Positions 1 to 64,000 of a stretch of 64,000 bases of DNA are shown here, in pieces. This stretch comes from Gammaproteobacteria bacterium (lineage in GTDB: Bacteria > Pseudomonadota > Gammaproteobacteria > Steroidobacterales > Woeseiaceae): the NCBI GenBank assembly GCA_029862045.1, contig JAOTYE010000017.1, positions 1-64,000 of the forward strand, given 5' to 3'. Under the pieces are notes generated by a model. It was not told the DNA's origin. It was given only the letters and a program-made list of their open reading frames with translations, and ran no database searches. How positions within the stretch are numbered: the first letter of the stretch is position 1; the number at the start of each line of letters is the position of its first letter. The translations under genes and the position numbers were made by a program.

Positions 1-488
1 AATTTCGGGCTGATTTGTACTATCGGCTTGGAGTCTTTCCAATTCGAGCCCCGGCGCTTCGCGAGCGCCGCGGCGACATTCCGTTACTCGTGTGGTTCTT
101 TATTTCCGAGCTGCAACATCGACTCGGCAGGATATTCGACGAAGTGTCCGCAAATGCTATGGCTGTCCTTACTGATAATGACTGGCCCGGAAACGTGAGG
201 GAGCTCAAGAATATTATCGAAAGAGCCATGATCCTCTCCCCAGGCTCAACGCTGCAGTTAGGCGACTGGTTCTCCAGCCAGCACGACGTCAACGTTGTTT
301 CTTTTGGGCCTTATGAACAAGCAGGCGAAACGATCGAAGAAGTTGAACGAGCACACATGGAAAGAGTACTAGTGGCGTGCGACTGGAAAATCCGTGGAGA
401 AGGCGGCGCAGCCGAACGCCTCGGACTCAAGCGCACCACTTTGCAGTCGCGAATGAAAAAACTCGGTATCCAACGGCCGACAGCCTGA
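1..488 (+). CDS. Sigma-54-dependent transcriptional activator, C-terminal part (5' end outside window)
   Basis: This is the end of a bacterial enhancer-binding protein. The open frame enters from the left edge at base 3, and about 161 residues are visible. They begin with the FRADLYYRL block typical of the late AAA+ sigma-54 interaction domain and run through the DWPGNVREL block. The protein ends in a Fis-type helix-turn-helix with GLKRTTLQSRMKKLGI near the C terminus. Such proteins hydrolyse ATP to open sigma-54 RNA polymerase promoters. The receiver or sensor domain and the Walker A and GAFTGA motifs lie outside the window, so the input signal is unknown. A sigma-54-like promoter lies about 130 bases downstream, in front of the next operon, which is a likely target. 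Confidence 0.93.
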   Translation, partial: FRADLYYRLGVFPIRAPALRERRGDIPLLVWFFISELQHRLGRIFDEVSANAMAVLTDNDWPGNVRELKNIIERAMILSPGSTLQLGDWFSSQHDVNVVSFGPYEQAGETIEEVERAHMERVLVACDWKIRGEGGAAERLGLKRTTLQSRMKKLGIQRPTA

Positions 489-503
489 CGGGCTAAGTTG
501 ACT

Positions 504-517
504 GCCGATATTTCGGC
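504..517. promoter_or_regulatory. Inverted repeat, possible activator binding site
   Basis: GCCGA and TCGGC are separated by four bases, making a perfect 5-bp dyad just after the activator gene. It is centred about 130 bases upstream of the start expected from the sigma-54-like promoter at 616-631, a normal distance for an enhancer-binding-protein site. It has no T-run, so it does not look like an intrinsic terminator. The role is inferred from position only. Confidence 0.35.
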
Positions 518-615
518 CGGGACATAAAAACTCTTCACCGCGATCGTCAGACACTCCCTCTAAATACTCTGCAGTTTCAATGTGATAACGCGAAAGTGAG
601 CGAAGGCGCATCCGA

Positions 616-631
616 CGGCACGCATTTTGCA
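616..631 (+). promoter_or_regulatory. Sigma-54 (-24/-12) promoter
   Basis: The sequence CGGCACGCATTTTGCA matches the TGGCAC-N5-TTGCA consensus at all but the first position. The invariant GG (617-618) and GC (629-630) are exactly ten bases apart. It lies 40 bases before the start codon at 671 and directly downstream of a sigma-54 activator gene, which strengthens the call. Transcription would start near 642. Confidence 0.7.
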
Positions 632-670
632 GCATTAGACGTATCTGGTACTAAATCGGGAGACGTCCGA

Positions 671-1609
671 ATGAACCTTTTGCCCAAATGCAGATTGCTT
701 AGCGCCCTTTCTTTGCTGCTCGCCCTGCTCACAGTCGCTGGTATGCCGGCGGCGGTCGCCCAGGAAGGACAGTCATCGGCGAGTGCATCTCAACAAGAGG
801 AAGAGATCGCAAGGCTCAATGAGCTGCTAGACCAGGCTAGGGCTGAGAGAATAGACACGGCTGTCGAGGCAAATAAGACCGGAACCGACCCGCGCGATTT
901 TTCTCTCAAGTGGATGCCTTTTTATCGATACACGGAGCTCGAAAACGGACTGACACAGCAAGATCTGACGGCGTTCGGTACTGTGCCATTCTCCCCTGAA
1001 CTTGGAATGTTCTTTGAAGTACCGATTGCCCAGTACCGTGATTTCAGCGATATAGAGGGGGTCCCCCGGGGCACCGATGCGATCGGCATCGGAGACATTG
1101 ATCTCAAGTTCTTGTGGAATCCCAAATCCATGGGCTTCACGTTCGGTGAAGACGGAAAAAAGAGCGGCGCTTGGCTGTTCGGTACAGATTTTGTTTTACC
1201 AACAGCGACTGATGATGCGCTGGCTGGCGATTCCTTGCTGTTCGCACCGATAGTAGGCGTTGTCGTGGACATGCCTTTGCATGGCTTTTTCGCGATGTTG
1301 AATCTTTACTACGTCGATGTGTACAAGAAGGACTCAGTGCCCGATACGTCGAAGTTCGTTGGACGATGGTTCTATATGCAACCCTTGACGCCACCGGGCA
1401 AATGGTGGGGTGGCCTCTACCTAATGCCGGAATATCAGCCGATTTATGATTTCGAGACCGATGACTTTTCCTCATGGATTGGTCTCGAGTTTGGCAAAAT
1501 GCTGGCGCCGGGAAAAATCGCTTATATCAAACCTGGCTGGGGCATCAGTAATTCGGAACCTACGGACCGAGGCGACACCTTTGAAGTCGGATTTCGGTGG
1601 TTTTTCTAA
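671..1609 (+). CDS. Predicted outer-membrane beta-barrel protein
   Basis: This 312-residue exported protein has no confident family name. The ATG at 671 is preferred over an in-frame GTG at 596. It starts a clear signal peptide (hydrophobic core, then a VAQ cleavage region around residue 30) and has GGGAGA upstream. The upstream start would place the sigma-54 promoter inside the gene. The mature part has a short coiled-coil-like stretch rich in Glu, Leu and Arg. It then has alternating amphipathic strands with many aromatic residues and ends in RWFF, the usual terminal aromatic signature of outer-membrane barrels. It is followed after 33 bases by a DUF4956-type membrane gene, probably in the same transcript. 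A transport or channel role is only inferred. Confidence 0.75.
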   Translation: MNLLPKCRLLSALSLLLALLTVAGMPAAVAQEGQSSASASQQEEEIARLNELLDQARAERIDTAVEANKTGTDPRDFSLKWMPFYRYTELENGLTQQDLTAFGTVPFSPELGMFFEVPIAQYRDFSDIEGVPRGTDAIGIGDIDLKFLWNPKSMGFTFGEDGKKSGAWLFGTDFVLPTATDDALAGDSLLFAPIVGVVVDMPLHGFFAMLNLYYVDVYKKDSVPDTSKFVGRWFYMQPLTPPGKWWGGLYLMPEYQPIYDFETDDFSSWIGLEFGKMLAPGKIAYIKPGWGISNSEPTDRGDTFEVGFRWFF

Positions 1610-1642
1610 TCGGGATAACAACAACCGGAACGAGGAAGTTGC

Positions 1643-2254
1643 ATGGCCAGTAAGGTTCCACAGTCTCTGTTTTGGAAGGTGGCGCTGTACTACGGTGTTC
1701 TTATCGTGTTGCTGCTGGTGCTGGTGGGCATAGTCCAACCGGAGTGGTTGAAGTACTTGCCTGTAGGCGGTTTGGATGGCTTGCCAGATAGCACTGAACT
1801 GACAGGCGAAGAATTTATGCTGGGACAAGTAATGACGTCGACCCAGTCCTTGGGGTTTTTTGAAAATGCGCTCAACTTGTTCTCTGCCATGATCGGCTCG
1901 CTGATTGTCGCGATTCCTCTGCGGTGGGTGTATATGGCTAAGGGTTTCGGCAAGTCCTTTGATCCTGAGATCGCAGACGGCCTTCTGGCGTTGCCCCTGG
2001 TGGTTACGGGGATCGTATTCTGCATCAAGTACAGTCTGCCGCTCGCGTTTGCACTTGTCGGAATTCTCGCAGGACTCAGGGTTAAGACGGAGCTGAACAG
2101 CAAGTCGGATTCTTACTTCACCTTTGCCAGCATCGGTGTGGGACTGGCGATCGGCGCCGGATATCTTGCCATTGCACTGGTGCTTGCCGCATTCTTTTCT
2201 CTCACAATGCTCGTCGTCACGCCGGTGTCCACCGGTTATCGGACCGAGATCTAG
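1643..2254 (+). CDS. DUF4956-family integral membrane protein
   Basis: This 203-residue inner-membrane protein has about five hydrophobic segments and an acidic loop near residues 45-60. The block ending in LRVKTEL, followed by FASIGVGLAIGAGY, corresponds to the VRFR and GVGLAxGxG region that characterises DUF4956 proteins. The gene at 11031-11750 is clearly related, with the same order of segments and the same KSF, LAFAL and FASI-VGLA-GIG motifs. In other bacteria DUF4956 genes often neighbour VTC-type polyphosphate polymerases or CotH-type proteins, and their function is not established. Here the partner is the barrel gene 33 bases upstream, and the pair lies under the sigma-54 promoter. 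AGGAAG precedes the ATG. Confidence 0.75.
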   Translation: MASKVPQSLFWKVALYYGVLIVLLLVLVGIVQPEWLKYLPVGGLDGLPDSTELTGEEFMLGQVMTSTQSLGFFENALNLFSAMIGSLIVAIPLRWVYMAKGFGKSFDPEIADGLLALPLVVTGIVFCIKYSLPLAFALVGILAGLRVKTELNSKSDSYFTFASIGVGLAIGAGYLAIALVLAAFFSLTMLVVTPVSTGYRTEI

Positions 2255-2295
2255 ACGCGCTCATGTCTACGCACACGAACGGCTGGGAAGGGAAA

Positions 2296-2403
2296 ATGGG
2301 ACGGCTCGTTTTCCTAACCATAAGTCTGGTCATGTCGTATCAATCGCCAGCGACAGCAGAGGAACCTTTACTTTCCGAGGGCGCGGCCAAAATCATGGCA
2401 TGA
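2296..2403 (+). CDS. Possible 35-residue secreted peptide or truncated gene
   Basis: A short frame starts at ATG 2296, preceded by an excellent ribosome-binding site (GGAAGG, four bases before the ATG). It encodes a Lys/Arg-poor hydrophobic N terminus resembling a signal peptide, cut after TAEE or similar, and leaves only about 14 mature residues. An in-frame ATG at 2263 would add 11 residues but has no ribosome-binding site. It follows the DUF4956 gene by 41 bases and could be the third gene of that operon. A signal peptide with almost no mature protein suggests either a small peptide or a gene broken by a stop or frameshift at about 2400. No family is recognised. Confidence 0.35.
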   Translation: MGRLVFLTISLVMSYQSPATAEEPLLSEGAAKIMA

Positions 2404-2541
2404 ATGACGGATTTTATTTCCACTGCTCCCGCTTTTTCTTTGGTTGCCGACACCGGGCATGAGGTACTGCAGAAAAATGGCCACATGCTCGAGTTTGGTT
2501 CACAACTTACATTGGCAATTCAGCGAGCCTTCCATAAAATT

Positions 2542-3204
2542 TCACGATTCACGCTTCGCCGAAACGTAGGCGCCGACCAGACCGGCAACGAGAACAGCAA
2601 TATAAAACTGACCAACAACTGCTTGCATGTAAGCGAGGCCCCGAGACGTCGCCGAGACAGGCAAAATGTCGCCGTAACCCAGCGTCGTCATCGTGACGAA
2701 GCTGAAGTAGAGCCACTCGCTGTCCCAGCCCTGTTCGGTCGTCGGTGAAAATCCGGCAAACGATCCCGGCGAAACAAGGTCCACCAGGGTGTAGGTCATC
2801 GCCCAGATGACACCCAGCAATAGGTAGATGCATATCGCGCCGACAATTCGGTTGGTATTGATGTCGGTGCCGATCGCGACCTGTTGTATTGTGAACAATA
2901 TTGCTACGAGCAGGAATCCGATTAACAGTAGTATTGAACCGTACTGCAAAAACGGGGCATGCATGTTTATCGCGAGTACATTCAGAAGGACACCAGCGAT
3001 CACAAATGCCATGCCCACAGTGAAGAAGCGGCCGCCGCCTTTAAGGCTCCACACACCGATAACGAGAAGACAGGAAAACACCAGTCCCCTGACCAGCGGC
3101 GCACTGCCCAAATTGAGGTCATCGGCCAGCGGGATAGCGATCAGAAAAATCAGCAGCGCGATCAGTAAGAAAAAGAAATTGGTCCGTCCCACGTTGTGCC
3201 TCAT
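2542..3204 (-). CDS. Two-pore-helix type potassium channel family protein
   Basis: This 220-residue membrane protein ends in a canonical potassium-channel pore. The selectivity filter TTLGYGD is at residues 173-179 between two helices (about 120-142 and 192-214). The N-terminal part adds four hydrophobic segments (about 10-28, 38-53, 62-80, 88-108). The layout is therefore a six-segment channel without the voltage-sensor arginine pattern. No RCK/TrkA_N domain follows. I take the ATG at 3204, since the longer frame would add a Pro/Cys-rich stretch overlapping the divergent gene. It is divergent from a Na+(K+)/H+ antiporter with 68 bases between them, which suggests a shared role in cation homeostasis. 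Confidence 0.85.
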   Translation of the reverse strand: MRHNVGRTNFFFLLIALLIFLIAIPLADDLNLGSAPLVRGLVFSCLLVIGVWSLKGGGRFFTVGMAFVIAGVLLNVLAINMHAPFLQYGSILLLIGFLLVAILFTIQQVAIGTDINTNRIVGAICIYLLLGVIWAMTYTLVDLVSPGSFAGFSPTTEQGWDSEWLYFSFVTMTTLGYGDILPVSATSRGLAYMQAVVGQFYIAVLVAGLVGAYVSAKRES

Positions 3205-3272
3205 CTGTGCCGAAAATGTTAGGATTTGGGGTAGACAACGATAACAAAAATCAGGCCTTGGGGGTCGCGCCA

Positions 3273-4490
3273 ATGCATCATCACCAGTTGCTCATCCTGT
3301 TTGCGCTATTGATATTTGCGTTCGGCCTTGTTTCGCGTTTCGCTGAACGTAACTGGATCACAGGTCCGATGGTCTTTATGACGGTAGGAATACTCGGCAG
3401 CTCGCTGGCTTTCGGATTCCTGCATGTGACGCCTGATATGGGGCCGGTCAAACTTGTCGCCGAACTGGCGTTGACCCTGGTGTTATTCATCGATGCGACG
3501 ATGATTAACAGGGATGCCTTTACCAGTGGATCAAATCGAATTCCGGTTCGCCTCCTGCTTATAGGGCTGCCCCTAACAATGATCTTTGGCACAGTTTTCG
3601 GGGTGTGGATGTTCGACGGCGTCAGCATTTGGGCCATCATGTTGATGGCGTTTATCCTGTCGCCAACCGATGCTGCGCTCGGTCAGGCAGTCGTAAAAAG
3701 CGAAGGCGTACCGATCCAGATTCGGCAGTCGATCAGCGTCGAGAGCGGCTTGAATGACGGCATTGCGTTGCCGCCGATCCTGATCGTAATGGCATTGCTT
3801 GGCGCGGAAGCGGGCGAGCACGAAGGCGCCTGGCTCGGCTTTGTTATCAAACAGGTTACGCTCGGTCCTGTCGTCGGCCTTGCTGTTGGCTTTATCGGTG
3901 GCAAGCTCATGCAAATCATGTCCGACAAAGGCTGGACCGAAGAGACTTTCCAAAGGCTGTCCGCCTTGCCCCTGGCCATACTGGCCTTCGCATTTGCCGA
4001 AAGCGTCGAGGGTAACGGCTTCATTGCTGCGTTCGTCGCCGGTCTTGGGCTCACAGCTGCAATCACATCCCAATCCGTGAAGCACCAGGTGCAGGAATTC
4101 GGCGAGACCGAAGGCATGCAACTGATACTGGTTGTGTTCCTGATCTTTGGTCTGGCTATGGTGCCGGCTGCGGTGCCGTACTGGGGAACTCGAGAAGTTG
4201 TGTATGCGTTAGCTAGTCTCACAGTGCTAAGAATGCTACCTGTGGCGATTTCGTTGATAGGCGCCAAACTTGACTGGCAGACGATCACGTTTATCGGCTG
4301 GTTCGGACCCCGAGGCATCGCGTCGGTGCTGTACTTGCTGATGGCTGTTGCCGCGATTGGGCAAGTAGGATTCGAACGCGTTATGTCAGTGATAGTCCTG
4401 ACTATTATGATCAGCGTCTACGCACACGGCGTCAGTGCAATGCCACTGAGTCTTCGCTACGGTGCGAGTAGGCCATCGCGCGACATGTGA
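3273..4490 (+). CDS. Monovalent cation:proton antiporter, CPA1 family (NhaP-like)
   Basis: This 405-residue polytopic inner-membrane protein has about 12 hydrophobic segments and would exchange Na+ or K+ for protons. SVESGLNDGIALPP near residues 155-170 corresponds to the conserved ESxxNDG motif of CPA1 exchangers. The earlier SPTDAALGQAV block corresponds to the ion-binding unwound helix. GWFGPRGIAS near residue 345 is the second family motif. The ATG at 3273 starts MHHHQLL and follows a GGGGG run. An ATG at 3216 is possible but adds a polar extension. The 3' end overlaps the convergent lipoprotein gene by 34 bases. There is no cytoplasmic TrkA-C tail. Confidence 0.9.
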   Translation: MHHHQLLILFALLIFAFGLVSRFAERNWITGPMVFMTVGILGSSLAFGFLHVTPDMGPVKLVAELALTLVLFIDATMINRDAFTSGSNRIPVRLLLIGLPLTMIFGTVFGVWMFDGVSIWAIMLMAFILSPTDAALGQAVVKSEGVPIQIRQSISVESGLNDGIALPPILIVMALLGAEAGEHEGAWLGFVIKQVTLGPVVGLAVGFIGGKLMQIMSDKGWTEETFQRLSALPLAILAFAFAESVEGNGFIAAFVAGLGLTAAITSQSVKHQVQEFGETEGMQLILVVFLIFGLAMVPAAVPYWGTREVVYALASLTVLRMLPVAISLIGAKLDWQTITFIGWFGPRGIASVLYLLMAVAAIGQVGFERVMSVIVLTIMISVYAHGVSAMPLSLRYGASRPSRDM

Positions 4491-5086
4491 GAAGAGATCG
4501 CTTCTGCCTCATCGACAAAGACCGAATAGTCTTGTCTATGATCGTAGTCCTGGACAATTTTGGACTTCGATTCAATCGCCCAAACCGGCTCTCTATTGAG
4601 TACGGAGTAGAGTTGAGTCGCCAGCACTAGCGTATGACTGAGCTCCATACTCTGCGGTTCGACATACTCTGTTAATTCGACGCTCCATACATTGTAGTAA
4701 TACGTCGGTCGGATGTTATAGGTGGACTGAGGATTCATGTCCTGCATTTTTGATCCGGTGTTGAGGCTCACAAGTTGCGTAACGAGTACTGCGTCCGAAT
4801 TGAGTTTTTCCACCATGTCTACAAATGTCTTTCGGGTTACAGGCGTCTTGGTGTTCATCATCGAGGTGCTTGCGACAGCTTTGACGCCGAGTTCTGATAA
4901 CTGTCCGACGACTTCTTTTTCGAGGTAACGCCGCATATCGAACGACTCAAATAATGCAACGACCAGAATATTTTCATAAGGCGCGTCTGCGGACTCCTGC
5001 AGTTCCTGAACCGTTGTGATCTGTGGCCCCGAGGCGCACGCACTCAGAGCGACAGCCAGACCAATAACCAGCAGTTTATTAATCAC
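4457..5086 (-). CDS. Predicted lipoprotein, related to the one at 39108-39725
   Basis: This 209-residue lipoprotein has a typical lipobox, LSAC with the lipidated Cys at residue 17. The mature part has an alpha/beta character with repeated ILVVAL, DAVLVTQL and LATQLYS blocks. A second gene at 39108-39725 shares the same layout: ATxLYS, then VWS/AIES, then a C-terminal DEAxA.....RDxLI segment. They appear to be paralogues of an envelope family I cannot name. It is the last gene of the YibI/YibH-like operon. Its ATG overlaps the stop of the preceding gene (ATGA arrangement), indicating translational coupling. Its 3' end overlaps the antiporter gene on the other strand. Confidence 0.75.
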   Translation of the reverse strand: MINKLLVIGLAVALSACASGPQITTVQELQESADAPYENILVVALFESFDMRRYLEKEVVGQLSELGVKAVASTSMMNTKTPVTRKTFVDMVEKLNSDAVLVTQLVSLNTGSKMQDMNPQSTYNIRPTYYYNVWSVELTEYVEPQSMELSHTLVLATQLYSVLNREPVWAIESKSKIVQDYDHRQDYSVFVDEAEAISSHMSRDGLLAP

Positions 5087-5418
5087 GGTATCTTCTTTGG
5101 TAAGCTTTGAGTGGGGCTGCCTGCCTGGCGAATGGCAATGATAGTGGATCGGACCTGATCGAGAATCTCCTTGGTGTCTTCGGGCCCCAGCCGTTCGACT
5201 GCACTCTGTTCAAGATTGAACAATGCCATCAGATGTTGTCGCATCTGTCGAAAGGCTTCGGGATTCGATTTGCCGCACACGCTTTCATCGTTCTTCAGGA
5301 TGCGTTCTGCTAGACCCGGCCTGCCCAGTTCGATATCGCAGGCGATAGCGAGCATGGACAGCTCATGCGCGAGACCGTCGAGCTGCCGCCCCCAATAGGC
5401 GTGTTTGTGTTTGGCCAT
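5083..5418 (-). CDS. Small conserved hypothetical protein of a YibH-type operon
   Basis: This is a 111-residue soluble protein with no signal peptide, starting MAKHKHAYWG. The ATG at 5418 sits 13 bases after the stop of the membrane-fusion gene. Upstream in-frame codons would encode a Cys/Arg-rich shadow of that gene. The protein is mostly helical and contains two Cys residues (near 27 and 46). I do not recognise a family. Its position between the HlyD-like gene and the lipoprotein, with overlap to the latter, says it is co-expressed with them and probably acts in the same process. Confidence 0.65.
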   Translation of the reverse strand: MAKHKHAYWGRQLDGLAHELSMLAIACDIELGRPGLAERILKNDESVCGKSNPEAFRQMRQHLMALFNLEQSAVERLGPEDTKEILDQVRSTIIAIRQAGSPTQSLPKKIP

Positions 5419-5431
5419 CGGTGGTTCCGTC

Positions 5432-6562
5432 CTAGTGATCCAGGTACAGGTAGTTCTGCCAGCTCGACATCCGCAGCAAAATCTGGCGCATGATCGCGAC
5501 ATGGTGAAAGTGGTCAGAGTAAACGGCCACTTGCGCACGCGATCCGGTTGCCAGGTTGTACTCGGACATATCGTCGAGTACCTCGATGACGACCGGGACG
5601 CGGCCGATACGCTGAAAGCTCTCAGTGCCTACAAGGTTTCCGCTGGTCTGCAACTGGCCCTCAGCCATATTGGGAAGAACACTGACGACTTCCCCTTTGA
5701 AGACTCGGCCCGGAATGCTCGGGTAGACAATTTCAGCTTCGTATCCGGCTCGCAGTCGCAACGCTGAGTTTTGCCGAAAGGCGGCGATCATCGAAGCCTG
5801 TTCATCGTGCACGAATACCATAACGGGTCGCAATGGCAAGTTTGCCGCCATCATGCCGGGGCGCAGCAACAGCTGACTGACGTAGCCGCTGGTTGGCGCT
5901 CGAATAATTGTCCGCTCGACATCGTAACGGGCTTTCTCGAGTTCGGCCTGCAGACGCGCAACCTCTGGATTCTCACCATCGATTCCGGCTTCGAATGCGA
6001 TTTGCGCGCGTTCGAAGTCGGCTTCTGCTCGTTCCAGCGCTGCCGCGTCGGCGAGATACGTTTGACGCTGGTTTTCCATTTCGTTCTCGCTGATCGCCCC
6101 GCGATCGAAGATTGATTCATAGCGCTCAAATACGCCCTGGCTTTGGTCGCGATTCGCAGAGGCTTGCACAACGCTTGCACGTGCGGCGGCAACGGCCTGT
6201 TCGAGTTCGCGAACACCCTCCCGGGTGCCTGCTAACAGTGCCTGCTTCTGCCGCACGATGGCCTCGTAAGGTTTCGGGTCGATGCGGAACAACACGGTGC
6301 CTTTCTCGACAACCTGGTTCGGCTCGATCTCGACACTTACCACGATGCCCGCGACGGCAGGGACTATTGGTGTCGTAACGAAATACTCGCGCGCCATGTT
6401 GGAGTAGGGGTGGTTGTAATTCATCAGGAGTACAAGTGCGCCGACGAGGATGACGCCGCCCAATGCTGCTGTCGGGACCGTCCACTTGGTCAGCGGAATC
6501 TTGAAGATCTTGAAGACCGCAATGCAGATAGCCGTGTAGGTCAGGATAAGTAACAAGTCCAT
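5432..6562 (-). CDS. HlyD/EmrA-type membrane fusion protein (YibH-like)
   Basis: This 376-residue periplasmic adaptor is anchored by one N-terminal helix (about residues 25-50). After it come a biotinyl-lipoyl half motif (VVSVEIEPNQVVEKG, about 75-90), a long alpha-hairpin (about 110-215) and the second lipoyl half (IIRAPTSGYVSQL). A beta-barrel segment follows. Such adaptors bridge inner-membrane pumps and outer-membrane channels. No pump or TolC-like gene lies next to it. Instead a DUF3302 gene precedes it by 2 bases, the same pairing as yibI-yibH of Escherichia coli. The substrate is unknown. Confidence 0.85.
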   Translation of the reverse strand: MDLLLILTYTAICIAVFKIFKIPLTKWTVPTAALGGVILVGALVLLMNYNHPYSNMAREYFVTTPIVPAVAGIVVSVEIEPNQVVEKGTVLFRIDPKPYEAIVRQKQALLAGTREGVRELEQAVAAARASVVQASANRDQSQGVFERYESIFDRGAISENEMENQRQTYLADAAALERAEADFERAQIAFEAGIDGENPEVARLQAELEKARYDVERTIIRAPTSGYVSQLLLRPGMMAANLPLRPVMVFVHDEQASMIAAFRQNSALRLRAGYEAEIVYPSIPGRVFKGEVVSVLPNMAEGQLQTSGNLVGTESFQRIGRVPVVIEVLDDMSEYNLATGSRAQVAVYSDHFHHVAIMRQILLRMSSWQNYLYLDH

Positions 6563-6564
6563 GG

Positions 6565-6897
6565 TTACTCTCCCTTAGCCGTTTCAAGATCGGCAAGTCG
6601 TGCCTCGATCGCCTCGAGGCGCTCTCCGAGTTCGCCACCGGTGCCTTCGCCGCTGCTCGATGTGTCGATGCCCCAGCCGCGGTCTTCGCGATACATCATT
6701 GCCCATATCCAGAGGAACGGCCAGAGTGCATGCAGCGTGAACAGACTCACCCAACCGGCAACGTGCAACACATCCTGGTGCGGATGATTGCGCTTGACGG
6801 CGATTTCATACGGGATGTCGTGGATAGCGATGATGCCGTAAAAGAACACCAATGCGACGAAGACTAATATGAACAACGCGACGTATTCGAGAACCAT
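6565..6897 (-). CDS. DUF3302 inner-membrane protein (YibI-like)
   Basis: This 110-residue protein has two membrane helices (about 5-26 and 45-68). Between them lies the polar HDIPYEIAVKRNHPHQD loop typical of DUF3302. A soluble tail rich in Glu and Leu follows and looks like a short coiled coil. It starts the four-gene leftward operon, and its stop is 2 bases before the HlyD-like gene. In E. coli YibI and YibH occur as the same pair, and a role in export across the envelope is inferred only from the partner. AAGGAGAAATC precedes the ATG at a good distance. Confidence 0.8.
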   Translation of the reverse strand: MVLEYVALFILVFVALVFFYGIIAIHDIPYEIAVKRNHPHQDVLHVAGWVSLFTLHALWPFLWIWAMMYREDRGWGIDTSSSGEGTGGELGERLEAIEARLADLETAKGE

Positions 6898-6932
6898 GAT
6901 TTCTCCTTAATCTGCGGCGATTCTAGCACTTG

Positions 6933-6941
6933 TTATACTCC
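6933..6941 (+). promoter_or_regulatory. Extended -10 promoter for the mscS-like gene
   Basis: TGTTATACT is an extended -10 element (TGn followed by TATACT, five of six matches). It lies 30 bases before the GTG start at 6972 and in the short gap between divergent genes. No good -35 is seen at the usual distance, which is common for extended -10 promoters. Confidence 0.45.
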
Positions 6942-6971
6942 CAACACGGCTAAATTTTGGACGGAATTCCT

Positions 6972-8552
6972 GTGATTACACACAAACTTGCGGCGGCCAT
7001 TGTCCTGCTGATGTTGTCAGTGTTGTGTCTTGATGTGGCGGCCCAGGAAGGTCCGGTTATCCCCGCCGACGATTTCGACCGCGGTACGCCTCTACGAAGT
7101 GCAAATGGTTTTCAGGCCGCTGTGGACGAGGGGAATTATGGAACTGCAGCTGAATACCTGGATCTCCGTAACCTGCGGGGTGCAGCCAGTGAGATGACGG
7201 GCGAGCAGCTCGCGCGCCGATTATTCGTGATCATCAAGCGCGCTACCTGGGTCGAAATCGACGAACTTGTCGACGACCCCGCTGGTCGCAGCAACGACAA
7301 CCTGCCGGACTATCGCGACTCGATCGGCGTCGTTCTGGATGAAGGCAAGGAGGTGCGGCTGCTCATGCAGAAAGTGCCCCGGGGCGATGGAGTATTCATT
7401 TGGAAGGTGTCGAATGCCACGGTCTCTCTGATACCGGAACTCTATGATGTATATGGCTACCCCGAGGCCGTCGAAAAACTACGACGCAACCTTCCCAACA
7501 TAACCATCCTCGGATTCGAACTATTCAAATGGGTGCTCGTAATCGCCGCCAGCATCTTTGCCTACGCGGTGGTCTTCCTGGTCGCGCTCGCGACTCGGCG
7601 CATGCTTGGTGATCCGCATGCGCCCTCGCACCGGCGCGTATTCAGGTATCTCGTGGTTCCTGTCGGGGTGTGGGCGGTCATCATCGCGGCAAATGCCGTT
7701 GCCACCTCGCTTGGCAGGGGCGTCACGGCCGAAGCGTGGCAGCAAGTCACGCCCATCCCGATTCTGGTAACGGCCTGGGTAATGTTCGGTGGCATAAACC
7801 TCTTGCGGGACATCTACTCAAACCGTCTTCGGCAACGGGAGCGACCGGGTGCAGCAGTGCTGCTCCGTCCCGTCGGCAACGCCATCAAACTGCTGGTCGG
7901 TGCTGGTGCCACACTGTTCTACCTGGATCAGCTAGGTATCAACATCACCGCAATGATTGCAGGTTTGGGTGTCGGCGGTATAGCCGTTGCCCTGGCGTTG
8001 CAGAAACCGATGGAAGATGTATTCGGCGCGATCACACTCTATACGCAGCAGCCGGTCCGGGTAGGGGACTTCTGCCGCATCGGCAACTCGATTGGCACGA
8101 TCGAGGAAATCGGTCTGCGGACCACGCGAGTCCGGACTCTCGCAGATACCGTCATCGCGGTCCCCAACGCCCGGCTGGCAAGCGAGCCGATCGACAATAT
8201 CTCAGCGCGCGACAAAATCTTGTACAACCCGATTTTGCGGCTGAGGTATGACACGACTCCGGAGCAACTTCCGCAGATACTGGACGGCATCCGGGATTTG
8301 TTTGCTACTCACGAACGGGTTTTGAAGGACGGCCAACGGGTGCGGTTCCACGAGATCGCCGACGACGCTTTACTGGTCGAAGCTTATGCGTACATCGATA
8401 CGACCGACTGGGACGAGTACCTGCAACTCGCGGAGGAGCTCAACATATGGATTCTGGAAATTATCGCGCAGGCAGGCACCAGCCTGTCGTTGCCGGCCAG
8501 GTCACTGCATATCGAACAAAGTGCCGACATTGCTAAAGCAGTTCTGGAATAG
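6972..8552 (+). CDS. Mechanosensitive ion channel, MscS family, with periplasmic N-terminal domain
   Basis: This 526-residue protein would open under membrane tension and release solutes on hypo-osmotic shock. The GTG at 6972 starts a good signal peptide (MITHKLAAAIVLLML, cleavage near VAA-QEG) and follows GGACGGA. A TTG at 6957 is the only longer option. Residues of about 25-170 form a periplasmic domain. Four membrane helices follow, ending in the pore helix with GLGVGGIAVALALQ (around bases 7966-8010). The MscS beta and C-terminal domains come next, with VPNARLAS and DNIS. Much longer than E. coli MscS (286 residues), it resembles the larger MscS homologues. It is a single gene, divergent from the DUF3302 operon. 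Confidence 0.9.
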   Translation: MITHKLAAAIVLLMLSVLCLDVAAQEGPVIPADDFDRGTPLRSANGFQAAVDEGNYGTAAEYLDLRNLRGAASEMTGEQLARRLFVIIKRATWVEIDELVDDPAGRSNDNLPDYRDSIGVVLDEGKEVRLLMQKVPRGDGVFIWKVSNATVSLIPELYDVYGYPEAVEKLRRNLPNITILGFELFKWVLVIAASIFAYAVVFLVALATRRMLGDPHAPSHRRVFRYLVVPVGVWAVIIAANAVATSLGRGVTAEAWQQVTPIPILVTAWVMFGGINLLRDIYSNRLRQRERPGAAVLLRPVGNAIKLLVGAGATLFYLDQLGINITAMIAGLGVGGIAVALALQKPMEDVFGAITLYTQQPVRVGDFCRIGNSIGTIEEIGLRTTRVRTLADTVIAVPNARLASEPIDNISARDKILYNPILRLRYDTTPEQLPQILDGIRDLFATHERVLKDGQRVRFHEIADDALLVEAYAYIDTTDWDEYLQLAEELNIWILEIIAQAGTSLSLPARSLHIEQSADIAKAVLE

Positions 8553-8620
8553 TCAGAGTACACGGCCGGCTACAGCCACACATACACGTAGCTCAGACTG
8601 AGGTTCTCGAAGTCGCCGCC

Positions 8621-9178
8621 TTACTCGGCAGCTTCCACTCCGATTGCGACAGCCTCTGTGTACTGGATATCCACCAGATCACCCGGACTTAGTTTGCGCG
8701 CGAACGCCTGACCTTCCTCACGTGGGACATCAATGGATTGCAGCATCCCATCGGCGTCGCGAAAGCTGACGGCTTTGGCATCTGGCGCGATGGACAGGAT
8801 TTCGACCGTCTGGCGCATCGTCGCGCCCACCATTGCGCCCGGACGATCGCCTTCCTCGGCGCGACCCGCCACGATTTCGGCGTCCGCACCTGCGTTACCT
8901 GGCTCCGCCATGGAAAAGACGAAACCGGTGTAATAGCTGACACGCAAGATGTCGCCAACCTCGACCTGGGGCAGATTGCGAACCTCAGGACCAGCCCGCA
9001 GTGCAACTTCGTTCCCGGCGGGCCCGCGCAAGACCAAGAGTCGGGACTCCGCGTTGACAGCGATTACCGTTGCTTCGAGCTCTTCTACGTCACTGACCTC
9101 GAGCGGCTCCGGAGCCGATGCACAACCTGCGATTACAGCGAGAAGAATTCCAATGGCAAGAGCATATTTTTTGTTCAT
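8621..9178 (-). CDS. Predicted lipoprotein with small beta-barrel domains
   Basis: This 185-residue lipoprotein starts MNKKYALAIG and has lipobox IAGC with Cys at residue 19. The ATG at 9178 gives a proper signal, while the longer frame would put Arg/His-rich sequence in front of it. The mature part shows repeated beta patterns (ATVIAVNAESRLLVLRGPAG, then VEILSIAPDAKAVSFRDADG). These read as two copies of an OB- or SH3-like fold in which a residue is carried on short strands. No exact family is known to me. It lies 63 bases after a barrel gene in the same direction and is probably co-transcribed with it. Confidence 0.7.
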   Translation of the reverse strand: MNKKYALAIGILLAVIAGCASAPEPLEVSDVEELEATVIAVNAESRLLVLRGPAGNEVALRAGPEVRNLPQVEVGDILRVSYYTGFVFSMAEPGNAGADAEIVAGRAEEGDRPGAMVGATMRQTVEILSIAPDAKAVSFRDADGMLQSIDVPREEGQAFARKLSPGDLVDIQYTEAVAIGVEAAE

Positions 9179-9241
9179 AGTATTTCGTCCATGTTGGTTG
9201 ATTCTGAATTGTCGGCTGGCGATCGGCATCGATTCCGAGGT

Positions 9242-9907
9242 TCAGAAGCGAAAGACCAGCCCGGCCCGTGCCTCCCATTGCGTGAGAGTCCTGGCGTCCA
9301 CCTGTATCAGGCAGGCGCCCCCTCCTGAGGAGCTGGCGCAAAAGATATTGCTGTCATCCTCCACAAAAGTCGTGAACGCCCGTGCCTCGAGTCGAACACC
9401 CAGTCGCTTGGTTGCGTTCAACTGAACGCCACCGCCAAATGAGACGGAGAAGAAACTTTCCGAGTTCGAATCGGTGATGCCGGGATCAAACTGGGTAAGA
9501 CCGAGAGTTAACGCAATGAATGGGCGCGTATTGTCGCCCTCAAACAGATAGGTGCCGCCGAAGTGGAAGTGCTCGACATCCATATCGATGGTTGGGTCAC
9601 CGACCAGGAACCCTTCGGTGGCCGCGTCCGTGCTTTGACGTGAGTAGAGCAGTTCATACTGGCCATTGGGGTTCGCTTTGATATTGAACATGATTCCCTG
9701 AGCATTGGAGTCATTCAGCTCAACTCGGCCATCACCGTCTTTTTCATCGAAACTGCCACCAACCCGATATCCGGCAAAGGGCGTCAGTTCGAACTTGAAC
9801 GGTTTGTCCTGTGCTTTGGCCGGAGTGGGGTGACAAAGCGTCGCTGTGGCCACAATAAGCACTAATGTGCAATGTGACTGGAAATTCTTTGGGCGCAAAT
9901 TTCTCAT
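9242..9907 (-). CDS. Outer-membrane beta-barrel protein (OmpA/OmpX-like barrel)
   Basis: This 221-residue exported protein has a signal peptide (cleavage after AKAQ near residue 33). About eight amphipathic strands follow, and it ends in WEARAGLVFRF, a typical outer-membrane assembly signal with terminal Phe. The start of the mature part (FELTPFAGYRVGG) is typical of small eight-stranded barrels. Two Cys near the C terminus (FCASSSGGGACL) could form a disulfide in an external loop. It precedes the lipoprotein at 8621-9178. The function is unknown. Confidence 0.8.
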   Translation of the reverse strand: MRNLRPKNFQSHCTLVLIVATATLCHPTPAKAQDKPFKFELTPFAGYRVGGSFDEKDGDGRVELNDSNAQGIMFNIKANPNGQYELLYSRQSTDAATEGFLVGDPTIDMDVEHFHFGGTYLFEGDNTRPFIALTLGLTQFDPGITDSNSESFFSVSFGGGVQLNATKRLGVRLEARAFTTFVEDDSNIFCASSSGGGACLIQVDARTLTQWEARAGLVFRF

Positions 9908-9972
9908 TGCCTGGAAGGTTCCTGTAGTTTTCCACGGACAATTCTACAGAATGCGGTCAAGCGCTGTCGCAC

Positions 9973-11007
9973 TTAGACACACTTCTTGATGATCTTTCGC
10001 TCGACTTTTTTGGGGTCGTCGATCAGGTCGTAAAACTTGTCGATATAACGGACGAGATTCTCGCGCACGCGGGGATACAGTCCTTCTTGCTCATTAATCA
10101 GCGCATAGATTGAATCGCGGCGGTCTCTGAACCTGCGCAACGAAGCCGGTACGTGTTCGTTGTTGACGCAGCGGCCACGGTACAGCCGCTGTCGTACGGA
10201 TCGAATGCGAAAACGCTGATTAGGTGACGCATAGGGTGCGTCAACGAACCCGGACTGATCAAAATCGTAGGGGATTGCTATCACCGGATCGACATCATTG
10301 CCAAACAGGACATAGTTGTGACAGCAGTCGTCATCCGGTGGACCGGCGATTGGCGAGAAATCGGTATTGCCAATCAAGAACGCGAACACCGATGTCAGGT
10401 TCAGCCGGTCCGCTTGTATGGACGCGACCGTCGTGCGCTCGATCTCGAGATCCTTCAAATCATATCGCTTCGCGAGGCGGTTCTTGTGTTCAATTAGAAA
10501 CCCATAACGTACCTGTCCGCCTCCAGTCACCTCATTGTTGACATAGGTGACACGCAACAGACGCACCCGAAAACTCATATTGGTGACGGCGTTGAGGATT
10601 CTGTAAGCGAGATATTCTCTGAGTACGACTTGCTCGTATCGCTCAGAGAAGTCGCAATGGATGACGAGCTTCAACTTGTTCTGCTTGTCGAACAACGTCC
10701 CATCCGTCTGCGACTTCTTCAAGTTCAGGCTCAATGGCGGGTATTCGCAGGTCCTGTGCCGGAAATGTCCCCGCGTACGGACTTCAAGATCGAATTTGAC
10801 CGTGGTGCCATCGGTTCCCGTGTACTCGAGCACACCGGGTAGATAATCGTCTTTCGGACGTTCGCGGACGAGCGTTGTAAACGGAGCTGTGATCGTTACC
10901 GGAAGCGTTTCATCGTCCTGAAACAAAAGGTCAGGTAATTCATTCACGTCCGCCAACGCCGAGGCAGCCAGGAATCCGAATATGACTATGACGACGGTGC
11001 GGTACAA
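9973..11007 (-). CDS. CotH-like kinase family protein, exported
   Basis: This 344-residue protein has a signal peptide (cleavage near ALA-DV, residues 18-20). The order of motifs resembles CotH-type atypical kinases: LEVRTRGHFR (75-84), PPLSLNLKK (90-98), NKLKLVIHC (110-118), LREYLAYRI (129-137) and IPYDFDQSG (245-253), where D248 and D250 would bind metal. Four Cys residues (87, 118, 228, 229) suit a periplasmic location. The TTG at 11007 is chosen because GAGAGGGAAA lies just upstream. The gene starts 23 bases after the DUF4956 gene, and CotH with DUF4956 is a recurrent pairing. Substrate and role are unknown. Confidence 0.65.
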   Translation of the reverse strand: MYRTVVIVIFGFLAASALADVNELPDLLFQDDETLPVTITAPFTTLVRERPKDDYLPGVLEYTGTDGTTVKFDLEVRTRGHFRHRTCEYPPLSLNLKKSQTDGTLFDKQNKLKLVIHCDFSERYEQVVLREYLAYRILNAVTNMSFRVRLLRVTYVNNEVTGGGQVRYGFLIEHKNRLAKRYDLKDLEIERTTVASIQADRLNLTSVFAFLIGNTDFSPIAGPPDDDCCHNYVLFGNDVDPVIAIPYDFDQSGFVDAPYASPNQRFRIRSVRQRLYRGRCVNNEHVPASLRRFRDRRDSIYALINEQEGLYPRVRENLVRYIDKFYDLIDDPKKVERKIIKKCV

Positions 11008-11030
11008 GAAGGGTATCTTTCCCTCTCGAT

Positions 11031-11750
11031 CTAGTTACTTGGAAGCTGCTGGGTTGCGCTCGTCGGCGACGACGGATGGGTCAAGTCGGCGCGTTTTTTC
11101 GCGAGCCGTGCATCGTCTATCGGGTTTCGTCCGAATTCCATTTTCCACAATACTGCGTTGGCATAACAAAAGAAGACTGCCATTACTGCTGCGATGCCAA
11201 GGTGGCCGATACCGGCCGCCAGTCCTACGCATATAGACGCGAATATAAAGATGCCATCTATGGCCTCCTGCAGTGCGACTCGAAACCTCACCGCGGCCAC
11301 CATTGCAGCCAGGCCAAATGCAAGCGCCAGGTTGTTCTGAATCAGCATTACGATCGTGGTGGCGCAGATCGGCAATACCAGCAGAGCACGCGCAAAGCTC
11401 TTTCGATAGCCGATTTCCCGCTTGATTGCGGCATATGTCCAGGTGATCGGTAGCATGACCAGAATCGTGCCGCCAAGACTGGACGAGAGAAACAGGGCAA
11501 GAAGGCCAATCTGCCCAGCTGTCGGCGCCTGCCCAAATCCAGGTCCTTCAGCCGGCGTCAAGCGGTCGATCAATGTTTGCTCGTTGCGCTCAATTCCCAG
11601 TACTTCAAAGGCGTCAGTGCCACCCAGCGGCATGAGGGACAGCGCCTCCGGCTTCATCATGCCAACGGCAAATAGGGCACCGAACAGCAGCGCAAAGTAA
11701 GCTGTGAGCGTTACAAGCAAACTTCTTGCGGTAACGGTTTCGTGAGTCAC
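11031..11750 (-). CDS. DUF4956-family integral membrane protein
   Basis: This 239-residue protein has an N-terminal helix (about 12-32), a soluble periplasmic-looking loop, four or five further helices (about 85-195) and a charged cytoplasmic tail. AAVRFRVALQEAIDG followed by FASICVGLAAGIG is the family hallmark. It is a paralogue of the protein at 1643-2254 with the same start pattern (a single helix followed by SLMPLGG/KYLPVGG). It is the first gene of a two-gene operon with the CotH-like gene. ORFs of this family are often found near polyphosphate or CotH genes, but no VTC domain gene is visible here. Confidence 0.75.
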   Translation of the reverse strand: MTHETVTARSLLVTLTAYFALLFGALFAVGMMKPEALSLMPLGGTDAFEVLGIERNEQTLIDRLTPAEGPGFGQAPTAGQIGLLALFLSSSLGGTILVMLPITWTYAAIKREIGYRKSFARALLVLPICATTIVMLIQNNLALAFGLAAMVAAVRFRVALQEAIDGIFIFASICVGLAAGIGHLGIAAVMAVFFCYANAVLWKMEFGRNPIDDARLAKKRADLTHPSSPTSATQQLPSN

Positions 11751-11853
11751 TGTTGTTCTCCTGAGGCGTTGGACCAGGCCTGAGTATCGCCTTGATTGCC
11801 TCTTACGCCATCACGTACGTCTTCTTTATACCGTCTCCACGATCCGAGAGTTA

Positions 11854-14253
11854 TTAGTAATAGTTCGCCGGCAGTTCCCGCGGCGGCACGGTGTTTTCGT
11901 CTGACACCGTGATGATGACCCTGTCGAGTTTTCCATCAAACTTGAAGATGCCGGTGTACAGATCGGATACCTGCGTTCCCGTATCCCTGCCGATATCAAA
12001 CGTCTCGGCGAGCGAGTAGGTGGCGACATGCATCTGGGGCATTTCGACTTCGTCGACTTTCTCGCCGTTGACGTAGAGTTCGCCGTCGCCGCCAAACTGT
12101 TTGGTCTTGATGAAGTTGAATTTCAGCTCCGTCTTGCCCTTCGGCAGGGGCGATGACTTCAGAATGTAATGCACGCCATCAAGGAAGTTGTAGTCGTAAT
12201 AGAGGCGATGATCCTTGATGAACATCGTGTAGCCGCCGGTCATGCCGCCCACTGCAGCGATGACCCCTTCCTCGTCACCCTTGAGATCGATCTGCGTTTC
12301 GATCGTGTGCGCGCGGTTCTTGACCGGTGCCGATGATTTCTCGGCGATGCGGATTGCGCCCGGTGCGTAATAAATGAACTCTTTCTGGTCACCGAACAGA
12401 CGATCCTGCTGTGCACCGAGGCGCTGAATCATGTCGTCGTACAAGGGATAGACGTTGTACTTCCAGGCTTCCTCGTCAAATATCTCGATGAGCTCCGCGA
12501 GCTTCTCCGGATACTCTTCGGCGAGGTTCGTACTCTCCGAGAAGTCCTCAGCGACGTTGTACAACTCCCACTCATCATTTTCGAATGGCAGCACGACGTT
12601 GACGTCCCATGGCATGCGTTTGGCATGCAGAGTAACGGCCTTCCAGCCATCGACCCAGATCGCACGATTGCCGAACATCTCGTAGTACTGCCGTTCCTTT
12701 ACGTTCGGTGCGTCCGCGTTATTGAAGGAGTACATCAATGAATCGCCATCCATTGGTTGCTGCGGCACACCGTGGTATTCCTCGGGAACTTCAATACCGG
12801 CGGCTTCCATGATGGTTGGCGCAATATCGCTGATGTGATGATACTGATTTCGAATTTCGCCCTTTGCCTCGATTCCATTCGGCCAGTGCACAACGAGGTG
12901 GTCTGCTTGTCCGCCACGGTGTTCGCTCTGCTTGAAATAACGGAACGGCGTGTTGCCAGCCATCGCCCAGCCCGCGTGGTAATGCGGGTAGGTGTTTTCG
13001 CGACCCCAGTCTTCCTGAGCGCGCAAGTTGGCTTCAAGCGTTGTCTGCAGGCCGTTCAGAACATAAGTTTCGTTGAACGTGCCCGCGAGGCCACCTTCGC
13101 CGGACGCGCCATTGTCAGCGGTCACAAATATTAACGTATTTTCCAACTCACCAATGCGGTCGAGCTCAGACACGACGCGACCGATCTGCATGTCGACCCA
13201 TTCCATTTGGCCGGCGAACACTTCCATTTGTCTTGCATACAAAGACTGTTCTTCGGGTGACAGCGAGTCCCAGGCCGGAATCTGATCGATGCGTTCTGTC
13301 AGCTTAGTATCTTGCGGGACGATGCCGAGCGCTTTCTGGCGTTCGAGGATTTGCACGCGCGCCTCGTCCCAGCCCATGTCGAACTTGCCTTTGTATTTGT
13401 CGATGTGGCTGTCGGGAGCATGATGGGGCGAGTGCATCGATCCCGATGCCCACAACATCATGAAGGGTAGGTCGGGTTGAAGCGACTTGTGACCCGTGAT
13501 CCACTCGATGGCACGGTTTGCCAGGTCCTGGTCGAGATGCACGGACTTGCGGTACGGCTCCGGCGTGTGGTCGTTCCACATGACCGGCACGAACTGGTGC
13601 ACGTCGGCGGCCATGAACGTGTAGGCATGCTGGAAACCTTCACCACTGGGCCAGCGGTCGAACGGGCCGGTCTGTGAGACCTCGTAGAGCGGCGTGTGGT
13701 CCCACTTGCCGAGCGCGTAATTGATGTAGCCTTCCTGTTCCAGGTAATTGGCGACCGATTTGGCGGACTCCGGCATGATCGCGTTGTATCCAGGGAAGCC
13801 CATGGCGGTCAGCGCATGGCTGCCAAGGCCAATCGAGTGCGGGTTACGGCCGGCCATCAACGTTGCTCGCGACGGCGAGCAGAGGGCCGTCGTGTGGAAG
13901 TTGTTGTAGCGCAGCCCGTTCTCGGCCAGCGCGTCGATGTTCGGCGTGCTGATTAAACCGCCAAAACTTTCAACTTGAGCGAATCCCACATCGTCGAGCA
14001 GGAAGATGATGACGTTCGGCGCGTCTTCATTCGGCACCTCATAGGGCGCCCACCACTCCTGAGAATCATCATAGCGTTCGGCTATAACTCCTTTAAATCC
14101 CTCAACATTCTTGGTCTTGACGCCGGAGTCAGAGACTGAGAATTCCTCAGTGGCAGAAGACTCGTCGCTGGCTGTGTTTGTGGTGGACTCTCCGCCGCAC
14201 GCCGCAAGGAAGAGGGCAGCCAAAATTGTGGCTGAAGTTCTGAAATCGCTCAT
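11854..14253 (-). CDS. Lipid-anchored arylsulfatase with C-terminal lectin-like domain
   Basis: This 799-residue protein would hydrolyse sulfate esters in the periplasm or at the outer membrane. A lipobox (LAAC, Cys 19) precedes the sulfatase domain. Key residues include LLDD (85-88), the CSPSR formylglycine motif with Cys 125, GKWDH (182-186) and FVTADNG further on. The catalytic part spans about residues 78-620. Residues of about 650-790 form a beta-rich concanavalin/LamG-like domain that may bind a polysaccharide or fix the enzyme to a surface. Cys 125 must be converted to formylglycine, and no FGE or anSME gene is in the window. It is 141 bases after the AI-2E-type gene and may have its own promoter. 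Confidence 0.92.
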   Translation of the reverse strand: MSDFRTSATILAALFLAACGGESTTNTASDESSATEEFSVSDSGVKTKNVEGFKGVIAERYDDSQEWWAPYEVPNEDAPNVIIFLLDDVGFAQVESFGGLISTPNIDALAENGLRYNNFHTTALCSPSRATLMAGRNPHSIGLGSHALTAMGFPGYNAIMPESAKSVANYLEQEGYINYALGKWDHTPLYEVSQTGPFDRWPSGEGFQHAYTFMAADVHQFVPVMWNDHTPEPYRKSVHLDQDLANRAIEWITGHKSLQPDLPFMMLWASGSMHSPHHAPDSHIDKYKGKFDMGWDEARVQILERQKALGIVPQDTKLTERIDQIPAWDSLSPEEQSLYARQMEVFAGQMEWVDMQIGRVVSELDRIGELENTLIFVTADNGASGEGGLAGTFNETYVLNGLQTTLEANLRAQEDWGRENTYPHYHAGWAMAGNTPFRYFKQSEHRGGQADHLVVHWPNGIEAKGEIRNQYHHISDIAPTIMEAAGIEVPEEYHGVPQQPMDGDSLMYSFNNADAPNVKERQYYEMFGNRAIWVDGWKAVTLHAKRMPWDVNVVLPFENDEWELYNVAEDFSESTNLAEEYPEKLAELIEIFDEEAWKYNVYPLYDDMIQRLGAQQDRLFGDQKEFIYYAPGAIRIAEKSSAPVKNRAHTIETQIDLKGDEEGVIAAVGGMTGGYTMFIKDHRLYYDYNFLDGVHYILKSSPLPKGKTELKFNFIKTKQFGGDGELYVNGEKVDEVEMPQMHVATYSLAETFDIGRDTGTQVSDLYTGIFKFDGKLDRVIITVSDENTVPPRELPANYY

Positions 14254-14355
14254 GAAAAGCCCCTGATTCGGAATTATTTAGCGATGCATTGTAGTCGATG
14301 GGGTTACAGGATCATATCCGGAATGCGGCTTGGAAAATGCGGTGCCATGGGCAAC

Positions 14356-14368
14356 GTGCAACTTGCAC
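14356..14368. promoter_or_regulatory. Perfect inverted repeat upstream of the sulfatase gene
   Basis: GTGCAACTTGCAC reads as GTGCAA, a central base and TTGCAC. It is the only conspicuous dyad in the 141-base gap between the permease and the sulfatase, about 105 bases before the sulfatase ATG. It could be an operator for a dimeric regulator. No regulator is linked to it by sequence. Confidence 0.35.
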
Positions 14369-14394
14369 AGTAGATCCGGCTGATCACCGTGTAA

Positions 14395-15501
14395 TCAGGT
14401 TTCGGCAGGCTGAGCGGACTCGAGTTCGGGTGCATCCGGCGCCATCCACGCGGTGACCAGTTCGTAGCCGAGTGCGAGCACTACCGCGCCGATGAACAAC
14501 CCGATAATGCCCTGCGACATCGCGCCGCCGATGGCGCCGATCAGGATGACGAGCATCGGTACGTCGAGGCCGCGACCCAGCAACATCGGCTTGAGGAACG
14601 CGTCGCTGGCGCTGACGATCAATGCGTAAACCAGGAAGATGGTCGCCGGCACTCCGTCCATCACGGAAAAAACCCAGATGGCGATCGGGCCGAGAATCAG
14701 GATCGGCGGTAACTGAATGATGGCGAGCACGAGTACGGCGCCGGCCCAGAGTCCGGCGGCGGGCACACCAATCGCGACCAGGCCGATTGCCGACAAGATT
14801 GCCTGAATGATGGCGACGCCGAGGACACCTTTGGTGACGCTGCGGATCGTCAGGATCGACAAATCCGTGAGCTTCTCGCCGCGCTCGGCGCCGATCAGGC
14901 TGACGGCGATGTTACGCGATGCCTCGTAACCTTTACTCGCTGATGTCAGGAACACGCCGGCAATCAGGATCGCAAAAACGAACTGCAAGACGCCGACTAC
15001 CGTGCTGCCGGCGAACGCAAGCGCGGTTTGTCCAAGGGACTTGAGCTGCGGCGTGTATTTGTTCAGGGTCGCTTCGAAGTTTGTCGCAGCACCGTTCCAC
15101 GCGGCGTAGAGGGGCTCGCCGATCAGCGTCCAGTCGGCGACGCTTTCTGCCGGAGGCGGGATGCTGACCGCGCCGTCTTCGAGATCCGATGCAATGTGCC
15201 GCAGCCCATGGAAGGTCGAATCCGCCAGATACCCGGTGGGCACGAGCAGGATGGCGAGGCCAGCCAGCACGAGGAGGGCGGCCGACAATTTCTCGCGACC
15301 TCCGAGCCTGGCGCTCAACACTACGTGTGCCGGGTAAACGGCGACACTAATGATCAGTCCCCAGACGACGACGTTGATAAACGGTGCGATGATCGTAAAG
15401 CACCAGTAAAGCAGGAGGAGTACTGCGCCAATCTGGATGAACGAGGCCATCGCATTCGCCAGGAAACTCTGGTCGACTTGCGAGCTATCGGCGCTGGTCA
15501 T
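14395..15501 (-). CDS. AI-2E family (PerM-like) transporter
   Basis: This 368-residue inner-membrane protein has about eight hydrophobic segments: two pairs in the N-terminal third, a soluble region (about 95-160), then the C-terminal bundle. The C-terminal SDAFLKPMLLGRG motif (about residues 290-305) and GLFIGAVVLALGYEL are typical of the AI-2E transporter/PerM family. Members move small solutes or ions; AI-2 export is established for only a few. It starts 18 bases after the SYLF gene stop, so it belongs to the long leftward gene run that contains the DUF3604 genes. Confidence 0.88.
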   Translation of the reverse strand: MTSADSSQVDQSFLANAMASFIQIGAVLLLLYWCFTIIAPFINVVVWGLIISVAVYPAHVVLSARLGGREKLSAALLVLAGLAILLVPTGYLADSTFHGLRHIASDLEDGAVSIPPPAESVADWTLIGEPLYAAWNGAATNFEATLNKYTPQLKSLGQTALAFAGSTVVGVLQFVFAILIAGVFLTSASKGYEASRNIAVSLIGAERGEKLTDLSILTIRSVTKGVLGVAIIQAILSAIGLVAIGVPAAGLWAGAVLVLAIIQLPPILILGPIAIWVFSVMDGVPATIFLVYALIVSASDAFLKPMLLGRGLDVPMLVILIGAIGGAMSQGIIGLFIGAVVLALGYELVTAWMAPDAPELESAQPAET

Positions 15502-15519
15502 TGTTATTCTCCCGAGCTT

Positions 15520-16110
15520 CTAATTGAGGTCCTCGTCCTGCCAGTACTTGGTGCCCTGCAGTGTTATCTGAAGCGCGAGGCCCTTGTCAGTCATCTGATA
15601 GACCGTGACAGCCTCGTTCAGCCCGATCGCCGCTTCCATCGAACCGGCCTGTTCCTTCTGTTCTGAATCGGTCGTCGCCGCCGCATCCGCCTGCCCGGAG
15701 AAGTTCCAGCCTTTCTCGACGAACTGATCGAAGGCGTCTCTGCTATGGAAAATGAAGACGGCACTGAATTTCTTGACGCCCATGCCGACGCCGCCGCCGG
15801 CAGAGAACATCTTCATGAAAGTATCCTTGTCGGAACTGTTGTCGTGCGCAATTCCAATGCCGTTCGCGGTGGACACCAGCAGCAAATTGACACCGGTGTT
15901 GGAAAAGACGGCGTACCCGACGCCTTTGCTGATCATGTCTTCAGCGGACGGTTTCTCATCGTACAGCCGCGCGAGCGTTTCCTCGCGCATCTCGAGAACT
16001 TCTGCCCGTTCCTTGTCGACGTTCTTTTTGCCGAAAATGGCCTCGGCTTCAAGCGCGTAGAACGATGCAAACAATAAGAATACGATCGATGCTAATGACG
16101 TAGTTTTCAT
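15520..16110 (-). CDS. Exported SYLF/Ysc84-domain protein
   Basis: This 196-residue protein has a signal peptide (cleavage after ALEAEA, near residue 24). It carries a SYLF (Ysc84 actin-binding/lipid-binding) domain in the remainder: GYAVFSNTGVNLLLVSTANG (66-85), GGGVGMGVKKFSAVFIFH and FDQFVEKGWNFSGQADAAA. Bacterial SYLF proteins are predicted lipid binders, and their cellular role is poorly known. It lies 17 bases after the barrel gene and 18 bases before the AI-2E-type gene, so it is part of the long operon-like run. A role in envelope lipid contact is inferred. Confidence 0.85.
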   Translation of the reverse strand: MKTTSLASIVFLLFASFYALEAEAIFGKKNVDKERAEVLEMREETLARLYDEKPSAEDMISKGVGYAVFSNTGVNLLLVSTANGIGIAHDNSSDKDTFMKMFSAGGGVGMGVKKFSAVFIFHSRDAFDQFVEKGWNFSGQADAAATTDSEQKEQAGSMEAAIGLNEAVTVYQMTDKGLALQITLQGTKYWQDEDLN

Positions 16111-16127
16111 TTGTCGTCACCCGTGGC

Positions 16128-16889
16128 TCAGAAATTGAATATGACGCCGATAATCGGGCCGTGCGTCACGGTGTCGTATTGAAAGAAACCCGGTTGGCCA
16201 GCAGCGCCCGTTTCGAAATCCACCCACAGCGCCTTGTACTGCAGATCGAGGTCCATCAATTCGGTCATCTTGAATTTGAATCCGGCAGCGGCCATCGCGG
16301 TGAAGTCCGACTCAACTCCGAGGCCGCCAACGTCACCTCGAAGTTGAAATGTCCACTTGTCGTTTATCGAATTGGCCCAGCGAACGCCGATGACGATGTC
16401 GATCCAGTCTTCCTCGACTTCGGCGGTCGCCGTGCCGGGCAGGATGGCCGGATCGACGTCCACGTCAATATCGTTGTCCCACCAGCGCACACCGGCCGTG
16501 AAATCGAGATGGCCGTTGCCGGACGACTTACGGCGTACCAGCAACGCCTCGAATACACCCTGGCGCAGGCGCGCGTCCACGACACCGCCACGCGGGCCGG
16601 AAATATCGGCACTCAGGTCCATGAAGCCGTAGTCGAGTGCCACGCCCCAGCCGTTGCTGTGGTGCGCCTCGAAATGCGCCATGAACCCGATATCGAGTAC
16701 CTCGAGGATGTCGCTCATATCGACATCGACGGCCACACCAGTCGCACGACCGATGCCGGCATCGCCTTCAATGCTCGAGGCGAGTGCGTAGGGCTCCAAT
16801 TCGTACGTCCAGTCGTCTCCGATTGCGGCGGCCGGCATCGCCAGGAGCGCGAGGGTAGCCACGGCAGGGCTAATAGACTTGCTACTCAT
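16128..16889 (-). CDS. Outer-membrane beta-barrel protein of the DUF3604 gene run
   Basis: This 253-residue exported protein begins with MSSKSISPAVATLALLAM and has a cleavage site near AIG-DD. The ATG at 16889 is chosen because AAAGGA lies eight bases before it, while an ATG six bases further upstream is too close. The mature part has alternating strands (WTYELEPYALASSIEGDAG at the start) and ends IIGVIFNF with a terminal Phe, as expected for a barrel. The overall layout resembles the outer-membrane proteins found beside periplasmic enzymes, but no substrate is evident. It follows the second DUF3604 gene by 32 bases and may provide the passage or anchoring for its substrate. Confidence 0.8.
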   Translation of the reverse strand: MSSKSISPAVATLALLAMPAAAIGDDWTYELEPYALASSIEGDAGIGRATGVAVDVDMSDILEVLDIGFMAHFEAHHSNGWGVALDYGFMDLSADISGPRGGVVDARLRQGVFEALLVRRKSSGNGHLDFTAGVRWWDNDIDVDVDPAILPGTATAEVEEDWIDIVIGVRWANSINDKWTFQLRGDVGGLGVESDFTAMAAAGFKFKMTELMDLDLQYKALWVDFETGAAGQPGFFQYDTVTHGPIIGVIFNF

Positions 16890-16921
16890 CGTCATCGTCC
16901 TTTGTGATTGATCTTCATTCC

Positions 16922-18841
16922 TCAAGGCGTGTACCAGATCGGCGAGGTGTAGGCGCGCTCCTGCGTCGTCATTGGCACATCGGGCGATGGCATGTCGATG
17001 CCGAAACGCTTGGCCTCGTAGGCGGTCCAGCGTGGCGTCGGAATTTCGAGAACGCGAGCGTAGTAGACGGCGCGAAGTTTTGGATCGAATTCAGGATCGG
17101 TCCATGCCGTGATCAACTCGGGGCTGCCGATCGAGTTCGTCCAGGTCGCGTTGGCGACATCGACGGTGTTTCCCACCGGCGGCAGTTTGCCGTTGTCGCC
17201 CGGGCTGCGGTCACCGGACCAGGCCACGTCATAGACTTTTTCGTGACGCTGGCCGCGGCCGTCGACCCAGCCCTTGACGATCTGGATGCGGTCGAGGTTG
17301 CCCGACAACGGGTCTTTGAGCGCCGCGACGAGGAACGATGGTGCCTTGCCTGACGGTGCACGGGTGAGATCACCGCCCATCGGTACACCTTTCATGTAGC
17401 CCACATCCGCTGGCAGACGGCCTTGCGCGTCCGCTGCCTCGAAGTCCCAGCCACCGAAGAAGCGCACGAGCATGCGCGGCCCGGTCGTGGCGTAGGTCTC
17501 CTTGCGCATCATTGCGTCAAACAGCGCTTCGCGCGTGTTCTCGGTCGCCCAGATGCCCTGGTAACCCGAAGCGACCATCGACCAACCCGGATATTCGTTG
17601 TCACCGACCTTTGCCATTGCGTGATAGACGCGTTGCGGATTCGGTTCCGCACCGGAGTGCTTGCCGAAGAAGTTGTCTTCTTCAGCAGTGGCCAACGCGG
17701 TGTGGGTGTCGGTCGCAGCGACTAGGCCAAACTTGTACGGGTTGGTACCAAACTTTTCTTCGAGCTGCAGCCCCATCTGCAATGCGCTGCGGGCATACTC
17801 GCCGGCGAGCATGCTGTCTTTTTTCAGTTCGCTCAGGTCGAGGTTGCCGACAGCCCAGGTCTCGTAGTCGGCAAACTCATCGTTCGGTGACAGGTAAGGA
17901 TGGGTTTCGCCATCGCCCTTGATCTGTGTGGTTTCGTAGAGCGGCTCCCAGCGGGCGCGGGTCTCGGCGTAGTTGCGGTCCACACGTCCGCCGGTGACCG
18001 TGCGGTCCATCGGGAACATCGTACCGTTGCTCATGTTGCCGTTGTGGGCGATCGCCAGCAGGCGGCCACCGCTCTTGTCCTCGTAGGACTGCATCCAGTT
18101 CCACAGCTCGCGTGGATCCGGGCTGCCGAACGGCGATAGCGTCGTGTAGGGCTCCATCATCAGTGCGCGCACAGCGTCGTCGCGGTAGATAACGTTGCGG
18201 TGCAAGTTGTAGCCCTTGTTGGTTGACGTCCATTCGTAACCGATGAACGCGGTGAAGTTACCCGGATCATTGGCTTCTTCGGCCGCCTTGACTGTGAGCT
18301 CCCAGGCCGAACGATAGGCATCGGTGCCCGGCAGCGCAGCCAGCGCCGGTGGGAACTTGTTGGCCGTGACCGCCTGGATAATCTCCACGGCAGCCTTGAC
18401 GCCTTCCTGTCCGCCAGCGTTGATCATGTCGTACCAGCGCCTACCTGTGGGGTCGGCCAGCATCGACGGTTCGCCGCTTATCAGACGCGGAAAGAAACCC
18501 ATGTTGTCCGAGTGATCGGACACGACAAGGAAATCGAGTGGCCGGCTGAGCTTGACGTCCTGGCCAGTTGACGAGGTCAACTGCTCGCCGCGCGCGAAGC
18601 GGTAGGCGTCGGCCGGTTCCAGCCGCGCGCCGAACGCGCCGGCATCCATCGACAGGCCGGTGTGCACGTGCGTGTCACCCCAATAAACGTTCGTCGGGAA
18701 ATTGCGGTTGGCGTAGGGCGAGTAGTCATCGCGTTTCGGGTAGGCGTCAAGCAGCGATTCTTCGGCCGGGACAGGATCTGATGCCACTGCGGTGGCTGAC
18801 AGCAGCGTGGCGATCAAAGCGCCAAAAAAGTATCTTTTCAT
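16922..18841 (-). CDS. Exported DUF3604 protein (copy B), PHP-like metal-binding
   Basis: This 639-residue secreted protein has a signal peptide (cleavage after VAS near residue 21). The conserved blocks contain ligands arranged as in PHP-type phosphoesterases: H58 and H60 (GDTHVHTG), D109 and H110 (VSDHSD), E203 (GYEWTS), H214 (NLHRNV), H266 (AIAHNGN), D378 and H380 (TDTHTA). This suggests a metal-dependent hydrolase, but DUF3604 has no proven activity that I know of. The C-terminal 200 residues are beta-rich, with WTDPEFDP and a final YTSPIWYTP that is also the C terminus of copy A. It lies in the run with HupE and PPIase, with 58 bases to the hupE-like gene. An AAAAAGGA ribosome-binding site precedes the ATG. 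Confidence 0.88.
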   Translation of the reverse strand: MKRYFFGALIATLLSATAVASDPVPAEESLLDAYPKRDDYSPYANRNFPTNVYWGDTHVHTGLSMDAGAFGARLEPADAYRFARGEQLTSSTGQDVKLSRPLDFLVVSDHSDNMGFFPRLISGEPSMLADPTGRRWYDMINAGGQEGVKAAVEIIQAVTANKFPPALAALPGTDAYRSAWELTVKAAEEANDPGNFTAFIGYEWTSTNKGYNLHRNVIYRDDAVRALMMEPYTTLSPFGSPDPRELWNWMQSYEDKSGGRLLAIAHNGNMSNGTMFPMDRTVTGGRVDRNYAETRARWEPLYETTQIKGDGETHPYLSPNDEFADYETWAVGNLDLSELKKDSMLAGEYARSALQMGLQLEEKFGTNPYKFGLVAATDTHTALATAEEDNFFGKHSGAEPNPQRVYHAMAKVGDNEYPGWSMVASGYQGIWATENTREALFDAMMRKETYATTGPRMLVRFFGGWDFEAADAQGRLPADVGYMKGVPMGGDLTRAPSGKAPSFLVAALKDPLSGNLDRIQIVKGWVDGRGQRHEKVYDVAWSGDRSPGDNGKLPPVGNTVDVANATWTNSIGSPELITAWTDPEFDPKLRAVYYARVLEIPTPRWTAYEAKRFGIDMPSPDVPMTTQERAYTSPIWYTP

Positions 18842-18899
18842 GTCTGAATCCTTTTTTCCTTTTTCTCGCGAATCCTTGCCCGGTTTTTCTCGGCCCTCC

Positions 18900-19919
18900 C
18901 TAGGCCCAGAAGCCCGCGACGCGGGTGATCATCCAGTAACTCGCTACACTGCCGATAACGAAACTCGCTGGCGTCGTTAAGGCTGACCAGTGCAAATCTC
19001 CGGCTTCGGCCGCTTGTGACACGCGCAGATACCCTGCGCGCAGCACGAAGAAGCCGACCAGCAGGGCGAGTACGAACAGGATCTGCCCGATCTCGACGCC
19101 CACGTTGAAGAACAGCAGCGCGACCGGCAGCTCCGTTTGCGGCAGACCGATATCGCGCAGTACGGCCGCGAAGCCGAAACCATGCAGTAAGCCGAACGAC
19201 GCTGACACGGCGATCGGATAGCGATGCGTCAGCGAATTCTTGTTGCCCTTGGCGATTTCCCAGGCCATGAACACGACGCTCAGCGCAATGGCGGCTTCGA
19301 CAGGCGGCGTGGGTACGCGCACGAGATCGAGCGCCGACAAAGCGAGAGTGATCGAATGCGCCACGGTGAATCCCGTGATCGTAATCAGCAGGCGGCGCGA
19401 CGTGCCGGCGATGAACACGAGGCAGGCCACGAACAACAGGTGGTCGATGCCGATCCAAATGTGCTCGACGCCGAGTGCGGTGTATTGCGTTGCGACGGCG
19501 AACTGGTTCTCGGCGTCGGGTACCGTCCACTCGGTCTCACTGGGTTTCAGGATGCGCAGGTGCTCTTCGCCATTGCCGAGTCGGATCTTGTACAACGTTG
19601 ACAGCGACGGGTTGATGATCGGGAATTCAATGCCGACAACGCGACCCGACAATCCTTCTTCGCAACGAAACACCTGCTGGCCGACGTATTCCGCACCCGC
19701 CTGCTGCCACGCGGGTTGACGGTCGGCGACGCAATTCTGAGGCAGCGTCGGGTAGGGCAAGGCGCTGCCGGGCATACTGGCCGGCACCTTCCACGACACG
19801 CTGAAGGTATTGGTGTCGGTCTCCGTGATCTGCACGTAGTTTGGCCGCGCGTCGTGCGCCTGCGCCGTCGACGCGAGCAAAAAAACGGACAACACGAAGA
19901 AGCGACGCAGGATCATCAC
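18900..19919 (-). CDS. HupE/UreJ-family membrane protein with periplasmic N-terminal domain
   Basis: This 339-residue protein has a signal peptide (cleavage after AQA, residue 21), a periplasmic domain with Cys 63 and Cys 86 (22-145) and about six membrane helices (145-339). The family signature is visible: GVEHIWIGIDHLLF (150-163) with His 153, Asp 159 and His 160; FTVAHS with His 188; and LLHGFGFA with His 246. HupE and UreJ proteins are nickel- or metal-linked permeases. This longer HupE/UreJ_2 type is common in marine bacteria and its cargo is unknown. The start codon is 2 bases after the PPIase stop, indicating translational coupling, and it is sandwiched between two DUF3604 genes. Metal supply to them is an inference. 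Confidence 0.85.
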   Translation of the reverse strand: MMILRRFFVLSVFLLASTAQAHDARPNYVQITETDTNTFSVSWKVPASMPGSALPYPTLPQNCVADRQPAWQQAGAEYVGQQVFRCEEGLSGRVVGIEFPIINPSLSTLYKIRLGNGEEHLRILKPSETEWTVPDAENQFAVATQYTALGVEHIWIGIDHLLFVACLVFIAGTSRRLLITITGFTVAHSITLALSALDLVRVPTPPVEAAIALSVVFMAWEIAKGNKNSLTHRYPIAVSASFGLLHGFGFAAVLRDIGLPQTELPVALLFFNVGVEIGQILFVLALLVGFFVLRAGYLRVSQAAEAGDLHWSALTTPASFVIGSVASYWMITRVAGFWA

Positions 19920-19921
19920 AA

Positions 19922-20812
19922 CTACCCGATCACGTCGCGTTCGAAAGTTCGACGAACCTCGTAGGTGTCGACAATCGCCTGGATGGCTTTGTCTTTCTGC
20001 TCGGCAATCGCCTCGCGCTCGGTATCGTCACGCACGATTGCCTCGATTTCTGCGAGCTCGGGAAAGCGGCCCTCAGCTTTCTTCGCCAGCAGGACGAGGT
20101 GCATGCCGTATTCCGATTCGAACGGGCCGTGCCAGGTCGTATCGCCGGGATCCAGCGCGAAGACCTGCTCGGCCATCGGCACGCCGAAATGGCTGGCAAC
20201 GAACTGCGGATCACGCTCGACATAGTTGACGAAGTAGGGGAAGCGGTCGCCGTGGCGGGGCGCATCACTGAACGCCACCTGTTGTTCATTGAGCTGCGCG
20301 AGCTTCGCTTTGGCCAATCCGAATGCCTCGTCACGACTCTGGCGCTCGCCGTCGAAGAACACATGGGTGAAGGTCACGAAAGGCCTGATGTAATAGTCAT
20401 CACGATTGGCATCGTAATAGGCCGATACATCCTCGTTGGAGACGTCGACCGCAGCGGTCACGAAACCATCGGTAATGAACTCGATCGACTGAATCATACG
20501 ACGCTTGATGATGTAGTCGTTCTGGTCCATGCCGAGGGCTTTTGCCTCTCGATGCAGCGCTTCCTCGCGCACGTAATCGGCGATCAGGCGGTCGAGTTCA
20601 TCCTCCGGCATGTTATCGAGGCGTGCTGCCGCGGCTCGAGGCTCGAACGCGCGGGACCGGTATTGCACGAACGTCAGCAATGCATCGCGATCGACGTTGA
20701 TGACCCTGCTGTCGTACGCTACCTCGTCGCTTGCGACGATATCGAACAGCACGAACAGGCCGCAGCCGATCGACAGGAAGTAAATGAGCGGATCTCTCAG
20801 TATTCTTGTCAT
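19922..20812 (-). CDS. Membrane-anchored PpiC/SurA-like peptidyl-prolyl isomerase
   Basis: This 296-residue protein has a single N-terminal helix (about 10-28) and no cleavage site, so it should sit in the inner membrane facing the periplasm. Residues 40-150 form a SurA-like helical N domain (Arg- and Glu-rich). Residues of about 140-255 carry the parvulin-type rotamase domain, with FTHVFFDGER near 147-156, FALDPGDTTWHGPFESEYGMHLV near 219-241 (the usual GPxxSxxGxHLV motif), and a charged tail. It catalyses prolyl cis-trans isomerisation or acts as a chaperone. It is coupled to the hupE-like gene and is 24 bases after DUF3604 copy A. It is probably a dedicated foldase for one of those products. 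Confidence 0.85.
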   Translation of the reverse strand: MTRILRDPLIYFLSIGCGLFVLFDIVASDEVAYDSRVINVDRDALLTFVQYRSRAFEPRAAAARLDNMPEDELDRLIADYVREEALHREAKALGMDQNDYIIKRRMIQSIEFITDGFVTAAVDVSNEDVSAYYDANRDDYYIRPFVTFTHVFFDGERQSRDEAFGLAKAKLAQLNEQQVAFSDAPRHGDRFPYFVNYVERDPQFVASHFGVPMAEQVFALDPGDTTWHGPFESEYGMHLVLLAKKAEGRFPELAEIEAIVRDDTEREAIAEQKDKAIQAIVDTYEVRRTFERDVIG

Positions 20813-20836
20813 CTCGTTTCCGCCGTCGTATCAGAT

Positions 20837-22780
20837 CTAGGGCGTGTACCAGATCGGTGAGGTATACGCACGTTCCTGGTGGATCAATTCCACGCCCTCG
20901 GGAATCTCGGCACCGAGGCGCACTTTGTCGTAGAGCACCCAGCGCGGCGTCGGGATCTCGAGTACCCGCACGTAGTAAAACGCACTCTCACCGGCATCGA
21001 AATCGGGGTCGGTCCATACCCTGGCGAGTTCGGATGCACCGATCGTGTTGGTCCAGTTCGCGGCCTCGATGTCGACGGTGTTGCCGACAGGAGGCAGCTT
21101 GCCATTGGCATCGGGTTGCCGGTCGCCGGACCAGGCCACGTCGTAGACCTTTTCCTGCAGATTGCCCCGGCCATCCATCCAGCCCTTGATGATCTGGATG
21201 CGATCGAGGTTGGCGCCGATGGGATCGCGCAACGCATAGACCATGAACGTCGGAGACTTGCCACCCGGCGCCATCGTCAGGTCAGCGCCCATGGGTACGC
21301 CCTTTTGGTAGCCAGGGAATGCCGGTTGACGGCTGCGCAGATCGTCGTCATCAAAATCCCAGCCGCCAAAGAACCGTACCGTCATGCGCGGGCCCGTGGT
21401 GGCATAGGTCTCTTTGCGCTCCATCGCATCGAAGAGCGCTGCGCGCGTGTTCTCGGTTGCCCAGATTCCCTGGTAGCCCGAAGCAAGCAACATATCGCCT
21501 TCAAAGGCGCCGAGTGCCGATTTGACGAACGGATGTGAGACGCGCGTTGCCGAGGGTTCAACACTGGTGGATTTGCCGAAGAAATTTTCCTCCTCGGCGG
21601 TCGGCAACGAGGTATGGGCGTCGGTCGCGCCGACCATACCGAACTTGTAAGGATTCGTGCCAAACTTCCTCTCGAGCATCAGGCCGCTCTTCAGCCCCTC
21701 GCGCGCATATTCGCGGGGTAACATATCCGGCGTTTTGAGTTCCGTGATATCGAGGTTAGCAACGTCCCAGGTGCCGTAGTCGGCAAATTCATCGTCGGGC
21801 GACAGCGTCGGGTGCGTTTCACCATCGCCCTTGATCTGGGTCACCTCGTAAAGCGGCTCCCATTTGGCCCGCAGCGTTACATACTCCTTATTGACCCGGC
21901 CGCCGGCGTAAGTTTTATCGACCGGGAACATCCAACCATTCGACAGGTTACCGTTGTGGGCGATCGCAAGCGCCCGACCGCCGGTCTTTTCTTCGTAGTC
22001 TTCGAGCCACTGATACAAGTCTAGGGGATCAGTGCTGCCCAGAGGGGCCTGAGTGACCATCGGAACGACCTGTCCAGCTCGCTCACCGCCGTCACGCAAG
22101 ATTACATTTCGGTGCAGGTTGAAGCCTTTCGGCACGGAGGTCCACTCGTAGCCGATCAATGCCGTGAAACGGTTGGGCTCGTTGTAAGCTTCGGCGGTTT
22201 TGACGATCTTCTCCCATACACTGTCATAAATCGTTGAACCTGGGCTGTATTGTTCGAGCAATTCAACGGGAACCGTGCCCTGCGAGAAATTTCCGATCAG
22301 GTCGAACGCTGCCGCGGCCGCCGCCTGGCCGCCCTTTGCGAAGCCTTCGGCCCATTCCTTGCCTTTTGGATTCGCGAGGATGTTCGGCGCCCCAGCCTGG
22401 ATATCGGTCGCGATGCCCATCATGTCGGAATGGTCGGTGATGACCAGCCAGTCGAGCGGCCGGCTGAGCTTCAACGGCTGGCCCGTCGACGTGACAACCT
22501 CTTCGCCGCGGGCCAGGCGGTATGCTGTCTCGTGCCCCGTTGTGTTGCCGAACAAACCGGCATCGAGTGAGAGTCCCGTGTGCAAATGGGTCTCACCCCA
22601 GTAGACCTGGCTGGGGAATGAGCGCTGGGCGTAGGGCGAATACGCCTTGCCGGGATACAGGCCCTCGATGTCCTCGATTTGAGGTATTCCGGCGTCATGC
22701 TGCGCCAGTGCCAGTCCGGGCGACAACAATGCAAACAGGAAGGCGAGGGCGCAGATCGTCGGGAGCAGAATTCGACTCAC
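20837..22780 (-). CDS. Exported DUF3604 protein (copy A), first gene of the run
   Basis: This 647-residue secreted protein is a paralogue of the product at 16922-18841. It has long shared blocks ([23 protein letters not shown]) and the same ligand set: H65 and H67 in [10 protein letters not shown]116 and H117 in TDHSDMM, plus the later GYEWTS, AIAHNGN and TDAHTS blocks. A signal peptide ends near LALAQ (residue 27). It starts with GTG, preceded by AAGGGA, in an unusually A+T-rich leader. It heads the eight-gene run and faces the AraC-type regulator at 23043 across 262 bases. The PHP-like metal site suggests hydrolase activity, but the reaction is unknown. Confidence 0.88.
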
Positions 22781-23042
22781 GTTTTTTCCCTTATTTTTTA
22801 ATTATTTATCTAGTTTTCTTAATCTATTTTCAGGTGCTTGATTCTTTTCAGTTTGCCGTTGAGTTGTAACGCACGTAGTTACGATCGTAGCACTTGCTTA
22901 TGAAAGGATCTGCAGTTAGCGTCACGACGGATTACATAACTGGAACTGGTCGGCAGATGACACGCTGAAAGCGGGCTGGCGTCTATCCACATTGCGCCAA
23001 CCGCGACGAGGGCTGAGGGGCTCGAAAAATCCGAGGTTTTTA
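22781..23042. other. Divergent intergenic region between the DUF3604 run and the AraC gene
   Basis: This 262-base region separates the leftward DUF3604 gene run from the rightward AraC-type gene. About 22790-22855 is strikingly A+T-rich compared with the rest of the window and probably holds the promoter and an UP-like element. A dyad lies at 22866-22882. No open frame with a ribosome-binding site was seen. The layout suggests a shared control region. Confidence 0.6.
22866..22882. promoter_or_regulatory. Inverted repeat GTAAC-N7-GTTAC, candidate operator
   Basis: GTAAC (22866-22870) and GTTAC (22878-22882) face each other across seven bases, about 85 bases upstream of the DUF3604 copy A start. 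AraC proteins usually bind direct repeats, so this dyad may belong to another dimeric regulator. A role is inferred from position. Confidence 0.35.
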
Positions 23043-24011
23043 ATGAACTACGACGAATTTGCCGCCGATCTCCCGGCCGATCGAACCATCGAGTTCACCA
23101 CTGTCGAGAAGATGGAAGAGACGTTTCGAGAGTGGGGCGTTGAGCAGCCGATGCGCCAGCTGGGAAATGGCAGTTTTCGATCCGCGCTGGCGGTGCAGAG
23201 CACGAAACAAGCGGACCTGTTTTCGGACCGATACAGCACCGCCATATCTGTTTATCTGGAGCCGCCGCCAGGCAACGTCGGTTTTCTGTTTCCCCGGAGT
23301 GCCAGTGGACAGTTCGTGACCAACGGCGAGGATGTGGGCAATGACAAGCTGGTCGCCCTGTCCGACGGATCCGGCGCGGACATCGTGGTTCCGGCCCTGG
23401 CCGGCTCCGAAACCATCATCGTTCCCGAAGCGCGATTCATCGAGATGGCGGGAGTGCTTTGCCCGATGGCCGTCCTACCGGAAGTCACGTCCATCTTCGA
23501 GGGGGATTGCGCACAACTGCACGCATTGAGAAAGGCCGTGGCCGACCTGGTCGCCCAGCCGGAGTCGGACGTGCAGGATAAGGATGTAGCCAACGTCATC
23601 GCTCAGACCATCGGTTGGATGGGCGATTCCCGCTGTCAGTCGAGACCAAAATACCTCAGCGTGAATCAGGCTCGAGTTCGCGTTGCCAGGTTGGCCCAGG
23701 AGTACATTGAGGCGCATTATTCCGAGGCCGTCCACGTTGAGGATCTCTGCCGCGTCACGGGGGTGGGGGTCCGGACGTTGCAGCGTTGCTTTCGAGAGTA
23801 TTTCAACCTCACTGTGTCGGATTATCTCAAGACCGTGCGGCTGGACTCCGCGCGCCGCGAACTGGTCGCCGCACATCCGACAGAAACTTCCGTCACGAGA
23901 ATAGCCATGCGGAACGGATGCACACACCTCGGGCGGTTTTCTGTCGAGTTTCGCGAGCGCTTCGGGCAGTCGCCGAAGGAGACACTCGCGATGCAGGCAG
24001 GCAATAGGTAG
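23043..24011 (+). CDS. AraC-family transcriptional regulator
   Basis: This 322-residue regulator has a variable N-terminal sensor part (1-215) followed by the AraC-type double helix-turn-helix domain. The latter shows EAVHVEDLCRVTGVGVRTLQRCFREYF and later IAMRNGCTHLGRFSVEFRERFGQSPKETL. The N-terminal part looks like the Arabinose-binding-like domain found in regulators of small-molecule catabolism. The ATG at 23043 starts MNYDEFAADLP and is preferred to an earlier in-frame start. It lies divergent from the DUF3604 run with 262 bases between, which makes this run its most likely target. The effector is unknown. Confidence 0.9.
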   Translation: MNYDEFAADLPADRTIEFTTVEKMEETFREWGVEQPMRQLGNGSFRSALAVQSTKQADLFSDRYSTAISVYLEPPPGNVGFLFPRSASGQFVTNGEDVGNDKLVALSDGSGADIVVPALAGSETIIVPEARFIEMAGVLCPMAVLPEVTSIFEGDCAQLHALRKAVADLVAQPESDVQDKDVANVIAQTIGWMGDSRCQSRPKYLSVNQARVRVARLAQEYIEAHYSEAVHVEDLCRVTGVGVRTLQRCFREYFNLTVSDYLKTVRLDSARRELVAAHPTETSVTRIAMRNGCTHLGRFSVEFRERFGQSPKETLAMQAGNR

Positions 24012-24060
24012 CATCGGAGATCGCATCCGAAGCACGAAGCCGTGCTGATCTCCGCATGCT

Positions 24061-24465
24061 TTATTCTCGTAGTGCCTCGGCCACACGCTGCAATCGCTGT
24101 CTTGCATCGGTCGCAACACTGCGGAGTGTGTCATTGGCGACCAGCTCTTTCGTTTGCATCATGATATCGGGATTCATAATGCGGACGAGGCTCCCGTCAA
24201 TATCGGCCTCCACCGTGACATTGCACGGCAGCATCAAGCCGATTTCACGTGCCGATGTTAGCGCGGCATGCGCCAGTTGCGGATTGTAGGCGCCCAGGAT
24301 CGTGTAGGGGCGAAATTTCTTACCGATCTTTTTCTGAAAAGCCTGATCGATTTCGATTTTCGTCAACACGCCGAAACCTTCGGCTTTCAGCGCGTCGGTG
24401 ACTTTGTCGATGGCCTGGTCGTGCGAGTCCGTAAGACGAACCTCAAATCCGATATTTTCTCTCAC
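24061..24465 (-). CDS. DUF302 domain protein
   Basis: This 134-residue soluble protein has no signal peptide. It matches the DUF302 layout: F-VRL-...DKVTDALKAEGFGVLTKIEID, then KFRPYTILGAYNPQLAHAAL, IGLMLPCNVTVE and DIMM. The single Cys in MLPCNV is the conserved one. DUF302 proteins are small, cytoplasmic or periplasmic, of unknown function. They sometimes sit near redox genes. It lies 40 bases after the membrane gene at 24506-25030 and in the same direction, so the two are probably co-transcribed. Confidence 0.87.
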   Translation of the reverse strand: MRENIGFEVRLTDSHDQAIDKVTDALKAEGFGVLTKIEIDQAFQKKIGKKFRPYTILGAYNPQLAHAALTSAREIGLMLPCNVTVEADIDGSLVRIMNPDIMMQTKELVANDTLRSVATDARQRLQRVAEALRE

Positions 24466-24505
24466 TGTTCTGCCCTACTTGTCATTGCCCCCTGATTTCG
24501 GTTTC

Positions 24506-25030
24506 TTATTCCCTGCCCAGCAGATTGACCACGTAAGCTGCAACGAAGAATGCAAAAGCCACCAGACTTACCGGTGGGATGCCGCCGTGCCAGCCTGACG
24601 GGTTGAGCCAGCCTTCGTAGCCCATGAAAAACAGGTGCGCACCTCCCAGTATCATCGCCACGAGCATGAACCGGCGCGAGGTAATAAATTGAATGAAGGC
24701 CTTGTCCTCGCGCAGGTGTGTCTGAAAACTCAGGTTATAGGCCCAGAGAACTACGAAGGCCAGGACGCCGCCGAGCATGCTGAGCCCGGCCAGCAGCGTC
24801 AACGTCCCGTCCGTTTGGAAGAATTTGCCGTACACATTGGGGCTGAACAGCATGAAGCTCATCAGCGAGTGAATGAGCACCAGTAGAAATCCCGTCATAC
24901 CCAGCGCTTTGCGCGCGTTGAGCCACCCCTGAGGTACCTTGACGCCGAGGCTGTGCAGTGGGCCGAAAATCAAAACGATAAGGATGATCGAGCCGGCTGA
25001 ATTCTGTGCTTTTTTTGTCTCGGTACTCAT
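24506..25030 (-). CDS. Ferric-reductase-like integral membrane protein
   Basis: This 174-residue protein has five hydrophobic segments (about 13-30, 43-62, 77-97, 118-138, 148-168). RKALGMTGFLLVLIHSLMSF near residues 40-60 and GGAHLFFMGYEGWL near 129-142 place His residues in helices as in small ferric-reductase-like or MsrQ-type b-haem domains. This suggests haem binding, but the second pair of ligands is not clearly seen, so the assignment is tentative. It precedes the DUF302 gene in the same direction. Confidence 0.55.
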   Translation of the reverse strand: MSTETKKAQNSAGSIILIVLIFGPLHSLGVKVPQGWLNARKALGMTGFLLVLIHSLMSFMLFSPNVYGKFFQTDGTLTLLAGLSMLGGVLAFVVLWAYNLSFQTHLREDKAFIQFITSRRFMLVAMILGGAHLFFMGYEGWLNPSGWHGGIPPVSLVAFAFFVAAYVVNLLGRE

Positions 25031-25124
25031 TTCCCGAGCTGATTATTGATTTTGTGTCGGCATTGACTTTAGCAACTTACGCCGGCCTGCCGTATCTGCT
25101 ATCCACTTTGCGACAATAGCGGTT

Positions 25125-25709
25125 CTAAGCGTTGGGACCGCCGAGTTGCATGAAATACAGCGTAATAAGACTTACCAGCAACAGCCAGTTCACGATGGCC
25201 ACCGCGGCGTGGATTGTTGGGTTTGCTGAAATTCGCAATACTAAGGCGCTTGCGAGGAACGCGGTCAGCAGCGGCAGCGTCGGCGCGAAAAAGCCGTGCA
25301 TAATCGGCGACGAAAATATTGCCCAAAGCCATAGTAGAACCAACACGGCAGAGTAGGTGGTTCGAGACGAGAGAAAGTGTTTCTTCAGGTCGCTACTGTC
25401 GTCGTCGAAAACCGGCAGCAGAATCGCGGTCCCAACGAACAACAAGATAGGGCCGGTTAATAGATACAGAAACGTCAGGAAATTGATCGTCGCCGCACCG
25501 CGAATGCTGTAAAGCGTCCACCAGAACAGGATATGCAGCAGGAACTGATAGCCTGCCGACAGCGTGAATACCCAGTAGTGTGTCACCTGCACTGACTGTC
25601 GACGTCGCAGGTACTCCGCAAAACCGCTCAGCCAGCGTACGATGCCGAGGCCATTTACAACGGCCGCCAACGTTATGACGAAGGCAAATGACTGGTAGTC
25701 GGCGGGCAT
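25125..25709 (-). CDS. Hypothetical integral membrane protein
   Basis: This 194-residue protein has about five or six hydrophobic segments (about 7-27, 45-70, 76-98, 118-135, 137-158, 168-188). A basic cytoplasmic loop RRRQSVQ lies near residue 35. I do not recognise a family. It starts 6 bases after the stop of the barrel gene at 25716-26507, so the two are one transcription unit. A possible next pair (24506, 24061) follows after 94 bases. An ATG at 25709 is the obvious start. Confidence 0.65.
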   Translation of the reverse strand: MPADYQSFAFVITLAAVVNGLGIVRWLSGFAEYLRRRQSVQVTHYWVFTLSAGYQFLLHILFWWTLYSIRGAATINFLTFLYLLTGPILLFVGTAILLPVFDDDSSDLKKHFLSSRTTYSAVLVLLWLWAIFSSPIMHGFFAPTLPLLTAFLASALVLRISANPTIHAAVAIVNWLLLVSLITLYFMQLGGPNA

Positions 25710-25715
25710 CGATTG

Positions 25716-26507
25716 CTAAAAGTCAAATTTGAGGAATACGAGAGCGCCTGAGTACCGCCAGTCGATTGCTCCGTCGAAACTGCTTTTTGTGGCGCCCACA
25801 TCGATAGTCACGGTGTTGAAGCCGATGCCGAGCGACATATTGTTGAACACTCTGTAGTCGAAGCCTGCGTACATGTCGACCAGTGAACCGTCGACGTTTT
25901 CGTACTCAACAAAAAAGAACTCGCCACTGGCTCGAAAGGTCCATCGATCGGAGAGCGCATATTGGCCTCTGAGACCGATCACGGGTAGTGGCGCCGTCAA
26001 TTCGCCGACCTCGGCCTGCCCGAGGTTCTGTTCGGCAAGGCCCGCGCTCGCATCTGCGACGTAAACACCGATAGTCGCACCGAGGTAGCCCGTATCCCGT
26101 TGCAGGAACGAGTAGGTGTACGCCGCTTTGTAGATTGCCAGGTCGACGCTGGACTCGATGACTGTGTCGATGCTGTAAAGCGTGTCACCCCACTGGATAT
26201 CTCTTTCTATCTGCTTGGAACTCTTGCGCGACAAGTCGAACACGCTGAAGTCTGCACGGTGACGCTCACTGAAACGGAAGTAGCCGTCAACCCGGAATAC
26301 CGTATCGGAGGCATTGAGGCCCAAATCCGATTCGAAATCCAAATCGGTGCCGTCACCCAGTGACGAATCGAAGCGCGTATCGGTATCACGATCGGTAATA
26401 AACACGCCGGGGCTCAGGCTGAAGCGATCGCCGTCTAGTGATTGGGCGCTTGCTTGCGGCGCCAGGACACACCCCACCAGCAGAACTAAAGCAACTCTAA
26501 GAATCAT
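25716..26507 (-). CDS. Outer-membrane beta-barrel protein
   Basis: This 263-residue exported protein has a signal peptide (cleavage after ASAQS, near residue 22). About ten to twelve amphipathic strands follow, and the end is SGALVFLKFDF, the aromatic signature recognised by the BAM complex. FSLSPGVFITDRDTDTRFD at the start and LRGQYALSDRWTFRASGEFFF later are typical of small porin-like barrels. No Cys pairs or specific motifs identify the cargo. It is divergent from the BamA-like gene at 26611. Confidence 0.75.
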   Translation of the reverse strand: MILRVALVLLVGCVLAPQASAQSLDGDRFSLSPGVFITDRDTDTRFDSSLGDGTDLDFESDLGLNASDTVFRVDGYFRFSERHRADFSVFDLSRKSSKQIERDIQWGDTLYSIDTVIESSVDLAIYKAAYTYSFLQRDTGYLGATIGVYVADASAGLAEQNLGQAEVGELTAPLPVIGLRGQYALSDRWTFRASGEFFFVEYENVDGSLVDMYAGFDYRVFNNMSLGIGFNTVTIDVGATKSSFDGAIDWRYSGALVFLKFDF

Positions 26508-26610
26508 TTGTTTCGGCTAATCCAAGCATACGGAATAGCACTAGAATCTCACGATCGGAGCGATCTTCCAACACGCGCAATACGGATATTCAGAGTTTGC
26601 GCTTAAGTGT

Positions 26611-27762
26611 ATGCTGCCGAGCATGATAGAGCCTCTGCGCAATCGTCTGCCCACACTTGCCGTTCTGGCAGTGCTACTCGCGCCAGCAGCTTGGGCAGAC
26701 GGCCCTGCAGAGACCGGCGATCCGGGAGAGTCCGTCGCCAATCCCATTCCCGATATACGCGACGACGAACTCAAGCTCAAGCTGCAGAAAAGGAACTGGG
26801 TCATCGTTCCGATCCCGGTGTCCAATCCGACGCTCGATACCGGATTGGTCGTGGGCGGCGCGTACTTCTATCCACAGACAGAAGCTCAAAAAATGGTGCA
26901 ACCGGCATCCGTGACAGGGGCCGGAGGCTTCTACTCGAGCAACAAGAGCAGTGCGTTCGCGATCGCCCACCAGAGCTACTTCAGCGAGGATAAATGGCGC
27001 ATCGGTGGCATCGTCGGACATGCCGACGTCAAACTGGACCTGTCGACGCCAGGCACAGGCGGCGGACCGTCGGTCGACTGGCTCGTCAAAGGCGAATTAT
27101 TCGCGGCAGGAGTGTCCCGAAAAATCGCGGGAAAATGGTACGCGGGTGTTGTTGCCCGTTACGCCGATATGCAGCAGACTTTTGGCATCGCTACGCCCAG
27201 TGACGAGTTCAACATTGATTTAGAAACGGTCGCGGTGGGTCTCGGTATTAACGCGGAGTATGACAACCGGGATAAACCGTTCAATAGCTACACGGGCAGA
27301 AAATTCAAATTCAGTGCTGTGACGAACAGCGAGGGTCTGGGAAGTGACGATACCTATCAGTCCTATAGCGCCAGTTATGCTTCGTATCACTTAATACGAC
27401 CGTCGCTTGTACTGGCCTGGGAACTTCAGGGGTGCAGCAAATCGGATGAAGCGCCCCTTTGGGATGCATGCCGTTTGGACTTGCGCGGTTTCTCGGCGAC
27501 GGATTACCTCGGCAGGTTGTCCGTGTCAGGTCAGGTTGAAGTACGCTGGAAATTCCATCGCAAATGGGGCGCCGTCGCGTTTGCAGGGAGTGGCTACTAC
27601 CGAGATGCTTTTAGCGAAGTCCGCGAACGCGAAGCGATTCCGAGTTATGGTATCGGCCTGAGATTCATGGTACTTGAATCGCAACGTATCAATATGCGAC
27701 TCGACTACGGAAGATCAACCGACAGCGACGCCGTCTATTTATCGGTCGGCGAGGCTTTTTGA
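26611..27762 (+). CDS. BamA/TamA-type surface antigen (D15-like) barrel
   Basis: This 383-residue outer-membrane protein has a signal peptide (cleavage after AAWA, near residue 29). It has no POTRA domains, and residues of about 50-383 form a barrel. NAEYDNRDKPFNSYTGRKFKF, RGFSATDYLGRLSVSGQVEVRWKF and the end RLDYGRSTDSDAVYLSVGEAF match the bacterial surface antigen barrel of the Omp85 superfamily. Full BamA is more than twice as long, so this is a stand-alone barrel. It may be a secretion pore, or an outer-membrane protein of unknown cargo. The first ATG at 26611 has a weak ribosome-binding site; 26623 is an alternative. Confidence 0.8.
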   Translation: MLPSMIEPLRNRLPTLAVLAVLLAPAAWADGPAETGDPGESVANPIPDIRDDELKLKLQKRNWVIVPIPVSNPTLDTGLVVGGAYFYPQTEAQKMVQPASVTGAGGFYSSNKSSAFAIAHQSYFSEDKWRIGGIVGHADVKLDLSTPGTGGGPSVDWLVKGELFAAGVSRKIAGKWYAGVVARYADMQQTFGIATPSDEFNIDLETVAVGLGINAEYDNRDKPFNSYTGRKFKFSAVTNSEGLGSDDTYQSYSASYASYHLIRPSLVLAWELQGCSKSDEAPLWDACRLDLRGFSATDYLGRLSVSGQVEVRWKFHRKWGAVAFAGSGYYRDAFSEVREREAIPSYGIGLRFMVLESQRINMRLDYGRSTDSDAVYLSVGEAF

Positions 27763-27785
27763 ATTTGTGCGAGGAGACCAAAAAA

Positions 27786-28328
27786 ATGAGAACTCTAATT
27801 GCGACCATGTCCATGTGCCTGCTCGGCATGTCTGCGGCGTCCGCACAGGGCGGCAGCACATTGGCGTCGACCATGGACGTGTATGTATTTCCTACAGAAG
27901 GTCAGCAATCGGATCAGCAGTCCAAAGATGAAGCTGCGTGCTATGAGTGGGCAACCTCGAATACGGGCAGCGACCCGTTCGATCTGGCTAAGCAGGAGCA
28001 GGCGGACCAGCAGCAGACGCAGGCTGACATGCAGGCTGCCGAGCAAACAGGCCGTGGAGCAGGCGCGGGTGGCGCCCTTAAAGGCGCAGCGGCAGGCGCG
28101 TTGATCGGCGAGATCGCAAACGACGATGCGAGCGAGGGCGCAGCCTGGGGTGCCGCGGCCGGAGCCATAAGAGGCCGTCGAAAGGGCAGAGAGGCGCAGC
28201 AACAAGCGCAATCGCAGGCGGCCGCGCAATCGGAGCAGCGGCAGGAAGCGACGGCAGAGCAACTCGAAAATTTCAAGAAGGCGTTTTCGGTATGCCTCGA
28301 AGCCAAGGAGTACATGGTCAAGTACTAG
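27786..28328 (+). CDS. Exported glycine-zipper protein
   Basis: This 180-residue protein has a signal peptide (MRTLIATMSMCLLGMSAASAQ). A Gln-rich linker leads to a glycine-zipper segment, RGAGAGGALKGAAAGALIGEIA, then AAWGAAAGAIRGRRKG, then a long helix rich in Gln and Ala. The ATG at 27786 is preceded by GAGGAG. Glycine zippers form membrane-embedded or oligomeric helices in envelope proteins, often stress-related, but this family is not named here. It lies 23 bases after the BamA-like gene and 50 bases before the next gene, so it is part of an envelope gene run. Confidence 0.75.
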   Translation: MRTLIATMSMCLLGMSAASAQGGSTLASTMDVYVFPTEGQQSDQQSKDEAACYEWATSNTGSDPFDLAKQEQADQQQTQADMQAAEQTGRGAGAGGALKGAAAGALIGEIANDDASEGAAWGAAAGAIRGRRKGREAQQQAQSQAAAQSEQRQEATAEQLENFKKAFSVCLEAKEYMVKY

Positions 28329-28378
28329 GCGACCAGTAAACCCCTGGCGCCAAAAAAACGGATAACGGGAGAATACGA

Positions 28379-28786
28379 ATGAACAAGCAGATGATCTTCG
28401 CCGCAGGCATATTGGCATTTGGCGTGGCAGCTGCCGAGAATCTCGAGGGGGTTGACGAAATGATTTGTTCCGTCGCCCAGGCTCAGATATGTCTCGAGAC
28501 CGGCGACTGTTACTCGGTGGTGCCTTGGGAACTGGCCGTTCCGGACTTCGTCGTCATCGACACGAAGAAGAAAACCATCTCCACGACGAAAGCCAGCGAA
28601 TTGAACCGATCAACCTCGTTTAACAATGTCGCCAAAACGGCTGGCCTCATCTACTTACAGGGCGTTGAAGGTGGTCGTGCCTTCAGTTTCGTCATCGATG
28701 AGGCGACCGGGCGAATGACTGTCGCCGTTTCCCGGGATGGCTTTTCAGTGTCAGTGTTCGGTGCATGTACGGATACCGATATTTGA
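28379..28786 (+). CDS. Hypothetical exported protein
   Basis: This 135-residue protein has an N-terminal signal-like stretch (MNKQMIFAAGILAFGVAAAENL). Three closely spaced Cys residues follow in the mature N terminus (ICSVAQAQIC and GDC), with one more near the C terminus, which suits disulfides in the periplasm. The rest is beta-rich. I do not recognise a family. The ATG follows GGGAGAATACGA. It lies between the glycine-zipper gene and the DUF4136 lipoprotein gene. Confidence 0.65.
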   Translation: MNKQMIFAAGILAFGVAAAENLEGVDEMICSVAQAQICLETGDCYSVVPWELAVPDFVVIDTKKKTISTTKASELNRSTSFNNVAKTAGLIYLQGVEGGRAFSFVIDEATGRMTVAVSRDGFSVSVFGACTDTDI

Positions 28787-28826
28787 ATGAGTCGACCGAT
28801 CACTCATTTCCAACAGGACAAAGACA

Positions 28827-29405
28827 ATGACAACACGAATGAATCTTCTGGGCATGGTTTTGGTCTGCGCGGCACTTGCGGCTTGTGCCTCCACGTTCAA
28901 AGCAACGTATGACCACGATGCAGGCCATGATTTCACTAATTATCAAACGTTTGCGTGGATTTCCAAGAATCCAATGCAAGTTGGTGCGACGAATCGGATT
29001 CCGAACCCGATGCTCGAACCACGCATCATGTCAGCGCTGGAAGAAGCACTGGGCGCCAAAGGATACCAGTGGGTTAAGAAAGCGGAAGACGCAGATTTCG
29101 TCATGTCGTTTACGGTTGGTTCAAGGGAAGAAATCAAGATCGATTCTTATCCGAGCACGTACGCAGGTTATGGTGCGGCCTATCCGCGGCGCTGGGGCGG
29201 CGCTTACTACGGTTATGGAACGGAGACGAACGTTCGGCAATACACCAAAGGAATGTTGGCGGTTGACGTATTTGACGTCAAAGAACGGCGCCCCGTGTGG
29301 CACGGCGTGGCCGAGAAAACAATCAACGAAGCCGACAGAGAAGATGCCGAGGGTACGATCAAAGCTGCTGTTGACGCAATACTCGCCGGCTTTCCGCCGT
29401 CGTAG
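28827..29405 (+). CDS. DUF4136-type lipoprotein
   Basis: This 192-residue lipoprotein has lipobox LAAC (Cys 20) and the DUF4136 layout: YDHDAGHDFTNYQTFAW (29-45), then a Pro-rich turn, then IMSALEEALGAKGYQWV and ADFVMSFTVGSREE. A Tyr/Gly-rich segment, then VRQYTKGMLAVDVFDVKERRPVWHGVAEKTI, completes the domain. DUF4136 proteins are common in Gram-negative envelopes, and their function is unknown. It follows the 135-residue gene by 40 bases and precedes the 844-residue gene by 28 bases, so the four genes from 27786 on are probably one unit. Confidence 0.85.
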   Translation: MTTRMNLLGMVLVCAALAACASTFKATYDHDAGHDFTNYQTFAWISKNPMQVGATNRIPNPMLEPRIMSALEEALGAKGYQWVKKAEDADFVMSFTVGSREEIKIDSYPSTYAGYGAAYPRRWGGAYYGYGTETNVRQYTKGMLAVDVFDVKERRPVWHGVAEKTINEADREDAEGTIKAAVDAILAGFPPS

Positions 29406-29433
29406 GTGACCGGGGGTTAAGGAAACCAAGCCA

Positions 29434-31968
29434 ATGAACTTGCTTTCACGCGTTGTCTCGGCCGCGACCGCTTTGGCGTTGGCCGCCGCTGTCTTGCCGA
29501 GCGCTGCGCAGGATGTGGAAAGCGTGGCAGCCGCCGCGCAGCCGGAGCCGATCACGTTTCCTCGCACGCTCACGAGCGATGCTGGCACGGTCGTCATGCA
29601 TACGCCGCAAATTGATTCCTGGAATGACTACGCGAAACTCGAAGGACGCATCGCGGTCGAAGTGACGCCCGCAGGAGAAGACGACGCGGCGTACGGTGTC
29701 GCTGAGTTTACGGCGGACACAGACCCGAACCTCGAACTGCGTGTTGTCGCGATCGAAAACACGGCGATAACGGTCACGAGCTTCCCGGTCCCGGACGACG
29801 CGCGGCGTGAACAACTCGACGCCGTCGTCCGGTCAACCGCGCAGCATCGCACGCACTATGTGCCGCTGGACGTCATCCTGACGTACATCGCACCGAATGC
29901 GTCCATGCCCGAAGAAGAGGGGCTGTCCTTCGAGCCGCCGCCGATATTCTATTCCGGTACGCCCGCGCTCCTGGTCATGACTGACGGCGAGCCGCTATTG
30001 GCGCCGCTGCCGGACACGAAGCTCCAGTACGTCGTGAATACCAACTGGGACCTGTTCCGCTACAAAGACAAGGAATGGTATTTGCGCAACGACGATCGCT
30101 GGCTCAAGAACAAGGAGCTGAGCGGTGAGTGGGACTATGACAGCCGCTTGCCGGGCGATTTCAAAAAGCTTCCGGATGACGGCAACTGGGTCGAGGTCAA
30201 GTCCGCGAATCCACCGGCCAAGGGCGACAGTACCGAACCGACGGTATTCGTCAGCAATCGCCCCGCGGAACTGATCCTGATCGAGGGCCAGCCCGACTAT
30301 CGAACGACCAATAACGCCAGTCTTCAGTACATCTCGAACACCGAAAGCGATGTGTTTCGCTACCAGGCCAAGTTCTACTACCTCGTGTCCGGGCGCTGGT
30401 TCCGTGCTGCTCAACTGCGCGGACCCTGGGAACATGTGCAGGAACTGCCCGAGATTTTTGCCTCCATCGACCCGGATGGCGAAAAAGGCCATGTACTTGC
30501 AGCCGTGGCGAATACTGACGAAGCTCGCATGGCGGTGCTGGAAGCTTCAATACCGCGCAAAGCGACCGTAAGCAGGGACGCGGGTGACAAGGTCAACGTT
30601 TTTTTCCAGGGCGAACCCGTCTTTGAAGAGATTTCGGGTACCAGCGTGCAACGAGCGGTCAACAGCTCGAACGACATTCTCAAGGTCGGCGAGGAATACT
30701 ACCTCTGCGACAATGCGGTGTGGTACGTCGCCATGAGCACGGACGGGCCCTGGCTCGTGGCTGATGCCATACCCGCCGCCATTTACAGCATTCCACCGTC
30801 CTCGCCGTCGTATCACGTAACGCATGTGCATATCTACGAGAGCGACGACGACACAGTCTCGACCGGTTATACGAGCGGCTATTTTGGCGTGACTGTGGCC
30901 TTCGGCGTCGCCATGTACGGCAGCGGCTGGTATTACCCGCCGTACTACGGCCACTACCCGTACTACGGCTACCCGTATTACCCGATCTATTATCCGTACC
31001 CATACAGCTACGGCGCTTCGGCCTGGTACAACCCGAATACCGGCATGTACGGGCGTTCAGCCAGCGTCTACGGGCCGTACGGCGGTTACGGCCGCGCGGC
31101 TTCCTACAACCCGCAAACCGGCACCTACGCCCGTGGCGAGGCCGTTTGGGACAACAACGAAATCGCCGGCAGGGGCGTGGCCTACAACCCGCGTACGGGC
31201 ACCGGCATTGCCACCAACCGCTACGCGAACGACAAAGGTGGCTGGGGCGAGTCGCTGATCACGCACAACGACAAGTGGGTCGCAACTCAGAGCGAATGGG
31301 GCAAGAACTGGAGTACGACCGAATTCGAAACGTCCGAAGGCGGCAGCGGCACGATCGAAAGGCAGCGCGAGGGCGATACGGTGTATGGCTCCGGTGAATT
31401 CGAGCGCGGCGACGAAAGTCTGTCGACGCGTTCGGCCCGCAACGAGCAGGGCGGGATTGTCGTCGGCGAGACGGGTTCCGGCGAGCGCGGCATGATTGGG
31501 CGTACTGACGAAGGTGATCTTTACGCCGGTAAGGACGGCAGCGTGTACCGCCGCGACGAGGACGGCTGGCACGAGAATACGGGCGGCGGCTGGAACCCGG
31601 TCGAAGTACCCGACGAGCGAGCGGCGCAAATGGACCAGGCGCGGGATTCATTTTCCACCAAACGAGACAGCGCCTCACAGTCGCTGTCCGCGGATCGGAC
31701 AACACGCTCACAGGCACAGTCGACGCTGAGTTCGAGTGGATTTGCCGATAGTTACGGATCCGCTCGTTCCGCGGACAGTTGGTCGAATCGAACCTATGAC
31801 AGTACGCGCAATCGCAGTTCATACGATGGCAGCCGCCGCAGCGAACTCGACCGGAGTTACAACGCACGATCGAGCGGCTACGAGCGCTACAACAACCGCA
31901 GCAGTGCCGGTGCGGGCAGCTTCAATCGCTCGGCGGGCAGCCGTCCTGCAGGGCGACGCCGTCGCTAA
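29434..31968 (+). CDS. Large exported repeat protein with Tyr/Pro-rich and Asn/Gly-rich C-terminal region
   Basis: This 844-residue protein has a signal peptide (cleavage near PSAAQD, residue 26) and three repeats of about 95 residues between about 175 and 470. Each has a core of Y/V-NT--DLFRY---YYL--dgRWf---L-GPWe and a lead-in of the PAxLxxxxGxP type. A region of about 490-540 is almost entirely Tyr, Pro, Gly and His. It is followed by YNPNTGMYGRSASVYG-type YNPxTG repeats and a Ser/Arg/Asn-rich tail. Its tandem domains resemble the WG or carbohydrate-binding-like repeats of surface proteins. The function is unknown, but it should face the periplasm or the outside. Confidence 0.7.
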   Translation: MNLLSRVVSAATALALAAAVLPSAAQDVESVAAAAQPEPITFPRTLTSDAGTVVMHTPQIDSWNDYAKLEGRIAVEVTPAGEDDAAYGVAEFTADTDPNLELRVVAIENTAITVTSFPVPDDARREQLDAVVRSTAQHRTHYVPLDVILTYIAPNASMPEEEGLSFEPPPIFYSGTPALLVMTDGEPLLAPLPDTKLQYVVNTNWDLFRYKDKEWYLRNDDRWLKNKELSGEWDYDSRLPGDFKKLPDDGNWVEVKSANPPAKGDSTEPTVFVSNRPAELILIEGQPDYRTTNNASLQYISNTESDVFRYQAKFYYLVSGRWFRAAQLRGPWEHVQELPEIFASIDPDGEKGHVLAAVANTDEARMAVLEASIPRKATVSRDAGDKVNVFFQGEPVFEEISGTSVQRAVNSSNDILKVGEEYYLCDNAVWYVAMSTDGPWLVADAIPAAIYSIPPSSPSYHVTHVHIYESDDDTVSTGYTSGYFGVTVAFGVAMYGSGWYYPPYYGHYPYYGYPYYPIYYPYPYSYGASAWYNPNTGMYGRSASVYGPYGGYGRAASYNPQTGTYARGEAVWDNNEIAGRGVAYNPRTGTGIATNRYANDKGGWGESLITHNDKWVATQSEWGKNWSTTEFETSEGGSGTIERQREGDTVYGSGEFERGDESLSTRSARNEQGGIVVGETGSGERGMIGRTDEGDLYAGKDGSVYRRDEDGWHENTGGGWNPVEVPDERAAQMDQARDSFSTKRDSASQSLSADRTTRSQAQSTLSSSGFADSYGSARSADSWSNRTYDSTRNRSSYDGSRRSELDRSYNARSSGYERYNNRSSAGAGSFNRSAGSRPAGRRRR

Positions 31969-31993
31969 TTGATTGCCCCGCGGACTAGTAGTT

Positions 31994-33289
31994 TCAGCAG
32001 TCTGGAATGGTCACCCGGCTGGTGCCGTCCTGCAGAATGGCTGTCAATAGCGCCGACGTACAGGGATTGTCGACCACGCCGACGTGGCTGTCGGCTATGC
32101 CATATATCGCAGTTGCGTTACCTTGCGCTGATTCTGTCAGCTGACTTTTTACGGTAACAACACCATCGTCACCCTCGCTTTTTCCGTCTGCCTCGTGGCT
32201 GAAAGTGAAAATCAGGTGATGCCTGGGTCCCTGTGACAGGTCCAGCCTATCGATTGTCTGTAGGTACGGGCTGTTGGGCGTCATCGCCCACCAGGCTGGC
32301 GCAACAACAGGCGCCCATCTGGCGCCCGATGCGAGCGATGCATGACCACCGAACGGCGATGCGATGCTGGTGAACAGCCGCATCCGTTGACGTGTTGTCG
32401 CATCCGCCTGATAAATCATGCCTTTGCTGACAAGGCCGCCCATGCTGTGCGCGATGATGTCCAGCTGCGGTATTTGATTGCGACGAACGAGTTCATCGAG
32501 CACTTCGCTAAGAACATAAGAGGTGTGTTCGAGTGGGAATCCACTTGGGTAATGAAACAGCAACAACTGATAGTCGGAAGGAATTGCATTCGCAAGGCTT
32601 TCGAATCTGCGTGGTGTGTCGAGAATTCCATGTACCAGCAGAACTGACTTTTGTGTCGGATCGAATTCCCTCAGCACATAGAGACCGAAGCCAACTTCTT
32701 CTTGAAACGTGATCGGTTCCCACATGCCGCGTTTCATGTTGTCAGCCGAAAACTTTTCATCGTCCCAGGTTACGACGCGCAAGAAATTCTCCGAAGCTCT
32801 GGGCGCTTCGCGCAAGGTCGCGATCGAAAAGTCGAGTTTCTGGTCGAGAACAGTGTTATTGGACAATTCGATCTGCTGGACCTGCATCGCCTCATAATCG
32901 ACACGATCTTGCGAGGGCATGTCGCTGAACCAATTGATGATGGGGTCATTGACGCGAGCTGCGGGCTCACCCGGCTGATAAGCGAAGTCTCCATTCGAAT
33001 CAGCAAACGCCAATACACTGTAGTCTGCTTTTGGTACGAGCATGTACAAGGATTCGCCCGAGCTGACGGTTCGGAAATTGGCGATCGTCATGCTGTCTTG
33101 CTCGCGCCTGAACAGTCCGATCAGCACACCGGAACCATCATCGGTTCCTTTAGCCTGACCTTTGAAGTAGCCATACTCTTCCTCGGCTACGTCAAGGTCG
33201 TCCTTGAGGTCTTTTAAAGCACACGACGAAACAACAAGTCCGAATATCATGAGAATCAATAGGAGGAACAGCTGTCGTATAACAATCAT
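31994..33289 (-). CDS. Lipase/esterase-like alpha/beta-hydrolase lipoprotein
   Basis: This 431-residue lipoprotein (VSSC, Cys 23) has a C-terminal alpha/beta-hydrolase domain (about 215-430). VLLVHGILDTPRRFESL supplies the oxyanion HG motif, and IAHSMGGLVSKG supplies the GxSxG nucleophile Ser. An acidic residue near the end and IADSHVGVVDN with the catalytic His follow. The N-terminal 200 residues are an unknown beta-rich domain with a proline-rich start. The substrate could be a lipid or ester in the envelope. It is convergent with the 844-residue gene (25 bases between stops). Confidence 0.78.
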   Translation of the reverse strand: MIVIRQLFLLLILMIFGLVVSSCALKDLKDDLDVAEEEYGYFKGQAKGTDDGSGVLIGLFRREQDSMTIANFRTVSSGESLYMLVPKADYSVLAFADSNGDFAYQPGEPAARVNDPIINWFSDMPSQDRVDYEAMQVQQIELSNNTVLDQKLDFSIATLREAPRASENFLRVVTWDDEKFSADNMKRGMWEPITFQEEVGFGLYVLREFDPTQKSVLLVHGILDTPRRFESLANAIPSDYQLLLFHYPSGFPLEHTSYVLSEVLDELVRRNQIPQLDIIAHSMGGLVSKGMIYQADATTRQRMRLFTSIASPFGGHASLASGARWAPVVAPAWWAMTPNSPYLQTIDRLDLSQGPRHHLIFTFSHEADGKSEGDDGVVTVKSQLTESAQGNATAIYGIADSHVGVVDNPCTSALLTAILQDGTSRVTIPDC

Positions 33290-33385
33290 TTACAACTTCC
33301 GAATACGAGTGATGCAAGGCCGACATTATGTGTGTTACAGCAAAGTAGTGCCAATGCAAATTCCCTGGCGTAAAGTAGCTATACG

Positions 33386-36300
33386 GTGCTGAAATTTTTT
33401 CGAATAGGTTTGTGGGTGCTGGCAGTCATGATTGTGCTGACCGCCGGGCTATTCACTTATCTTCGAAGCGCGGACTTGAGTGTCTACGAAGATCAGATCG
33501 AAGCCTTCCTTTCTGACAAGATCGGTCATCGATTGGAGATCGACGGACGGTTCGAACTGCAGGTCCGTAATCTAACCGGTCTGACGGCAGAGGATGTCAC
33601 GCTGTCAAATAGCGATTGGCCCTCCGAACAAGCAATCGTGAAAGTTGGCCACGTTTCAATCACGATCGATCTCTGGTCGCTAATTCGCGGTCCCTTGATC
33701 ATCGAGGAACTCGACGTGCGCGACATCAGGGCGTACCTCGAGCGTGATGCCGAAGGGCAGGCCAACTGGATGACGGGCAGGCCGGTCAGCGCTAAGGCTA
33801 ACGAACTCGATACGGAGCTGATCGCGTTCAGGGATGTCAATATTGAAAGCGTGCAGATTCTCTACGTCGACCCGGCACGCCGCCTGCCGCTCGACATTTC
33901 AATCGAGCAACTGGTCGTCAGTCCGGATGAGAACGACATCCTCGATCTCGACCTCCAGGGTGCAGTGAACGAATTGCCACTGTGGGCCGATGGCAAACTC
34001 GGTCCATGGCAGAACCTGCTCGAGGGTAAGGACCTAACGGCCGATCTCGATATGACGTTGAGTCAGGTTCGACTGGCAGTGACGGGATCCGCCGAAGACA
34101 TGCGGACTCTTGCAGGGGTGGAGGCAACGATCGATTGGAGCGGCCCATCGATCGGTCGTGTCACTGACCGCTTGGGCTTGCCACCGTTTGCTGAGGGGCC
34201 ATTTAAGGTCGAGGGTCGGCTGCGTAAACTCGGTAGCGGAAACCAGGTCAGGCTCGAAGGAATTTTTGGTGAAATTAATGTCTTGGTGAGCGGTTCCGTC
34301 GATAGCCTGCGGAATCCAAGCGATACGGCACTCGACTTCAGTGTTACCGGGCCGAATACGCAGCGTGTCGCTGAGCTGCTCGGCATTGATGGTGCGCCCG
34401 CCGTTCCGTATCAGATTACGGGCGATTTCAGCCAGCATGGCCGTCGGCTCGCTTTCAACGGAACACGCGCACAACTTGGTGAGAATTCAGTTGCTTTCGA
34501 CGGCTGGGTGGATTCTGGGCGTGCCCCGCGTGACCTCGATGTAACGATCGATGCAGCGGGCCCGGACTTCTCGGTGTTTGGACCGTTCATCGGCGTTGAC
34601 GGTGTGCCCGCGGAGGCGTTTGATATCGAGGGCCGGATTGGGAAGACCGGCAGCGATTGGCGATTTGACGATGTCACGGCGACAGTTGGCGCCAACCGCC
34701 TCGTCGCAACCGGGTCGATCAGCGGGGATGATGATACCGAGATCGTCTTCAGCGCGGTCGGGCCCGACAACTCTTTCCTGCATGCAATGACCGGTTTGGA
34801 AGGTCTGCCGGCACGGCCGTACAACGTTAGTGCGCGTATCAGACCGGATCGAAGCGGCGTTCAACTGAAAGACGCCAGCGCTTTATTCGGTGAGCACCGC
34901 ATTGACGTCGATGGCATCGTCGCTACTCGTAAAGGATTCGTTGGTACGCGGCTGGACGTTCGCGCCAGCGGGCCCGAGCTGCGTAATGTGGCGTTATTGA
35001 CCGGGCTACTGTACGTGCCTGGGGGATCCTACGAGGTGACCGGCGGGCTCGAGATCGATCGCGCTGGTCTCGTCGTGACCGATCTAACCGCGTCAGTGCA
35101 CGATATGAAGGGGTCGGCCAATGGCAGGGTTGGCCTTGGCGACAATCTCGGCGATTTCGACGTCACTGTCTCGGCGCACGGCCCCAACTTTGCAGGTCTG
35201 GCCAATTTCGATTGGATGCAGCGATTGTCTGGCGAATCGTTCTCTATCACCGGGCGCGGAAAGCGCCGCGGCAAGCATTACGAACTCAATTCGGTCGATG
35301 TATCGATCGGGACACTACAGGCCTATCTCGAGGGTTCCGTCGAAAAGGATGGTTTTTCCGCAGATGTGCTCGTTCGTGGTGTTGCCGATAGCCCGGATGT
35401 ACTCGGGAAGTTGTTAGGGTCCAGTGAAATGCCCGACGGTGCGTTGGCCGCCAACGCTCAGTTAAGGTTTGGTCAAGGCGAACTGGAGCTGACTGATAGC
35501 GAACTTAAAGTAGGCGATTACATGTTGATTGCCAACGGCACACTGAGCTTTAAACCGTTGTCGAACGACAGCGACCTCAGGTTCTCTGCGTCGGGCCCGA
35601 ATCTGGACCAAATCGGCAGGGCGTTCGGGTTGGACGTATTTCCAGCCAAGCCGTTTACGGTGGCGGGAGAGTTTAGTGGCACGCCCAGCGGTTTTGCGAT
35701 GCGAGACTTTATCGCTACGATTGGCAGCAATGATGTGAACGGTACGTTCACGGCCGACCTTCGCGATAAACCCGACATCACAGGCACGCTCTCTTCCAAT
35801 TTCCTCGACTTAACCGAACGATTGCAGCAGGCGACCGAACAATTGGAAAATGACGACGCCGAACCGGACGAATTGCTATTCCCGGACGAGCCGTTGAAAC
35901 CAGAGTGGCTCGATTTTGCAGATGCCGACTTTGACGTCAACGTAGGCAAACTGAAGGTTAACCAGACCAGCGTTAACGATTTTCACGTAAGGCTGCAGCT
36001 AAGTGACGGAAGTCTGACTATCGCTCCATTGTCGTTTCGTGACGCGGAGGGTCGCATGGACGGGTCACTGGAACTTCGACCGCAGAACGGCGACTACGAG
36101 CTCATCGCGTCGGCGTCCCTGGAGAATCTGCGCCTGGGACTGCTCGGATCAGGCGAACAGGACATGTTGCGACGCCCGCCGCTGAACGGCACGTTTGAGT
36201 TACGCGGTGCCGGGAATTCGATACACCAGATCATGGTGTCATCCAGTGGTCGGCTGTCGATGCGACATGGCTCTGGCCAGATACCCAATCAGTCGTCCCG

Positions 36301-36748
36301 GTTATTTGGCGACCTCATCTTGGAAGTACTGCGAATTTTCAATCCCCTTAAAACGGAGAGCGAGTTTCGCAATTTCGACTGTGGCATCTACGACGTAATG
36401 ATCGACGACGGGGTCGCAACGATCGAGGATTTCGATATTCAGACCGATGCTCTGACGACATTGGCGTCGGGCAGCGTCAGCTTCGACACAGAGCGCGTCG
36501 ATATTTCTATTCGGGCCAAGCCGCGTGAGGGCATTGGTATTAGTATCGGTGGTCTCGCGAATTCGTTCGTCAAGGTCGGCGGCACGCTGCGGGCGCCGAA
36601 ACTAGTACTCGACGCCAAGGGAACAGCCGCAACCACCGGCGCAGCTGTTGCGACGGGTGGATTGTCGATTCTCGCCAAGGGTCTGATGGATCGCCTTTCG
36701 GCCGCTGCCGACATTTGCGCGCAGGATGAGGCCAACGAAGAGGACTAG
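33386..36748 (+). CDS. AsmA-family protein
   Basis: This 1120-residue protein has one N-terminal helix (about 8-28) and a long periplasmic part built of repeated beta strands. The AsmA signature ends the domain near residues 1000-1060, with YDVMIDDGVATIEDFDIQTDALTTLASGSVSF. AsmA-like proteins (TamB, YhdP, AsmA) are thought to bridge the inner and outer membranes and move phospholipids. This one is a large member of that group. The repeated blocks start VTGPNT and ISGDDD. It starts with GTG. Its 3' end overlaps the TAXI gene on the other strand by 4 bases. Confidence 0.85.
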   Translation: MLKFFRIGLWVLAVMIVLTAGLFTYLRSADLSVYEDQIEAFLSDKIGHRLEIDGRFELQVRNLTGLTAEDVTLSNSDWPSEQAIVKVGHVSITIDLWSLIRGPLIIEELDVRDIRAYLERDAEGQANWMTGRPVSAKANELDTELIAFRDVNIESVQILYVDPARRLPLDISIEQLVVSPDENDILDLDLQGAVNELPLWADGKLGPWQNLLEGKDLTADLDMTLSQVRLAVTGSAEDMRTLAGVEATIDWSGPSIGRVTDRLGLPPFAEGPFKVEGRLRKLGSGNQVRLEGIFGEINVLVSGSVDSLRNPSDTALDFSVTGPNTQRVAELLGIDGAPAVPYQITGDFSQHGRRLAFNGTRAQLGENSVAFDGWVDSGRAPRDLDVTIDAAGPDFSVFGPFIGVDGVPAEAFDIEGRIGKTGSDWRFDDVTATVGANRLVATGSISGDDDTEIVFSAVGPDNSFLHAMTGLEGLPARPYNVSARIRPDRSGVQLKDASALFGEHRIDVDGIVATRKGFVGTRLDVRASGPELRNVALLTGLLYVPGGSYEVTGGLEIDRAGLVVTDLTASVHDMKGSANGRVGLGDNLGDFDVTVSAHGPNFAGLANFDWMQRLSGESFSITGRGKRRGKHYELNSVDVSIGTLQAYLEGSVEKDGFSADVLVRGVADSPDVLGKLLGSSEMPDGALAANAQLRFGQGELELTDSELKVGDYMLIANGTLSFKPLSNDSDLRFSASGPNLDQIGRAFGLDVFPAKPFTVAGEFSGTPSGFAMRDFIATIGSNDVNGTFTADLRDKPDITGTLSSNFLDLTERLQQATEQLENDDAEPDELLFPDEPLKPEWLDFADADFDVNVGKLKVNQTSVNDFHVRLQLSDGSLTIAPLSFRDAEGRMDGSLELRPQNGDYELIASASLENLRLGLLGSGEQDMLRRPPLNGTFELRGAGNSIHQIMVSSSGRLSMRHGSGQIPNQSSRLFGDLILEVLRIFNPLKTESEFRNFDCGIYDVMIDDGVATIEDFDIQTDALTTLASGSVSFDTERVDISIRAKPREGIGISIGGLANSFVKVGGTLRAPKLVLDAKGTAATTGAAVATGGLSILAKGLMDRLSAAADICAQDEANEED

Positions 36749-37992
36749 GCGTCGGACAGGTGATCGTCGATGCCGGCGGCGCCGAGTTGCCGCAGCACAT
36801 CATTCGACAGCGTAATGAAGATCCGAAAGCTCTCGTCAGCGGCCAGTTTCTCGTCGACCAGCAGGTCGAACGCCTCATTTTGCAGCTCCCGGACTTTCAC
36901 GATCGCTTGCTGGCGCTCTGCCGGGTCATTCGAATCTTTGATAGTTCTACGAACATCGATTGTGGCCGCGTAAAACCGGTCGATGCGGTTCTTGCGCCGT
37001 ACTCTGAAAATTCGAACGACAGCGATGAATGCGCTGCCCAGCGCCACGATCAGAGTGACGCCTACTTCGGCAACGCCTGAATAGCGCTCGTAGACCGTCG
37101 GTGCGGATCGCTGCAGGTAGGCCTGTGTTCCGGGATGTAGTATGAATCGGGACCGGCTCGCATCGAAGTCCTCGGATAGCTGCTGAAACAGCCCGGGACG
37201 CTTCGCGGCCAATGCCGGGCGCAGTCTCAGGATATCGTGGATCAGGTCGTAAACAACGGAGCTGTCAAGGTTGTTTCTCGTGACCAGAATCTTGTCGACG
37301 GCGATCGTAACAATAGGATCTGGAGTAGCGTCACCGTACGTGCCCATCGGGATGACAAACGGCCGAAAATTAGGATTTAGCAACACGGCGGCATCGACGA
37401 TGCCCCCGGCGCCTACGTCGTCGGGTGTTCCTATCGAAGACAAGACCAGATCTGGAAAGTTTGCGATTTGTTCGGGTGATATCGGCGCGAAAACAACCAC
37501 GACGTCTGCCATCTCGCTTGTATTGCTTATATATCGATACTCGTCATCCTCAAGACCGATGCGCTCTACGATGCGTTCGAAGATGAGCCGTGAGGCGGAC
37601 CCTTCCGTCCCTGCGAAAACCGCTGCGTCGCGTAACAATTCCGGGCCAGCAAGCGCATCGTTTCCTGCGCGACGCGCAATGTGCAGGACGGTTGGATACA
37701 GCGGCATGACTGTTGCGATGTCTCGACGAAATGCCAGGTTGTTCGAGACGAGCGCGATATCGGCCGCACCTGACGCGATCGCATCCAGCGCCGCTTCTTC
37801 AGATAGCGGTTCTTCGGTCAGTCGGACTCGGGTCAGCACCCGTTCGCTCTCGAACAGCTCACCGAGATCCTCGACGATACTGCGATCGATCGGGCTGGAT
37901 GGCGTAACGAGTATGAGTTCGTGTGGGCTTCGTTCACAGGCCTCGAGCGCGGCGAGGCAAGTCACGACCAGGAGTATTCGGGTCATCTGCAT
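36745..37992 (-). CDS. Orphan TAXI-type solute-binding receptor with C-terminal membrane helix
   Basis: This 415-residue lipoprotein-type protein has lipobox LEAC (Cys 19). A TAXI-like (NMT1_3) periplasmic binding domain spans about residues 25-300, with LAxTPSSP, ASGAADIALVSN and GTEGSASRLIFERI. A membrane helix (about 322-342) and a helical cytoplasmic-looking tail of about 70 residues follow. Normal TAXI receptors feed TRAP transporters and lack this tail, and no TRAP permease (DctQM or fused) lies nearby. It is thus a sensor or adaptor rather than a clear transporter receptor. ATG 37992 is taken, as the upstream GTG adds six residues only. Confidence 0.8.
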   Translation of the reverse strand: MQMTRILLVVTCLAALEACERSPHELILVTPSSPIDRSIVEDLGELFESERVLTRVRLTEEPLSEEAALDAIASGAADIALVSNNLAFRRDIATVMPLYPTVLHIARRAGNDALAGPELLRDAAVFAGTEGSASRLIFERIVERIGLEDDEYRYISNTSEMADVVVVFAPISPEQIANFPDLVLSSIGTPDDVGAGGIVDAAVLLNPNFRPFVIPMGTYGDATPDPIVTIAVDKILVTRNNLDSSVVYDLIHDILRLRPALAAKRPGLFQQLSEDFDASRSRFILHPGTQAYLQRSAPTVYERYSGVAEVGVTLIVALGSAFIAVVRIFRVRRKNRIDRFYAATIDVRRTIKDSNDPAERQQAIVKVRELQNEAFDLLVDEKLAADESFRIFITLSNDVLRQLGAAGIDDHLSDA

Positions 37993-38072
37993 AATGATTG
38001 GCGAATCCACCGCAGGTTAGGATACGCTCGATACTACCCAACATGACCACGTCCAGACCACAGGTATTTAGC

Positions 38073-39101
38073 ATGACACGAACAACAGCGGCCCTGATTG
38101 CGGCGCTTATGGGTATTTCCATGCCCGTCATTGCGGCAGACAAGACGGATATCTTGACATTCATCAACGGTGACCACCTGACGGGCGAAGTAAAGTCGCT
38201 GGAGCGTGGTCGGTTGCGCTTTAATACAGATGCAACCGGTACGATTTCGATCGAGTGGGATGATGTCGCTTTTCTGAAAAGCGATCAGAACATCCAGGTG
38301 GAGACGGAGAACGGTGTTCGCTACCTTGGCCATCTGTCCGCCTCGACCGACGAAAAACAGATCATCGTGGAGACGGGCTCTGGCCCTGTTGGTCTTGAAA
38401 CCGATCGTGTCATATTGATGACACCGATCGAAGAACGCGGCCTGGATCGGTTGGATGGCGACATATCGGCCGGCTATAATTTAGCGAAAGCTGACAACGT
38501 CACATCGACTCATCTTGCGATTGATCTGAACCACCGAACTGAAGCTCGAATCCTTAGTTTGGAGTTTGACTCATTACTTACCGACAGTAGTACGAACGAA
38601 CCGAGTCAGGACATTAGTCTGGATCTGGACTGGACGCGCCTATTGGCGAATCGATGGCTGGCTGGCGGTTTCATTTCTTTTGACCGGAACGATGAGCTTG
38701 GCCTCGATCTGCGAACCACGATCGGTGCTGGCGGTGGCCGGATACTACGACAGTCGAACAACAGTGCATTATCACTCATTGGTGGTTTGCAAGTGAGCCG
38801 GGAAGATGTGGGTGCAGATGTTTCGGACGAGAATTTTCTTGAGGCATTTGCCACGTTGCAATGGGACTGGTTTCAATACGATACGCCGGAACTGGACCTG
38901 ACGACGTCACTGCAGATTATTCCAAACCTTACCGATTCGGGAGAATACCGCGGTGAATTCAAGATCGAAGTCAAATGGGAAATTATTGAGGATTTGTTCT
39001 GGTCCTTAACGATCAACGACAGCTACGATAGCAAGGCGGAATTAACCGGTGGCGAGAAAAATGACTACAGCATCATCACGTCACTTGGCTGGGACTTCTG
39101 A
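38073..39101 (+). CDS. DUF481-family outer-membrane protein
   Basis: This 342-residue exported protein has a signal peptide (cleavage after MPVIAADK, near residue 22). A short beta domain (about 23-125, TFINGDHLTGEVKSLERG) is followed by the DUF481 barrel (about 130-342). The barrel begins LDGDISAGYNLAKADN and ends DYSIITSLGWDF with a terminal Phe. ATG 38073 is chosen for its clean signal peptide; ATG 38043 is the alternative. DUF481 proteins (YdiY-like) are outer-membrane barrels of unknown role, sometimes acid-induced. It is divergent from the TAXI gene with 80 bases between. Confidence 0.83.
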   Translation: MTRTTAALIAALMGISMPVIAADKTDILTFINGDHLTGEVKSLERGRLRFNTDATGTISIEWDDVAFLKSDQNIQVETENGVRYLGHLSASTDEKQIIVETGSGPVGLETDRVILMTPIEERGLDRLDGDISAGYNLAKADNVTSTHLAIDLNHRTEARILSLEFDSLLTDSSTNEPSQDISLDLDWTRLLANRWLAGGFISFDRNDELGLDLRTTIGAGGGRILRQSNNSALSLIGGLQVSREDVGADVSDENFLEAFATLQWDWFQYDTPELDLTTSLQIIPNLTDSGEYRGEFKIEVKWEIIEDLFWSLTINDSYDSKAELTGGEKNDYSIITSLGWDF

Positions 39102-39107
39102 GTGTCG

Positions 39108-39725
39108 CTATTTGCCGATCAGGTTGTCGCGGTCCAAGCGGTTAACAATGGTTGCGGCCGTTTCGTCGATAAGCAGGCCCAGATTGGTTTCGCCTTTGCT
39201 TGAAGATTCCATCGACCAGACGATTTCCTCAGTTGCTGCGCTATATAACTCCGTGGCCAGGGCGACGTCGGTCTTGAGATCGATCGAACCAGGGTTCTTG
39301 TAGTCGGTGTAGTCGTACCGGAACAGGTTGACGAGCCTGCCGCCAATCGGCGTTGCATCAATCTCCTCTCTGTCCTTTTGTACTTTCGCGTCGGTCTGTG
39401 TTGCCAGTACTCGAGTCACCAGCATGGCATCGAAGTTACCGGACTGCACGGCAGTGCGGATATTGTCCGGTGTGATCGGCTTGTTACCAGCAACGACTGA
39501 GTGGTAAGTGCTCGCGGAAGCACCTTTCCTTCTTAGCTCCGAAACGGTCGCCCTTTCGAACTGGGCACGCGCGTTATAGTCAACAGCCACACCAATCACA
39601 AGGAAATTGGAAAACGACGCTTCTCGCATGTCGGGACGAGAGTCGGTGCTGGTTGCGGCGCAGCCGCTTGCGAGAAGAGAGGCGAAGGTGAATGTGAATA
39701 GAACCTTTCGGGATAATGCGGTCAA
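39108..39725 (-). CDS. Predicted lipoprotein, paralogue of the one at 4457-5086
   Basis: This 205-residue lipoprotein has a lipobox in ASGC (Cys 22). The TTG start at 39725 is chosen because AGGAG lies six bases upstream and it gives a good signal sequence; longer frames have a non-signal extension. It shares its layout with the 4457-5086 product: ATxLYS, then VWSMES, then a C-terminal DETAATIVNRLDRDNLIG block. Both have the DAMLVTRV/DAVLVTQL segment. The family is not named. It is convergent with the DUF481 gene (6 bases between stops) and divergent from the DUF3313 gene at 39824. Confidence 0.7.
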   Translation of the reverse strand: MTALSRKVLFTFTFASLLASGCAATSTDSRPDMREASFSNFLVIGVAVDYNARAQFERATVSELRRKGASASTYHSVVAGNKPITPDNIRTAVQSGNFDAMLVTRVLATQTDAKVQKDREEIDATPIGGRLVNLFRYDYTDYKNPGSIDLKTDVALATELYSAATEEIVWSMESSSKGETNLGLLIDETAATIVNRLDRDNLIGK

Positions 39726-39760
39726 ACCAATCTCCTGGTTACATTTGGAAACACAATAGG

Positions 39761-39788
39761 TTGTTTGATTCGCGTAGAATCCTATACT
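39761..39788 (+). promoter_or_regulatory. Sigma-70-type promoter for the DUF3313 lipoprotein
   Basis: TTGTTT (39761-39766) and TATACT (39783-39788) are 16 bases apart; the -10 matches five of six positions. The start would be near 39795, 29 bases before the ATG at 39824, leaving room for the GGGGAG ribosome-binding site. It sits in the gap between divergent genes. Confidence 0.45.
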
Positions 39789-39823
39789 ACTGGCCACGTA
39801 ATATTAAGAACAGGGGAGCACAC

Positions 39824-40519
39824 ATGAAAGACGAGCGAATTTTTGCCCAGATCGGCATTGGCGGGCTCACACTCTTGGCATTGGGACTCGCGGGATGTGC
39901 GGCATCGACGCCGACGATCGACACGAGTCCGGAGGCCGAGCTCACGTATGATGGCCTGCATCCATTAAAAGGTACCAGAGCCGACGCAGCTTGGGTAAGG
40001 CCGGGATCGGACATCTCTCAATACTCGAAAATCGTGCTGCAGGGCGTCGGCGTCGAATATCGCCCGGGTGGTGAGTCCGGTAGAACCTTCCACGACAGAG
40101 CACAAGGTGGTCCTTTCGAAGTCACGCCCAAGCAAAGGGAGAATTTCGAAAGAGTCGTGAGCGAGGCGTTCCGCGAGGAACTCGCACGGAGTGAGCAATT
40201 CGAGCTCGTGGAGGAAGCGGGCCCTGAAGTTTTACTAATTATAGGCGGGTTGGTTGACGTTGTTTCTTACGTGCCACCTGAGCCCGCCGGCATGGCGGAG
40301 ATCTATCTAAGCAGAGTCGCGGAAGCGACGCTCGTGCTGGAAATTCGTGACTCGATCACTCAGGCGACACTGGCCCGTGTGGTGGACAGACGTGCCGCAG
40401 AGCGTGCCTTCGAAATGACGCAGTCAAACAGGGTTAACAACAAGTCCGAGGTCCGTCGTTTGGCCAATACCTGGGCGCGATTGTTGCGTACCCGTCTGGA
40501 CGAACTCGCTTCACGGTAG
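39824..40519 (+). CDS. DUF3313-type lipoprotein
   Basis: This 231-residue lipoprotein has lipobox LAGC (Cys 25). The mature part matches the DUF3313 layout: DGLHPLKGTRADAAWVRPGSDISQYSKIVLQGVGVEYRP, then an FERVVSEAFREEL helix, then a beta-rich segment with DVVSYVPPEP. The end is RLANTWARLLRTRLDELA. DUF3313 proteins are envelope lipoproteins of unknown function. AGGGGAG precedes the ATG. It is convergent with the related gene at 40541-41167, 21 bases apart, which suggests a local duplication. Confidence 0.82.
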   Translation: MKDERIFAQIGIGGLTLLALGLAGCAASTPTIDTSPEAELTYDGLHPLKGTRADAAWVRPGSDISQYSKIVLQGVGVEYRPGGESGRTFHDRAQGGPFEVTPKQRENFERVVSEAFREELARSEQFELVEEAGPEVLLIIGGLVDVVSYVPPEPAGMAEIYLSRVAEATLVLEIRDSITQATLARVVDRRAAERAFEMTQSNRVNNKSEVRRLANTWARLLRTRLDELASR

Positions 40520-40540
40520 CAGCAGCAGCCGCCTGGTCGT

Positions 40541-41167
40541 TCAGTGGCCGAGATTCTGGTCGAGGAACTGACGAAATAGCGCCGCCCAATTTTGGGCGGC
40601 GGCTTCGACACTGCTCCAGTCGGTGGTAACGCCTTCAGCTGTCGCGAATGTCGGCGTCTGAGCGCTGTCGGCCGCACGAGCGAGGACAGTGCCGGACTCG
40701 GAGTCGCTCAACTCCATCAGGAATAGGAGCTCGCCCTTCGACGCGATATCGCGCAGCTCCTCGCGTACGCTCATCAGACTGCCTTCGCCGGGATCCCGGA
40801 AATCAATAAGCGTAGCCTGCACTGTCATAGTAGTCGGGCCGGCCGTATCGACGATTGCGTAACCTTGCAGCTCACTAAGAAACGCGTTACGAAATATCTG
40901 CCGGATGCGCTGCGTATCTTCGGGTGGCGTATACGAGTTCTGCGGGAAGAAGATACCCATATCCTCAGCGTGCAGGCGGTCGTACTTGCTGAAGTCGGCG
41001 TTACTGGCAATGTAGGCCGCTTCGACCTTGGTATCTTGAGGGACATTAAAACTCTGCGTCTCGACGGTCGTACAACCGGATAAGGCCATAGAAACAAATA
41101 CAAATGCCCGGATCGACCAGGCCGATCGGGTGTCGCTCTTGCATGTTGGGTGATCGGGCGTCAACAT
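40541..41167 (-). CDS. DUF3313-like lipoprotein
   Basis: This 208-residue lipoprotein has a lipobox in ALSGC (Cys 32) after a long basic N region. It has the same mature layout as the product at 39824-40519: VEAAYIASNADFSKYDRLHAEDMGIFF, then QIFRNAFLSELQGY, then a beta segment, and VEAAAQNWAALFRQFLDQ at the end. The pair is likely paralogous and convergent, sharing the 21 bases between stops. The function is unknown. The ATG at 41167 is the first start; shorter starts would lose part of the signal. Confidence 0.75.
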   Translation of the reverse strand: MLTPDHPTCKSDTRSAWSIRAFVFVSMALSGCTTVETQSFNVPQDTKVEAAYIASNADFSKYDRLHAEDMGIFFPQNSYTPPEDTQRIRQIFRNAFLSELQGYAIVDTAGPTTMTVQATLIDFRDPGEGSLMSVREELRDIASKGELLFLMELSDSESGTVLARAADSAQTPTFATAEGVTTDWSSVEAAAQNWAALFRQFLDQNLGH

Positions 41168-41267
41168 CGAATTGGTCCTTTTTCGTAAAGCCAGAGAACT
41201 GCTATCGGGTTTGGCAGTCTACCCCAACAATGGTTCCCGTTTCGATTTCCCGGCTGGAGTATTTCTA

Positions 41268-41768
41268 ATGAGGCACAACACGATTCGACAATTGTTGACG
41301 GTACTCGCAATTCTTGGCAGTACAGCTGCCCTTGGGCAGAACACCGGCTCGAGCGTCCTGGAAAATCAGGAGCTCGCAAATGCGCGTAACCTGTTGCAGG
41401 CGGGCCGTGCTGAAATCATTCGCGAGGATCTGCGACTGACTGACGAGGAGTCTGCAGGGTTCTGGCCGGTCTACGACAAATACCATGCAGAAATAATGGT
41501 CGTCCGCGACCGGCAGGCAAAGATAATCGCTGGATTTCTCATCACCTATCGCAAAGGTGCTCTTGACGAGGAGTATGCGACGGGCCTGATCAAAGGGCAT
41601 TTCGAAACAAAGGGCGATTTACTCAAAATCCAGACAAAGTTCCTGCGTCAGTTCCGCAAGGTGCTGCCGGAACTCAAGGTTGTTCGTTTCTATCAACTCG
41701 AGAACAAAATGGATGCGGAGATCGACGCTCAGCTGGCTCTGTTCGTGCCGCTTGTAGAGGCGATGTAG
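41268..41768 (+). CDS. Small exported helical protein
   Basis: This 166-residue protein has a signal peptide (MRHNTIRQLLTVLAILGSTAALGQ). The mature part is mostly helical: a short acidic helix, then LTDEESAGFWPVYDKYHAE, then long charged helices rich in Lys and Leu. The DEExxxFWPxYxxY segment recurs in several periplasmic helical proteins with a Spy-like length, so this is a distant periplasmic helical family. I cannot give it a firm name. GGAG lies ten bases before the ATG at 41268. It is divergent from the DUF3313-like gene and 108 bases before PPK2. Confidence 0.65.
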   Translation: MRHNTIRQLLTVLAILGSTAALGQNTGSSVLENQELANARNLLQAGRAEIIREDLRLTDEESAGFWPVYDKYHAEIMVVRDRQAKIIAGFLITYRKGALDEEYATGLIKGHFETKGDLLKIQTKFLRQFRKVLPELKVVRFYQLENKMDAEIDAQLALFVPLVEAM

Positions 41769-41876
41769 TACACAAAACCCGCATGAACCGGCCAAATAGG
41801 CACTTTTGCGTATTACGCATTGTTAGCGATGAGCGGAAAATTAGGTAGGATTGTGTCTTCGAGAGAGGGGATCATC

Positions 41877-42812
41877 ATGACTGACGGAAAAGTAGACGCT
41901 GCGGGCAAGGCGCCATTGCGATCAGTGCAGACAAAACGCGAGCAAAAAACCGATGGTGGTTCGGCCGCGCATGCTCTGGGTAAGATGCGGCATAGCCCCG
42001 AAATGATCCGCGAGTTGTTTCGCACCGGACAATACCCTTACAAGACCAAGATTCGTACGTCAGCCTACAACCAGCACAAAGCGGAGCTGCAGGTCGAGCT
42101 TCTCAAGGTGCAGAACTGGGTCAAGCAAACCGGGCAGAAAATCGTCGTCATATGTGAGGGCCGCGATGCGGCCGGCAAGGGTGGCACGATCAAACGATTC
42201 ATGGAGCATCTCAATCCTCGCGCAGCGCGCGTTGTGGCACTCGAAAAACCGACCGAACATGAATTGGGGCAGTGGTATTTCCAACGCTACGTCGACAGTT
42301 TGCCGACCAGGGGCGAGATGGTGTTTTTTGATCGCTCCTGGTACAACCGCGCCGGTGTCGAGCGAGTCATGGGTTTCTGCAGCTCGCTCGAATATCTCGA
42401 ATTCATGCGCCAGGTGCCCGATCTGGAACGTATGCTGGTCCGCTCAGGCATAAAGATGTTCAAGTACTGGTTTTCCGTCACGCACGAAGAACAGAAGCGC
42501 CGTTTCGAATCACGCCAGGCCGATCCGCTAAAGCAGTGGAAGCTGAGTCCGATTGACGAACAGTCGCGTGACAAGTGGGACGAGTACACCGAGGCGAAAG
42601 AGGCGATGTTCTTTTATACGGATACGGGAGATGCGCCCTGGGTTGTCATCAAGTCCGACGACAAAAAACGCGCACGCCTGAATTGCATGCAGCATTTTCT
42701 CGCGCACCTCGACTATCCCGACAAGAACAAACACGTTGTGCACGGTCCGGATCCACTAATCGTCGGTACGCCTTCCCAGGTCATCGAGAAGGACCGTCAC
42801 CTCTGGGGTTGA
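41877..42812 (+). CDS. ppk2: Polyphosphate kinase 2 (PPK2), class I type
   Basis: This 311-residue cytoplasmic enzyme uses polyphosphate to phosphorylate a nucleoside diphosphate, usually ADP or GDP. Walker A is GRDAAGKGG (95-103), the lid-type Walker B is FFDRSWYNRAGVE (150-162), and the RxxxRxxxQ segments near 205-225 close the active site. A disordered N-terminal stretch of about 45 residues precedes the domain. One PPK2 domain indicates the single-domain class I type. ATG 41877 is preceded by GAGAGGGG; upstream frames lack a signal or conserved sequence. It is convergent with the barrel gene at 42820-43746. Confidence 0.92.
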   Translation: MTDGKVDAAGKAPLRSVQTKREQKTDGGSAAHALGKMRHSPEMIRELFRTGQYPYKTKIRTSAYNQHKAELQVELLKVQNWVKQTGQKIVVICEGRDAAGKGGTIKRFMEHLNPRAARVVALEKPTEHELGQWYFQRYVDSLPTRGEMVFFDRSWYNRAGVERVMGFCSSLEYLEFMRQVPDLERMLVRSGIKMFKYWFSVTHEEQKRRFESRQADPLKQWKLSPIDEQSRDKWDEYTEAKEAMFFYTDTGDAPWVVIKSDDKKRARLNCMQHFLAHLDYPDKNKHVVHGPDPLIVGTPSQVIEKDRHLWG

Positions 42813-42819
42813 TGTCTTG

Positions 42820-43746
42820 CTATTCGCCGAATACGTAAGACAGGGAAATTCGAATAGCGTATTTGGTAGTAAACTGCAGCTGGTCATTCAGGTCACGTGA
42901 CACGGGTATCTTTGCCGAGGCTTTTAGCGCGAGTGTATCGTTTATGTGGTACTGCACCGCAGGTATCACATCCAGCCAATTGCCGCCCGTATTCGGAATG
43001 TCGACCGAGTTTCTCTGGTCGCGCTCGGCGTGTCGGTACGCCAGCTCAAAATTAAATCCCCAGGGCGATTGCGTCTGGTAGCTCGTGCCAATGCTCACGG
43101 TCGTCGCATGGCCGAACTGATAGTCCCGGTCGTTCTCATCATTGTACGTGTAGCTTGCCATTCCATAGAGTCGCAGGCTTGTGGAGTCGTTAAACGCGTG
43201 CGCTGCGTAAGCCCAGGCAATTCCGCCATATGCCCCGGTTGAGGGCTGCAGGTCTTCGGCCAGCGTGATGCCTTGACTCGACGCGTCGTCTTCTCCGATC
43301 GGGAGACGACTGCCGATTCCGAATGACAGAGAATTTTTCGAATACAGAGAAATGGTCTTTGGGGAGTACTTGGCCATGAGAATTGCATCGCCGAGCCCCG
43401 ATGCGCTGTCCTTCACACCGCTGATATCACGTTCGTGTTCGACGGCGGAGAGCAGCGCGGAAAACGACCAATGCTCTGACAATCCCTTGCTGGCTTCCAG
43501 AATCAAAGCCTGCGAAGTACGGTCGCGTCCTGTCTGATCAGGAACTGACGATGAGCCACTGACGAGGTCACTCAGGTCGTGAAATTCGTAGGTACTGGCG
43601 AGGAACCACTGATTGTCATTTGGCGACGCGGATTGCATTGCACCCAGAATCGGCACGCCCGCACAACTACAGGTTGTGGCAATCGCTGCATGTGGAAGCA
43701 TGGCCAGCAGCGTCGTTGCACTTGCAAGCGTGGCAATTTTTTTCAT
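42820..43746 (-). CDS. Outer-membrane beta-barrel protein (transporter-like)
   Basis: This 308-residue exported protein has a signal peptide (MKKIATLASATTLLAMLPHAAIA). Its mature start TTCSCAGVPILGAMQSASPND carries two Cys residues and is a recognisable feature of a barrel family annotated as transporters. The rest alternates strands and aromatics and ends RISLSYVFGE. It follows the DUF3179 gene by 43 bases in the same direction and should be co-transcribed. The ATG at 43746 begins the signal; an earlier frame is a shadow. The role is inferred as passage or adhesion for the DUF3179 product. Confidence 0.78.
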   Translation of the reverse strand: MKKIATLASATTLLAMLPHAAIATTCSCAGVPILGAMQSASPNDNQWFLASTYEFHDLSDLVSGSSSVPDQTGRDRTSQALILEASKGLSEHWSFSALLSAVEHERDISGVKDSASGLGDAILMAKYSPKTISLYSKNSLSFGIGSRLPIGEDDASSQGITLAEDLQPSTGAYGGIAWAYAAHAFNDSTSLRLYGMASYTYNDENDRDYQFGHATTVSIGTSYQTQSPWGFNFELAYRHAERDQRNSVDIPNTGGNWLDVIPAVQYHINDTLALKASAKIPVSRDLNDQLQFTTKYAIRISLSYVFGE

Positions 43747-43789
43747 GTTGTTTCCCTGATTGATGTTTGCAGACCAGTTAGCGATCCGG

Positions 43790-44869
43790 CTAGTTGAAGT
43801 AAATCTCGGCGTCCTGGAAGAACGCAGCCCATGCAAACCACATCGCTGTATACGATCGGGTCATATCCAGTTGTTCACCGGCTCGTGGTCCGGAAGCGGC
43901 TGTGCCGAAAATGTCCCACACATTGCCTTCGTCGTCGCTCATGACGTTGGGGAGGTCGCCCTGTATCGGGCTGAAGTTGAGGATTGTCCCGTCAGACAGC
44001 ACGCGACTGTATATCGCCGCAAAATCTTGTGCTGTATCGCCGACTACAACGATCGACTGGTCCTCGAACTGATCATTAATGGCCTGCGTCAAATCGCCAA
44101 ACCCGTCCAGTTGATAAGCCCTGCTGCTTGTACTTGACTGAATGCCGATGACACGGGTTTTCAGATGCAGGCGATGGTCCTCGACAGATACCGGGAAAAG
44201 AAGAAAATTGTGTGAGAGATAGAGGCCATACGGGTAGTCGTCGTAGTCGCGATTCCAGCCTGTTTGACGCGTCATGACCTGGGCATCGGGGTACATTTGC
44301 TGCAACGTAGAAAACGGCATTTCGAGGACTTGAATGCGTTCCGGTTCCTCCCCGGCGCGCTCTCCCCAAACCGACTTTTGCAGCATCTGCGACCAGCGAC
44401 TACCTGTCGTGCGATCGTAGAGAATCAGGTTCGAGTTATAGAGTAATCCCGACACGCCGAATGTGCGGCGAAACACATTGGCATCAGCTCGCCAGGCGAC
44501 CGCAGAGCCCGTCAGCGGACAATAACTCATCGCGAACGGATCATCGTTCGGCCCATCATCGACAATTTCATGCCAGTTCATAATGTCGTGCGGATAGGCT
44601 TTGATCTCGCCGCCGAAGCGCAATACGACCACCAGCGTGTCGGCAGCAACGCTGGTGATTGCCAACGCGGCCTCGAAATGAGGCTCTTCAATCGCCGGGA
44701 TACCGTCCTGGCCCGGTCCGCCGTCGAAAATTTCGGCAGACGGAATCAGCCATACGAAAGCATCGTCCGGGTTGCCGCCGCCGCCGCCACCGCCGCCACA
44801 GCTCGTGATCAGCAGTGCGGCAAGGACAGAGAATACGGCGCGCCCGGGAAGCGAAGCTGGTTCGATCAT
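43790..44869 (-). CDS. DUF3179-domain lipoprotein
   Basis: This 359-residue lipoprotein (lipobox TSC, Cys 24) has eight Gly after the Cys, encoded by a near-simple GGC/GGT run, as a flexible linker. The DUF3179 domain spans about 45-350. VVVLRFGGEIKAYPHDIMNWHEIV, FAMSYCPLTGSAVAW and the SGLLYNSNLILYDRTTGSRWSQM block are its hallmarks, with one Cys in YCPLTGS likely catalytic or metal-binding. ATG 44869 is used, as the alternative TTG adds five residues. DUF3179 is common in marine bacteria and archaea, and its function is unproven. Confidence 0.87.
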   Translation of the reverse strand: MIEPASLPGRAVFSVLAALLITSCGGGGGGGGNPDDAFVWLIPSAEIFDGGPGQDGIPAIEEPHFEAALAITSVAADTLVVVLRFGGEIKAYPHDIMNWHEIVDDGPNDDPFAMSYCPLTGSAVAWRADANVFRRTFGVSGLLYNSNLILYDRTTGSRWSQMLQKSVWGERAGEEPERIQVLEMPFSTLQQMYPDAQVMTRQTGWNRDYDDYPYGLYLSHNFLLFPVSVEDHRLHLKTRVIGIQSSTSSRAYQLDGFGDLTQAINDQFEDQSIVVVGDTAQDFAAIYSRVLSDGTILNFSPIQGDLPNVMSDDEGNVWDIFGTAASGPRAGEQLDMTRSYTAMWFAWAAFFQDAEIYFN

Positions 44870-44973
44870 CGAGAGGGCCCCCAAAAAAAGGATTCACACA
44901 TTGGTAGTTGACCGCTTGTTGCCGGAAACTATTACAGCGAATTCGCAGAAAATCAGCTCAAATCAGGAATTCA

Positions 44974-45002
44974 TTGAGTCGCGGCGCCGATGCGGCGATA
45001 AT
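44974..45002 (+). promoter_or_regulatory. Sigma-70 promoter for the SRP RNA gene
   Basis: TTGAGT (44974-44979) and GATAAT (44997-45002) are separated by exactly 17 bases. The start expected seven to eight bases after the -10 falls on the 5' end of the SRP RNA, at about 45010. This agreement of position makes the call stronger than the motifs alone. Confidence 0.7.
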
Positions 45003-45009
45003 CGCGCCC

Positions 45010-45115
<106 letters not shown>

Positions 45116-45163
45116 ACTTTTCAGAAACGCGACTCATGGCTATTATTGGGGCCGCTTCTTGGC

Positions 45164-45191
45164 TTGCTCCCCACGGCCCTTGCGCTACACT
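45164..45191 (+). promoter_or_regulatory. Possible dnaX promoter
   Basis: TTGCTC (45164-45169) and TACACT (45186-45191) are 16 bases apart and end 43 bases before the dnaX ATG at 45235. The match is moderate. Readthrough from the SRP gene could also supply dnaX. Confidence 0.35.
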
Positions 45192-45234
45192 GACCTCTTC
45201 GCATCCGGGCATCTGCAGCCCCTCGGTTTCACGT

Positions 45235-46851
45235 ATGAGCTATCTCGTTCTGGCACGCAAATGGCGGCCAAAAACCTTTGCCGACACCGTTGGTCAGGAG
45301 CACGTGTTGCAGGCCCTGATCAACGCGCTTGAGTCAGGACGGCTGCATCATGCCTACTTGTTTGCCGGCACTCGCGGCGTCGGTAAAACCACGATCGCGC
45401 GCATACTCGCCAAAGCGCTCAATTGTGAAACCGGTGTAACGGCGCAACCGTGTGGCGAATGCAGCGCCTGCAAGGAAATTGACGAAGGTCGCTTTGTGGA
45501 TCTGATCGAGGTGGACGCGGCATCCAGGACCAAGGTCGACGATACGCGGGACCTTCTCGACAACGTGCAATACGCACCGGCACGCGGACGTTACAAGGTG
45601 TATCTGATCGACGAGGTGCACATGCTTTCGAGGAGTTCGTTCAATGCGTTGCTGAAGACACTCGAAGAGCCGCCGCCGCACGTCAAATTCCTGCTCGCTA
45701 CCACAGATCCGCAGAAGCTCCCGGTCACCGTGCTGTCACGTTGCCTGCAATTCAACCTGACGCGACTGACACCGCGGCTGATCCAGGATCGTTTGGCCAG
45801 GATCTGCGATGCCGAGGGCATCGATTTCGACGGTCCGGCCCTTGCGATGTTGGCTCGCGCCGCTGACGGCAGCTTGCGTGATGCACTGAGCCTCCTGGAC
45901 CAGGCAATCGCTTATTGCGGCGGCAAAGTTGAGGAGGCGCCCGTTTCGACAATGCTCGGTACCATCGATCGTGATCATGTGTCGAAGCTAATCACATTGC
46001 TCGGCATCGGTGATGCGGCGGGGATCATCGATGCTTTGCGCGAGATTGACGAACAATTTCCCGATTACGCGCGATTACTCGAGGATCTCGCGCGCGATCT
46101 GCAACAGATCGCCGTGTATCAGGTCGTGGGAAGCATCGACAGCGATGACGACATGAGTGATGCGCAGATCAGTGAACTTGCCGAGTCTCTGTCGCCGGCG
46201 GATGTGCAGCTTTTTTATCAGACCGCCCTGATCGGACGCCGCGATCTGCACCTTGCACCCGACCCGAAAAGCGGTGCCGAGATGACATTGCTGCGCATGT
46301 TGGCATTCCGGCCCGCGCAAGCAAGCGGCGCTGGCAATACAACAGGCTCCGGTGGCTTATCCGACGCAGCGGTTACCACGAGAAAAGCTGCGGCGGCACC
46401 CGTCGCGAAAGTCGTGCAGGCGCGAAAAACGACGCCAGCAGACACAGCAAGTTGGCAGGAGCCCGACTGGAAGGAGCTGATTCCACAACTTCGCCTGGCG
46501 GGTGCGGACAGGCTACTGGCCAGCAGTTGCGCACTGTTGAAACGCGAAGACAACACAATCTTCTTCAGTCTTGATCCGGCGTCCGAGTCCTATCTGACGC
46601 GGCAGCGCAAAGAGTCTTTGGCCGCGACGCTGTCGCGCCACTTCAACGAGACGTTAACGGTCGATATCAGCATCGGCAAGGCGGCGGTGGAATCGCCGTT
46701 GCAGGAGGAATCGCGACAGGCGGATGAACGCTTTGAAGCGGAGCGCGTCAAACTCGAGGCAGATCCGAACGTGCAGACGCTCAAGGATATGTTCGGTGCT
46801 GAACTGAAGACTGAGTCCATCAAATTGAATAACCCGCGGCAGAGCGAATAG
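45235..46851 (+). CDS. dnaX: DNA polymerase III subunits gamma/tau
   Basis: This 538-residue clamp-loader ATPase loads the beta clamp on DNA. Walker A is GTRGVGKT (45-52), the zinc-binding Cys are 64, 73, 76 and 79, and Walker B is LIDEVH (124-129). The AAA+ core runs to about 235, domain III to about 365. A linker rich in Ala, Thr and Gly (about 365-415) and a tau C-terminal domain follow. The start [12 protein letters not shown] is the conserved N terminus and fixes the ATG at 45235. No clear slippery sequence for gamma synthesis is seen. It opens the dnaX-ybaB-recR unit. Confidence 0.97.
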
Positions 46852-46865
46852 GTCAGGAGCAGAGA

Positions 46866-47189
46866 ATGAAAGGTGGTATTGGTCAGCTCATGAAGCAGGC
46901 TCAGGAGATGCAGGCCAACATGAAAAAGGCCCAGGAGGAAATGGCGTCGTTGACAGTGACCGGCGAGTCGGGTGCCGGCGTGGTGCGAATAACGATGACC
47001 TGTCAGCATCAGGTTCGCGCGCTCGAGATTGATGACTCGATGATTGGCGACGACAAGGAAATGCTCGAAGACCTGATTGTCGCGGCATTCAATGACGCGG
47101 TGCGCAAGGTGGAAGCGACCGTGCAGGAGAAATTCTCTGGAATGGCATCGGGCATGGCGTTGCCCCCCGGAATGAAGCTACCGTTCTAG
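46866..47189 (+). CDS. ybaB: YbaB/EbfC nucleoid-associated protein
   Basis: This 107-residue DNA-binding protein has a coiled-coil-forming helix ([26 protein letters not shown]), a central sheet ([29 protein letters not shown]) and a C-terminal helix with [16 protein letters not shown]. It binds DNA with little specificity as a tweezer-like dimer. It is 14 bases after dnaX and 5 bases before recR, the standard cluster. The length and motifs match the family well. GGAGCAGAGA lies before the ATG. Confidence 0.96.
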
Positions 47190-47194
47190 AACGC

Positions 47195-47794
47195 ATGTCG
47201 TATTCGCCGCTTCTCGTTCGCATGATCGACGCCTTGCGCTGTATGCCCGGCGTAGGACAGAAGTCGGCGCAACGCATCGCATTTCATCTGCTCGAACGTG
47301 ATCGTGACGGCGCGACCAATCTGTCATCGGTGCTGGCGGAGGCTGTCAAAGGCATCGGGCACTGCAGTCGCTGCCGGATGTTTACTGAACATGAACTGTG
47401 CTCCATTTGCTCAGCCAGCGGTCGAGATGATGCTCAGCTCTGTGTCGTCGAGTCTCCGGCCGATGTCATGGCGATTGAAGACGCAACGGGTTTTCGTGGC
47501 CTGTATTTCGTCCTCATGGGTCATCTGTCGCCACTCGACGGTATCGGCCCGGAAGAGCTTGGCCTGAGTGCTCTTGAGGAACGCCTGGGCGAAGGTACTG
47601 CAAGCGAGATGATCATTGCGACGAATCCGACGGTAGAGGGCGACGCAACAGCCCACTATCTGGCGGACATGGCTGCCAGACACAACATTCAGGCGTCGCG
47701 CATCGCGCACGGAGTCCCCCTGGGTGGCGAACTCGAGTACGTCGATGGCGGCACTTTGTCACACGCGTTTTACGGTCGACGCGTTATCGACTAG
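47195..47794 (+). CDS. recR: Recombination mediator RecR
   Basis: This 199-residue protein works with RecF and RecO to load RecA on gapped DNA. It shows the N-terminal helix-hairpin-helix ([17 protein letters not shown], 17-33) and a zinc finger with Cys 57, 60, 69 and 72. The Toprim domain (about 78-175) has [12 protein letters not shown] and [15 protein letters not shown]. It starts 5 bases after ybaB. The length is typical (E. coli RecR 201 residues). Confidence 0.97.
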
Positions 47795-47800
47795 GAGAAA

Positions 47801-48154
47801 ATGATGATCCGTGAAGATTGCATGTTCTGCAGAATCCTCGATGGCGAGATTCCCGCCGACATCATTCATGAATCCGATGCAGCTATCGCGTTTCGTGATA
47901 TCAATCCTCAGGCGCCGACGCATGTGTTGATTATTCCTCGCCGGCACATTTCGACAATCAATGACCTCGATGCCGGGGATGAGGAAGTCGTGGGTAGCCT
48001 GTTCATGGCGGCGAAAGACATCGCGCAGCAAGAGGGGCTTGCGGAAGACGGATACCGCGTGGTCATGAATTGTGGCGAAGGAGCGGGGCAATCGGTGTTC
48101 CACATTCATTTGCATCTGTTGGGTGGCAGATTGCTGAACTGGCCTCCCGGTTAG
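47801..48154 (+). CDS. HIT-family nucleotide hydrolase (HinT-like)
   Basis: This 117-residue enzyme carries the histidine triad HIHLHLLGGR (101-110), where His 101, 103 and 105 form the catalytic triad. Family members hydrolyse adenosine phosphoramidates or similar. The N-terminal DCMFCRILDGEIPADIIHESD is conserved, with Cys 7 and Cys 10 typical of zinc-binding HIT proteins. Two ATG codons at 47801 and 47804 are both possible. It follows recR by 6 bases. Confidence 0.95.
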   Translation: MMIREDCMFCRILDGEIPADIIHESDAAIAFRDINPQAPTHVLIIPRRHISTINDLDAGDEEVVGSLFMAAKDIAQQEGLAEDGYRVVMNCGEGAGQSVFHIHLHLLGGRLLNWPPG

Positions 48155-48167
48155 CCGTCGGAGTCTG

Positions 48168-49085
48168 CTACAGCTGCCTTTCCAGCTTTTCGGTTAACGC
48201 CAATAGGCGTCGGTACGACTCATAGCGCCGTGCGCTGATCGTTTCATTTTCTACGGCTGTCTTTACGGCGCATCCGGGCTCGCGCAGGTGCCGGCAATTC
48301 GCGAAGCGGCAGTCATGCCCGGCTTTTTCAATCTCGCGAAATCCCTGAATGACCTCCGGCACCGACTGCAGAGCGGGCGCGTAATCGCGAACTCCTGGAG
48401 AGTCGATGATCGCGCCGCCATCCGGCAGCGTCAGCATCATCGAATTGACGGTTGTATGCTTTCCTTCGCCGGTTTTGCCCGATATTTCTGCCGTGCGTTG
48501 CGTCTCTCCACCCATTAGATGGTTGATGATGCTCGACTTGCCGACGCCGGATTGACCGACAATGATCCCGGTTTTGCCGCGAATGGTTGCCTGGATTGCG
48601 TCGATGTTACTGCCTGTTCTGGCACTGCAACGTACGGTCGGATAAATCCGCTCGTAGTCGCGCAGGGCAGATTCAATTTTCTTGTCCTGCAACTCCAGAT
48701 CCGTCTTGTTGTACACAACGGCTGCGGGAACTTTCATGCTCTCGGCCGCGCAAAGGTAGCGATCGACGATGAACCAGTCAGGATCCGGCGAACCGGCAGC
48801 AACGACGATAAGGAACTCGACGTTTGCAGCGAGCACCTCAGTCTGGCCGCGCATGTTGGGGCGATTGAGCGAGTTGGCTCGATCGAGGATTTGTGTGATC
48901 AGCCAGTCGGATTCTTCCTCGATCGGTTCGGCCACGACCCTGTCGCCGCAAACGGGTTTGAGTCGTTTGCCCTTGATCCGGGCATCGACTTCGCGACCAT
49001 CTTCAAGCCGCAATCCCATGCGGCGGCTGTAAGTGGCGATGACAACGGCGTTTTCCTGCGGCATCTGTTTCCGGTCTCTCGGCAT
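48168..49085 (-). CDS. rsgA: Small-subunit ribosome biogenesis GTPase RsgA
   Basis: This 305-residue circularly permuted GTPase finishes the 30S subunit. It has an OB domain (about 12-75), then G4 NKTD (126-129), G1 GQSGVGKSS (177-185) and G3 DSPG (228-231). The zinc finger has Cys 259, Cys 264, His 266 and Cys 272 near the end. The first ATG at 49085 is used; ATG 49064 has a better-spaced GGAA upstream and is a fair alternative. It is convergent with the HIT gene and divergent from orn, 92 bases apart. Confidence 0.96.
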   Translation of the reverse strand: MPRDRKQMPQENAVVIATYSRRMGLRLEDGREVDARIKGKRLKPVCGDRVVAEPIEEESDWLITQILDRANSLNRPNMRGQTEVLAANVEFLIVVAAGSPDPDWFIVDRYLCAAESMKVPAAVVYNKTDLELQDKKIESALRDYERIYPTVRCSARTGSNIDAIQATIRGKTGIIVGQSGVGKSSIINHLMGGETQRTAEISGKTGEGKHTTVNSMMLTLPDGGAIIDSPGVRDYAPALQSVPEVIQGFREIEKAGHDCRFANCRHLREPGCAVKTAVENETISARRYESYRRLLALTEKLERQL

Positions 49086-49177
49086 CTGCTGCAGAGTATG
49101 CCGCGATGGCAGGAGCCTTGCACACTCAGGAAAGGTAAACTATCGCCACTTTGGAAAGCGACGGCTAAAGGACGTAC

Positions 49178-49768
49178 ATGAGTAACAGCAAGACCGACAA
49201 TGATCGTGCCGGCAACCTGATCTGGATTGATCTTGAGATGACCGGTCTCGATACCGGGACGGATACGATTATCGAGATTGCAACGATAATCACCGACCGC
49301 CACCTCAACGAACTAGCGGCAGGCCCGGACCTGGCGATAGGGCAGTCGAAGACCGTGATGGATGGTATGGACGAGTGGAATACGCGGCAGCACGGCGAGT
49401 CGGGACTGACAGAGAGAGTGTTGCAAAGTGCTACCACGATGCGCAATGCAGAGTTGCAGACCCTGAATTTTTTAGCAGAGTGGGTCGACGCGGGAGTGTC
49501 GCCGATGAGTGGCAACAGCATTTGCCAGGATCGCCGGTTTCTCGCTCGTGAGATGCCCGAACTCGAGCGTTATTTTCACTATCGCAACCTCGACGTCAGT
49601 ACGCTGAAAATACTCGCACAGCAGTGGGCGCCGGACGTCGCTGCAGGCTTCGCGAAAGAGTCGTCGCACAGGGCGCTCTCCGACATCCGTGATTCGATCG
49701 CCGAACTTGCCTGGTACCGTGAGCAACTGCTCGACAAGTCCCGCCTGACCACAGCAAGGTATGAATGA
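49178..49768 (+). CDS. orn: Oligoribonuclease
   Basis: This 196-residue 3'-5' exonuclease degrades short oligoribonucleotides, including pGpG. The DEDDh residues are visible: Asp 18 and Glu 20 in [11 protein letters not shown], an Asp in SICQDRRFL, and the His/Asp pair in [13 protein letters not shown]. The length is typical for the family. The next gene overlaps its stop by 4 bases, so the two are translationally coupled. It is divergent from rsgA, the usual gammaproteobacterial order. Confidence 0.97.
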
Positions 49769-50379
49769 ATCACAAACCGATCGCACCGGCGACTGAGCGC
49801 AATAAGCAATCTATTCTGGGCGTTATCCGCGAGGAATTCCGGGAGCTCGAGTCGATTCTCGAGATTGGCTCGGGTACTGGCCAACACGCCGCACATTTTG
49901 CTGCCGAACTCGATCATCTGACGTGGCAAACCAGTGATCTCGAAGAGAATCACGCCGGCATTCGTGCGTGGCTTCGTGATGCCGCGCTTGGCAATATTCG
50001 TGAGCCGGTCGTACTCGACGTATTGACCGATCGCGTTCCGGACAGGAACTATGATGGTGTCTTTTCAGCAAACACGGCGCACATCATGAGTTTCAAAGCC
50101 GTCGAAAAGATGTTCTCGCTGGTGAGCGCGGTACTAAGCGATGGCGGCGTTTTTATTTTGTACGGTCCGTTTCGTCAGGACGGCGAATTCAATACGGCCA
50201 GCAATGCCGAGTTTCACCGCTCGCTGCGACAGCGCGATCCTGATATGGGAATTCGCCACCTCGAAGATCTTGATCGTTTGGCCGAGGCAGGCGGCATGCG
50301 TCGCATGCGCTTGTATGCGATGCCCGCAAATAATCATATTGTTGCATGGGTGAAAAAAAACGGCAGGAACGAGCAATGA
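49765..50379 (+). CDS. DUF938 SAM-dependent methyltransferase-like protein
   Basis: This 204-residue protein has a class I methyltransferase fold. The first SAM motif is [19 protein letters not shown] (about 31-49), a later acidic residue lies in TSDLEENH, and [22 protein letters not shown] precedes [20 protein letters not shown]. It matches the DUF938 family, which is uncharacterised. It begins within the stop of orn (ATGA) and its own stop overlaps the GFA gene start, so the three genes are translationally coupled. Confidence 0.85.
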
Positions 50380-50759
50380 CAACACACCAAGGTGGCTGCC
50401 ACTGTGGCAGGATAAGATTCGAAGTCGATGCGCCGGCGGATATCGAAGCAGATCAATGTAACTGCAGCATCTGTCGTATGTCGGGATACGTGCACTTGAT
50501 CGTATCGAAGGACGACTTTCGACTGCTTGGCGGTCAGGACGATATTGAAACGTATACGTTCAATACCGGCATCGCGCAGCACTACTTCTGTCGGCATTGC
50601 GGCATCAAGTCCTTCTATGTGCCGCGCTCACATCCCACGGGTATCAGCGTCAATGCCAATTGCCTGGATCCTGCAACGATCAGATCGCTCAAAGTGACCG
50701 CATTTGACGGCGCGAACTGGGAGCAGAATGTTCATAGCCTGTCGCCGTTAAGAGACTGA
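50376..50759 (+). CDS. GFA-family glutathione-dependent formaldehyde-activating-like protein
   Basis: This 127-residue zinc protein has the Mss4-like fold of the GFA family: GGCHCGRIRFEV (about 6-17), QCNCSICRMSGYV (about 27-39) and QHYFCRHCGIKSFY. Cys pairs bind two zinc ions. Family members act in formaldehyde and related detoxification, but most homologues have unknown targets. The start [12 protein letters not shown] at 50376 overlaps the stop of DUF938. The longer frame to 50346 adds a Lys/Glu stretch of the upstream gene. Confidence 0.93.
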   Translation: MTTHQGGCHCGRIRFEVDAPADIEADQCNCSICRMSGYVHLIVSKDDFRLLGGQDDIETYTFNTGIAQHYFCRHCGIKSFYVPRSHPTGISVNANCLDPATIRSLKVTAFDGANWEQNVHSLSPLRD

Positions 50760-50832
50760 TTTGTATGATTTTGTGTGGCACGGGCGCTCACCATGCCTTA
50801 TAGTTGCCGCATTCGAAACCAGACCCTGAAAG

Positions 50833-51510
50833 ATGCCGTTGACTACTAAGATTTGGGCAATTTGCCTGCTTTTCCTTCTCTCTGCCGCCCAGGCGGCCGC
50901 CCAATCGGCGTGGGTAAGTGACCAGTTCGAGGTCATGTTGCGCACCGGCCCCAGTACGAGTAATGCAATCGAGCGCATGCTGCGGAGTGGTACTGCGCTC
51001 GAGGTGATCGAGCGCGACGATGCAGCCGGTTATTCACGGGTTCGTACCGCGGCCGGCACTGAAGGCTGGGTACTTACCCGATATCTGATGAATGAGCCCA
51101 GTGCTCGTGAGCAGTTAGCGACCTTGACGGGCCGCCTGACCAACGCCAATGCGCAAGGCACAACGCTGACCTCGCAGCTGGATGCCGTCAAAGGTGAGTA
51201 CGATTCGGCGGCACGTAAGATAACGACGTTGGAGGGCGAGAAACGGCGACTTGAGCAAGAGCTCGCCGAGATTAAACGAACGGCGTCGAACGTTTTGTCA
51301 ATCAACAACCAGAACAAGGAGTTGCGTGAGCAATTGGCTGATGCCGAGATTCAGACGGCGACGCTCGAGCAACAGAATCGCGAATTGACGGGTCAGACAA
51401 TACGCTATTGGTTCATGACCGGTGCGTTGGTCCTCGTTGTCGGTATGGTCCTTGGCATCTGGTTGCCGCGCATACGCTGGCAGCGCCGCTCGCGCTACGA
51501 TCGCTTCTAG
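50833..51510 (+). CDS. SH3-domain membrane protein (TIGR04211 / YgiM-like)
   Basis: This 225-residue protein has a signal peptide (cleavage after AQAAAQ, near residue 24), then a bacterial SH3 domain (about 25-90; [26 protein letters not shown], then [11 protein letters not shown]). A long coiled coil (about 95-190) and a C-terminal membrane helix (about 195-215) follow, with a basic tail. This is the TIGR04211 layout, seen in YgiM. It is probably an inner-membrane protein whose SH3 domain lies in the periplasm. The stop overlaps the ppsA stop on the other strand. Confidence 0.88.
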
Positions 51511-53870
51511 ACAGACTCTCCAGCCAGGAACATCCAGGTCTCGACGACGGTATCGGGATTCAGAGACATGCTCTCGATGCCCTGCTCGAGCAGCCAGCGC
51601 GCCAGATCAGGATGATCGGACGGGCCCTGCCCGCAGATGCCCACGTACTTGCCCTGTTCCTTGCAGGCCGTAATTGTCATCGCCAGTAACGCTTTTACCG
51701 CATCGTCGCGTTCGTCGAAGATATCGGCGACCAGCGCCGAATCGCGGTCGAGTCCGAGCGCAAGCTGAGTCATGTCATTCGAGCCGATCGACATGCCGTC
51801 GAAAAGCTCGAGATACTGGTCGGCAAGCAGCGCATTGGTCGGCAATTCGGACATCATGATGAGCTTCAATTTGTCCTTGCCACGTTCGAGTCCGTTTTCT
51901 GCCATCAGGTCGATGACATCCCTGGCCTGCTGTACCGTGCGGACAAACGGGATCATGACTTCCACATTAGTGAGGCCCATGTCGTTGCGAACCTTGCGAA
52001 TTGCAGCACACTCGAGCTCGAAGCACGGCCGGAAGCTGTCCGCGACGTAGCGACCGGCGCCGCGGAAGCCGAGCATGGGATTCTCTTCGTCGGGCTCGTA
52101 GCGTTCGCCACCGATCAGATTCGCATACTCGTTGGACTTGAAATCCGACATGCGAACGATAACCGGCTTTGGATTGAACGCAGCTGCGATCGAGCTGACG
52201 CCCTCCGCGAGTTTGTCGACGAAGAACTGCACCGGGTCGCCGTAACCGGCCATTTGCTCATCAACAGCGGCGCGCGTCGAGCTGTCAAGCTTGTCGTACT
52301 CGAGCAGGGCCTGCGGGTGTACGCCGATCATCCGATTGATGATGAACTCGAGTCGTGCAAGACCGACACCATGATTCGGGATGCCGGCGAAATCGAACGC
52401 CCGGTCAGGGTTGCCCACATTCATCATGATTTTGACCGGAATATCCGGCAGCGAATCCAGTTCGATCTGCGTTTGCTCGAAGTCGAGCTTGCCGTCGTAC
52501 ACATAGCCAACGTCACCTTCGGCACAACTAACGGTCACGTCGTGGCCGTCTGCAATGATCTCTGTCGCCTTGCCACAGCCGACAACGGCCGGAATACCGA
52601 GTTCGCGCGCAATAATTGCGGCGTGGCAGGTTCGACCGCCCCGATTGGTCACGATCGCCGCGGCACGCTTCATGACCGGTTCCCAGTCCGGGTCGGTCAT
52701 GTCCGACACCAAAACGTCACCACTATGAACGCGTGCCATTTCGCTGACATCACGAATGATTTTGGCGGTACCGACGCCGATTTTCTGACCGATACTGCGG
52801 CCGGTGACAATAACGTCGGATTTGCCCTTTAGCGTGAAGCGTTGGATGGTTCGCCCGCTGCGACTCTGCACGGTCTCGGGCCGCGCCTGCAGAATGTAGA
52901 GTTTGCCGTCATTACCGTCCTTGCCCCATTCGATATCCATTGGCCGGCCGTAGTGCTTCTCGATCGTCACGGCCATGCGCGACAGTTCGATAACGTCTTC
53001 GTCTGACAAACAGAATGTCTGGCTGTCACTCTCGTCCACGTCGACCGTGACAACAGTCTTGCCTGGCGTCGGGTCGTCGCCGTAGATCATCTTGATTGCT
53101 TTGCTACCGAGGTTCTTGCGCAAGATCGGGAAGCGGTTGTCCTCGAGAGCGGGTTTGTAGACGTAAAACTCGTCGGGATTGACGGCACCCTGGACGACGG
53201 TCTCTCCCAGGCCATACGAAGCCGTAATGAACACTGCGTCGCGAAAGCCGCTCTCGGTGTCGAGAGTAAATACCACACCTGCTGCGCCGACGTCGCTGCG
53301 GACCATAGTCTGTACACCGACAGACAATGCGACCAGCTTATGGTCGAATCCCTGGTGCACCCTGTAGGCGATGGCGCGATCGTTGTACAAAGAGGCATAT
53401 ACCTGGTGCAGTGCTGCGACGAGATTGTCCATGCCACGCACATTGAGAAAGGTCTCTTGCTGGCCTGCAAAGGATGCGTCGGGCAGGTCCTCAGCGGTGG
53501 CGGACGATCGCACAGCGACAGAAATATCATTGCCGCCGGACATTTCCGCCCATGCAGTGTCCAATTCTTCTCGCAGGCGGGTGGGCAGCGGGGTGTCGAG
53601 AATCCAGCTGCGAATGGACTGTCCCGCGGTCTTCAATGCCCCTATATCATCAACATCGAGGGTATCGAGAAGCGCCGAGATGCGCTGGTCGAGTCCAGCG
53701 GCGCTGAGGAACGCCCGATAGGCAGCCGATGTTGTCGCGAAGCCCCCGGGGACGGTCACGCCCAGGCCGCTGAGGTTGCCGATCATTTCTCCGAGAGAGG
53801 CGTTTTTGCCGCCAACGATTTCAACATCCTTCATACCAAGCTCAGCGAGCTTGATGACATATGGCTCCAA
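51507..53870 (-). CDS. ppsA: Phosphoenolpyruvate synthase
   Basis: This 787-residue enzyme makes phosphoenolpyruvate from pyruvate, ATP and water for gluconeogenesis. The ATP-grasp-like N domain comes first, with [20 protein letters not shown] (121-140). The catalytic His 416 lies in [10 protein letters not shown], and Thr 414 beside it is the site that PpsR phosphorylates. The C-terminal PEP-utilising TIM barrel has the final [12 protein letters not shown] block. The TTG start at 53870 has GGGAG upstream. It is divergent from ppsR, 100 bases apart. Confidence 0.97.
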
Positions 53871-53970
53871 TGCTTGCTCCCTTGTGTTCCCTTACAGGAA
53901 ATGGACAATCGATCTCGAGTACGGGCAGGACGGCTATGCTCATTATCGCTGCATTCCGGGATTTCCGCTA

Positions 53971-54795
53971 ATGAATGAACGCACCGTTTTCTTTCTTTCA
54001 GATCAGACCGGCGTCACTGCTGAAACGCTGGGACACAGCCTCATCACCCAGTTCAGCAGCCACGATTTTCGGCACGTGACTTTGCCATTTATAGATTCCG
54101 ATGGCAAGGCGCGTGAGGCGGTACAAAAAATCGACGAGTCCGGCGCCAGCGACCGGCGCCGGCCGATCATTTTCTCGACAATTGTGCAGCCCGAGTTTCG
54201 CAAGATCGTTAAAGAGGCCGATGGCCTGCACCTGGATATCTTCGACGTGTTTCTCGAGCCTCTCGAACAGGAGCTGGAGCAGCAACCGGCCTATGAGTCG
54301 GGCCGCGCACACGGAATGAGCGACATTGAGGCCTACATGAAACGCATCGAGGCGACGAATTTCGCATTGGCAAACGACGATGGCGGCATCAGTCGCAATT
54401 ACGATATGGCAGACGTCATACTGGTTGGTGTTTCGCGATCGGGGAAGACCCCCACCTGTCTGTATCTCGCGTTGCAATACGGCGTGTACGCTGCCAATTA
54501 CCCGCTTACCGAAGAAGATTTCGAATCCGGCAAGTTGCCGGATTTTTTACTGAAGTTGACACATAAGCTGTATGGATTGACGATTGCGCCCGACCGGCTT
54601 CGCCAGATTCGTAAGGAGCGTCGAGCGCTGGGCAAGTACTCGTCCGCGCAACAAGTGCGCTATGAGCTGCGCGAATCCGAGAAAATCTTCAAGCGTTATG
54701 GTATTCCGCGCGTCGATACCACCGAATTCTCGATCGAGGAAATCTCGAGTCGAATACTCGATAGTACCGGCGTTGAGCGACGAGTGCGACCTTGA
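53971..54795 (+). CDS. ppsR: PEP synthase regulatory protein (kinase/pyrophosphorylase, DUF299)
   Basis: This 274-residue bifunctional enzyme phosphorylates and inactivates PpsA with ADP, and reverses the reaction with phosphate. MNERTVFFLSDQTGVTAETLGHS is the conserved N terminus and sets the ATG at 53971; the longer frame is intergenic. The P-loop-like GVSRSGKTPTCLYLA lies near residues 155-169, and the conserved LRQIRKERR near 210. The C-terminal RYGIPRVDTTEFSIEEISS is typical. It is divergent from ppsA, as usual in gammaproteobacteria. Confidence 0.96.
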   Translation: MNERTVFFLSDQTGVTAETLGHSLITQFSSHDFRHVTLPFIDSDGKAREAVQKIDESGASDRRRPIIFSTIVQPEFRKIVKEADGLHLDIFDVFLEPLEQELEQQPAYESGRAHGMSDIEAYMKRIEATNFALANDDGGISRNYDMADVILVGVSRSGKTPTCLYLALQYGVYAANYPLTEEDFESGKLPDFLLKLTHKLYGLTIAPDRLRQIRKERRALGKYSSAQQVRYELRESEKIFKRYGIPRVDTTEFSIEEISSRILDSTGVERRVRP

Positions 54796-54839
54796 ATTTT
54801 GGTTTTTGTGACGTGTTTGTGGAACGTTAATTGCACGCC

Positions 54840-54867
54840 TTTTACGCACGAATCGCTGTGCTATATT
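54840..54867 (+). promoter_or_regulatory. Possible promoter for the DUF1249 gene
   Basis: TTTTAC (54840-54845) and TATATT (54862-54867) are 16 bases apart; the -10 is five of six. The expected start falls at or beside the ATG at 54874, which would give a leaderless or nearly leaderless transcript. The -35 is weak, so this is tentative. Confidence 0.35.
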
Positions 54868-54873
54868 CACTGC

Positions 54874-55329
54874 ATGTTGCTTGATTACCAACTCGTTCCA
54901 CAGACGATCGTCAAACCAAAAAGTTTCGTTGGTTTGATGGCTTTGTATGAGAGCAACTACCTTCGTCTTCTGCAGTTGATTCCCGAGCTCGAACGCCTCG
55001 ACGGTTGTTTTCGCTCGCGCGTTGCAGGTGCCTGTGAATTGCATGTCGAGATTCTCGAGCGGTGCAGATACACGGTTACGATGTCACTTACGTACTATTT
55101 CGAGAATGGTGACGAGCGTGTGGCGGATCCGGACATGACAGTTCGCGTTTACCTTGACGGTCAGCTGGCGGAGGTGATGTATTTGGGCGGCGATCATCGC
55201 GATGCGGAATTGCGTCGGCTGGCGAAAGTGCATCGTCTCGAACTCGATGGCCGCTGGGAGAAAAATATCGTTCTCAACAAGTGGCTGGACTATTTGACTC
55301 ATCAGGGTCACCTGATCCTCGAGCGCTAA
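54874..55329 (+). CDS. DUF1249 protein (YqiB-like)
   Basis: This 151-residue cytoplasmic protein matches DUF1249. MALYESNYLRLLQLIPEL near residues 22-39 and LEILERCRYTVTMSLTYYF follow the family pattern. DMTVRVYLDGQLAEVMYLGG and the terminal RWEKNIVLNKWLDYLTHQGHL complete it. ATG 54874 is chosen because the longer frame begins within the untranslated spacer. E. coli yqiB sits beside cpdA and nudF; here it follows ppsR instead. The function is unknown. Confidence 0.87.
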   Translation: MLLDYQLVPQTIVKPKSFVGLMALYESNYLRLLQLIPELERLDGCFRSRVAGACELHVEILERCRYTVTMSLTYYFENGDERVADPDMTVRVYLDGQLAEVMYLGGDHRDAELRRLAKVHRLELDGRWEKNIVLNKWLDYLTHQGHLILER

Positions 55330-55476
55330 CCTGCGTGCGCTGGTTCACCGCATCTGACAGTTTGCAAAACTGTCGATTCAAGCAGAGTTTCCCAACCGAT
55401 CCGTTGTCATCATTCGACAGGTATCCCTTCAGCCGCCACATCTTGGCGCCCGGGATTATGTTAAGAGGAATGACCG

Positions 55477-56514
55477 GTGACGAGCCTTACAGCCATTTTT
55501 GGAAACTCGGACGAGAAGCCCAGTGAAGAGGAGAGCGACAAGCTCCTCAAACTCTACTGGAACCGCGCCGAACTCAAAAAGGAATTCGCCGGGCTGCGCG
55601 ACGAACAGTTTCGGCTGCAGGACCGTATCAAGGAGGAGGAGGGCGCGGCGGCACGAGTGCAGCAGAAGCTCGATCACCTTGAACGGCTATTGCTCGACCC
55701 TGAGTGGGTATACAACGTCATCATCTACTACCAGCTTCGCCGCCTTAACCTGCGTTGCCAGGGAAAGATTGAGGCGTTTGCAGAACAACTGAAACAGCAA
55801 CGGGAACAAAGACAACACGAGCAGCGACTGGTCGATTGGAACGAAAGCCGACGGCAAGAGGCAGCATCGATCGAGGACAAGATTGGTGAACATCGCCTGC
55901 AGGTTCAGATGCTCGAGGACCAGTTGCAACATGAGCGGCATCGGCAGATGTCAATGAGCGGCTTTCTGAAAATTTTTCGTGGCCGCGCTATCAACGGGAC
56001 TCTCGACGGCCTGGCGGAGTCTATCGCAGCTGCCCAGCAAGACGAAGAGCAATTGCTGTTGCAGTACGACGAGATTCAAAACCGTGTTCCACCTGATACT
56101 GAAGGTCTGGACACATCGACGAAGCGACGCATCAATTTCATGGTTCTCGCGTTCGTACAGCACGTCTATTTGCATTTCTACGATGATGAACTGGCCAGTA
56201 TGGCGAAAGAAGCTGGTGAAAAAAGTGTTGGCGCTATCAACTACGGCACCAAGCAGGAATGCGATGTAATCGTCGCTCTTGTTCTAAAACGTATCGAATC
56301 GTTCGACAAAGTGACAGATTTCGCCGACGTCCTGCAGCAACGCGCCAAGCTAATTGAAAAAAATGCAGTGTTTCTTAGCGATGACGATGCAGTACCGGTG
56401 TCCAGCACGGTTGCAACGCTCTTCGAGATCAGCAAAAAAGGCGTCATCAAAAAGAGGGACGCCAATCTTCTCGAGGAAAATTACTGGAATGTGTCAGAAA
56501 TCCTGAGCCGCTGA
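55477..56514 (+). CDS. Hypothetical coiled-coil protein
   Basis: This 345-residue soluble protein has two coiled-coil stretches (about 15-75 and 95-175) joined by a conserved-looking hydrophobic hinge LLLDPEWVYNVIIYYQLRRLNLRCQ (residues of about 71-95). A globular helical part follows (190-345) with FMVLAFVQHVYLHFYDDELASMAKEA. It starts with GTG after AAGAGGAA; an ATG at 55470 is out of frame. I do not recognise a family. It is isolated, with 147 bases upstream and 79 bases to the next gene on the other strand. Confidence 0.6.
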   Translation: MTSLTAIFGNSDEKPSEEESDKLLKLYWNRAELKKEFAGLRDEQFRLQDRIKEEEGAAARVQQKLDHLERLLLDPEWVYNVIIYYQLRRLNLRCQGKIEAFAEQLKQQREQRQHEQRLVDWNESRRQEAASIEDKIGEHRLQVQMLEDQLQHERHRQMSMSGFLKIFRGRAINGTLDGLAESIAAAQQDEEQLLLQYDEIQNRVPPDTEGLDTSTKRRINFMVLAFVQHVYLHFYDDELASMAKEAGEKSVGAINYGTKQECDVIVALVLKRIESFDKVTDFADVLQQRAKLIEKNAVFLSDDDAVPVSSTVATLFEISKKGVIKKRDANLLEENYWNVSEILSR

Positions 56515-56593
56515 TCCAACGCGACGTCGCAAGAGCCAGCCGCCGTGGCAAGCTGCTGCAGGCGGGCGCCTACAGAAATCTCCCCGATTCAGA

Positions 56594-56992
56594 CTAAATA
56601 TCGGTGCGGAACATATGCCGCCGAAAGCGTGGCAGGTCACTTGCCGAGACGCCGGGCAGGCGTGTCGCCATGTCAGGCATGTCGGTGTTGCCTAGTGACG
56701 CTTTGGCAGATGCTTTGCTCTCCTCAGTCGCCGATTCTGTCGTTTCAGCACCTGCATCAGCCAATGAGGGCAAGGTAACGATGTCGGAGGAATCCAGCGT
56801 TTGCAGAGTTGGCGATGTTGCATTCTCGTCGAGAATATCGTGCAGGGAGGAGGTATCGCCGTGCGCAATCAGCTCGGAATGCGGCACCTGAACCTCGCTG
56901 GATGCGAGGGCGGCAGCACACCAGGCACTGAGGCTGAACAGAGCCGTCATGCTTAGTGCGGCGTTGGTCTTGCGTGCCTGCCGTGTTGTCAC
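56594..56992 (-). CDS. Hypothetical exported acidic protein
   Basis: This 132-residue protein has a signal peptide (SMTALFSLSAWCAAALASS, cleavage near residue 31). The mature sequence is rich in Ser, Thr, Ala, Glu and Asp with low complexity (ETTESATEESKASAKAS). It ends in an Arg/Phe-containing tail RFRRHMFRTDI. The GTG at 56992 is chosen because GGAGGG lies four bases upstream. No family is recognised. It lies downstream of prc on the same strand, about 79 bases beyond the prc stop region. Confidence 0.55.
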   Translation of the reverse strand: MTTRQARKTNAALSMTALFSLSAWCAAALASSEVQVPHSELIAHGDTSSLHDILDENATSPTLQTLDSSDIVTLPSLADAGAETTESATEESKASAKASLGNTDMPDMATRLPGVSASDLPRFRRHMFRTDI

Positions 56993-57071
56993 GGGCCCTC
57001 CGGGTTGCTGCAATCAGCAAGGTGTTATGGTGAAGTATAACACCAGTATACCGCCTTGCAAACGCGCTTCT

Positions 57072-59183
57072 TCAGGGCCGAATCTGGGCGGTCTGTGCCG
57101 GAATGGCCTCGATTTCGCGCATCACCGCCAAGTCTGTAACAATCCCGGCCGCCTGGTCAAGCGGCACGTCAGGGCGTTCTTCTTCGTCGAGGTCCTCGAG
57201 ACTCAGAACAGGTTCAAGAGACAGCGCCTTGCGACGCTCGTTCTCGAGTTCCAATGCTCGCTCCAGGTCTTCCGCCCGATCGGCGCGTCGGGCTTCGATA
57301 TTAAGGGATATCGACGTATGTGAGCGCAATTCGCGATCGTCCTCGATGTACTGCATGAGGTACTGGAAATTCGGGTCCTCTTTTGCGCGCTGTGAATGGC
57401 TGGCTGTCAGCGATTGAATCGTGTTGTCGAGCGGCTCGCCCGGCCGGAAGCGAGTGGTCTTGATCGTGTCCCACGGCAATGCGCTGTCACGCACGCTCTC
57501 GCCGATCTCTTCGGAGTCAATAGGAGACGGCAAATTGATATCCGGGTTCACGCCGCGGTGCTGCGTACTTTCGCCCGTCACGCGATAATACTTTCCGATC
57601 GTAAGCGTCAGCTGTCCGAATCCCCTGTCATCTTCGGGCTGCAGGTACTGATCAAGTGAATACAGATTCTGCACCGTGCCTTTGCCGAATGTCTCCTGGC
57701 CAATGATCACGCCACGCGCATAATCCTGAATCGCAGCCGCGAAAATCTCGGATGCAGAGGCGCTGAATCGGTTGACGAGAACGGCTAACGGTCCGTTGTA
57801 TGCGACTCGGGCAACCGGGTCAGGATCGTCCAGGCGACTGATGCGGCCGTTCGAGTTGCGCAGCTGTACAACCGGACCGTTGTCGATAAACAGGCCCGAA
57901 AGAGCGGTTGCTTCAGTCAGATGGCCACCCCCGTTGTCACGCAGATCGATGATCAAACCGTCAATGCCTTCCTCTTCGAGTTCCATGATCAGGCGCTTCA
58001 CGTCTTTCGTCGTGCTGGTGTAGTTCTTGTCGCCATTGCTCAGCGCACGATAGTCACGATAAAAGCTCGGGACATCGATAACGCCAATCGACCAGTCCCG
58101 TCCATCTCGGGGGACCGTAACGATTTCGCTTTTTGCTGCCTGCTCTTCGAGCCGTACCTGGCCACGCGTCAGCCTGATTTCTTTGTTGGCATTGCCGGGG
58201 AGGGTGCCCGCCGGGATGATGTGTAACCTGACGACAGTGTCCGCAGGACCACGAATCAGATCGACAACGTCATCGAGGCGCCAGCCGATGACATCAACCA
58301 TCTCTCCCTCGCTGCCCTGTGCAACGCCGATGATCTTGTCTTCGGGGCCAAGCGATCCGTCGATTGAGGCCGGGCCGCCCGGAATAATGTTGACGATATG
58401 GACGTAGTCGTCCTCGGTCTGGAGTGAAGCGCCAATGCCGAAATAGGAAAGGCTCATCTGGATCCGGTATTCCTCCGAGTTTCTTGGCGAAAGATAGCTC
58501 GAGTGCGGGTCCAGCGTATGTGCGAACGCGTTCATGAAGGTCTCGAACACGTCATCGTTTTTCACCTGATCCATGCGTTTCAGGTAGCGCGAATAGCGTT
58601 TGATCAGGACCTCGCGGGACTCTTCCCACGGCTTGTCAGTCAACGCCAGATTGACTACATCGTTCTTGACGCGTCGGCGCCAGAGTTCGTCGAGTTCGGC
58701 CGTCGTCGTTGCCCAGGGCATTTCTGCTCGGTCAAACTGGTAATCTTCATCAACCAGCAAATCCGGCTCGTCTTCGAGCTGCGTCAACGCGAACTCGAAC
58801 CGTGCCCGCACTCGGGCGCGGTAGACCGAGAACATGTCAAAGACCGGGTCCAGTGGCTGACTCTTGACAACGTCATCCAGGTCGTAACGAAAATCCTCGA
58901 AAAATGCGATGTCGCTGGCGAGCAGATACATGCGATTGCGATCCAGCGATTCGATGTACCTGTCCATCACACGCGACGATAAATCGTCGTCTATCGTGAC
59001 GTGCAGATAATGTGACTTCTGAATGAACTGGGTAACCAGTTCGCCAATATTCTCGTGTCGCGACTCAGGCGACAGGGGCCCATCGGGGACAACCGCCTCG
59101 GTGCTCGCCATGACGGGCGCTACGAGGAATCCTAGCAACAGGCCAGCGAACCAGGCGTTACGACGGGTCTCAAGTGCTTTCAA
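57072..59183 (-). CDS. prc: Tail-specific (C-terminal processing) periplasmic protease Prc
   Basis: This protease of about 703 residues is the S41 carboxy-terminal processing protease of the periplasm. The N-terminal domain (about 40-230) is followed by a PDZ domain (about 240-335) and the catalytic domain. FSASASEIFAAAIQDYARG carries the Ser nucleophile (about residue 476) and QETFGKGTVQ the Lys partner (about 501), 25 residues apart as in E. coli. A DUF3340-type C-terminal domain follows. Start TTG 59183 is preferred because GGAGAGA precedes it; TTG 59195 adds four residues. A signal helix lies near residues 12-26. Confidence 0.95.
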   Translation of the reverse strand: MKALETRRNAWFAGLLLGFLVAPVMASTEAVVPDGPLSPESRHENIGELVTQFIQKSHYLHVTIDDDLSSRVMDRYIESLDRNRMYLLASDIAFFEDFRYDLDDVVKSQPLDPVFDMFSVYRARVRARFEFALTQLEDEPDLLVDEDYQFDRAEMPWATTTAELDELWRRRVKNDVVNLALTDKPWEESREVLIKRYSRYLKRMDQVKNDDVFETFMNAFAHTLDPHSSYLSPRNSEEYRIQMSLSYFGIGASLQTEDDYVHIVNIIPGGPASIDGSLGPEDKIIGVAQGSEGEMVDVIGWRLDDVVDLIRGPADTVVRLHIIPAGTLPGNANKEIRLTRGQVRLEEQAAKSEIVTVPRDGRDWSIGVIDVPSFYRDYRALSNGDKNYTSTTKDVKRLIMELEEEGIDGLIIDLRDNGGGHLTEATALSGLFIDNGPVVQLRNSNGRISRLDDPDPVARVAYNGPLAVLVNRFSASASEIFAAAIQDYARGVIIGQETFGKGTVQNLYSLDQYLQPEDDRGFGQLTLTIGKYYRVTGESTQHRGVNPDINLPSPIDSEEIGESVRDSALPWDTIKTTRFRPGEPLDNTIQSLTASHSQRAKEDPNFQYLMQYIEDDRELRSHTSISLNIEARRADRAEDLERALELENERRKALSLEPVLSLEDLDEEERPDVPLDQAAGIVTDLAVMREIEAIPAQTAQIRP

Positions 59184-59329
59184 ATCTCTCTCCAATATCG
59201 GCGGACGTATTTTATGACCGAGCCTAATGGGCTAGGCTAGATGCCCGGCGCGCTTCAATCAAGGGCGTATTTGGCATAACCATCACCCACCTGTTCCGGT
59301 GATAAATAGACCAGAGTGGAAACTTCTCT

Positions 59330-59614
59330 ATGCGGCCATTGACTGTGATCACCGGCATCTTGCTTGGATCTTGCCTGGCAATCACTGTCAGCCTTGCGGC
59401 AGTACTGTTCGTCTTCCTGGTCCTCGGCGATGACTACCCGCGACTGCAGCATGAATTCAGACCCCTGTTGTCCAGTGTGCTCATCTTCTTCGGTATGACC
59501 AGCATTTCGGCCGTGAGTTTCTACGCACTGCTGATTAATCACCCGGCTCGCTGGTGGGGACAGGCACTCATGTGGTCAGGTCTCACGGTGACAGGCTGGT
59601 ATTTCTGGGTCTAG
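59330..59614 (+). CDS. Small inner-membrane protein
   Basis: This 94-residue protein has three hydrophobic segments (about 5-32, 46-67, 77-93), a short acidic loop GDDYPRLQHEFRP between the first two, and a final aromatic WYFWV. I do not recognise a family. The ATG at 59330 follows a G-poor leader with GGAAAC about eight bases upstream. It is convergent with the DUF1232 gene, with the stops overlapping by 4 bases. Confidence 0.6.
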   Translation: MRPLTVITGILLGSCLAITVSLAAVLFVFLVLGDDYPRLQHEFRPLLSSVLIFFGMTSISAVSFYALLINHPARWWGQALMWSGLTVTGWYFWV

Positions 59615-60174
59615 TCAAACAGGCGAAGATCGGACCTGCCGTCGTCTACCTTGCGGCCGCGTGCGCGGCGCCGACGCATGCGTGACTGCAACTCCTCGCG
59701 ACGAGCGTTGAGCCATTCTTCACGACTGCTCGCAGCACGTGGGCCACGACCGACCCGTTTGCCATCTCTGAAATCACAAAAGTCCAGGTACGCCTCAATC
59801 TCGTGTTTCAGCTCGCGAACAACAAGTTCAACCATGATCGCATCGTCAAGAAACCCAAGTCCGGGAATGTGATCGGGAATCAGGTCATCAGGCTCAGTGA
59901 AATAGGCGAGGGCATTCAGAACCCGGGTCGCCTCCTGATGCGGTAGCCGCCAGTCGAGATCAGATAACATCTTGATCAGCAGGCGCAGTTTTTGAATTCG
60001 CTCCAGAATGAAGCCCGGCGTAGTGCCTGCGGTAAAATCCTGCAGCAAACTCTCAGCAGTGGCGACAATATCTTCCGGCGCCATGTGCGCCGCGGCCTTG
60101 CGGGCCTCTCGCATAATCAAGCGAAAGTGTGTCAGATCGTTTTCATCAAGTTCAAACGATACTCGCAAGCTCAT
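59611..60174 (-). CDS. DUF1232 (YkvA-like) protein
   Basis: This 187-residue protein has a DUF1232 core in ALAYFTEPDDLIPDHIPGLGFLDDAIMVELVVRELKHEIEAY (about residues 88-129), preceded by a helical domain with many charged residues and followed by a basic tail. YkvA-like proteins are widespread and of unknown function, usually with a weak membrane-associating helix here around the PDHIPGLG loop. It lies 12 bases after the next upstream gene at 60187-60597 on the same strand, so the two are probably one unit. Confidence 0.8.
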   Translation of the reverse strand: MSLRVSFELDENDLTHFRLIMREARKAAAHMAPEDIVATAESLLQDFTAGTTPGFILERIQKLRLLIKMLSDLDWRLPHQEATRVLNALAYFTEPDDLIPDHIPGLGFLDDAIMVELVVRELKHEIEAYLDFCDFRDGKRVGRGPRAASSREEWLNARREELQSRMRRRRARGRKVDDGRSDLRLFD

Positions 60175-60186
60175 CTTTCAGCTGCC

Positions 60187-60597
60187 CTACTTAGTTCGTT
60201 TGTCCCAGTGTTTTGAGCGATCGAACTGGCCGGTGTTGTACGGATCCATGCCTTCTTCTTCATTCGTCTCGATCACCGAATCGTCAAGGATTTTGAGCGT
60301 TTCGTGAGTACCGGTATCTTCGCGCACGAACTTGGTGCGAATCAGAACGTTTTTCCCCGGACCGGCGTCTTCGATACGACCCTCGACGTGTGGATCAAGA
60401 TCGACGTATTCCGGCTGACGTCCGGGCACGGCTTGCCTGGGTGGGGCGGCTCGTGGCGCCGCTGTATGACCGCCTGTGTGACGCAGATGAGAGCCTGTTT
60501 GGCGAAGATGCGCGCCCGTGCTACTCAGATGCGAGTCTGGAGAAGCCTTCCGTGGCGAGATCTTGCTGGTCAGCCAGTTCATGAAACGCTTCATCAT
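60187..60597 (-). CDS. Hypothetical protein with short HLxxTGx tandem repeats
   Basis: This 136-residue soluble protein starts MMKRFMNWLTSK, has a basic amphipathic N-terminal helix, then three tandem seven-residue units of the form HLSSTGA, HLRQTGS, HLRHTGG (about 23-43). A Pro/Ala/Arg linker follows, then an acidic domain ending ETNEEEGMDPYNTGQFDRSKHWDKRTK. The conserved-looking C-terminal end (DPYNTGQFDRSKHW) is the part seen in other marine proteins. No family name is known. It leads the DUF1232 gene by 12 bases. The dyads at 60689 and 60729 lie upstream. Confidence 0.6.
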   Translation of the reverse strand: MMKRFMNWLTSKISPRKASPDSHLSSTGAHLRQTGSHLRHTGGHTAAPRAAPPRQAVPGRQPEYVDLDPHVEGRIEDAGPGKNVLIRTKFVREDTGTHETLKILDDSVIETNEEEGMDPYNTGQFDRSKHWDKRTK

Positions 60598-60688
60598 TGT
60601 TGCTCGCGGGCGTGCTGGTACTTTGTGGCGTCAGACGTAACTATAGAGCCTGCCTCGGATCAGCATGCATCATTGTTAACTTAATATC

Positions 60689-60703
60689 TACAGAAACGCT
60701 GTA
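60689..60703. promoter_or_regulatory. Inverted repeat TACAG-N5-CTGTA, candidate operator
   Basis: TACAGAAACGCTGTA forms a 5-bp dyad around five bases. It lies about 100 bases upstream of the gene starting at 60597 and about 25 bases on the promoter-proximal side of the CRP-like site at 60729-60744. It could be the operator of a second regulator or part of the promoter region. It is inferred from position. Confidence 0.35.
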
Positions 60704-60728
60704 AGTGTGCTGTTGTTAAAGAAAATAG

Positions 60729-60744
60729 TGTGATACTGGTCACA
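60729..60744. promoter_or_regulatory. CRP/FNR-superfamily-like site
   Basis: TGTGATACTGGTCACA matches the CRP consensus TGTGA-N6-TCACA in both half-sites. It lies in the 180-base gap upstream of the gene at 60187-60597, about 140 bases before its ATG, which is a usual class I activator position for a start near 60676. No crp gene is in the window, so the regulator is inferred from the motif. Confidence 0.55.
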
Positions 60745-60777
60745 AGTTTCCTGGTTTGCTTGCGGGCCCGAATTCGG

Positions 60778-61125
60778 CTAGCCGGGCGACCTGCGCGTGG
60801 CGCGCCAAGCGAAGAGTGTCAGCCGCAACGTTTGCCAGGCCAGATAGGGAGAAAGAATGAAGAACCAGGCGACGAGGTCGCCAGATCGGATTTTCGCGCT
60901 CAAAGTCCCGAAAAAATCGCCGTAACCGTAGCCGCCGTAGCGACCGAACACATCCTGGCCGACCCAATAGATCGCAATCGGCATCAGTACGAAACCGAAA
61001 AAGAGCAGCCCCAGAAAGAGTGCTGTTTCCTTGACTGCGGCTTGCTTCAGGGCGTTTTGACTCAAGGTAACCGTCTCTGCGGCGTTGGCAGAGGATATCG
61101 TTGCCCACGGCCCCGGAAAGATCAA
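60778..61125 (-). CDS. Hypothetical membrane protein
   Basis: This 115-residue protein has two clear membrane helices (about 36-60 and 83-106), separated by a loop with DVFGRYGGYGYGDFF. The N terminus is polar and rich in Ala. The TTG at 61125 is the likely start because the frame begins there, 3 bases after the previous gene's stop, although no strong ribosome-binding site is seen. I do not recognise a family. It is co-directional with and coupled to the gene at 61129-61419. Confidence 0.55.
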   Translation of the reverse strand: MIFPGPWATISSANAAETVTLSQNALKQAAVKETALFLGLLFFGFVLMPIAIYWVGQDVFGRYGGYGYGDFFGTLSAKIRSGDLVAWFFILSPYLAWQTLRLTLFAWRATRRSPG

Positions 61126-61128
61126 GCT

Positions 61129-61419
61129 CTAACGGCGATGACGCCGCCGATACACCAGTATGCCCATATGCAGACATGCGCCCGCAAATAGCAGGTAATG
61201 CGGGAGTACCCAATACCAGTTGCTGATGTAGAGCGTGGCCAACAGTGCGGCAACGCCGGAAAAGAGGTAGAAATAGGGCAGCGCGGCGTAGAGCAGTTTC
61301 GGCAGCCAGATCTTGTGCGAAATCAACTTGCCCGCGTTGTGTGCGACCTGTTGAGCTTCGCTGAGAGTGCCCGGCTTCCCTGCCGTATTACTGAACATCA
61401 TGTCCCTGATGTGCTCCAT
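61129..61419 (-). CDS. Hypothetical two-helix membrane protein
   Basis: This 96-residue protein has two membrane helices (about 40-62 and 66-87) after a polar N terminus with an SEAQQVAHNAGKLISHK helix, and a basic RRRHRR tail. The ATG at 61419 is taken; ATG 61401 (MMFSNT) is also possible and has AGGGA just upstream. I do not recognise a family. It is adjacent and upstream of the membrane gene at 60778-61125, and the pair is probably one unit. Confidence 0.55.
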   Translation of the reverse strand: MEHIRDMMFSNTAGKPGTLSEAQQVAHNAGKLISHKIWLPKLLYAALPYFYLFSGVAALLATLYISNWYWVLPHYLLFAGACLHMGILVYRRRHRR

Positions 61420-61500
61420 GCGACCAGATAGACACGATACTGCGAACGGCAAAAAATTGCCGTGATTACGCTCACATTCCGGAGCGTCGATTGCGTCAGA

Positions 61501-63015
61501 TTATGCGTCGCGTTTGGGGCGTTCTTCGTAGCGGAAGTCGGCAGTACCAATGGTCATGATGTCGCCGTTTTGCAGGAAATGTTCAGTAATCCGTTTCGAA
61601 TTGACGAACACGCCGTTCTTGCTTCCCCAGTCGATGACACGTGCTCTATCACGCTCCGTTACGATGACAGCGTGTCGCCGGCTGACATAGGACGCTTTGA
61701 GCTGAATATCGTTCTGCTCGGTACGGCCGATCGTTTGTCGATCCTTGAACAATGGGAATCGCAGTTCCTGACCGTCGATTGAGCCGATCAATACGCGCGT
61801 GACACGTTCCCGCTCCTTACCTGACCGCTCATCGATGCGTTCCGACATGCGGTCGTCAATCTCATGGATAACTTCCTCGATCTCACCGATCGAGTCAATC
61901 TGCTGCGATTTCTTGGCGAGCTCCTCGAGCAGGCCATTGATCGCCTCACTCTTGTTTTCAAGCTTCTCTTCATTCTCGGCCGCCTCGCGAAGCAGCTTGC
62001 GGTTCTCTTTTTCCAGTCGCTCGATACGTGATTGACCTTCTTCTGTGGACTTGTTGAGCATTTGCTCGAGCTCATCTCTAAATCCGCGCGTATCAATAAG
62101 GTCTGAAGCGAGCTGTTCGGCAATAAGCTTGTTTTGCGCCACGGTTTCCTGCGCTGCGCCGAGTTCAAAACGCACCGCGCCAATTTCCTCGGCATACGCG
62201 TCTTTCCGTTCCTCGAGTTCCCTGGCCAATGCTGCGTTAGTGTTCTCCAGTTCGGCCAATTCCGCATTGCGTTCTTCGAGTTGCCTGGCAGCGTGATCAA
62301 GGTTCAGCTCAAGGGACTCACGAGTGTCCTCGGCTTCACTCCTTGCTGTCATAAACCTCTGCAGCTTCTGTCTGAGTGAGTCCGCGTAAGATTCTGTATG
62401 CTCAATCCGCGCCTGCTGTTCTTTGATCAGCGTCTGGGCGCCCGCAATCTGGCCGGTCCGCTTTTGTCGTGCAATAAGGTGTTGCTCGGATTCAGCCTCG
62501 GTGCTTTCCTTGTGCGATACGAGTTCGTCTTGCAAGTGTTCTATTTTTTCTTCGCATTCAATGATAGATGCGTTGAGTTCACCAACCTTGTCATCGCGGT
62601 CGCGAATCTCAGCCTTCAGTGCCTTTATCGATTGGTCACGCTTTTCGATCAGTTTTTCTTTTCGCGCGAGCCTCTTCTTCGTATCGTCAAGGTCCTGGTT
62701 CAGGTCACGGGTGAGTTCTTCGCGGGCTTTGATTTCCGCCTCGAGTCCTGTCCACCTGGCACGTAGCTGCTCAATGTCATATTGCAGACGATTAATTGTT
62801 TCCGAACGTGTCTTGAGATCGGACTTCAGATCTGAAATGGATTTATCGTGATCTTTGTTCTTGCCGATAAAGTCGTACGTGGCCGCAGAAGATTCCGACA
62901 TATCGTCCTTGTCGCCCTGCGAAGGCGCTTCTCCCAGGAAAAGCACTTCGAGTTCCGCCGTAGGATCGTCATCATCCGAGACTAATTGGTTTATGTTTTT
63001 CTTATCATTAGTCAT
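61501..63015 (-). CDS. FHA-domain protein with long coiled coil
   Basis: This 504-residue cytoplasmic protein starts with an acidic region of about 55 residues. A coiled coil of about 55-395 follows, rich in Glu, Lys, Arg and Leu. An FHA domain (about 404-500) ends it, with IGRTEQNDIQLKASYVSRRHAV and DWGSKNGVFVN, the signature phosphothreonine-binding residues. FHA proteins link kinases to targets. No kinase gene is adjacent; the neighbour is the AAA ATPase at 63099. It starts 82 bases after the ATPase stop in the same direction. Confidence 0.85.
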   Translation of the reverse strand: MTNDKKNINQLVSDDDDPTAELEVLFLGEAPSQGDKDDMSESSAATYDFIGKNKDHDKSISDLKSDLKTRSETINRLQYDIEQLRARWTGLEAEIKAREELTRDLNQDLDDTKKRLARKEKLIEKRDQSIKALKAEIRDRDDKVGELNASIIECEEKIEHLQDELVSHKESTEAESEQHLIARQKRTGQIAGAQTLIKEQQARIEHTESYADSLRQKLQRFMTARSEAEDTRESLELNLDHAARQLEERNAELAELENTNAALARELEERKDAYAEEIGAVRFELGAAQETVAQNKLIAEQLASDLIDTRGFRDELEQMLNKSTEEGQSRIERLEKENRKLLREAAENEEKLENKSEAINGLLEELAKKSQQIDSIGEIEEVIHEIDDRMSERIDERSGKERERVTRVLIGSIDGQELRFPLFKDRQTIGRTEQNDIQLKASYVSRRHAVIVTERDRARVIDWGSKNGVFVNSKRITEHFLQNGDIMTIGTADFRYEERPKRDA

Positions 63016-63098
63016 CCACCCATACTACCACGGGTATGAGGCTGGGAGACGTGCCCGATCGGGACCGCCGTGTTACGTCAAATGCGGCCGGAACTCGG

Positions 63099-64000
63099 CT
63101 AGTCGCAAGCAACCGTGCGGCCGTCAGCCCAGCGCCTGAGCGCCCCAATTTGCTCTTGCATCACGATGGACAGCGGCCTGGTTTGCTGCACCTCACTTAA
63201 TATGTGGTCAGTACCCAGCTGCTTTTGTTGTGAATGGGCGGCATAGAACGCGGCAACCACGGCCTGTTCGATCTCGGCGCCTGAAAACCCGTCCATTGCG
63301 TCCGCCAGAGCCTCAACATCGAATTCCCGGAGCCGCTGCTCCCGGCTGGTCAGGTGAATTGCAAGTATGGACGCTCTTACTTTCCTGTCAGGAAGGTCGA
63401 CGAAAAATATTTCATCGAATCGTCCTTTGCGGACAAGTTCGGGCGGCAACGCGCTGATGTCGTTGGCCGTCGCGACGACAAACACCTGGCTCTTTTTTTC
63501 CGCCATCCAGGTGAGAAATGTTCCGAGCACCCGTTGTGTGGTCCCCGTCTCGCCGCCACGACCCGCAATACCTTTTTCGATTTCGTCAATCCATAGTACA
63601 CAGGGCGACATGACGTCCGCGGTATTCAGTGATTCCCTGAGTTTGCGTTCGGTCTCACCGTGATACTTGTCGTAGATTGCGCCGAAATCCAGACGTAACA
63701 GAGGAACACCGAAAATGCCGGCCGTCGCCTTGGCAGCGAGGCTCTTGCCGCAGCCCTGAATGCCCAGCAGCAGAATGCCTTTTGGAGAATCGAGATGCGC
63801 GGCACTTGCGTCGCCGCGGAATACGGCTTTGCGTTGTGAGAGCCATTCCTTAAGGCGAGTAAGGCCTCCGACATCGATGAAACGTGCGGTGTCATATTCG
63901 AACTGCAATGCGCCACCGCGATTTAGAAGTTCGTATTTCGCCTGCATCACACCGGGCAGATCACTCTTGGTTATTGCTCCATCGACATAAATAGCGTTGC
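63099..64000 (-). CDS. Ycf46-type AAA ATPase, C-terminal part (5' end outside window)
   Basis: About 300 residues are visible, read from the right edge (last complete codon 63996-63998). The AAA core shows Walker A GIQGCGKS, Walker B CVLWIDEIEK, sensor ATAND and the arginine-finger-type GRFDEIFFVDLP, then a C-terminal helical lid domain. The NAIYVDGAITK and GGALQFEYDT leader blocks match Ycf46-like AAA proteins. Members are of uncertain role. The N-terminal domain lies outside the window, so the full length is not known. The FHA gene follows after 82 bases. Confidence 0.88.
   Translation of the reverse strand, partial: NAIYVDGAITKSDLPGVMQAKYELLNRGGALQFEYDTARFIDVGGLTRLKEWLSQRKAVFRGDASAAHLDSPKGILLLGIQGCGKSLAAKATAGIFGVPLLRLDFGAIYDKYHGETERKLRESLNTADVMSPCVLWIDEIEKGIAGRGGETGTTQRVLGTFLTWMAEKKSQVFVVATANDISALPPELVRKGRFDEIFFVDLPDRKVRASILAIHLTSREQRLREFDVEALADAMDGFSGAEIEQAVVAAFYAAHSQQKQLGTDHILSEVQQTRPLSIVMQEQIGALRRWADGRTVACD

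Follow-up and report, generated by a model that had tools for sequence, protein, structure and literature searches.

DUF3604 proteins, a membrane-anchored PPIase and a HupE_UreJ_2 permease form a recurrent gene module, a conclusion that is well supported by gene clustering far beyond chance. The three genes lie in a run of leftward genes within a window of 64,000 nt (the whole stretch of DNA that was analysed), where the features of interest are:

22992-24011, + strand: AraC-type regulator, divergent from copy B (PF12833, 69.6 bits)
20837-22780, - strand: DUF3604 copy B, very probably an exported PHP-type metallohydrolase, 647 aa (PF12228, 798.3 bits; signal peptide by eye)
19922-20812, - strand: parvulin-type PPIase, 296 aa (PF13145, Rotamase_2, 44 bits, cut-off 27, residues 124-257)
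18900-19919, - strand: HupE_UreJ_2 permease, 339 aa (PF13795, 152 bits, cut-off 24.5; signal peptide)
16922-18841, - strand: DUF3604 copy A, very probably an exported PHP-type metallohydrolase, 639 aa (PF12228, 814.5 bits)
16128-16925, - strand: outer-membrane barrel-like protein, 265 aa (OMP_b-brl, 20.1 bits, below the cut-off of 28.7)
15520-16110, - strand: SYLF/Ysc84 protein, 196 aa (PF04366, 32.5 bits, cut-off 25.1)
14395-15501, - strand: AI-2E-family transporter, 368 aa (PF01594, 102 bits, cut-off 34.3)
11854-14253, - strand: sulfatase, 799 aa, outside the span of the original prediction (PF00884, 170.7 bits)

All seven leftward ORFs that had been placed between 14395 and 22780 are present, and the gaps of 2 to 58 bases described for them hold at every junction except one: from 22780 to 14395 the spacings are 24, 2, 58, -4, 17 and 18 nt, the negative value being a 4-nt overlap of the barrel gene with DUF3604 copy A. 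Both DUF3604 copies score above the Pfam cut-off for PF12228 (20.4 bits). The leftward run extends past 14395, where a 141-nt gap is followed by the sulfatase gene and then by more leftward genes. The divergent AraC-type gene is a possible regulator; scans of positions 8000-24500 for promoters and terminators returned no more matches than shuffled sequence. The AI-2E transporter, which the title of the original prediction omits, is probably incidental to the trio.

Copies adjacent to DUF3604 supplied the profiles of the PPIase (A3) and of HupE (A2), which were then searched through the whole genomes of a class sample and a phylum sample, both drawn around the window's own genome, which share some DUF3604-free genomes and for which the own genome is the sole shared DUF3604 genome at E ≤ 1e-20. 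Among the 299 Pseudomonadota genomes of the phylum sample, 18 encode DUF3604, 18 the PPIase subfamily and 17 both (p ~2e-24, own genome excluded), and 14 of the 18 DUF3604 genomes of the class sample hold the subfamily, with four lacking it at E ≤ 1e-20. At the same threshold, the subfamily is found without DUF3604 in only 1/18 phylum-sample genomes, as a 75-bit match, and in 2/16 class-sample genomes, one of them with a weak match to DUF3604; the remaining parvulin-like matches of the class sample reach about 75 bits at most. The original prediction of a recurrent DUF3604 link to PPIase and HupE/UreJ genes, which a survey without such a link was to count against, is thus borne out, because the co-occurrence recurs in both genome samples. 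In the phylum sample, 20 PPIase copies score above 200 bits and pair one to one with 20 full-length HupE copies, and a DUF3604 match lies within 1.5 kb of 19 of these 20 PPIases.

Gene order was examined in 80 loci, the best of 592 confirmed places and mostly from metagenome-assembled genomes; because the best were taken, these named loci lean to relatives of copy A. Within this set, many groups retain the order of the trio and its 4-nt overlaps, with PPIase and HupE overlapping by exactly 4 nt in 24 of 40 measured pairs, PPIase and its nearest DUF3604 sharing a strand in 39/41, and both partners absent from 15 of the 49 loci that have at least 2.5 kb on each side. HupE loci from DUF3604-free genomes contained this PPIase in 0/20 cases and had HupE scores of 80-180 bits, versus 100-455 for the DUF3604 loci tabulated with them, where the lowest two scores (100 and 154) adjoin distant DUF3604 relatives of CehA length. 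The window's own genome has five DUF3604 genes but a single strong match each to PPIase and HupE, so the partners would need to act in trans. The titles of the records among the matches listed assign DUF3604 to about eleven phyla; because most of these records are metagenome-assembled contigs, some of the phylum labels may be binning errors.

Further neighbours were counted in 121 loci (L034-L137, L188-L207 and the window, with L001-L033 and L138-L187 left out), from which L037, L039, L041 and L189 had been dropped for the neighbour and twin counts because they share contigs with other loci; ORFs came from a simple stop-to-stop script, and contigs often break off close to the genes. The commonest companion after PPIase and HupE is a sulfatase (15/121, window included), followed by barrel homologues (13, window included), DUF1254/DUF1214 (10), LuxR-type response regulators (9), RND pumps (7) and SYLF homologues (6, window included), and checking these neighbours for one pathway singled out no substrate. 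An AraC cluster that recurs in 6/121 loci does not include the window's AraC gene. Barrel and SYLF genes, originally proposed as members of the system, are thus only occasional companions, and together with AI-2E, present in one locus among the best 80 of 592, they were rejected as a fixed system on frequency.

The DUF3604 pair did not hold up as a fixed feature either, at least two long copies being present in just 24 of the 121 loci. In these multi-copy loci, 44 of the 50 copies resemble a copy from another locus more closely than their own partner, on which ground we rejected the idea that the twins usually arose by recent tandem duplication; they are mostly old paralogues. Four of the 44 say little, because their loci L074 and L075 are close mutual relatives, and the six exceptions, closer to their own partner, are in L047, L117 and L198. 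The DUF3604 tree mixes phyla and places copy B in an 18-row clade with support of 100; copies are also present in 79 plasmid records, most of them from rhizobia.

Because PDB sequence searches with DUF3604 found nothing (copy B none to E 1, a 79-sequence DUF3604 profile none to E 10), the fold was taken from a structure model. The predicted structure of copy A (pLDDT 93.9) comprises a PHP domain at about residues 47-455 and a beta-sandwich at about 456-639. Foldseek alone matched this model to no PDB entry at E ≤ 0.001; VIA, a second look at Foldseek's candidates and the source of both the PHP matches and the HupE outer-domain matches given below, aligned it with 3e38_B (Z 15.8, rmsd 3.3 over 226) and 2anu_D (Z 15.5, rmsd 3.6 over 214). 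The ten entries at Z ≥ 8.0 are PHP proteins, as their titles show except for PsfC, Endonuclease Q and PolC, which we take to be such, and the first unrelated row has Z 4.0. The DUF3604 proteins of the window gave no PF02811 match at E 0.001.

Across alignment A1, which holds 79 sequences hand-picked from 118 DUF3604 ORFs or distant relatives, the PHP-type ligand positions H58, H60, D66, H110, E203, H214, H266, D378 and H380 of copy A are invariant (79/79), and their counterparts in copy B (20837-22780) are H65, H67, D73, H117, E212, H223, H275, D387 and H389. The nine ligand residues listed in the original prediction are all conserved, with D109 kept in 78/79 (D116 in the 20837-22780 gene); the RNase AM motif comparison, however, makes D66 the ninth ligand and not D109. 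The residue numbers given there under the label of copy B (H58, H60 and so on) belong to the 16922-18841 gene. With both signal peptides read by eye, the fold of the model and the conserved ligands suggest that DUF3604 is very probably an exported, metal-dependent hydrolase of PHP type, for which a three-metal site is predicted.

DUF3604 is like the PHP phosphoesterases RNase AM, CV1693, 3e38 and 2anu in the fold of residues 47-455, the order of the ligand motifs, the E-to-H spacing of 11 and the terminal D-x-H, and unlike that superfamily in its greater length, C-terminal beta-sandwich and two partner genes. Eight metal ligands are named in the description of RNase AM (PMC9410882), and the ligand motifs were invariant in the 11/11 RNase AM sequences that we compared. 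The profile comparison gave a weak match to RNase AM (18%, E 0.0013, 43 columns), so the ligands were mapped from motif order, spacing and fold and not from a single alignment. Sb-PDE, described as a PHP phosphodiesterase with zinc and cobalt, is secreted like DUF3604 (PMC5460133), and the CehA/McbA carbamate hydrolases are presented as PHP-type enzymes with essential histidines (PMC8292978). DUF3604 resembles the latter in its PHP type and in a comparison with profile A6 that reached 90% over 48 columns, covering motifs I-II; A6 consists of four PHP sequences from a search with the CehA/McbA family profile NF038032, three above its cut-off of 80 bits and one, L213, at 75.9. Against NF038032 itself, copy A scored 13 bits and copy B gave no match, and L026, a distant DUF3604-like protein with an adjacent PPIase, matched at E 9e-7 (28.6 bits). 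A search of the PDB with profile A5, from the CehA-length distant DUF3604 set, returned two chance rows only (best E 0.58).

PpiD/SurA-type proteins are periplasmic foldases, which the window PPIase resembles in having an N-terminal hydrophobic segment (a single one, read by eye and taken as a membrane anchor) and a parvulin domain, and from which it differs in its smaller size and its own subfamily. Its enzyme activity is not assured, since the family is conserved at few positions.

The modelled HupE protein (pLDDT 89.8) has a beta-sandwich outer domain at about residues 22-133, starting with His22, and a transmembrane part at about 139-338 that carries H153-x5-D159-H160 and LLHG. A Pfam scan found only the two HupE_UreJ families, with no TerC match. 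Its reading as a metal permease fits the conservation of the HX5DH motif across 39 sequences (H153 in 37, D159 and H160 each in 38); other histidine positions of the membrane part are likewise kept in 37-38/39, and the outer-domain sequence is variable. With the cleavage site placed by eye, the mature N-terminal residue is His in 33 of 38 relatives and Asp in five, on account of which a strict histidine brace is not claimed. According to VIA, the modelled outer domain resembles the zinc-binding proteins ZrgA (Z 10.9) and PA4063 (Z 9.6-10.0), and its matches include 8f1b and 7ahw. The top VIA row, a chain of the chloroplast TOC-TIC complex matching the helical part (Z 11.1), is taken as a common helical arrangement, and Foldseek alone matched the model to no PDB entry at E ≤ 0.001.

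HupE/UreJ proteins are described as nickel permeases in the anglerase paper, which reports copper and nickel binding by the outer domains of other HupE/UreJ-2 proteins and proposes metal uptake into the cell (PMC12537917). The window protein shares with Ang-1 (PDB 9GCE) a signal peptide, a mature N-terminal His and a HupE_UreJ_2 membrane part, and perhaps an Ig-like outer domain, for which the alignment begins at model residue 22 and 9GCE residue 1; unlike the anglerases, its family has the N-terminal His in most rather than all members. The structural match of the outer domain to 9gce is weak (Z 7.3, rmsd 3.1 over 102, with unrelated ELIC rows at 7.2-7.4), and 9GCE was not among the listed sequence matches when the HupE profile was searched against the PDB to E 10. 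The main text of the anglerase paper has no occurrence of isomerase, prolyl or DUF3604 and does not mention the trio (PMC12537917).

Our leading interpretation, to which we give slightly less than an even chance, is that the trio is a module that serves to fold an exported PHP hydrolase and load it with metal. It builds on the gene order, the co-occurrence, the fold class, the ligand conservation and the age of most paralogues; the folding help, the supply of metal and its direction, the metal itself and the substrate class are what we infer. The PPIase, tethered to the inner membrane and placing its domain on the extracytoplasmic side, would aid folding of the hydrolase at the translocon exit. 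HupE would bind a divalent metal, with zinc as a first guess, through its His-started outer domain and would use its membrane part to supply that metal to the DUF3604 hydrolase. Once finished, the hydrolase may act on an organic compound outside the cell by cleaving an ester such as a phosphodiester or carbamate; the two old paralogues would provide two specificities. More tentatively, the trio might be a Gram-negative export-side assembly line, in which the His-started permease hands metal to one family of PHP hydrolases emerging at Sec, beside a private foldase. The TerC proteins MeeF and MeeY of Bacillus subtilis are reported as metal transporters of the membrane that help metalate exported enzymes (PMC10550928); HupE is likened to them for the proposed job only, and TerC, unlike the trio, serves Mn enzymes generally rather than one hydrolase family. 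Against the module stand the outward supply of metal, which reverses the direction of uptake proposed for HupE/UreJ (PMC12537917), the many DUF3604 genes without trio neighbours, the four DUF3604 genomes of the class sample without the PPIase, the surplus of DUF3604 genes over partners in the own genome, the few conserved positions of the PPIase family, the Asp at the mature N-terminus of 5/38 HupE proteins and a likeness to 9GCE that is level with that of unrelated channel domains.

The direction proposed in that paper is what a scavenging system would have, in which DUF3604 releases a metal or nutrient from an organic compound outside the cell, HupE imports the metal or a small product, and the PPIase assists folding of the exported domains. 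Nickel permeases and anglerase domains proposed to feed metal inwards (PMC12537917) favour this account, as does the frequency of sulfatases among the further neighbours, which fits a catabolic setting. We nevertheless regard it as rather unlikely: HupE_UreJ_2 is widespread without DUF3604 (79/274 genomes, compared with 26 for DUF3604 and 19 common to both), so general metal uptake needs no partner of this type, and the closest partner is a PPIase, which points to protein maturation. Should HupE move no metal at all and instead carry or sense an organic product of the hydrolase, with its histidines used otherwise, the variable outer-domain sequence would be understandable, and no transport has been demonstrated for the subfamily in the literature that we searched; the near-invariance of HX5DH and the other membrane histidines, together with an outer domain resembling zinc-binding proteins, makes this improbable. 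Least credible to us, and held to be very improbable, is that horizontal transfer of cassettes simply keeps together three genes that have no common job. The mixing of phyla in the DUF3604 tree and the plasmid copies speak for such transfer, but the PPIase subfamily is rarely found without DUF3604, and gene order and the 4-nt overlaps persist in many groups.

The literature that we searched contains no description of the DUF3604-PPIase-HupE trio and assigns no reaction to DUF3604, whose name we met only in a mutant list. Its placement among PHP proteins, with two usual partners, would turn it into a testable enzyme with candidate helpers. The secreted PHP enzymes of the cited papers act on phosphodiesters or carbamates (PMC5460133, PMC8292978), and if DUF3604 relatives do likewise, they may matter for the breakdown of such compounds. 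The metalation of exported metalloenzymes is called 'less clear' than that of cytosolic ones (PMC10550928), and the assembly line, if true, would give the first case of a permease-linked metallochaperone devoted to a single exported hydrolase family, as judged against the cited papers only. The three-gene set is present in cultured rhizobia and Halomonas, where it would offer a compact Gram-negative system for the metalation of exported metalloenzymes.

The leftward run of seven genes from 22780 to 14395 that the original prediction described is borne out by the positions of open reading frames in the window, with successive intergenic gaps of 24, 2, 58, -4, 17 and 18 nt. From 22780 downwards, with Pfam-based assignments and the neighboring genes, the order is:

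20837-22780, minus strand: DUF3604 protein, copy B
19922-20812, minus strand: parvulin PPIase with a putative membrane anchor
18900-19919, minus strand: HupE_UreJ_2 permease
16922-18841, minus strand: DUF3604 protein, copy A
next, minus strand: barrel-like protein
next, minus strand: SYLF protein
last, ending at 14395, minus strand: AI-2E-type transporter
11854-14253, minus strand: sulfatase, 141 nt beyond the run
22992-24011, divergent from the run: AraC-type gene

Past the sulfatase, leftward genes continue with a DUF4956 protein (11031-11750), a sub-threshold CotH match (9973-11007) and another barrel (9242-9907); on the other side, 24061-26507 contains a DUF302 gene together with three leftward genes that match no Pfam family. 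A search of the whole source genome recovered five DUF3604 genes: the pair described here, a second pair on another contig near SYLF and sulfatase genes, and the fifth on a third contig adjoining an AraC gene. Profile searches of the same genome gave only a single strong match each for the PPIase and for HupE.

The association of DUF3604, PPIase and HupE (hereafter, the trio) extends well beyond this genome. In the best 80 of 592 confirmed places matching copy A, many on contigs that end early, a PPIase gene is present in 41 loci, a HupE gene in 42 and both in 41; among those with at least 2.5 kb of flank on each side, 33 of 49 have both partners and 15 have neither. Of 40 PPIase-HupE pairs measured in the same 80 loci, 24 have an overlap of exactly 4 nt, and the PPIase shares its strand with the nearest DUF3604 gene in 39 of 41. 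Record titles place these loci in about eleven phyla, including Pseudomonadota, Myxococcota, Acidobacteriota, Planctomycetota, Gemmatimonadota, Bacteroidota and Nitrospirota, although most are contigs of metagenome-assembled genomes, such that phylum labels may carry binning errors. As annotated, Rhizobium and Rhodobacter plasmids have the order DUF3604-PPIase-HupE, a Neorhizobium plasmid has the same order with one small hypothetical gene interposed, and a Sinorhizobium plasmid has PPIase-HupE-hypothetical-DUF3604.

Two genome samples, drawn independently of the gene and each counting the source genome, give the same picture. In the class sample (274 genomes), 26 genomes carry DUF3604 and 79 carry HupE_UreJ_2, with 19 common to both (p ~1e-6), and 13 of the 14 genomes with the PPIase subfamily above 100 bits also have DUF3604 (p ~2e-14). 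At E <= 1e-20, PPIase is found in 16 and DUF3604 in 18 of these genomes, 14 being shared: four (G070, G151, G236, G244) have DUF3604 without PPIase, and two (G170, G322) have PPIase without DUF3604 at that cut. The phylum sample (299 genomes, E <= 1e-20) has 18 genomes with each and 17 with both, the exceptions being G441 (DUF3604 only) and G371 (PPIase only, at 75 bits). In this sample the HupE profile splits cleanly into 20 near-full-length copies (335-438 bits) and, among the matches listed at E <= 1e-30, others of at most 193 bits that start at profile position 73 or later. The 20 full-length copies adjoin the same 20 PPIase copies scoring above 200 bits, and 19 of these, including one beside a broken DUF3604 remnant, lie at most 1.5 kb from a DUF3604 match; in the exception, G580, the distance is 41 kb. 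No PPIase stood beside HupE in any of 20 HupE loci examined from genomes without a DUF3604 match. The loci and both genome samples thus contradict the absence of a recurrent link, which the original prediction had named as grounds for abandoning its proposed system.

Two loci appear degraded. At G481:C12:454138-456335, a DUF3604 remnant containing a stop lies beside stop-free PPIase and HupE genes, which seem to have outlived the hydrolase; at G071:C2:46039-46476, a short open frame contains the start of a DUF3604 match next to where a HupE match ends, which looks like the two ends of a trio joined by a deletion.

The HupE structure model (pLDDT 89.8) comprises a signal peptide, a beta-sandwich at about residues 27-132 and seven long helices. 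The modeled sandwich resembles zinc-binding ZrgA (8f1b, Z 10.9) and PA4063 (7ahw, Z 10.0); 9gce, the Ang-1 domain with bound copper from a different HupE/UreJ-2 protein, scores Z 7.3, no better than unrelated ELIC channel entries (7.2-7.4), in an alignment starting at HupE residue 22 and 9gce residue 1. The predicted mature N-terminus is His22, a position occupied by His in 33 of 38 relatives and by Asp in five. In the membrane part, LLHG is kept, as is HX5DH (37-38 of 39), a mark of nickel permeases. In 16 of 20 HupE loci of DUF3604-free genomes, HX5DH lies just 51-99 residues from the start of the frame, and there is therefore no room for an outer domain. The anglerase paper, whose main text mentions neither DUF3604 nor isomerases, describes an outer domain of this sort that binds copper (Kd 74 nM) and nickel (Kd 220 nM), and proposes that it delivers metal to the permease (PMC12537917).

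Compared with PHP phosphoesterases, as originally proposed, the copy A model (mean pLDDT 93.9) matches the PHP fold over residues 47-455: 3e38 (Z 15.8), 2anu (15.5), 7rty (12.4), Endonuclease Q (12.2) and RNase AM (9.0-9.1) all precede the first unrelated entry (Z 4.0). Residues 456-639 are modeled as a beta-sandwich with only low-scoring matches, and Foldseek alone returned no match for the model at E 0.001. The putative ligands H58, H60, D66, H110, E203, H214, H266, D378 and H380 (copy A) are invariant across 79 of 79 aligned DUF3604 sequences, at identities down to 24%. RNase AM relatives, identified through 2yb1 and 7ug9, have H18, H20, D25, H50, E75, H86, H201, D258 and H260 in 11 of 11, the ninth ligand presumably being the second of the two histidines in the first motif. 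DUF3604 and RNase AM share an E-to-H spacing of 11 and a terminal D-x-H. Eight of the nine RNase AM residues are named as coordinating three Mn ions (PMC9410882). The DUF3604 profile matched the RNase AM profile alone weakly (18%), and matched a set of four PHP sequences from an NF038032 search, three above that family's cut-off, at 90% over 48 columns covering motifs I-II.

Most likely, the PPIase would assist folding of the exported PHP hydrolase outside, and HupE would provide the metals that its site would require; TerC in Bacillus, where membrane metal transporters load exported enzymes, is a precedent (PMC10550928). The main rival is the opposite flow, with HupE taking up metal freed by the hydrolase, as favored by the description of HupE proteins as uptake permeases. 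Under folding assistance and metal supply, zinc would be a first guess, because Sb-PDE, a PHP phosphodiesterase with a signal peptide that acts on an outside compound, carries zinc and some cobalt (PMC5460133), and because the HupE outer domain resembles ZrgA and PA4063. As substrate, some organic ester would be in keeping with the PHP relatives, among which the carbamate hydrolases CehA/McbA also act on outside compounds (PMC8292978), and the frequency of sulfatase neighbors (15 of 121 loci). That several DUF3604 genes share a single PPIase-HupE pair in the source genome fits a service role in trans and weakens a strict one-to-one partnership.

At least two long DUF3604 copies occur in 24 of the 121 loci, and for 44 of their 50 copies the partner in the same locus is a more distant relative than some copy elsewhere (four of the 44 are matches between L074 and L075, themselves close relatives). 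A FastTree tree places copy B in an 18-row group (support 100) and copy A in a separate 37-row group (support 86), and the window's order, PPIase-HupE flanked by DUF3604 on both sides, recurs with short gaps in L194 and with one longer gap in L191. Most twins are therefore old paralogues retained together, which two specificities would most simply explain.

Distant DUF3604-like proteins of CehA length (~770 aa) adjoin a SurA/parvulin-type gene in L026 (181-3304), L205 (6212-10411) and L206 (6521-10901), the latter two having this gene divergent and a HupE gene as well. As L026 also touches the CehA/McbA family (E 9e-7, under the family cut-off), these neighbors suggest that the DUF3604-PPIase partnership is old.

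In the literature library searched, queries by DUF3604 accession and trio pairings found no description of the trio, and the name DUF3604 came up in one paper, in a Chlamydia mutant list. There, a flattened table for Chlamydia trachomatis includes a 622-aa protein with a DUF3604 domain, its locus tag unsure (PMC11925237). The single parts are of known kinds; within the reach of these searches the trio itself is new, as a variation on the known arrangement of an exported enzyme that has dedicated partners for its maturation. At L115:12213-13064, between DUF3604 and PPIase, there is a second protein matching classical HupE_UreJ, and the same protein cluster is found near or inside the trio in L080, L083 and L117. 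DUF1254/DUF1214 proteins recur near DUF3604 in 10 of 121 loci (e.g., L136:18818-20260).
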